Shown: positions 1 through 25,247 of the stretch, piece by piece
Position numbering within the stretch: position 1 is the stretch's first letter
How the letters are laid out: each line of letters opens with the position of its first letter
Assembly (NCBI GenBank): GCA_001483205.1
Contig: JPPB01000068.1
Location: 1 to 25,247 of the forward strand
Length of the DNA: 25,247 bases
From: an alpha proteobacterium 3107
Lineage (GTDB): Bacteria > Pseudomonadota > Alphaproteobacteria > Rhodobacterales > Rhodobacteraceae
Direction of reading: 5' to 3'
Program-made: the position numbers and the translations under genes
The notes under the pieces: generated by a model
What the model saw: only the letters and a program-made list of their open reading frames with translations
Database searches by the model: none
Told to the model about the DNA's origin: nothing

Positions 1-64
1 GATGCGCCGAAACATTCCTCGCCGCAGCACAGAGCGCCGCTATCGTCATATGGTATTTGTGAGT

Positions 65-382
65 CTACGCCCTAGAAATGTCTAGCCCATAACTGTCCAC
101 AAAAACGGGGGAACTCCAGACGTCTGCTCGGGCGTGGCGATAAGATGTGGCTGAAAGACGATGGCGTTTGGGTCGGAACAGGGCGGCGGTTTGATCATGG
201 ACTGACAAGAACCGCTGCGCTTGCCTGGAAGACTTCAGTCTGCCCATGATTTTTTCTCTTCGTTGCGTGTGTTTGTGCGAGGCCTCTGCGCGATTGTTCA
301 CCCCCTTGTGCTGACAGTGCTCAATCCCCGAGGTAATTTCCGCTTTCGCGGCACCGTAGGAGTGCAGCTTGTCGGTGATCAT
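65..382 (-). pseudogene. IS6-family transposase, 3' fragment
   Basis: The minus-strand reading frame encodes about 105 residues matching the C-terminal third of IS6-family (IS26/IS6100-type) DDE transposases. It opens with ITDKLHSYGAA, which carries the second catalytic Asp. GVNNRAEASH, with the catalytic Glu, follows at the expected D-34-E spacing. The family-typical tail REKIMGRLKSSRQAQRFLS and PKRHRLSATSYRHARAD comes after that. It ends at a TAG codon (65-67). The N-terminal half with the HTH and the first Asp is missing: the frame upstream of 382 reads AATPWG and has no family similarity. No typical IS6 terminal inverted repeat was seen in 1-64. The ATG at 382 is therefore not a true start, and the element is a dead remnant next to the defence genes. 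Confidence 0.85.
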
Positions 383-445
383 CCCCCATGGCGTCGCGGC
401 TGAAGTCTGCGCTACCGGGATGGCTGCTTCGGGAGCGTGATACGG
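383..445. other. short gap between IS6 remnant and helicase gene
   Basis: These 63 bases separate the transposase fragment from the helicase stop codon. No gene, hairpin terminator or inverted repeat was seen here. The truncation point of the insertion sequence probably lies within or near this stretch. Confidence 0.4.
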
Positions 446-3400
446 TCACGGCGACGACTTCGCAAGAAGTCCGCGCAACCAGTGGAGTGCGGGATGGCGA
501 TTAAACTGGTCCCAATGAACTTGGTTGGAATAGTCGTTCAGACAGCGCGAGCAGCTTGTCTCGCAATCTGAGTCACGCGGGCAATCAAGGACCGCGATTG
601 CTCGACTGAGCAGCACACGTGCCGAGAATTGAAGATCGTCAAGCAGCCGACGACAATAGCCAGCACCGCCCGGCACCGAGTCTGATAGGATCACAAGCGG
701 CACCGCACCTGGCAACTCTACGGTTGCACGCAAATCTCTTGGGTCAGTTTCAAGAATGTCAGCCGCCGCAAGCCTCAATGCCTCAGCCAGCGTTCTCAGG
801 AAGCCATCCCGAGCCGCCCGCCGATCTTTATCAGTTTCGCGATCAGAAAAGTCAGGGACCGATTGGTCGATGCGGATACCGCGCAGGTCTGTCTCGAAGA
901 CATGCGCCAGGTCAACGGGCCAACGGAGTGACTCGACCCGACATTGGTCGCCGGTCCGCGGGTTCTTATGCTTTTTCCGTATTTCGGCCCCTCCAAGCGC
1001 ATCCTGAGGTGCTGGTCGAGCATACTCGCAGGCCGAACACCAAAGATAACCCGCGCCCTGCGGCCCGCGGTTCAGGACAAGCATACGTCCGGGCTGACTC
1101 CCCTCCGGAGCAATCGCAGGCGCAAAGAAATGCGTGACGCGCGCGAGGTCCGAGCCCCGGAAATCCTCCGGCCGCGCTTTTGTGAGAAGGCGGGCTTCAT
1201 CGACAGGCCGAACACGCAAGCGAGATGCACCTGGGTCTCGGCCCTGTCGATCAGCATATGATGTCAGGAAACCGACAGGCTCAATGAATTTGCGGCCCCG
1301 ACCACTGACAGAGGCACCGCATTGAATGCAGTTTTCCCCAAAATCATCCCGGTCGTGGTGTCTTTCCGCATGTTGGCAGGCCGGACAGATACGGTAAAAT
1401 CCCTTTTCCATCCAAGCGTCTTCAGTGCCCACTATGGCCCTGCGTGTTATACCAGCCGATGTCCATATGCGGCCACCGGCCACCACCTCTGCTCCCGGCG
1501 CGTATTCTGCAACCGCCATCGCTGCATCCCGGTCAAGTTGAAGGGCACGCTCATCAGAAACACCATGCGGGCCGCGCTCGGTCACGATTTCCAGATGAAT
1601 CGAGTGAACCGGGAAGCTGTAGGTCGGAATGACGGCCTCACGCGACAATGTTTCCACCAGGAAGCGGTCAAGATAACGTTTCATATCGCCCTGCCGGGCA
1701 CTCATGCGGCGGGTAGCGCGCATACGCGCCTGCTCATTTGCCCCCGAATCATCAAGCGCAGCACGAGCCTTTTCGTAAGCGTCATTCAATTCACGCCAGC
1801 GAGCGCACGTAGCCCTGATCCAGCGCGTAATCTCTGCGCGGGTATGCTCAGTCAGTTCCCCCGCGGCGAGGCCGACATGATCAAGTCTTGCTGGCAGAGT
1901 AGCTACCATGTCTTCGGCAACCGCGTGTGTGGCAATTCCGGCGTCTGAGGCGAGCCATGCTGAAAGGTCTGTCAGTAATGCGCCCTCGGTTGTCCTGTCC
2001 AAGCGCTCTTCCAGCACATCGCGCAGGCGCGGAGCGCCTGTGCGCTCGTGGCCTGCAAGGCGACGATCAAGCCAGCCTGCAAGCAGGCATGAAACCTGAT
2101 GCCGCCGGAAGAAACTTGGGTTGTCCAACGTCAGGTAGGGGGCTGGCGGCAATGCCTCAAGGTAACCGCGCAAATCGTTGAACTTTGCCTGATCATACCT
2201 GCCGGACCTGGCCATCATCAACGCAACGGGCGCGGCCTGAGCGCGGCGACCGGCCCGGCCCGCGCGCTGTTGATAATTCGCGATCCCCGGTGGGACATTC
2301 CGGCAAAAAACCGCTTCAAGCTCACCCAGATCGACACCCATTTCCATCGTCGTGGTGCAACTGAGCAGATTGATTTCCCCCTGCCGGAACCGCTCTTCGG
2401 TCTCGGAGCGCTCTGTAATCGAAATGGCAGCGGTGTGCTCCCGTGCGATCCCGCTGAGCGGTTGTCTTTCATAACGGACGATGTAGTGATTTCGCTGGTG
2501 CATCTCGGTCCGTTCCCTGGCCGATACGGGAACGGTGCGCCCGGTACAGCGCCAGGCCGTGCAGACGCCTCTAAGGTCGATCTGGCTGGACGCGCCACAG
2601 CTTTCGCAACGGCGCAATTCGCCTTCCGCAGTCGCAACGAACCTCATGGCGGCTAAGTTCAGCACATGACCATGGCCTACCTGCTTAAGCAGTTTATGTT
2701 GGGGCCGTATTGCTTCCTGCCAAAAATCATCCAGAATATCCCGCGCCTGTTTTTCCGGTATCCCGAGCCGGTCAACGAGCACCCAAAGGGGCCGGTTAAG
2801 GCGTCCCTGTTCGGAGAGCAGCGTTCGCAACCGGCGGCTTTTGTGTGTGCGGGTCAGCGACCAGGAAATATCGGCGGTTGCCTGCCGTTCTCCCCAAATA
2901 GATTCGTCGGTGAGGTCGATATTTTCCAGATCGTTGATGGCTCTCGATTGTCGGATGAGATCGAGGAGAAAGCGGACAAGTGCAGGCACAAGGCCCCGGT
3001 ATTCGGGCGCTACACTTTCCGTCAGCCGCTGCGCAATCCTGTCACTGCCTTCATATTGCACGGTGATCAGGCCGAGAGCCTCGAGTGACACCCGCAGCGG
3101 GCCCCCGCAGAGCTCTGCCGCGATTAGTGCCATCAGTCGGTCTTTCGCGGCGGTGCTGCTCAATGCTTCCGGGTTGCGTCGGTCATAGAGCCTGAAGCCG
3201 GAGCGTCGTAATGCCGTCCACACCCCATCGCGCAAACCCATCAGGTCCAGGGCTTCATCCGCTTCTTGGCGCAAAGCCTGCACCATCGACGCCCGCATCG
3301 CCTGATCGCGAGCCGTGCGTTCAAAGAACGGAGCAAAAAAAGCTGCATCCTGCCGATTGTCGGCGAATACCAGAAGATTGCGCCCCTGCATCGGCGCTTG

Positions 3401-5389
3401 GGATGATTTCCCCCGGGGCGGCGGCAGGGCCTCAAGCAATGTCTGCGCCATGACCGAAGCAAGAGCATCATCGCCGGGGTGGATCGGTGTGACCGGCTCA
3501 GCAAATCTTCCGCCCTTCGCGCCGCAGGAAAGGCACTTTCGGACATAGCTGCGCCGCTCTTCGGGGTCGTCACGCATCGGTGCAACGGCAAGCGAAAGGA
3601 CGCCGTCTTCGGGGCCGTCCGCCAGCTTGCCTGTGTCGGCGAAGAACTCGAAAAGCTGTTTGTCGCTGGTTTCGCTCTCGCCCTCGTCCGGGTCAATTTC
3701 CGTGGCTGCTTCACCCGCCCTTATCAATCTCAGGACACGCCGTTTTGCCCCCCGGCTGATCTCAGGTCGTGGATGAAGCATCCTCCCATCGTCCCAGCCT
3801 TCCACATAAGGCTCGCCACAGTTGCGGCAAACGAAAAGGGAATACGCAGGAGCGCCTGCTATATGCACGCCGTTGCGGGATAACCGTAAGTCAGACCAAT
3901 TCTCGGCATCGTTCGCAGATAGCCGCAGGGCCACACCCTCAACGCCCGAGGCCGCAAGGTGAAAACGCGCCGGGAGCAGCGGAAATGCGCCAGGCACAGA
4001 GGGCCGAGCCAGCACACCGAGCGAGATCAGCGCCGTTAAAGCCGTGCGCGATGTTTCTGCCGATTCCGATGGAAATACCCTCGCGGCCAGATCGGTGAAG
4101 GGGAGCGCGCACTCCCTGAGTGCGTCCGCCACGGCCCGAACCTCTGCAAGACCGGCCAGGCGAGCCATCAGCGCTTCACCGAACTGAAGCTGCGAATCCA
4201 GGATCAGCACTTTCAGGCCAACCTCGCGCATAGCCTCATTCCATTCCTCGGTCAGATAGCCTGCGTTGTCCGGCGCGAGGCATCCCTTTTTTCGTAACTT
4301 CGCCAGCACGCGCCCCGCTTTGGCCCAGTCGGACGCTAAAAGCGTTTTCGGTTCTTTCCCGTCGGTCAACGCGGAATGCAGTCGTCGTTTGGCGGTGATC
4401 ACTGCGTCGTCGCCGCCGGGGAAAGGCTCCCCGAACAGGTCTTCGGCAAAGCGCGCGAGTTCTTCACGCTTCGCCGGATTGAGACTTGCGGATGTCCCGA
4501 CACATCGTATCTGCCCTTGGGGTATGCCGAGCCGCGCTTTCAGCTTTCGCAGGAGGAAAGCGACTTCGATAGCTTGCGCGCCGGTATAGGTGTGGACTTC
4601 ATCAAGGACGAGCCACCGGACATCCGCCCCGGCCAGCAATGCACGGTTGCGCGGCAAGAGCAGGATGTGCTCAAGCATCGCGTAGTTGGTGACCAGAATA
4701 TGCGGCGGGTTCTCCAGCATCTCGCCCCTGGCGAGAAGCCAATTTCTGGGGGCATGGCGCTCATCAGGGAAATCTGCCTGAAATGTTGGTGTCGTGGTCA
4801 GGCGCGCTTCTTCATTCGCTCTTGTTGCATCAGAACGCACCTGCCCGGTAAAGCGCCCGAGCGTGATACCAGGATCACCAAGATCCCGAAACAACAGCCG
4901 GGCGATGCGGTGCATCTGGTCGTTTGCGAGGGCGTTGAGCGGATAGACAAGGATCGCCCGAACGCCGGGCCGCCCCGGTTCCCCTTGATGCAGAAGGTCG
5001 TCGATCAGGGGGAAGAGAAAGGACTCCGTCTTACCGGAGCCGGTGCCGGTAGCGACGAGATAGCTTTCGTCGCGTCCGATGGCTGCAGACTGGTGCAGGT
5101 GAAGCCGTCTGCGCCACAGGGACCGCCCTTCTTCGCTTTCGGAAAGCGTCGACCAGGCACCGTGCAATGCGCCGTTAGCTACGAGTTCCTCAATGCTCTC
5201 GCCCTTCTCGAAGTCTGGCAAACTCTCGACGAACGGGCCGCGCACCAATTCCGATTGAGCGCACTTATCAGCCACGGCGCGAGAGAGCCGCGGTGCCCGT
5301 GCAGAAGAGACAGCGGCGGCTGTTGTGATATAGCGCGCCAGCGTTGCGCTGAGGTCGTCTCTGAATCGGATTGGGTCAAGGTCTGTCAT
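446..5389 (-). CDS. druE: DEVH-box helicase with C-terminal MZB/DUF1998 domain, probable Druantia DruE
   Basis: A 1647-residue superfamily 2 helicase. Seen directly: a Q-like segment (HLHQSAA, about 97-103), Walker A GTGSGKT (115-121), VLDEVH (261-266), GTSASL (298-303), NLLVFADNRQDAAFF (671-685), motif V CTTTMEMGVDLGELEAVF (1011-1028) and motif VI QQRAGRAGRR (1040-1049). Cys pairs that could bind zinc lie at 521/524, 619/622, 928/931, 943/948, 1335/1338, 1354/1357 and 1451/1454. The end carries a C-x5-C-x3-C-x2-C cluster (1603-1616), the hallmark of MZB/DUF1998. A helicase of this size with that C-terminus is the signature protein of Druantia phage-defence systems. The ATG start overlaps the upstream gene's TGA by 4 bases, so translation is coupled. 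The length is intact with no frameshift. The alternative is a DrmA/DrmB-like helicase from a DISARM-related system, but none of the DISARM methylase or PLD partners is present. Confidence 0.82.
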   Translation of the reverse strand: MTDLDPIRFRDDLSATLARYITTAAAVSSARAPRLSRAVADKCAQSELVRGPFVESLPDFEKGESIEELVANGALHGAWSTLSESEEGRSLWRRRLHLHQSAAIGRDESYLVATGTGSGKTESFLFPLIDDLLHQGEPGRPGVRAILVYPLNALANDQMHRIARLLFRDLGDPGITLGRFTGQVRSDATRANEEARLTTTPTFQADFPDERHAPRNWLLARGEMLENPPHILVTNYAMLEHILLLPRNRALLAGADVRWLVLDEVHTYTGAQAIEVAFLLRKLKARLGIPQGQIRCVGTSASLNPAKREELARFAEDLFGEPFPGGDDAVITAKRRLHSALTDGKEPKTLLASDWAKAGRVLAKLRKKGCLAPDNAGYLTEEWNEAMREVGLKVLILDSQLQFGEALMARLAGLAEVRAVADALRECALPFTDLAARVFPSESAETSRTALTALISLGVLARPSVPGAFPLLPARFHLAASGVEGVALRLSANDAENWSDLRLSRNGVHIAGAPAYSLFVCRNCGEPYVEGWDDGRMLHPRPEISRGAKRRVLRLIRAGEAATEIDPDEGESETSDKQLFEFFADTGKLADGPEDGVLSLAVAPMRDDPEERRSYVRKCLSCGAKGGRFAEPVTPIHPGDDALASVMAQTLLEALPPPRGKSSQAPMQGRNLLVFADNRQDAAFFAPFFERTARDQAMRASMVQALRQEADEALDLMGLRDGVWTALRRSGFRLYDRRNPEALSSTAAKDRLMALIAAELCGGPLRVSLEALGLITVQYEGSDRIAQRLTESVAPEYRGLVPALVRFLLDLIRQSRAINDLENIDLTDESIWGERQATADISWSLTRTHKSRRLRTLLSEQGRLNRPLWVLVDRLGIPEKQARDILDDFWQEAIRPQHKLLKQVGHGHVLNLAAMRFVATAEGELRRCESCGASSQIDLRGVCTAWRCTGRTVPVSARERTEMHQRNHYIVRYERQPLSGIAREHTAAISITERSETEERFRQGEINLLSCTTTMEMGVDLGELEAVFCRNVPPGIANYQQRAGRAGRRAQAAPVALMMARSGRYDQAKFNDLRGYLEALPPAPYLTLDNPSFFRRHQVSCLLAGWLDRRLAGHERTGAPRLRDVLEERLDRTTEGALLTDLSAWLASDAGIATHAVAEDMVATLPARLDHVGLAAGELTEHTRAEITRWIRATCARWRELNDAYEKARAALDDSGANEQARMRATRRMSARQGDMKRYLDRFLVETLSREAVIPTYSFPVHSIHLEIVTERGPHGVSDERALQLDRDAAMAVAEYAPGAEVVAGGRIWTSAGITRRAIVGTEDAWMEKGFYRICPACQHAERHHDRDDFGENCIQCGASVSGRGRKFIEPVGFLTSYADRQGRDPGASRLRVRPVDEARLLTKARPEDFRGSDLARVTHFFAPAIAPEGSQPGRMLVLNRGPQGAGYLWCSACEYARPAPQDALGGAEIRKKHKNPRTGDQCRVESLRWPVDLAHVFETDLRGIRIDQSVPDFSDRETDKDRRAARDGFLRTLAEALRLAAADILETDPRDLRATVELPGAVPLVILSDSVPGGAGYCRRLLDDLQFSARVLLSRAIAVLDCPRDSDCETSCSRCLNDYSNQVHWDQFNRHPALHWLRGLLAKSSP

Positions 5390-8300
5390 GGGCGTTCCTT
5401 GGCGATTTGCCAGAGCAGCAGGTGGAAGGCGAAAAGCTCCGGAGCGAGGCGTAGCATGAAGGCGATGCTGGTAAGAGCTTGCGCTGGCGACAGGTCAGCC
5501 CGTTGCGAAACGGTCTCCACGTAGTCGCTTACCTCATCGAAACGGCTCGCCTGGGCAAATCCCGAAAGAAGCGCCGATGCCCAAAGATCAATCCGATCTG
5601 GCTCATCCGCATCCTGACTCCGAAGGGGGGCTGGCGGTCGTAGTTTCTCGGGTGCGGAAATCCAGGCGGCCCTTATCAGCCGATGTAGGGCCTGCTGGCG
5701 ATGGCTGTATGGTCCTTCTTCCGCAGTGTCCTCGACGAAGAGACCGGCGGCGCCGAATCGCTCAGCAAGGCGCTGATGCGCCGCGCGCCAGTGATCAGGC
5801 CCCAGCAACGGCGTTCCACGCCAGAACCAGCCCGCTGATGGATCGCTATCAACGATTGGCAGGTTTTTGAAGAAGCGTGCCGGATCAAAACCCTCCAGCC
5901 GTGCATCGCTATCCCGTGCGGAATGCAGGTTACGGAAAGCAAGGCAGACAGTCGGGTGGAGATGCGACAACTCGCGCAGGCGCTCCGTGTTGAGCATGGC
6001 GAGTGCAGCCATCTCGGCAATGCCCGGATCAGCAGAGGCCGCCAGCGAAGCGAAAGCCCGCGGAGGAGCTGCGTAAAGGTTTGGAAGGAATTGCAGAGGG
6101 TGCAGGATCGGCACCCAGTCGGGTGCCGCATGGTCGGGCGGCGGCAGGCAAGCCGCTCGCATCAAGACCCCCTCTCCACCGGGCAAATGTCGCAACCGTT
6201 GACCAAGTTCCTGCCAGCGTGGAACCAGCGCGCACTCAAGCGTTGGCCAGCACTCTGCCGCATAGCAGTCGGAAAGCCAGCGACACAGAGTCTCAAACCG
6301 CCTTGAAAGTTCCTCGTTGCGCACAAGCCCCTCTGCTGCCGGATTTGGATTGGTAAAGGCTATCGCGAAACTGTCGCCCCGCGCATTGCGCAAAGGTCGC
6401 CAGCCGTCGCGCCCCTCCGGACGAACGAACAACCGAGCCAAGCGGGAGTCCCCATCCAGCCAATCGGCATTAAGGGTCAGTTCGATCCCATGCGCATCGT
6501 CTTTGCAGACCTCGGCATGAAACCAATCCGGGCACCGCGTCGCAACCGGCCTAAACCGCAGTGCGGCTTCTGCAAAGACGGCCTTCCCTGTTTCATCCTC
6601 GACCTCGACGGCCACCGCATCCACCGCTTCGCCGAAACAGAGCCTCAACCGAACCGCGTTGCGGGCCGGAAGAAGATTGATTTTTTGGGGGACAAGTGCC
6701 GCAACCAGCTCAAACAACAGGACTTCCATGCCGTTGCCGCGCCGAAGCAAGACACGTTCATCGGATGCAGGCACCAGCAGGTCGCGAACCGCGAGACTGC
6801 GGGTCAGCCCCCCGAAAAAGGGACGCGCCTCACGCCTTCCGCAGATGATCAGTTGGGCTTTCTGGTCAGGGCATCGGATACTTATCGTATCGAAGCGATC
6901 ATCATCGCCAACTGAGAGGCGAGCACCAAGCCGAAGTGACGACATACTGCCTTCCGCACGGCGGCGGGTTACCGTGACATTGGGCCACGGGAGATCAAAG
7001 GGAACGTGCTCATCTTCGATTTTGAAGATGGCGCGCGCCACGGTATATCCTCCGCCGGGGTCAAGGCAGAGCTGCCCCTGATCGTCACGCCCGACATGTA
7101 AGCATTCGTCCTCAACCAGATTGCGGACTGGCCGTTCACTATGAAACTCGTTTCCGTCAAGTCTACAAAATGCGGGCCATATCCATGCCGAAAGCCCAAT
7201 GCCGGAACGATGGACATCATTGCCACCTACACTCGGTGCCATCAATTCCACCCGAAGGCGTAAAGGATCGGCAGCCTCAACCTCTGCAAAGCCCGCAAGG
7301 AGCTTGTCCACCCCGACTTCGCCGAACCCGTCTTCGGAAATTGGTGCCTTAACCAGCCGCGACTGTTGCCCGAGGGTTATCCGGAGCACCCGCGTCTCGG
7401 AATGGCCCAATCCAGTTTCGATCCGAAGGCGTGCGGAACGTCCGTGAAGCATACCCCGTGGGCCACTCGCGATTTCGGCACCCGCCAGCGAAAGGTGCCT
7501 TCGTGGACGTGCCTTGAGAACTGTTTGAACACCGCCGAGGTTGAGCACCACAGGGCGGGGCCTAAGCACCGCAAAGCCAACATAACTATCGGCTTCTGGT
7601 TCAAGAGCTGGCTCGCCTGCGAGTGAGAACGGCTTACGCGCCAAAATCGCTATATCCGTCGAGTCCAGTTCTGTATCAGCTATGCCCTGCGGGATTTCAC
7701 GCAGGTAATGGCCGGTTATCTTGTCGAACACGGCACATTCCCCGTGCGCGAAGAGCTTGAGTTGACCGGTCTGACCAGCGATTTCCCATCGGACTTCCCG
7801 CGGCCAGGGCTGGGGCAGTGTCCAATCTTCACCACCACGCAACCGCAGCGGCCGCTGTGTTTCGTCGAGCCAGAGCCGAATACGCCCTTCACTGCGCGGC
7901 AATCGCAGCACAAGCCCGCCGGACTGCCAGAAAAGCCGTGGGCGGGGGGCAGGAGACTCGTGACCACCTCTGCCCGGTGCCGGGTGCGGTTCCTGCAAAC
8001 GTCGGTCAAACGCATCCTTGAAGTGCTTCTCAAACTCGATAACCGGGACGAAGGCCTCCGGGTTCTCGCGGATGCGGGCGAACAGGGCTGCGTGCCAGGC
8101 CGTTTCATCCCACAGGATCGGTCGGCGAAGCACATTAATTGCCGGTGGAAGAAAATACAGGGAATCGTCTTCCCAATGGTTTAACAGCACTGTCGTCTCG
8201 ATAGGCGGTGGACCAAAGGCCGCTTCCTGCCTCAAGAATGCGTCGATCAGGTGTGGAAGCTGTGCCTGGCTTACGCCCGCGTGCAGAAGGTAGACATCTA

Positions 8301-8718
8301 CCTGGCGCTCGAACCCCTGGGTAGGCAACCCAAACCTGTCGCACACGTTGCAAAATGAGTTAAACAGCACTTTGCGCTGCTGCGGGGTTTTCAGCGGAAC
8401 GCGAAGAGTTTCAGCGATATGCGGATATACCGCATGGCTGGCATCTCCATATCCTTTGCTCAGAGAATGGGTGACGAGCCATGCCGCAAGACTTGGAAAC
8501 CGGCGAAACAGTGCCGGGAGCTTATCCGTCTGTCCGTCCAGAAACTGCCGTGTGCGTTCAATGGCTTGTTCACGCGCGGCCTCGTCCAACGGGATAAGGC
8601 CGATGAAGGGGGGTGCCCGTGCTTCCTGGCGACCCCTGTTGATTAAATTGTCTGCGATTATGCAGGCATTGTCAGGTTGTGTTGGGCTGTCAGCAAAGTT
8701 TGGCGGCGTTGCATTCAT
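5386..8718 (-). CDS. druH: large protein of unknown fold, probable Druantia type III DruH
   Basis: A 1110-residue protein if translation starts at the ATG at 8718. The frame can be extended to a TTG at 8787, but the ATG has a purine stretch (AGAGCTCACAGC) just ahead of it and the TTG has no Shine-Dalgarno, so the ATG is preferred. I recognise no enzymatic motif, signal peptide or membrane span. By eye there are three parts: a helical N-terminal part (to about 240, with LFNSFCNVCDRFGLP), a long beta-strand-rich middle (about 260-760, many alternating hydrophobic/charged strands with Arg, Trp and Gly), and a helical, Leu/Ala/Arg-rich C-terminus (about 800-1110). The identification as DruH is inferred from the neighbour: a 1000-plus-residue orphan immediately upstream of and overlapping a DUF1998 helicase is the two-gene type III Druantia layout. 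Function in defence is known only at system level; its biochemical role is unknown. Confidence 0.7.
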   Translation of the reverse strand: MNATPPNFADSPTQPDNACIIADNLINRGRQEARAPPFIGLIPLDEAAREQAIERTRQFLDGQTDKLPALFRRFPSLAAWLVTHSLSKGYGDASHAVYPHIAETLRVPLKTPQQRKVLFNSFCNVCDRFGLPTQGFERQVDVYLLHAGVSQAQLPHLIDAFLRQEAAFGPPPIETTVLLNHWEDDSLYFLPPAINVLRRPILWDETAWHAALFARIRENPEAFVPVIEFEKHFKDAFDRRLQEPHPAPGRGGHESPAPRPRLFWQSGGLVLRLPRSEGRIRLWLDETQRPLRLRGGEDWTLPQPWPREVRWEIAGQTGQLKLFAHGECAVFDKITGHYLREIPQGIADTELDSTDIAILARKPFSLAGEPALEPEADSYVGFAVLRPRPVVLNLGGVQTVLKARPRRHLSLAGAEIASGPRGMLHGRSARLRIETGLGHSETRVLRITLGQQSRLVKAPISEDGFGEVGVDKLLAGFAEVEAADPLRLRVELMAPSVGGNDVHRSGIGLSAWIWPAFCRLDGNEFHSERPVRNLVEDECLHVGRDDQGQLCLDPGGGYTVARAIFKIEDEHVPFDLPWPNVTVTRRRAEGSMSSLRLGARLSVGDDDRFDTISIRCPDQKAQLIICGRREARPFFGGLTRSLAVRDLLVPASDERVLLRRGNGMEVLLFELVAALVPQKINLLPARNAVRLRLCFGEAVDAVAVEVEDETGKAVFAEAALRFRPVATRCPDWFHAEVCKDDAHGIELTLNADWLDGDSRLARLFVRPEGRDGWRPLRNARGDSFAIAFTNPNPAAEGLVRNEELSRRFETLCRWLSDCYAAECWPTLECALVPRWQELGQRLRHLPGGEGVLMRAACLPPPDHAAPDWVPILHPLQFLPNLYAAPPRAFASLAASADPGIAEMAALAMLNTERLRELSHLHPTVCLAFRNLHSARDSDARLEGFDPARFFKNLPIVDSDPSAGWFWRGTPLLGPDHWRAAHQRLAERFGAAGLFVEDTAEEGPYSHRQQALHRLIRAAWISAPEKLRPPAPLRSQDADEPDRIDLWASALLSGFAQASRFDEVSDYVETVSQRADLSPAQALTSIAFMLRLAPELFAFHLLLWQIAKERP

Positions 8719-9009
8719 GCTGTGAGCTCTTGTGTATACCCGACCCAAAGGTTGAAGGCGTCTGCTCAGGCTCGGTGGAACGCCCAAACTACGCAGCCTA
8801 TGACCGAACTCGGGAAACGAAAGCTTTTGAGGCGGGGAAGATCATATGAAGGAATCATGGCAGGAACCTACAGCAGACAAATACATTCAACAATCTGAAA
8901 GTGCCCGTTACCGACATCTGAGAGAGAATAGTCTGGCCAAATTGCTGGCTCTCTGCTAAACTTCTTGCCGTATGGTGGCGGATGCCGCCTTCAACACAAG
9001 GAGATTTCG
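8719..9009. other. divergent intergenic region between druH and the yciI-like gene
   Basis: About 290 bases separate the minus-strand defence operon from the plus-strand YciI-like gene, so it should hold both promoters. No convincing -35/-10 pair was found on either strand. It is visibly more A+T-rich (around 8820-8960) than the genes beside it, as expected of promoter DNA. Confidence 0.4.
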
Positions 9010-9306
9010 ATGTATTTCGTGATATTCGGTTCGGACAAGCCCGGCACTGGCCAGGAACGGCGGGAAGCGCTTGACGACGTTGCATCCTATCTGGGCGAGC
9101 GTCCGGGCCATCCCGACGTGACCTATCATTGCGGCGGTCCGACGCTCGATGAAGGAGGAACCATCAACGGCACTCTCAACATCATCGAAGCCCCTTCGCT
9201 TGATGCGGCACGGGCATTCCTCGACGACCATCCCCTGCAAAAAATGGGTCTTCTGGATGAGGTCAGCGTCCGGCAACTGGACTGGAAGACCGGATGCCCG
9301 AGTTAG
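9010..9306 (+). CDS. YciI-like (YCII domain) small protein
   Basis: A 98-residue protein starting MYFVIFGSDKPG. The ATG at 9010 is fixed by a strong Shine-Dalgarno AAGGAG (8998-9003) six bases upstream. A longer frame from a TTG at 8965 lacks such a site. The sequence has the alternating beta-alpha-beta pattern of the YCII/ferredoxin-like dimeric alpha-beta barrel family: strand MYFVIF, helix RREALDDVASYLGER, central strand around GGTINGTLNIIEA, helix SLDAARAFLDDHPL, final strand LLDEVSVRQLD. The DDHP segment corresponds to the conserved Asp/His region of YciI proteins. Family members are small enzymes or binding proteins of mostly unknown substrate. It precedes the TRAP operon on the same strand by 247 bases, so a shared role is possible but unproven. 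Confidence 0.75.
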   Translation: MYFVIFGSDKPGTGQERREALDDVASYLGERPGHPDVTYHCGGPTLDEGGTINGTLNIIEAPSLDAARAFLDDHPLQKMGLLDEVSVRQLDWKTGCPS

Positions 9307-9474
9307 ATACCTCGGTGTGTCTTGATTCTTCCGCGATCAAGAGCAAAGCCGAGACGGGCGGGCGCTTTTCAGCCCCGGAGTCCACTTTTGACAGTGTGCG
9401 GGCCAATGTCAGCCCCCGGTCGCCTGCCCTGCGGTATGTCGCGCAGCGGTTTGATGCGTTGCCTCTCCGCCAGA

Positions 9475-9488
9475 CTTGGTTGACCAAG
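9475..9488. promoter_or_regulatory. candidate GntR-family operator upstream of dctP
   Basis: The 14-base palindrome CTTGGT-TG-ACCAAG sits 66 bases before the dctP start codon. The form TTGGTnnACCAA matches the UxuR/ExuR type of operator used by GntR (FadR-subfamily) regulators, which commonly control TRAP transporter operons. No regulator gene lies in the window, so assignment rests on the site alone. Confidence 0.45.
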
Positions 9489-9553
9489 CCGTGGCCGTTG
9501 ATTCCGTGTGGCTTGGCCCGGGCCAGACATTGGGAACCCATAGGCCGGAGAAT

Positions 9554-10600
9554 ATGCGTGTAATACGGGGACTTTCTGGTGCCGTGGCGATGGTCATGTT
9601 CGTCACGGGGCTGCTTTGTTCGCTTCCGAATCGTGCTGAAGCGGAACAGATCACCCTTCGGCTGCACCATTTCAACTCGCCCAAGGCAATCGCCCACCGG
9701 CTGTTCTTGCAGCCTTGGGCAGACGAGATTGAGGAAAAGTCTGAGGGCCGGGTCAAGATACAGGTGTTTCCGGCCATGCAGCTTGGCGGCAGACCAGCGG
9801 ATCTCTATGGCCAGGCGCGCGACGGCGTGGTTGACATCGTTTGGACGATACCCGGCTATACGCCGGGACGGTTTCCCCTGACGGAAATGTTTGAGTTACC
9901 CTTCCTGTCCGGCAGCGCGTTGGCGGCAAGCCAGGCACTGACGGAGTTCCATCAGAATTGGCTGAGGGAAGAATACCAGGATACTCACCCGCTGGTCTTT
10001 CACAGCACTGCACCGACCCACCTCCACACGGCCGGGAAACAGATCAGCGTACTCGAAGACTTCGCAGGGGTGAAGATACGCGCGCCATCGCGGATCAGCG
10101 CGGAAACGCTACGTGCGTTGGGTGCCGTCCCGGTCGGTATGCCGGTACCCGCCGTCTACGAGGCCCTGTCCCGGGGCGTGGTTGAAGGAACCGCGATCCC
10201 TTGGACCATAATGCGTCCCTTCCGCCTGCATGAGGTCACGAAGTTCCATACCGAAGTCTCTCTTTCCCGCGTCTTGTTCGTGATGACGATGAACAAGCGG
10301 CGCTATGACGAACTGCCGCCGGACATCAAGGCCATCATTGACGACAGCACTGGGATGGCGTTGGCCGAACGACTCGGCCGGATGTGGGACGATGACGAGA
10401 AGCCAGGCCGGGCGATTGCGGTCGAGCGAGGCCAGCCGGTCCTGTCGCTGTCAGAAGCGGAGCGGGAACGCTGGCAGGAAAGAACCCGGACTGTCATTGA
10501 CGGCTGGATCGAGAAGGTGGGTGCCCTGGGGCACGACGGGCAGGCGCTGCTTGCCGACGCAACGCGCCTGCTGGCCAAGCACGGCTCCGACCAGAAATAG
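9554..10600 (+). CDS. dctP: TRAP transporter substrate-binding protein, DctP family
   Basis: A 348-residue periplasmic binding protein. The ATG at 9554 is preceded by GGAG (9547-9550) and begins a clear signal peptide (basic MRVIRG, hydrophobic core VAMVMFVTGLLC, likely cleavage after AEA at residue 30). A longer frame from TTG 9476 would put extra residues before the signal and is rejected. The mature chain shows DctP/TAXI-type hallmarks: FNSPKAIAHRLFLQPWADEI, VQIFP-like strand KIQVFPAMQLGG, and GVKIRAPSR, whose Arg normally pairs with the carboxylate of an organic-acid ligand. It is followed after 10 bases by the small and large membrane subunits, giving a complete tripartite TRAP system. 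The substrate cannot be read from the sequence; a carboxylate is likely. Confidence 0.93.
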   Translation: MRVIRGLSGAVAMVMFVTGLLCSLPNRAEAEQITLRLHHFNSPKAIAHRLFLQPWADEIEEKSEGRVKIQVFPAMQLGGRPADLYGQARDGVVDIVWTIPGYTPGRFPLTEMFELPFLSGSALAASQALTEFHQNWLREEYQDTHPLVFHSTAPTHLHTAGKQISVLEDFAGVKIRAPSRISAETLRALGAVPVGMPVPAVYEALSRGVVEGTAIPWTIMRPFRLHEVTKFHTEVSLSRVLFVMTMNKRRYDELPPDIKAIIDDSTGMALAERLGRMWDDDEKPGRAIAVERGQPVLSLSEAERERWQERTRTVIDGWIEKVGALGHDGQALLADATRLLAKHGSDQK

Positions 10601-10610
10601 TGGGGAGCGG

Positions 10611-11150
10611 GTGACGGACTGCGATGAGAGAGGCCAGTCTCACGAAAGCGTTCCGTATTGGGCGAAACGCGGTCTTGGTTTCGTCTGCTGGCGTCTGGCC
10701 AGAGTGTTCGCGATAGCTGGCGGCATTCTCATGGTAGGAATCGTTGCGATGACCGGGACCAGCATCCTTGGCCGCTACCTCTTCAATGCGCCGATACCCG
10801 GCGATTACGAGATCACCGAGATTGCCTGCGGTGTGGCCGTATTCGCCTTCTTTCCCTACTGCTACATGAAGAACGCCAACATCCTCGTCGAGTTCTTCAC
10901 CGGACGGATGCGTCAGCGTCACCGGGCGGCCTTGGATACGGCGCACAATCTCGTCTTTGCGGTCGTCGCGGCACTGATCACCTGGCGTCTCTTCGTCGGA
11001 GGGATTCACAAGCTCGAAGACGGCGAGACAACGCTGTTTCTGGGCATTCCGGTTTGGTTGGGCTATTTCTCCGCGCTGCCAGCAGCGGCATTGCTGACCG
11101 CCGTCTGCGTCTGGGGCCTCTGCTTCCGTTTGCGCACGCTAGGCAAATGA
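10611..11150 (+). CDS. dctQ: TRAP transporter small permease, DctQ family
   Basis: A 179-residue inner-membrane protein with four hydrophobic segments (around AIAGGILMVGIVAMTG, IACGVAVFAFFPYCYM, NLVFAVVAALITW and WLGYFSALPAAALLTAVCVW), the normal DctQ topology. The motif GRYLFNAPIPGDYEITE after the first helix is characteristic of the family. The start is the GTG at 10611, 10 bases after the dctP stop and just behind a GGGGAG ribosome-binding site (10602-10607) with unusually short spacing. No ATG lies in frame until well inside the first helix. The TGA overlaps the ATG of dctM (ATGA), so the two membrane subunits are translationally coupled. Confidence 0.9.
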   Translation: MTDCDERGQSHESVPYWAKRGLGFVCWRLARVFAIAGGILMVGIVAMTGTSILGRYLFNAPIPGDYEITEIACGVAVFAFFPYCYMKNANILVEFFTGRMRQRHRAALDTAHNLVFAVVAALITWRLFVGGIHKLEDGETTLFLGIPVWLGYFSALPAAALLTAVCVWGLCFRLRTLGK

Positions 11151-12463
11151 CCAATATTGCGTTCGGTGGGCTCCTGTTTGGCGTGTGCCTGATACTGATC
11201 GCCCTTCGGATGCCAGTCGCGATCGCCATGTTCACGGTCGGCAGCATCGGTTTCGCGTCGCTCGCAGGATGGGAAGCGTTTCTTGGCCTGCTAAACACCG
11301 GACCCTTCGGCCGGGCTTCGGGCTACACTCTCTCTGTCTTGCCGCTGTTCCTGCTTATGGGCCAGTTCGCCATCCGTGCGGGGTTGGGCCGTTCGCTGTT
11401 CAACTCGGCGCGTGCCTGGGTGGGGCACCACCGCGGTGGGCTGGCCATCTCGACCGTTTGCGGATGTGCCGCGTTCGGCTCCATCTGCGGGTCGTCGATC
11501 GCGACCGCGGCGACCATGGCGTCAGTGGCCTTACCAGAGATGCGGCGCTGCGGCTACTCCGGTGCGCTGATCACCGGCTCGCTGGCTGCTGGCGGCACTC
11601 TGGGAATCCTGATCCCTCCCTCGTTGGTTCTGGTGATCTACGCGATCATCACCGAGCAATCGATCGGAAAGCTGTTCTTCGCCGCACTGATCCCAAGCGT
11701 CATTGCGACCCTCGGCTATTCCGCCGCGGTCGGCATTTATGTCCGGTTCAATCCTGCGTCGGCTCCGGTTGTTCCGGCCGTGCCTTTCCGCGAGCGGCTG
11801 CGCAGCTTGTGCCCGGTGTTGCCTGTCGCCGCGATCTTTCTGCTGGTCATAGGCGGCATTTATCTTGGCGTGTTCACCCCGACCGAAGGTGCGGCGATCG
11901 GGGCTGCGGCCACGTTCCTGATAGCGTTCGTGTCCGGACGGCTGAACTGGGCGGGCTTTGTCTCGAGCGTGCTTGAGACCGCGCAGGTAACCGCAGCGAT
12001 CTTCCTTATCCTGATCGGGGCCGAGATCTACAACGGGTTTCTCGCGTTGTCTCAGATTCCGGTTGAGCTGGCTAACGCATTCGCAGAATCGGGACTGGCA
12101 CCAATGTCAATCCTGATTGGCGTCCTGCTCGTCTATCTGATCCTCGGCTGCGTCATGGACACCCTTGCCATGATCCTGCTTACGGTACCGGTTTTCTTTC
12201 CCCTGGTTACGAGCCTTGAATTCGACCTCACTGAGGAAGAGGTCGCCATCTGGTTCGGGATCCTGACCCTAATCGTCGTCGAGGTCGGGCTGATCACCCC
12301 GCCGATAGGCCTCAACGTCTACGTGATCAACGCCCTGGCCGACGAGGTGCCGCTCGGCGAATCGTTCAGAGGCACCTTGCCGTTTTTGATAAGCGATTTT
12401 GTCCGCATCGCGATCATTCTGGCCGTGCCCGCGACTTGCCTCTGGCTTCCGGGGCTGCTCTGA
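11147..12463 (+). CDS. dctM: TRAP transporter large permease, DctM family
   Basis: A 438-residue, strongly hydrophobic protein with about 12 membrane segments, the usual DctM length. It is the Na+- or H+-coupled translocation channel that works with DctQ and the DctP-bound substrate. Family-typical stretches include the N-terminal LRMPVAIAMFTVGSIGF, SVLPLFLLMGQFAIRAGL, GSICGSSIATAATMA, and GGTLGILIPPSLVLVIYA (the conserved Gly/Pro re-entrant-loop region), with ITPPIGLNVYVINALA near the end. The ATG at 11147 overlaps the dctQ stop. Upstream in-frame sequence is only the shadow of dctQ. Nothing is truncated. Confidence 0.95.
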   Translation: MTNIAFGGLLFGVCLILIALRMPVAIAMFTVGSIGFASLAGWEAFLGLLNTGPFGRASGYTLSVLPLFLLMGQFAIRAGLGRSLFNSARAWVGHHRGGLAISTVCGCAAFGSICGSSIATAATMASVALPEMRRCGYSGALITGSLAAGGTLGILIPPSLVLVIYAIITEQSIGKLFFAALIPSVIATLGYSAAVGIYVRFNPASAPVVPAVPFRERLRSLCPVLPVAAIFLLVIGGIYLGVFTPTEGAAIGAAATFLIAFVSGRLNWAGFVSSVLETAQVTAAIFLILIGAEIYNGFLALSQIPVELANAFAESGLAPMSILIGVLLVYLILGCVMDTLAMILLTVPVFFPLVTSLEFDLTEEEVAIWFGILTLIVVEVGLITPPIGLNVYVINALADEVPLGESFRGTLPFLISDFVRIAIILAVPATCLWLPGLL

Positions 12464-12580
12464 TGCCACATCTGCGGATGCATTTCCTGACAAGACCGGG
12501 AGCCACCGCCCGCGACTTTCGCTCTCGCAGATGCCTTGCAGGGTGGTCAATTCGAAGTCTTTCAGAGTGGTGCTGAAAAC

Positions 12581-14347
12581 ATGAGTGCTGAAACGTCAAG
12601 TGCCAATGCTGATCCTGGTCGCCATCCCGAAGAGAAGGTTCCGCCGATGCTCGCCGCTGGCCTCGGACTGCAAATGGCGGGCCTGGCTGTGCCCGGAACA
12701 GTGCTGATTCCGACGGTCGTCTTCCGGACCGCGGATCAGGCCGAACCGCTCCTGCTTTGGGCGGTATCCGCGTCTGTCATAATCTGCGGTGTGGTCACGA
12801 TCCTACAGGCGATTCGGGTCGGCCGGGTAGGTGCCGGTCACATACTCGTGACAGGAACGTCCGGAGCCGCCATAGCGGTCAGTGTCGCGGCACTGGCCGA
12901 GGGCGGCCCGGCATTACTGGCCGTCCTTATGCTCGTCCTGTCTCTCTTTCAGTTCGCGTTCTCGGCACGGCTCTCGCTGTTTCGGCAAATTCTGACGCCG
13001 ACCGTCATGGGAACGATCATCATGCTGACCCCGGTTACGGTTATGCCGGTCATCTTCGATCAGTTGGAGAACGTGCCAGCGGGATCTCCGCCATCGGCGG
13101 CTCCGTTGAGCACGCTCGCGACCCTTCTCGTCATCGCTGTCATTGTTCTGAAGGCGAAAGGCCCGTTGCGCCTCTGGGCACCGGTAGCTGGCATCGTTGC
13201 CGGTTCATTGGTCGCCAGCGCTTTCGGCCTGTACGACATCGACCGTATCGCCAAGGCATCGTGGGTTGGTCTTCCGAGGTCTCAATGGCCGGGTCTTGAT
13301 CTCGACTTCGGACCCGCGTTCTGGGGCCTTCTGCCGACATTCCTGTTCATATCTGTCGTATGCACGATTCAGACGATCAGTGGCTCAATCGCAGTCCAGC
13401 GCGTCGCGTGGTCCGCGCCCCGGGCGGCTGACTTCCGAACGACGCAAGGCGCGGTGGCCGCAGACGGAACAGGCAATCTGCTGTCTGGCCTCGCGGGAAC
13501 GATGCCGATCGGTTTCCGTCCGACGGGCACGTCGATGATCGAACTCACTGGAATCAGCTCCCGCCGTGTCGGGGTCGCCTACGGGGCAATAGTCGTCTCG
13601 CTGGCATTCCTTCCCAAGGCGCTCGCCGTGATCCTGGCAATTCCGGGCCCTGTGGTTGCTGCGTTTATTACCGTGACGATGGCGTCCATCTTCGTGATCG
13701 GCATGAAAATAGTCGTCCAGGACGGAATCGACTATCGGAAGGGCATGATTGCGGGAGTCGCGTTCTGGGTCGGCGTCGGCTTCCAGAACGGCGTCGTGTT
13801 TCCGGAATACGTAACGGCGCTCGCAGGCCCTCATCTACAGAATGGAATGGTGGCTGGCGGGCTTGTGGTCATTGTTATGACCCTGTTCACGGAGCTGACG
13901 AAACCAAGTCGCCGCCGGGTCGAGGTGGCGCTGAACGTCTCGGCGCTGAAGGACATCAGGGCCTTTCTTGCCGCGTTCGCGTCCAGCAGTGGCTGGGACA
14001 CGGCGATGTCGGATCGCCTTGATGCGGCAGCCGAGGAGACTTTGTTGTCACTCGTGCGGCAGGACGAAGCCGAAGGGGAACTTGAGCCACGCCGCTTGCT
14101 CCTGACGGCGCGCAAGGAGGATGGCGGCGCGATTCTGGAATTTGTCGCCTTGACGGGCAGCGGAAACCTACAGGACCGGCTTGCGCTGCTCGGCGAACGG
14201 GTAGAGGAAGACCTGATCGGACGGGAAGTCTCGCTCAGGCTTTTGCGACACCTCGCGTCCTGGGTTCGCCACCAGCAGTATCAGGAGACCGATATTGTGA
14301 CGATCCGCGTGGACGTGCCTGACGGCAATTCCCGCAGACGGACATGA
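12581..14347 (+). CDS. NCS2-family (xanthine/uracil-type) permease with extra C-terminal domain
   Basis: A 588-residue membrane protein. The ATG at 12581 is chosen over an upstream TTG (12536); neither has a strong Shine-Dalgarno. Residues 20-440 contain about 12-14 hydrophobic segments of the nucleobase/ascorbate transporter fold. The best family match is GNLLSGLAGTMPIGF (298-312) followed by ELTGISSRRVGVAYG (321-335), which aligns with the conserved 'G-LLSGLFGG-P ... ALTGVASR' core of NCS2 carriers, although the classic N-x-G-x4-T signature is altered. Residues 445-580 are a soluble extension (VEVALNVSALKDIRAFLAAF, then DAAAEETLLSLV, and a final strand DIVTIRVDV) that resembles RsbW-type HATPase domains without the canonical Asn of the N-box. 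It lies 117 bases after dctM and may be co-transcribed. The substrate is unknown. Confidence 0.8.
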   Translation: MSAETSSANADPGRHPEEKVPPMLAAGLGLQMAGLAVPGTVLIPTVVFRTADQAEPLLLWAVSASVIICGVVTILQAIRVGRVGAGHILVTGTSGAAIAVSVAALAEGGPALLAVLMLVLSLFQFAFSARLSLFRQILTPTVMGTIIMLTPVTVMPVIFDQLENVPAGSPPSAAPLSTLATLLVIAVIVLKAKGPLRLWAPVAGIVAGSLVASAFGLYDIDRIAKASWVGLPRSQWPGLDLDFGPAFWGLLPTFLFISVVCTIQTISGSIAVQRVAWSAPRAADFRTTQGAVAADGTGNLLSGLAGTMPIGFRPTGTSMIELTGISSRRVGVAYGAIVVSLAFLPKALAVILAIPGPVVAAFITVTMASIFVIGMKIVVQDGIDYRKGMIAGVAFWVGVGFQNGVVFPEYVTALAGPHLQNGMVAGGLVVIVMTLFTELTKPSRRRVEVALNVSALKDIRAFLAAFASSSGWDTAMSDRLDAAAEETLLSLVRQDEAEGELEPRRLLLTARKEDGGAILEFVALTGSGNLQDRLALLGERVEEDLIGREVSLRLLRHLASWVRHQQYQETDIVTIRVDVPDGNSRRRT

Positions 14348-14448
14348 GGGTGGAACCCGCCTGTCCTTTTGACGTTCCCCGCTTAGGCGACCTGTTTCGC
14401 GTCCCATGCGAGGTATGAAGGTCGGGGTCGACTCCGGCTGGGTGCAGA
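14348..14448. other. gap between NCS2 permease and IS630 remnant
   Basis: About 100 bases with no recognisable gene. No clear rho-independent terminator follows the permease stop. Similarity to IS630 transposases starts only at 14449, so the 5' break of that remnant is here. Confidence 0.35.
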
Positions 14449-14571
14449 TTCAAAGCTGAAGACCTGTTGCACAAGGCTGAGAAGCGCACCGTCGAAGAGC
14501 TGTGGGACGCCATCGGTCGCCTGATCGACACCATCACATCGAAAGAAAGTGCAAACTTCTTCGAACCCTGA
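14449..14571 (+). pseudogene. IS630-family transposase, C-terminal tail remnant
   Basis: Too short for an ordinary gene call. The plus frame reads FKAEDLLHKAEKRTVEELWD, then AIGRLIDTITSKESANFFEP and TGA (14569-14571). This is the familiar end of IS630-family DDE transposases (family form roughly F-KLK-LLRKAAERT-E-LW-AIGRLLD-FTP-ECANFF). Upstream residues (TPAGCR) no longer match, so everything before the last 40 codons is lost, including all three catalytic acidic residues. A repeat end begins five bases after the stop, suggesting that the repeat family invaded or was carried by this element. Confidence 0.8.
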
Positions 14572-14575
14572 TTCC

Positions 14576-14607
14576 AAGACCTCTGCATAAGGATATATCG
14601 CCCCCCA
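14576..14607 (+). repeat. isolated end of the AGACCTCTGCATAA repeat family
   Basis: AAGACCTCTGCATAAGG (14576-14592) followed by ATATATCGCCCCCC matches the left end near 21929 (CCTCTGCATAAGG, then CTATAGCCCCCC). It is also the exact reverse complement of the right end at 22313-22327 over 15 bases. Only one end is present here; no partner end was seen nearby. Confidence 0.7.
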
Positions 14608-14626
14608 ATACCCCCCCGAACAGTGA

Positions 14627-14650
14627 ACGGGGCGGGATAACCCGCCCCGT
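14627..14650 (-). terminator. terminator-like hairpin after the BCCT gene
   Basis: ACGGGGCGGG (14627-14636), loop ATAA, CCCGCCCCGT (14641-14650): a perfect 10-bp stem with a 4-base loop, 25 bases beyond the BCCT stop. The run of T expected after the stem on the minus strand is poor (TCACTGTT), so termination may be incomplete. Confidence 0.6.
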
Positions 14651-14674
14651 CCTGTCTCTGACCGGTCCTTCCCC

Positions 14675-16276
14675 TCAGCGGTTCAGGAATTCCAGTTCAT
14701 ACTTGTCTTCCACATCCGGTGCCGGATGATCCTCATGCAGCGCCTTGATGATGCCATAGATCATCAGCAGCAGAATGACCGCGATCGGCAGACCGGCAAC
14801 GATCGACGCGGTTTGCAGCGCGCCCAACCCCCCGGCCAGCATCAGAACGCCCGCAACGACGCCCGAGGTCACCCCCCAGAAGATGCGGAACTTCACCGGC
14901 GGGTGCTCATCACCCATCGACAGCATGGTGCACATCACCAGCGTACCGGAATCGGACGAGGTGACAAACCACGAGATCAGCAGGATCGTGATCAGCACGG
15001 TCAGCGGATAGACGATCCAGCCGTAACCGAACCCGGCCACGGTCTGATAAACGCCCGAGGCGTAATCGTTGTTCACCGCATCGACGACGCCTGCGTTGTA
15101 GAACAGGTCAACGCCCGCCGCTGCGCCACCGAAAATGCCCATCCACAGCATCACCACCGAGGTCGGGATCAGCAGCACGCAGAAGCAGAACTGACGGATC
15201 GTGCGGCCTTTGGACACCCGTGCGATGAACAGGCCGACGAACGGACACCAGGCAATCCACCATCCCCAGTAAAAGATGGTCCACCAGCTTTGCCACTGGT
15301 TATCCGGCTCGCCATTGATCCAGAAGCCCATCGGGATCACGTTCCACAGGTAATCGCCAAAGCCCGAGATGGTCACGCCAAGCACAAAGGCCGTCGGCGC
15401 AAGGATCAGGAACAGAATCAGCAGCGCAAGGCTGGCCATCACGTTGATCTCGCTGAGGATCCGCACGCCCTTGCCGACGCCGGACGCGGCCGAGGCCGTC
15501 CCCATGGCGGTGATGATGGCAACCAGCACCAGTTGTCTGCCCTGGGTGTTTTCCATCCAGCCCAGTTCCTCCAGCCCGGCGGCAATCGGCGTCACGCCCA
15601 GGCCCAGCGAAGTCGCCAGACCAAAGATGGTGCCGAACACGCCGATCAGGTCAATCAGGTGCCCCCACGGGCCATAGATGCGTTCCTTCAGCACCGGATA
15701 GAGCGCCGTGCGCAGGGTCAGCGGCAAATCACGCCGGTAGGCGAAATAGGCCAGGCACAGGCCAACCAGCACATACAGGCCCCAACCGTGGAACCCCCAG
15801 TGAAAGATCGTCGTGCTGACGGCAGAGACCGCGGCATCAACGCTGCCCGGCTCTATCCCGTTCTGTTCGATGAACGGGGTGCCCTGGATATGATACATGG
15901 GTTCGGCCACGCCCCAGTAGATCAGCCCCGATCCCAGCCCGGCGCTGAACAGCATACATATCCACGAGAAGGTCGAGAAATCCGGTTCCTCATCCGGCTT
16001 GCCCAGCTTGACATCGCCGAACCGGCTGACCAGCAGCCAGAACACGAAGAACAGCGCGATGTTCACCACCACGACATAGAACCAGTCCATGCTGCCGATG
16101 ATGAAGTTTTTCCCCGCCGAGAAAACCTCGCCGGACCTTTCCACATCCGAGATGGTAAAGGCGACGAATCCGAGGATCATCACCATAGAGGCAATGCCCA
16201 TCAGCTTGTTCATACCGGCGAATAGGCCCGATTTATCGACCAGGTTTTCCGGCCTGTTGGTTGTTTGATCACTCAT
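14675..16276 (-). CDS. BCCT-family (betaine/carnitine/choline-type) transporter
   Basis: A 533-residue inner-membrane carrier with 12 predicted helices. The ATG at 16276 has the ribosome-binding site AGAGGAA about 9 bases upstream; a longer frame from GTG 16333 would overlap the preceding gene. Family marks: WGVAEPMYHIQGTPF (121-135), FHWGFHGWGLYVLVG (158-172), and the Trp-rich signature WWTIFYWGWWIAWCPFVG (331-348) followed by LFIARVSKGRTIRQF. The substrate-site glycine motif reads AGLGSG (112-117) rather than the usual G-M/I-GIG of betaine carriers, so the ligand may differ from glycine betaine. BCCT carriers move quaternary ammonium compounds and relatives (betaine, choline, carnitine, DMSP, TMAO). 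It follows a binding-protein gene by 34 bases in one operon. Confidence 0.93.
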   Translation of the reverse strand: MSDQTTNRPENLVDKSGLFAGMNKLMGIASMVMILGFVAFTISDVERSGEVFSAGKNFIIGSMDWFYVVVVNIALFFVFWLLVSRFGDVKLGKPDEEPDFSTFSWICMLFSAGLGSGLIYWGVAEPMYHIQGTPFIEQNGIEPGSVDAAVSAVSTTIFHWGFHGWGLYVLVGLCLAYFAYRRDLPLTLRTALYPVLKERIYGPWGHLIDLIGVFGTIFGLATSLGLGVTPIAAGLEELGWMENTQGRQLVLVAIITAMGTASAASGVGKGVRILSEINVMASLALLILFLILAPTAFVLGVTISGFGDYLWNVIPMGFWINGEPDNQWQSWWTIFYWGWWIAWCPFVGLFIARVSKGRTIRQFCFCVLLIPTSVVMLWMGIFGGAAAGVDLFYNAGVVDAVNNDYASGVYQTVAGFGYGWIVYPLTVLITILLISWFVTSSDSGTLVMCTMLSMGDEHPPVKFRIFWGVTSGVVAGVLMLAGGLGALQTASIVAGLPIAVILLLMIYGIIKALHEDHPAPDVEDKYELEFLNR

Positions 16277-16310
16277 TTCATTTATTCCTCTTGATCCTGT
16301 TGCGCTTGCC

Positions 16311-17471
16311 TCAGCGGGTGGTTCCCGCTGCACCCTGACGGACAGCCTCCGTCAGCCATGCCTGAAACGCCTCCTCCAGCCGCGCGTGATTGCGTGACCA
16401 CCAGTCGGCATCAGAGCGGATGCTGATCTTGTCCTGATAGGCCGGGCTGTTCGGAAGCAGGGCCAGAATCTCGTCCGGCAACAGGCCGAGCGAAGATTGC
16501 CGGGTCGGGCCATTGGGCAGGTGCTTGGCCATGTTGGCCAGCGATTCGCTGCTGCTGGCAAAGCGGATGAAGTCGATGGCCTCTTCCTTGTAACGGCTGC
16601 CCTTCGGAATGCCGAACAGGTCAAGCTCGATCACCTGACCATCAAAGACGATGCTGAAGTTCGCGCCGTCCTCCCGGGACGCATCCGCGCCGGTTCCGGT
16701 CCAGATCGAGGCCATGGCGACCTCTCCGGCGTTGAGCAACCGCACCGGCTCGCGCCCGGCTTGCCAGATTTGCAGACCGGACCGGATGCTGTTCATCTTG
16801 GCCAGGGCTTGCTCGACGCCTTCCTCTGTTTCCAGCATCGGATAGACATCTTCACGCGCCACGCCATCGGCCATCAGCGCCCATTCCATAATCACGGTCG
16901 GGTCATTGCGGATCGCCCGCGGGCCGGGATAGTCGTCGGTGTTGAAGAAATCGGCGATGGTGGTAGGCGGGTTGTCGCCATAGGCGTCCTGGTTATAGGC
17001 AAATGCCGTTGACCAGACGATGACGCCGACGCCGCAATCATTGAGCGCACCATCCACAAAGTCCTCAGCCGCCGGTGTGCCGTCGGCCCCGTCGGGCAGG
17101 CCGACATCGGACAGATTTTCGAGCAGACCCTCCTGACAGGCGCGCAGCGAATCAGCCTGGGTCAGGTCAACCACGTCCCACACCACATTGGCCGATTCGA
17201 CCTGATCGCGGATTTCCCCGATCCCGCCGTTGTAATGCGCGACGTTGACACGCACGCCGTTGGCGCTCTCATAGGGGCGGACGAAGCCGAGCATCTGGCT
17301 GCGCATATAGGTGCCGGTCCATGATGTGAAGGTGATCTCCGGTTTCGGCATCATCATTGCCCCGGTGTCCTGCGTTTCCTGCGCCAAAGCAACGCCGGGC
17401 GGACCCGCAAGGACGATTGATGCGAGCAAGGCAAGCCGTGTTCTCGCTGAGGTATTTCGGTAGCGATTCAT
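16311..17471 (-). CDS. periplasmic solute-binding protein, PotD/PotF-like
   Basis: A 386-residue secreted protein. The ATG at 17471 has a strong Shine-Dalgarno (GGGAGGA, 6-7 bases upstream) and a signal peptide (RTRLALLASIVLAGPPGVALA, cleavage near residue 30). The mature chain resembles spermidine/putrescine-type binding proteins of ABC importers: TFTSWTGTYMRSQM at the start, VWDVVDLTQADSL, a DFFNTDDYPGPRAIRNDP hinge segment, and C-terminal SRYKEEAIDFIRFASSSE and PNGPTRQSS. No ABC permease or ATPase gene is nearby. Instead the next gene is a BCCT carrier. The protein may therefore feed ligand to an ABC system encoded elsewhere, or act with the BCCT protein. Polyamine specificity is not proven; other cationic or quaternary amine ligands fit equally. 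Confidence 0.88.
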   Translation of the reverse strand: MNRYRNTSARTRLALLASIVLAGPPGVALAQETQDTGAMMMPKPEITFTSWTGTYMRSQMLGFVRPYESANGVRVNVAHYNGGIGEIRDQVESANVVWDVVDLTQADSLRACQEGLLENLSDVGLPDGADGTPAAEDFVDGALNDCGVGVIVWSTAFAYNQDAYGDNPPTTIADFFNTDDYPGPRAIRNDPTVIMEWALMADGVAREDVYPMLETEEGVEQALAKMNSIRSGLQIWQAGREPVRLLNAGEVAMASIWTGTGADASREDGANFSIVFDGQVIELDLFGIPKGSRYKEEAIDFIRFASSSESLANMAKHLPNGPTRQSSLGLLPDEILALLPNSPAYQDKISIRSDADWWSRNHARLEEAFQAWLTEAVRQGAAGTTR

Positions 17472-17779
17472 CTATATCCTCCCTTGATGGGCAAAGCGCC
17501 CCTGTATTGCTGACACAATCGGCTATCGCTTACTGCGCCCCGATTCCTTCGGGCCAGCCCCGCCGATCCGCGTTTTCCGGCAACCTAATGTCACCTGACG
17601 GTCATATGGCGGTGCTAAGATCGGCATTTGGCCGATGACCCTGAGTCCATCATCAGCCCAAAATGCCGTTCAAGGCAATAAAATACGACATTCTGTCCGA
17701 AAAAATCGACATTACGGCATTTTGAGGGCGTTTTGCCTGTCGCCCGGTAGCCGGTTTTCCCGCTTTTGCGGTCCCCCGC
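17472..17779. promoter_or_regulatory. upstream region of the binding protein-BCCT operon, with inverted repeats
   Basis: A gene-free stretch, more A+T-rich at 17640-17725. It holds an 11-base perfect inverted repeat, CAAAATGCCGT (17659-17669) and ACGGCATTTTG (17714-17724), 44 bases apart, plus a smaller palindrome TCGGC-ATTTG-GCCGA (17621-17635). The half-site GGCATTT therefore appears three times, which would suit a repressor or activator of the operon starting at 17471. No confident -35/-10 pair was found. Confidence 0.4.
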
Positions 17780-17819
17780 GAAAACGCCCCGGCGCGGCAC
17801 TGCACTCCGGGGCGTTTTC
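17780..17819 (-). terminator. rho-independent terminator of ctaD
   Basis: GAAAACGCCCCGG (17780-17792) and CCGGGGCGTTTTC (17807-17819) form a perfect 13-bp stem with a 14-base loop, beginning 17 bases after the ctaD stop. On the minus strand the stem ends in GCGTTTTC, so the T-run is partly inside the stem, and it could act in both directions. Confidence 0.8.
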
Positions 17820-17836
17820 TGTCTCTGCCACCCGGA

Positions 17837-19507
17837 TCAGTGGCTATGCGCCTTGTCCCACTGTTCGCGCGTCGGCAGAATTTCAAATGTGTGTTCGGGC
17901 GGCGGCGAAGGCAGGGTCCATTCCAGCGTATCGGCGTGTTCGTTCCAGTAGTTCGCCCGTGTCTCTCGCCGACCATAGAGCAGCGACCAGCCCATAACCC
18001 CGATGAAAAACACGAAAGAGGCAAACGACAGATACGCGCCGTAAGAGGACACCTCATTCCATTTCGCGAACGCCTCGGGATAGTCGATATAGCGGCGCGG
18101 CATCCCCTGACGGCCCAGAAAATGCTGCGGAAAAAAGGTGAGATTGGAACCGATAAACATCGCCCAGAAATGCAGCTTTCCGGCCCATTCCGGGTATTGG
18201 CGCCCGGTCATCTTGCCAAAGTAGAAATAGATCCCGGCAAAGATGCAGAAGACCGCGCCCAGCGACATCACATAGTGGAAATGCGCCACCACATAATAGG
18301 TGTCGTGATAGGCACGGTCCACCCCGGCCTGGCTGAGCACAATGCCGGTCACACCGCCGACGGTGAACAGGAACAGAAAGCCGAACGCCCACAGCATCGG
18401 GGTCTTGAACTCGATCGAGCCGCCCCACATCGTCGCGATCCAACTGAAAATCTTCACCCCAGTCGGCACCGCAATCACCATGGTTGCCAGCATGAAATAG
18501 GATTGCTGGGTCAGGCTCATACCCACGGTATACATGTGATGCGCCCAGACGACAAAGCCCAGCGCGCCGATAGCGATCAGCGCCCAGACCATCGGCAGAT
18601 AGCCAAAGATCGGCTTGCGGGCAAAGGTGGCAATCACATGGCTGATGATGCCAAAGCCGGGCAGGATGATGATATACACTTCCGGGTGGCCGAAAAACCA
18701 CAGGATATGCTGATAGAGCACCGGGTCGCCGCCCCCGGCGGGATCAAAGAACGTGGTGCCGAAATTGCGGTCGGTCAGCAGCATGGTGATTGCGCCCGCC
18801 AGAACCGGCAGCGCCAGCAGGATCAGCCAGGCGGTGACAAAGATCGACCAACTGAACAGCGGCACCTTAAACAGCGTCATGCCGGGGGCGCGCATGTTCA
18901 GAAAGGTGGTGATCATGTTGATTGCACCAAGGATGGACGACGCGCCCGAGACATGAACCGCAAAGATGGCCAGGTCCATCGAATTGCCGCCCTCGGTGGT
19001 CGAAAGCGGCGGATACAGCACCCAGCCGACACCGGAACCGGCCTGATCATTGCCCCCCGGCGAGAACAGAGAGGCGACGCCGAGCGCCACCCCGGTGACA
19101 AACATCCAGTAGGACAGGTTGTTCATGCGCGGAAAGGCCATGTCCGGCGCGCCGATCTGCAACGGCATGAAATAGTTGCCAAAGCCGCCGAACAGCGCGG
19201 GAATCACCACGAAGAACATCATCAGGACGCCGTGATAGGTGATCATCACGTTCCAAAGGTGCCCGTTGGGGGTGCAAACGGCATCGGTGGCGATCAGCCG
19301 TGCGCCCTCCAGACACATGTATTGCACGCCCGGCTCTTGCAGCTCCATCCGCATGTAGACGGTGAAGATGACAGAGATCAGGCCGACCACCGCCGCGGTG
19401 ATCAGATAGAGGATGCCGATGTCCTTGTGGTTGGTGGACATAAACCAGCGGACGAAAAACCCCCGCGTGTCGTGATGCTCGTGGCCATGAAGGGTTGCGT
19501 CGGCCAT
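17837..19507 (-). CDS. ctaD: aa3-type cytochrome c oxidase subunit I
   Basis: A 556-residue, 12-helix core subunit of the terminal oxidase, which reduces O2 to water and pumps protons. All key residues are present: heme a ligands H92 ([10 protein letters not shown]) and H411, heme a3 ligand H409 ([10 protein letters not shown]), CuB ligands H274, H323 and H324 (FGHPEVY, WAHHMY), the H274-Y278 cross-link pair, E276 of the D channel and K352 of the K channel (PTGVKIF). The segment [18 protein letters not shown] is typical of the Paracoccus/Rhodobacter subunit. The ATG at 19507 follows GGGAGA; an upstream ATG at 19537 lacks such a site. Genes for subunits II and III are not beside it, which is usual in Rhodobacteraceae, where ctaD stands apart from the ctaC-ctaE cluster. 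Confidence 0.98.
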
Positions 19508-19578
19508 GTGCCGTCTCCCGGATTGCAAGATCATCATGCGCGGGGCGCGCGCACGGTCCGCCCCCCGCTTTCCTCATA

Positions 19579-19607
19579 CTATTAGAACGGTTCCACGCCG
19601 CGGGCAA
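19579..19607 (-). promoter_or_regulatory. candidate sigma-70 promoter of ctaD
   Basis: On the minus strand, TTGCCC (19607-19602), a 17-base spacer and TAATAG (19584-19579) lie about 72 bases upstream of the ctaD ATG. Spacing is ideal and the -10 is good for a GC-rich alphaproteobacterium. The location downstream of the cytochrome c gene supports an independent ctaD transcript. Confidence 0.5.
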
Positions 19608-19643
19608 TGTCCACTGTGCCGCAGGGGGCGATTTTTCCGCCGG

Positions 19644-20105
19644 TCATTCCGCCGCGCCTTGGTTTTCGTCCCCGTCCCCACCACCATTGGCCGGAAAGGT
19701 GGCGAGCCAGGCGGCAATGTCTTCGCCGCCCTTTCTCAGGCGGAAGGTCATGGTGGAGCGCGCGGTGCTGTCGTCCAGATAGTCGCGCAGGAAAGCGCGC
19801 GGATCGGTGACGAAGGCAACCAGAGTATCGGCGTCCCAGACCAGCCCGGCCTCGCCTGCGGCTGTGAGGGCGGCGGAATAGCGGAACCCTTCGACAGCGC
19901 CAGCGGGCCGCCCGATCACCCCGTAAAGATCAGGGCCGGAGCGCCCGCCCCTGACGATGACATCCTCGCCATTGCTGACCGAATGGCAGGCCTTGCAGCG
20001 TCTGAAGCCCTTTTCGCCCGCCGCCGGGTCGCCGTCGGCAAGGGCAGGCGGGGCCAGAGGGAAGGCCACACAGAGGGCCATGACCGGGGGGACGAAAAAT
20101 TTCAT
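19644..20105 (-). CDS. cycA: class I cytochrome c, c550-like
   Basis: A 153-residue periplasmic electron carrier. The ATG at 20105 has AAAGG at about 6-7 bases and starts a signal peptide (MKFFVPPVMALCVAFPLAPPALA, cut near residue 23). A much longer frame upstream is non-coding shadow. The heme site is CKACH (C37, C40, H41), and M119 in STMTFRL is the likely sixth ligand. The order DGDPAAGEKGFRRCKACH, then GPDLYGVIGR, EGFRYSAAL and FVTDPRAFL closely follows Paracoccus cytochrome c550, which delivers electrons from the bc1 complex to aa3 oxidase. Its position directly upstream of ctaD repeats the cycA-ctaD arrangement of Paracoccus. The C-terminal tail (PANGGGDGDENQGAAE) is an acidic, disordered extension. 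The gene is separated from ctaD by 136 bases. Confidence 0.9.
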   Translation of the reverse strand: MKFFVPPVMALCVAFPLAPPALADGDPAAGEKGFRRCKACHSVSNGEDVIVRGGRSGPDLYGVIGRPAGAVEGFRYSAALTAAGEAGLVWDADTLVAFVTDPRAFLRDYLDDSTARSTMTFRLRKGGEDIAAWLATFPANGGGDGDENQGAAE

Positions 20106-20247
20106 GCTGCACCTTTTATGATTGCCCGCTTTCCCGCTTTCGCGTTTGTCGGACAGAAAACCCGTTTCGCCGGGCGCGGGCAAGGGGATGACTTGTCGCA
20201 GCCCCGTGGCGGTGCCGCCGTTGCCCCCGTTGCCGCCCATTGACTGA

Positions 20248-20276
20248 TTGCGAACAGCGCGCCTTTGGCCTAACAA
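20248..20276 (+). promoter_or_regulatory. weak candidate promoter of the SPFH-nfeD pair
   Basis: TTGCGA (20248-20253), a 17-base spacer and TAACAA (20271-20276) lie just ahead of the SPFH ribosome-binding site AAGGA (20295-20299). Spacing is right, but the -10 is only a fair match. Confidence 0.3.
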
Positions 20277-20306
20277 GGATATGTGTTCAGGGATAAGGAA
20301 TGGGCC

Positions 20307-21200
20307 ATGGAACTCTCGGACCTGCTGTCGCAAATCGCCGGTGGTGATTTCGTCCTGCTTCTGCTTGCCGGATTCGTCATCCTGTGCATCTTTCTCGGCG
20401 TTCGGATCGTGCCGCAGTCGCAGAAATTCGTCGTCGAGCGTTTCGGGCGTCTGCAAACGGTGCTGGGGCCGGGGATCAACTTCATCGTGCCGTTTCTGGA
20501 TCAGGTGCGGCACCGAATTTCGATCCTCGAGCGTCAGCTTCCCAATGCGACCCAGGATGCGATCACCTCTGACAACGTTCTGGTGCAGGTGGAAACCAGC
20601 GTCTTTTACCGCATTCTCAGGCCGGAAAAGACCGTCTATCGGATTCGCGATGTCGATGCGGCGATTGCCACCACCGTTGCCGGGATCGTGCGGGCCGAGA
20701 TCGGCAAGATGGAGCTTGATGAGGTTCAGGCCAACCGGTCGCAACTGATCGCGCATATCAAGGAATCGGTCGAGGACGCGGTTGACGCCTGGGGGATCGA
20801 GGTGACACGGGCCGAGATTCTCGATGTCAATCTCGACACCGCGACCCGCGAGGCGATGTTGCAGCAGCTCAATGCCGAACGCGCCCGCCGTGCGCAGGTG
20901 ACAGAGGCCGAAGGGCAGCGCCGGGCGGTTGAACTGGCCGCCGATGCAGAGCTTTATGCCGCCGAGCAGGCCGCCAAGGCGCGCCGGGTTCAGGCCGATG
21001 CCGAGGCCTATGCAACGGCGGTGGTCGCCAAGGCGATTCGCGAAAACGGGCTGGAGGCGGCGCAGTATCAGGTGGCGCTGAAACAGGTGGAGGCGCTGAC
21101 CGCCGTCGGCAAGGGCGAGGGCCGCCAGACGGTTCTGCTGCCTGCCAACGCACTTGATGCCTTTGCCGATGCCTTCGGGATGCTGAAGGGCAAGGGCTGA
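20307..21200 (+). CDS. SPFH/prohibitin-domain membrane protein, QmcA/stomatin-like
   Basis: A 297-residue protein. The ATG at 20307 has AAGGA seven bases upstream, so the GTG at 20283 is not used. One N-terminal membrane helix (FVLLLLAGFVILCIFLGVRI, about 15-34) anchors it. The SPFH domain follows: VPQSQKFVVERFGRL, GPGINFIVPFLDQVRH, then YRIRDVDAAIATTVAGIVR. The Ala/Glu/Arg-rich coiled coil (about 190-250, RARRAQVTEAEGQRRAVELA) and the tail QTVLLPANALDAF are typical of slipin/paraslipin proteins. Such proteins oligomerise in lipid microdomains and may scaffold or regulate membrane proteases. It overlaps the NfeD gene by one base (TGATG), the classical SPFH-NfeD operon. Confidence 0.92.
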   Translation: MELSDLLSQIAGGDFVLLLLAGFVILCIFLGVRIVPQSQKFVVERFGRLQTVLGPGINFIVPFLDQVRHRISILERQLPNATQDAITSDNVLVQVETSVFYRILRPEKTVYRIRDVDAAIATTVAGIVRAEIGKMELDEVQANRSQLIAHIKESVEDAVDAWGIEVTRAEILDVNLDTATREAMLQQLNAERARRAQVTEAEGQRRAVELAADAELYAAEQAAKARRVQADAEAYATAVVAKAIRENGLEAAQYQVALKQVEALTAVGKGEGRQTVLLPANALDAFADAFGMLKGKG

Positions 21201-21469
21201 TGTGGTGGTCGCTGTGGTGGGTGTGGATCGCCGGGGCGCTGGGGCTGGCGATTCTGGAGGTGCTGGTGCCGGGGTTCATGTTTGTGGGCTTTGCCATCGG
21301 GGCGGCGGCGGTCGGTCTGTTGCTGGCGCTTGGGGTCAGTATGAGCCTGCCGTGGATACTGGTGGTGTTCGCGGTGCTGTCGTTGCTGTCTTGGATCGGG
21401 ATGCGGCGGATGTTCGGCGTCCGCAAGGGGCAGAAGAAGATATGGACGCGGGACATAAACGAAGAGTGA
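21200..21469 (+). CDS. NfeD-like short membrane protein
   Basis: An 89-residue protein, starting in the stop codon of the SPFH gene (TGATG), so translation is coupled. It is almost entirely hydrophobic, with WWVWIAGALGLAILEVLVPG, a Gly/Ala-rich second segment (VGFAIGAAAVGLLLALGV) and LPWILVVFAVLSLLSW, then a basic tail. 'LEVLVPGFMFVGFAIGAAAVG' matches the membrane part of NfeD1b proteins. The soluble OB-fold of longer NfeD proteins is absent or reduced to a stub (RMFGVRKGQKKIWTRD). It is the obligate partner of the SPFH protein in many bacteria. Confidence 0.85.
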   Translation: MWWSLWWVWIAGALGLAILEVLVPGFMFVGFAIGAAAVGLLLALGVSMSLPWILVVFAVLSLLSWIGMRRMFGVRKGQKKIWTRDINEE

Positions 21470-21497
21470 CGGCGCGCGCCACGCTCCCCCTATTGAG

Positions 21498-21585
21498 AAG
21501 ACCTCTGCATAACGGTGTATCGCCAGCCAAACCGTCCGCCCGGCGGGACAGGTAGGCCGCTGATGCGCTATTATTCAGAGGTCTC
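21498..21585. repeat. MITE-like element A, about 88 bp
   Basis: Left end AAGACCTCTGCATAA (21498-21512) and right end TTATTCAGAGGTCTC (21571-21585) are inverted copies differing by one or two bases. The interior contains CCGCCCGGCGGGAC. It is too small to code, and no obvious target-site duplication was seen. Confidence 0.6.
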
Positions 21586-21647
21586 AAAGGCGGGGGCGCG
21601 CGCCACGCCACCCCATTGAGGGGTGACGCGGCGCGGCCCGGTCTTAC

Positions 21648-21755
21648 GACCGGGCGGGCACCGGGACGAAAGGGCGGGACTTCAGGACAGAGGGCAGCGC
21701 CCGGCGCAAGCGCCGGGCGGACGGGCCAGCCGTCAATGCGCCAATATGCAGAGGT
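21648..21755. repeat. long repeat, copy 1
   Basis: Starts GACCGGGCGGGCACCGGGAC and ends CAATATGCAGAGGT. It contains the near-perfect palindrome GCCCGGCGC-AA-GCGCCGGGC (21699-21718). It is repeated almost base for base at 22167-22323, where about 49 extra bases interrupt the middle. Confidence 0.75.
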
Positions 21756-21821
21756 AATTTTACAGTGCTCAGATCATAGCCTGACGCCCGGATTTTGAGT
21801 CCAATTCCAGGCCCTGATCCC

Positions 21822-21875
21822 GCCCGGCGGAACGCCGGGCCGCGCCGTCTACCCCTAAATGGGGTGGACGGCGCG
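21822..21875. repeat. two adjacent hairpins
   Basis: GCCCGGCG-GAA-CGCCGGGC (21822-21840, 8-bp stem) abuts a 15-bp hairpin with arms 21841-21855 (CGCGCCGTCTACCCC) and 21861-21875 (GGGGTGGACGGCGCG), loop TAAAT. One arm position is a G-T pair. These could form a cruciform or act as a bidirectional terminator or REP sequence. Confidence 0.65.
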
Positions 21876-21911
21876 CACCTCCCTTGCCGGGCCGGATGCG
21901 GCCCTTGTCTC

Positions 21912-22128
21912 AGACCTCTGCATAATAAAGTCCTCTGCATAAGGCTATAGCCCCCCATATGTCCCGCCCGGCGGGACGCCGGGCAGCGCCTGCCTGCCCC
22001 CCGGCAGGCGCTATAGACGCCTCAACCATTTGGAACGTATGGACTTTATGGCAACACCATCGCCAATGTGGAGTTTCGCAAAAAGCGCCCGCCCAGGCAG
22101 GCGCTGCCCGGCTCGGCCAATATACAGA
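21912..22128. repeat. MITE-like element C, about 200 bp, with doubled left end
   Basis: The left side has two successive ends, AGACCTCTGCATAATAAAG (21912-21930) and TCCTCTGCATAAGG (21931-21944). The right end is CCAATATACAGAGGT (22118-22132 region). Inside lies an 18-bp perfect inverted repeat, CCGGGCAGCGCCTGCCTG (21979-21996) with CAGGCAGGCGCTGCCCGG (22094-22111), enclosing about 97 bases of lower GC content with no recognisable coding sequence. A further hairpin, GCGCCTGCC/GGCAGGCGC, starts at 21987. Confidence 0.65.
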
Positions 22129-22166
22129 GGTTTTTTGAGGTGTGATGCGGCCCGGCGTGGCCTTGT

Positions 22167-22327
22167 GACCGGGCGGGCACCGGGACGAAAGGGCGGGACT
22201 TCAGAACAGAGGGCAGCGCCCGACCCGGCGGAAGCGAAGCGCCCGCCATGGGGCGGGGCGGGCGCTGCCCGGCGCAAGCGCCGGGCGGACGGGCCAGCCG
22301 TCAATGCACCAATATGCAGAGGTCTTG
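22167..22327. repeat. long repeat, copy 2 with internal insertion
   Basis: Matches 21648-21755 at both ends. After AGGGCAGCGCCCG it carries about 49 additional bases (22223-22271), including AAGCGCCCGCCATGGGGCGG, which are also found near 25131-25166. It ends TATGCAGAGGTCTTG (22313-22327), the exact inverse of the isolated end at 14575-14589. Confidence 0.75.
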
Positions 22328-22367
22328 AAACAATCCACCGGGCCGCTTCCGGGCCGGGCCTGACCCC

Positions 22368-24776
22368 TCAATGGGCGGTCGCGCCCGGCTCTTCCGCCCG
22401 CGCCTTGAGCGCAACCTCCGCCGCAACCTCTTCGGCCTCTTCATCCCATTCCACCGCTTCGGGCTGACGCACCAGCGCATGGCGCAACACGTCCCGCACA
22501 TGGGCAACGGGAATAATCTCCAGCCCTTCCTTCACATTGTCCGGTATCTCCGGCAAGTCCTTGGCGTTTTCCTCGGGGATCAGCACCGTCGCCACCCCGC
22601 CCCGCAGTGCCGCCAACAGCTTTTCCTTCAGCCCGCCGATGGCCAGCACATTGCCGCGCAGGGTGATCTCGCCGGTCATCGCGATGTCCTTGCGCACCGG
22701 AATGCCGGTCAGGACCGAAACGATAGAGGTCACCATCGCCACGCCCGCGCTCGGCCCGTCCTTGGGCGTCGCCCCCTCGGGCACATGAACGTGGATGTCG
22801 ATCTTTTCAAAGCGCGGCGGCCTGACGCCGATCCGGGGGCTGATCGAGCGCACAAAGGAACTGGCCGCATCGATCGATTCCTTCATCACATCCCCCAGCT
22901 TGCCGGTGGTTTTCATCCGGCCTTTGCCCGGCAGGCGCAGCGCCTCGACCGACAGCAAATCACCCCCGGCGGATGTCCAGGCCAGGCCGGTCACCACCCC
23001 CACCTGATCGTCCTTCTCGGCCAGACCATAGCGGAATTTCTTCACCCCCAGATAATCGCTCAGATTGCCCGGCGTAATAATGATCCGCTTGCCCTGCCCG
23101 CTGACGATGCGGGTGACGGCCTTGCGCGCCAGCCGGGCGATTTCACGCTCCAGATTGCGCACCCCGGCCTCGCGCGTATAGGTGCGGATGATTTCCTGCA
23201 ACGCCTCGGGCCTGATCCTGAACTCACTCCCTTTCAGGCCATGATTCTCCGTCTGCTTGCCGATCAGGTGCCGCCGGGCGATTTCGGTCTTTTCGTCCTC
23301 GGTATACCCGGCCAGCGGGATCGTCTCCATCCGGTCGAGCAGCGGCTCGGGCATATTATAGGTGTTGGCGGTGGTCAGAAACATCACGTTCGACAGGTCA
23401 TATTCGACCTCCAGATAGTGATCGACAAACGCCGCGTTCTGTTCCGGGTCCAGCACCTCCAGCATGGCAGAGGCCGGATCACCGCGAAAATCGCGCCCCA
23501 TTTTATCAATCTCATCAAGCAGGATCAGCGGATTGGTCGTCTTGGCCTTTTTCAGCGCCTGAATGATCTTGCCGGGCATCGAGCCGATATAGGTGCGCCG
23601 GTGGCCGCGGATTTCGGATTCGTCGCGCACCCCGCCAAGCGAGATGCGGATGAACTCGCGCCCCGTGGCCCGCGCCACCGACTTGCCAAGCGAGGTCTTG
23701 CCCACCCCCGGCGGCCCGACCAGACACAGGATCGGCCCCTTGAGCTTTTTCGACCGCTGCTGAACGGCCAGATATTCGACGATCCGCTCCTTGACCTTTT
23801 CCAGCCCGTAGTGGTCGGCATCCAGCACCTTTTGCGCCCCTGCCAGATCCTTCCTGACCCGGCTTTTCACCCCCCAGGGGATCGACAGCATCCAGTCAAG
23901 ATAATTGCGCACGACGGTCGCCTCGGCCGACATCGGGCTCATGTTCTTCAGCTTTTTGACCTCGCCGGTGGCCTTTTCACGGGCTTCTTTCGACAGTTTG
24001 GTTGCGGCGATTTTCGTCTCTAACTCGGTGACCTCATTCTCGCCTTCCTCGCCGTCGCTCAGCTCTTTCTGAATCGCCTTCATCTGCTCGTTCAGATAGT
24101 ATTCGCGCTGGGTGCGCTCCATCTGGCTCTTGACCCGGGTCTTGATCTTTTTCTCGACCTTGAGGACGCTCATTTCGCCCTGCATCAGGCCATAGATTTT
24201 CTCCAGCCGCGCGCCCAGATCAAGGGTTTCCAGAAGCTCCTGCTTGCGGGCGACATCAACCCCAAGATGGCCGGCGACAAGATCGGCGAGCTTGTCCGGC
24301 GCGCCGCTTTCCGCCACCGCAGTCAGCGCGTCTTCGGGGATATTCTTTCTGACCTTCGCGTAACGCCCGAACTCCTTGCCGACCGAGCGGACCAGCGCCG
24401 TGACCATTTCACGATCCCCCGGCGTTTCCTCCAAAAGCTCCGCCTGCGCCTCGAAAAAGACCGCATTGTCGGTATAGGCGGTGATTCTGACCCGCGAACG
24501 GCCCTCAACCAGCACTTTCACCGTGCCGTCGGGCAGTTTCAGCAGTTGCAGCACATCGGCCAGCACACCGGTGCGGTAAATTCCGTCCGTATCCGGGTCA
24601 TCCACCGACGGGTCCATCTGGCTCGCCAGCAGGATCGAGCCGTCTTGCCGCATCACCTCTTCCAGCGCGCGCACCGATTTCTCCCGCCCGACGAAAAGCG
24701 GCACGATCATGTGCGGAAACACCACGATGTCGCGCAGGGGCAGAACGGGGTAAGAGGCGTTCAGGGACTCTTTCAT
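22368..24776 (-). CDS. lon: ATP-dependent Lon protease
   Basis: An 802-residue LonA protease, normal in length. It degrades misfolded and regulatory proteins in the cytoplasm. The N-terminal substrate-recognition domain begins YPVLPLRDIVVFPHMIVPLF. A coiled-coil segment lies around 200-265. The AAA+ module has Walker A GPPGVGKTS (354-362), Walker B LILLDEID (417-424) and sensor region NVMFLTTANTYNMPEPLLDR. The protease domain has the catalytic dyad S676 (PKDGPSAGVAM) and K717 (LAIGGLKEKLLAA). The ATG at 24776 is preceded by AAGGATA at good spacing. The C-terminus has an Ala/Glu-rich tail. No clpX or hup neighbour is visible. The gene converges on nfeD across the repeat block. Confidence 0.98.
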   Translation of the reverse strand: MKESLNASYPVLPLRDIVVFPHMIVPLFVGREKSVRALEEVMRQDGSILLASQMDPSVDDPDTDGIYRTGVLADVLQLLKLPDGTVKVLVEGRSRVRITAYTDNAVFFEAQAELLEETPGDREMVTALVRSVGKEFGRYAKVRKNIPEDALTAVAESGAPDKLADLVAGHLGVDVARKQELLETLDLGARLEKIYGLMQGEMSVLKVEKKIKTRVKSQMERTQREYYLNEQMKAIQKELSDGEEGENEVTELETKIAATKLSKEAREKATGEVKKLKNMSPMSAEATVVRNYLDWMLSIPWGVKSRVRKDLAGAQKVLDADHYGLEKVKERIVEYLAVQQRSKKLKGPILCLVGPPGVGKTSLGKSVARATGREFIRISLGGVRDESEIRGHRRTYIGSMPGKIIQALKKAKTTNPLILLDEIDKMGRDFRGDPASAMLEVLDPEQNAAFVDHYLEVEYDLSNVMFLTTANTYNMPEPLLDRMETIPLAGYTEDEKTEIARRHLIGKQTENHGLKGSEFRIRPEALQEIIRTYTREAGVRNLEREIARLARKAVTRIVSGQGKRIIITPGNLSDYLGVKKFRYGLAEKDDQVGVVTGLAWTSAGGDLLSVEALRLPGKGRMKTTGKLGDVMKESIDAASSFVRSISPRIGVRPPRFEKIDIHVHVPEGATPKDGPSAGVAMVTSIVSVLTGIPVRKDIAMTGEITLRGNVLAIGGLKEKLLAALRGGVATVLIPEENAKDLPEIPDNVKEGLEIIPVAHVRDVLRHALVRQPEAVEWDEEAEEVAAEVALKARAEEPGATAH

Positions 24777-25018
24777 GCTGTATCCTTGTCATTGGCAAGA
24801 CGGCACCGGTTCCTCATCAGGGCAACGCCCGGCCATCTTCGGTTATGGGTTGACAATTTGGGGCGGGTCCGTCCGCATTTCAACCGTATCGGCAGAGTAT
24901 CGGCGACCACGATGGCCCACGGGCGGCCAAAGGGCAAGAGGAGACCGTTGGATATTGGGGCATCGGCGGCTGAATCGCCCCCCGTGTCGTTCCCGGAAAC
25001 GGTCCGCCGGACGCACAG
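24777..25018. other. upstream region of lon
   Basis: No credible gene is present; frames crossing it are open on both strands but show no family similarity or ribosome-binding site. It contains the candidate heat-shock promoter and the motif GGAAACGGTCCG (24995-25006), which recurs at 25179-25190. Confidence 0.5.
24856..24883 (-). promoter_or_regulatory. candidate RpoH (sigma-32) heat-shock promoter of lon
   Basis: On the minus strand TTGAAA (24883-24878), a 14-base spacer and CCCCAAAT (24863-24856) match the sigma-32 form TTGAAA ... CCCCATnT closely. It ends about 80 bases upstream of the lon ATG. Lon is a classic heat-shock gene, so the position fits. Confidence 0.55.
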
Positions 25019-25036
25019 CCTTATCCGCGGATAAGG
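25019..25036. repeat. 18-bp perfect palindrome, copy 1
   Basis: CCTTATCCGCGGATAAGG reads the same on both strands. A second copy begins at 25235 and is cut by the end of the window. It could be an operator, a recombinase site or the terminal part of a repeat element. Confidence 0.6.
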
Positions 25037-25058
25037 TCGGGCGTGGTGACCTGTCCCC

Positions 25059-25166
25059 AAGACCTCTGCATGATGTCCGGGGCTGGCGGGGATATGGGTG
25101 ACGGGTTTCACAAGAACCGTGAGGGCAGTGCCCGGCCCGGCGGTTGCAAAGCGCCCGCCGTGGGGT
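25059..25166 (+). repeat. AGACCTCTGCAT repeat end with partial internal unit
   Basis: AAGACCTCTGCATGA (25059-25073) is the family's left end. Downstream, GAGGGCAGTGCCCGGCCCGG and then GCAAAGCGCCCGCCGTGGGG (25121-25166) match the insertion present in copy 2 near 22205-22256 with a few changes. No right end is seen before the window stops. Confidence 0.65.
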
Positions 25167-25234
25167 GAGGCCCGTCTTGGAAACGGTCCGGTGGGGCGTT
25201 ATTTGGATGTTATAATATATGTCAGCAGTACTGA

Positions 25235-25247
25235 CCTTATCCGCGGA
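25235..25247. repeat. palindrome copy 2, truncated by window end
   Basis: CCTTATCCGCGGA equals the first 13 bases of the palindrome at 25019. GGAAACGGTCCG also precedes each copy (24995 and 25179), suggesting that a longer segment was duplicated and then diverged. Confidence 0.5.

What the first reader, a model, noticed from the sequence alone, without database searches (positions are those of the whole stretch)
446..8718. Probable type III Druantia anti-phage system in a Rhodobacteraceae-like genome
Two giant overlapping genes stand alone: an orphan 1110-residue protein and a 1647-residue DEVH helicase ending in an MZB/DUF1998 Cys cluster. Motifs and ATGA coupling are seen directly. The DruH-DruE layout is known from the Druantia family. 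The assignment of the upstream gene is inferred from context only. The genes look intact, so the system may be active.
Basis: partly seen in the sequence, partly recalled or inferred. Interest (0 to 1): 0.85.

Follow-up and report, generated by a model that had tools for sequence, protein, structure and literature searches.

The report
Diverged Druantia phage-defence pair, partly eroded
Two overlapping giant genes form a branch of a known bacterial anti-phage system whose likely sensor protein has drifted so far that standard detection models miss it, and this particular copy has lost pieces at both ends.

Summary
On the minus strand an 1110-aa gene (UP, 5386-8718) and a 1647-aa helicase gene (446-5389) overlap by ATGA. 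The helicase is a Druantia DruE (PADLOC, 587 bits). UP matches no PADLOC DruH model and no solved DruH, while DruH controls do. Yet UP has the DruH layout in an AlphaFold model, precedes DruE in 10 of 10 named loci, and its first ~200 residues align with DruH above 78 of 78 null windows one way and 75 of 78 the other, with 80% secondary-structure agreement. Best reading: Druantia type III-like, with a very diverged DruH-like sensor, on a helicase branch apart from DruH-linked DruE; perhaps Bell et al.'s 'III-B', which I could not test. 'Intact' is not supported: 11 of 12 helicases at 84-86% identity are 1973-1982 aa; the window copy has a TGA at 446-448, loses the tail at base 391 to an IS6 remnant, and lacks the relatives' start codon and adjoining XRE gene. 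New variant of a known kind; moderate interest.

The parts
5386..8718 (-). UP: 1110-aa DruH-like partner gene (part conserved with relatives: 5386-8664)
   Evidence: ORF; 105 homologs; AlphaFold model; no DruH HMM hit, controls; 5' limit of similarity
446..5389 (-). DruE-like YprA-family helicase, 1647 aa, C-terminally truncated
5386..5389 (-). ATGA overlap of UP stop and DruE start
391..445 (-). remnant of the lost helicase tail, in frame after the TGA stop (446-448)
121..391 (-). IS6-family transposase remnant (C-terminal half) fused to the helicase remnant
   Evidence: Pfam; NCBIfam 45.9 bits, below its cut-off of 125; blastn matches spanning 121-391; ORF 65-382
1..75 (.). end of a dispersed repeat at the contig edge; six other copies at 89-97% in the same assembly
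8665..8718 (-). 5' extension of UP (18 codons) not matched in the relatives compared; shared by a 99% identical protein

Best explanation
A two-gene Druantia type III-like anti-phage module. UP is a strongly diverged DruH-type sensor: an all-helical N-terminal domain, a chain of Ig-like beta domains that would bind a phage component, and a helical C-terminal domain. On infection it would license DruE, a YprA-family superfamily 2 helicase that loads on single-stranded 3' ends of phage replication intermediates, stalls replication and, in tailed members, perhaps processes DNA through its conserved C-terminal domain. Shown here: gene pair, conservation, helicase family, predicted layout. Inferred: sensing, licensing, substrate and anti-phage action, all by analogy with E. 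coli and M. smegmatis type III. The window copy lost the tail and its original 5' flank; if expressed it would be a helicase-only version like the nuclease-less M. smegmatis DruE, or it may be a recently disabled copy.
For: DruE identity. ATGA overlap in 13 of 13 relatives printed. UP model pLDDT 87, helices 16-242, beta 261-788, helices 801-1108; DruH model helices 2-243, beta 255-802, helices 816-1079. N-terminal profile score 26.4, above all 78 nulls; secondary structure agrees at 129 of 161 aligned positions, 0 of 230 shifts reach this. Some of 107 flanking ORFs of relatives hit AbiL, McrBC, restriction enzyme, AriA and transposase models. Low dN/dS on both genes. DruH/DruE mechanism: PMC13192584, sections read; PMC13316683, sections read.
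Against: No HMM links UP to DruH; full-length profile comparison gives probability 1.8% and 0.4%. The reciprocal N-terminal test is weaker: score 23.2, 3 of 78 nulls higher. Outside the N-terminal domain the profiles give little support: the C-terminal hit is out of register and the broad beta-region hit is not significant. The DruH model has a 15-residue helix (690-704) inside the beta region that the UP model lacks. The helicase branch is separate from DruH-linked DruE. I found no test of this branch in print. The window copy is damaged at both ends and lies beside transporter genes, not in a defence island.
Confidence: 0.65

Rival explanations
1. UP is not a DruH homolog but an unrelated protein of similar build, so this is a new Druantia type (another kind of DruE partner) with its own trigger.
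For: No hit to PADLOC DruH models; none of 105 UP homologs has a precomputed Pfam domain while 58 of 59 DruH homologs have PF27205; non-significant full-length profile comparison; own helicase branch.
Against: Same helix-beta-helix order and similar lengths, N-terminal profile score above all nulls one way, 80% secondary-structure agreement.
Confidence: 0.22
2. The window copy is a dead relic: the truncation and loss of start and regulator inactivated it. (Compatible with the best explanation for the family.)
For: TGA, tail loss at 391 with IS6 scar, lost XRE gene and start codon; 4 of 7 named relatives with the whole helicase in view are also interrupted.
Against: 8.2 kb of open frames with dN/dS of 0.04-0.10 on the window branch; the stop lies close to where 15 of the 18 short-tailed homologs end, 1632-1646 aa; a 99% identical UP with the same new N-terminus exists elsewhere.
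Confidence: 0.45
3. A DNA-repair helicase of the MrfA/YprA kind with an accessory protein, not defence.
For: The MZB domain is named after MrfA.
Against: DruE models score 301-588 bits, the next best model 92; YprA itself is a weak match (61 bits); patchy distribution, 12 of 198 same-family genomes; defence-type genes near some relatives.
Confidence: 0.05

Closest known systems
Druantia type III (DruH-DruE), E. coli
   Same: Two genes, DruH-like then DruE, helicase core with MZB cluster; same broad domain layout of the partner; partner diverges faster than helicase (here; for E. coli).
   Different: UP is not recognised by DruH HMMs; helicase is on a separate branch; the tail of relatives was not shown to be a PLD pair, and the window copy has no tail.
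Druantia type III of Mycolicibacterium smegmatis (MSMEG_1253/1254)
   Same: Sizes 1132 and 1667 aa against 1110 and 1647; overlapping genes; no canonical nuclease domain (paper).
   Different: Sequences could not be fetched, so relatedness is untested; overlap is 17 bp there and 4 here.
Druantia type III-B branch of Bell et al. 2025 (PMC12458937)
   Same: A separate type III-like helicase branch in which a nuclease domain is most often absent.
   Different: Its representative GIH50614.1 was not available; membership untested.
Druantia type I (DruABCD-DruE1)
   Same: PADLOC's top single model for the helicase is DruE1.
   Different: The one type I locus read (L013) has DruA and three more genes upstream and its helicase lies elsewhere on the tree.
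ARMADA and DISARM
   Same: YprA-family helicase.
   Different: Tree separates the two ARMADA-like helicases; helicase and MZB part are in one protein, unlike DISARM; DrmA scores only 46 bits.

Membership tests
Druantia (any type) | DruE helicase: DEAD, Helicase_C, MZB/DUF1998 in one chain, best match to DruE models | tested here: met
Druantia type III | two-gene operon, partner directly upstream of DruE | tested here: met
   two distant relatives have a third gene downstream
Druantia type III | partner matched by a DruH profile | tested here: not met
   no PADLOC DruH model at E 0.1; three DruH controls hit 12, 10 and 9 DruH models, three distant UP relatives hit none; UP profile finds no PDB chain at E 1, DruH profile finds 9tud at 3.6e-90
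Druantia type III | partner shares the DruH fold and remote homology | tested here: inconclusive
   layout and N-terminal profile similarity agree; reciprocal test exceeded by 3 of 78 nulls; no direct structure comparison; 9tud was not among the 50 rows shown even for the real DruH model, so the fold library probably lacks it
Druantia type III | helicase groups with DruH-linked DruE | tested here: not met
   two separate clades, each SH-aLRT 100 (quick tree, long-branch warning given)
Druantia type III-A | PLD nuclease pair at the DruE C-terminus | tested here: not met
   window copy ends at 1647 aa before any tail; tail of relatives not shown to be PLD
Druantia type III-B (Bell et al.) | helicase falls in the branch of GIH50614.1 | not testable with these tools
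   I found no way to fetch that sequence here
Druantia type I | DruA-DruD beside DruE | tested here: inconclusive
   PF14236 (DruA) finds nothing in the own genome but no control genome rang; the contig ends beside the helicase
DISARM | DrmA with separate DrmB | tested here: not met
   MZB fused to helicase; DrmA 46 bits against DruE 587
ARMADA | helicase groups with ARMADA YprA homologs | tested here: not met
   with L014 and L064, which I judged ARMADA by their helicase and methylase neighbours

The most novel reading that the evidence does not exclude
This is a separate Druantia type whose sensor family is absent from the detection libraries tried here, and in which the conserved C-terminal domain of the helicase is a detachable module, lost or gained eight times at least in the sampled tree (four if the window and three doubtful single rows are left out) while the sensor-helicase pair persists; one sub-branch instead carries a third giant gene (about 2050 codons) directly after the helicase.
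Probability: 0.3. Interest if true: 0.65.

Novelty: new variant of a known kind. Interest (0 to 1): 0.48.

Why it matters
If right, a branch of Druantia-like systems, seen here mostly in Rhodobacteraceae, is mis-typed or half-missed by PADLOC-style detection, because the partner gene is invisible to its models and the helicase is called DruE1. Repeated loss of the helicase tail gives a natural experiment on whether Druantia needs its fused C-terminal domain at all, a question opened by the M. smegmatis system, which has no canonical nuclease domain.

Tried and rejected

Rows dropped: 8 of 119 helicase homologs lacked the motif I used to measure tails; 4 of 119 were skipped in the tail tree. 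Subsets given: 36 of 105 UP homologs in the profile and fold work, 31 of 59 DruH homologs, 23 of 119 helicases, 25 of 119. The null tests used all 105 and all 59. Short tails of P0117, P0137 and P0196 may be frameshifts or contig ends rather than real losses. The dN/dS figures use only codons where the reference rows agree and dS is near 0.7-1.0, so they lean low; the same count for the L002 branch gives 0.055 (UP) and 0.032 (DruE).

Full report
What is there. On the minus strand of the window an 1110-aa open frame (UP, 5386-8718) is followed, with an ATGA overlap, by a 1647-aa helicase (446-5389). The other genes that I scanned with Pfam are transporters and a cytochrome oxidase subunit, one without a match. 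No tRNA was found in the window and G+C of the two genes does not stand out. The contig begins at window base 1.

The helicase. Pfam finds DEAD, Helicase_C and MZB. PADLOC's seven best models are all DruE: DruE1 PDLC00013 587 bits, DruE3 PDLC00037 525, and so on, against DpdJ 92 and DrmA 46. The nearest solved structure by profile is a 2108-aa helicase, 9tu7, 333 bits; I take it to be a DruE, though its entry names it only DEAD/DEAH box helicase; entry 9tud is named DruH. In a 41-row quick tree (23 of the 119 listed homologs, 10 loci rows, 7 plasmid rows and the window) the window's helicase falls in a 28-row clade with SH-aLRT 100. That clade holds every row whose neighbour I had seen to be UP (window, L053, L055, L056, L058) and the 23 homologs, whose neighbours I did not see. 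It is apart from the seven DruH-linked DruE (100), from the type I DruE of a Pseudomonas plasmid with DruA and from two ARMADA-like helicases. The tool warned that some long branches meet.

The partner. UP has 105 homologs, none with a precomputed Pfam domain, called hypothetical where a source gives a protein name. It matches no PADLOC, PHROG or NCBIfam model at E 0.1, no Pfam model at 0.01, and no solved chain worth noting (one weak hit at E 0.32; none with the profile). Twelve PADLOC DruH models appear; three DruH controls taken from other genomes hit 12, 10 and 9 of them, three distant UP relatives hit none. DruH homologs carry PF27205 in 58 of 59. So by sequence families UP is not DruH.

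Still, the partner looks DruH-like. AlphaFold gave good models for UP (pLDDT 87.1, pTM 0.84) and for a DruH from a genome of the window's own family (87.3, 0.74). They have 12 and 13 helices in the first 245 residues, beta domains to about 790-800, and a helical end; the DruH model also has a helix at 690-704 that UP lacks. This is broadly the layout described for solved E. coli DruH, with Ig-like domains at 257-748 (PMC13192584, section read). Full-length profile comparison is not significant (1.8%, 0.4%). Restricted to residues 1-250, UP against DruH scores 26.4 over 161 columns in register, above all 78 null windows (highest 20.2). The reverse direction scores 23.2 over 163 columns; 3 of 78 nulls score higher, with at most 84 columns among the four printed. 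The beta and C-terminal regions give no significant or in-register match of their own apart from a short stretch (about 555-592 of UP with 597-638 of DruH, P 0.03, in a comparison whose limits I chose). Secondary structure, not used in the N-terminal alignment, agrees at 129 of 161 positions, and none of 230 circular shifts reaches that. I call this probable but unproven homology.

Conservation of the pair. UP lies directly before the helicase in 10 of 10 loci from named genomes. In 198 genomes of the family, 12 have a UP match, the window's own included; in 9 of these the helicase is beside it, one runs off the contig, one is a broken UP without a helicase in view, and one is a 52-residue match. 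UP diverges faster than its helicase (for example 78.5 against 86.0% and 46.6 against 62.2% identity), as reported for DruH. In a class-wide sample the UP profile is found in 2 of 385 genomes, one of them the window's. Among 107 flanking ORFs from 13 loci, one or two each hit AbiL, Type II and IV restriction, AriA, SoFic and IS66 models; metabolic families are there too (only the 25 commonest families shown).

The window copy is eroded. Of 111 measurable homologs, 93 carry 320-379 aa after the Cys cluster and 18 do not. The tail has invariant residues (HFHDR, R..D, GID) in 25 aligned sequences. Of the 12 homologs at 84-86% identity over the whole query, 11 are 1973-1982 aa and one 1685. In the window a TGA sits at 446-448, in-frame similarity continues to base 391, and there an IS6 transposase remnant takes over. 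Bases 1-75 are a repeat found at six other places of the assembly at 89-97%. At the other end similarity begins at base 8664, at the third codon of the relatives' gene; the codon in the place of their start is not a start codon. A 118-residue ORF of a divergent XRE-type gene stands upstream in L002-L006 (5 of 10 named loci; L011 begins inside UP and cannot tell) and in L059, L060, L062 and L075, of which L060 and L075 seem to be the genomes of L005 and L004; it is absent from the window and from L007-L010, L053, L055, L056, L058 and L061. The coding parts evolve under constraint: dN/dS on the window branch 0.06-0.10 for UP and 0.04-0.09 for the helicase, slightly above the L002 branch (0.055 and 0.032). 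A 99% identical UP with the same new N-terminus exists, on a contig of up to 2.5 Mb. So the 5' change is real, and the losses are either recent or tolerated.

Tail loss is recurrent. On a 120-row FastTree of the helicase part, tailed and tail-less states need at least 8 changes, also when only starred branches count. One of these is the window and three are single rows that may be frameshifts or contig ends. The window's stop falls close to where 15 of the 18 short-tailed homologs end (1632-1646 aa), so a helicase-only protein is plausible; the M. smegmatis pair, DruE of 1667 aa, protects without a canonical nuclease domain (PMC13316683, abstract, sections 2.1, 2.2 and Discussion).

Mechanism. 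By analogy: UP senses a phage component and licenses DruE, which engages 3' single-stranded DNA of phage replication intermediates and blocks replication. In E. coli DruH is the likely sensor and DruE a helicase-nuclease (PMC13192584, abstract, three Results sections and passages). None of this is shown for the present branch.

Known or new. Bell et al. (PMC12458937; abstract, three Results sections, figure legends and passages) name a separate type III-like branch, III-B in a legend, whose helicases most often lack a nuclease. The present system may be part of it. Its representative and the paper's supplements were out of reach. My searches with Druantia, DruH, DruE, MrfA, type III-B and Rhodobacter as terms (listings only, apart from the three papers named) showed no description of the UP family. 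I rate it a new variant of a known kind.

Noticed in passing
L055 from 11195 and L056 from 10607, continued in L087 689-6904 and L086 571-6717: In two Rhodobacteraceae-family genomes with a distant UP and a tail-less DruE, a third giant gene (2071 and 2048 codons stop to stop; 52% identical over about 1237 aa) follows the helicase; only a weak AAA_16 match near residues 1358-1494.
   Followed up: partly
L002 9538-9894 minus and the same place in L003-L006: A 118-residue ORF of a divergent XRE/HTH-type gene is conserved upstream of UP in the window's nearest relatives and absent in the window.
   Followed up: yes
L005, L006, L008, L011, L062: Helicase or UP genes of several relatives are interrupted by frameshifts or stops, as if the system were often inactivated; sequencing errors not excluded.
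   Followed up: no
L012 8908-10347: A Sinorhizobium medicae plasmid has a 479-aa protein resembling UP residues 37-369 (27.7%), near TIR and SIR2 genes and transposases, with no helicase in the (incomplete) gene table of that stretch.
   Followed up: no
L017 1995-5972 and 6049-11244: A Roseomonas plasmid pairs a 1325-aa protein without a PADLOC or clear Pfam match with a 1731-aa DruE; another possible undescribed DruE partner.
   Followed up: no
window 9476-19537: Solute-binding protein and DctM of a TRAP transporter, a permease, a BCCT transporter, another solute-binding protein and a COX1-type oxidase gene; ordinary.
   Followed up: no
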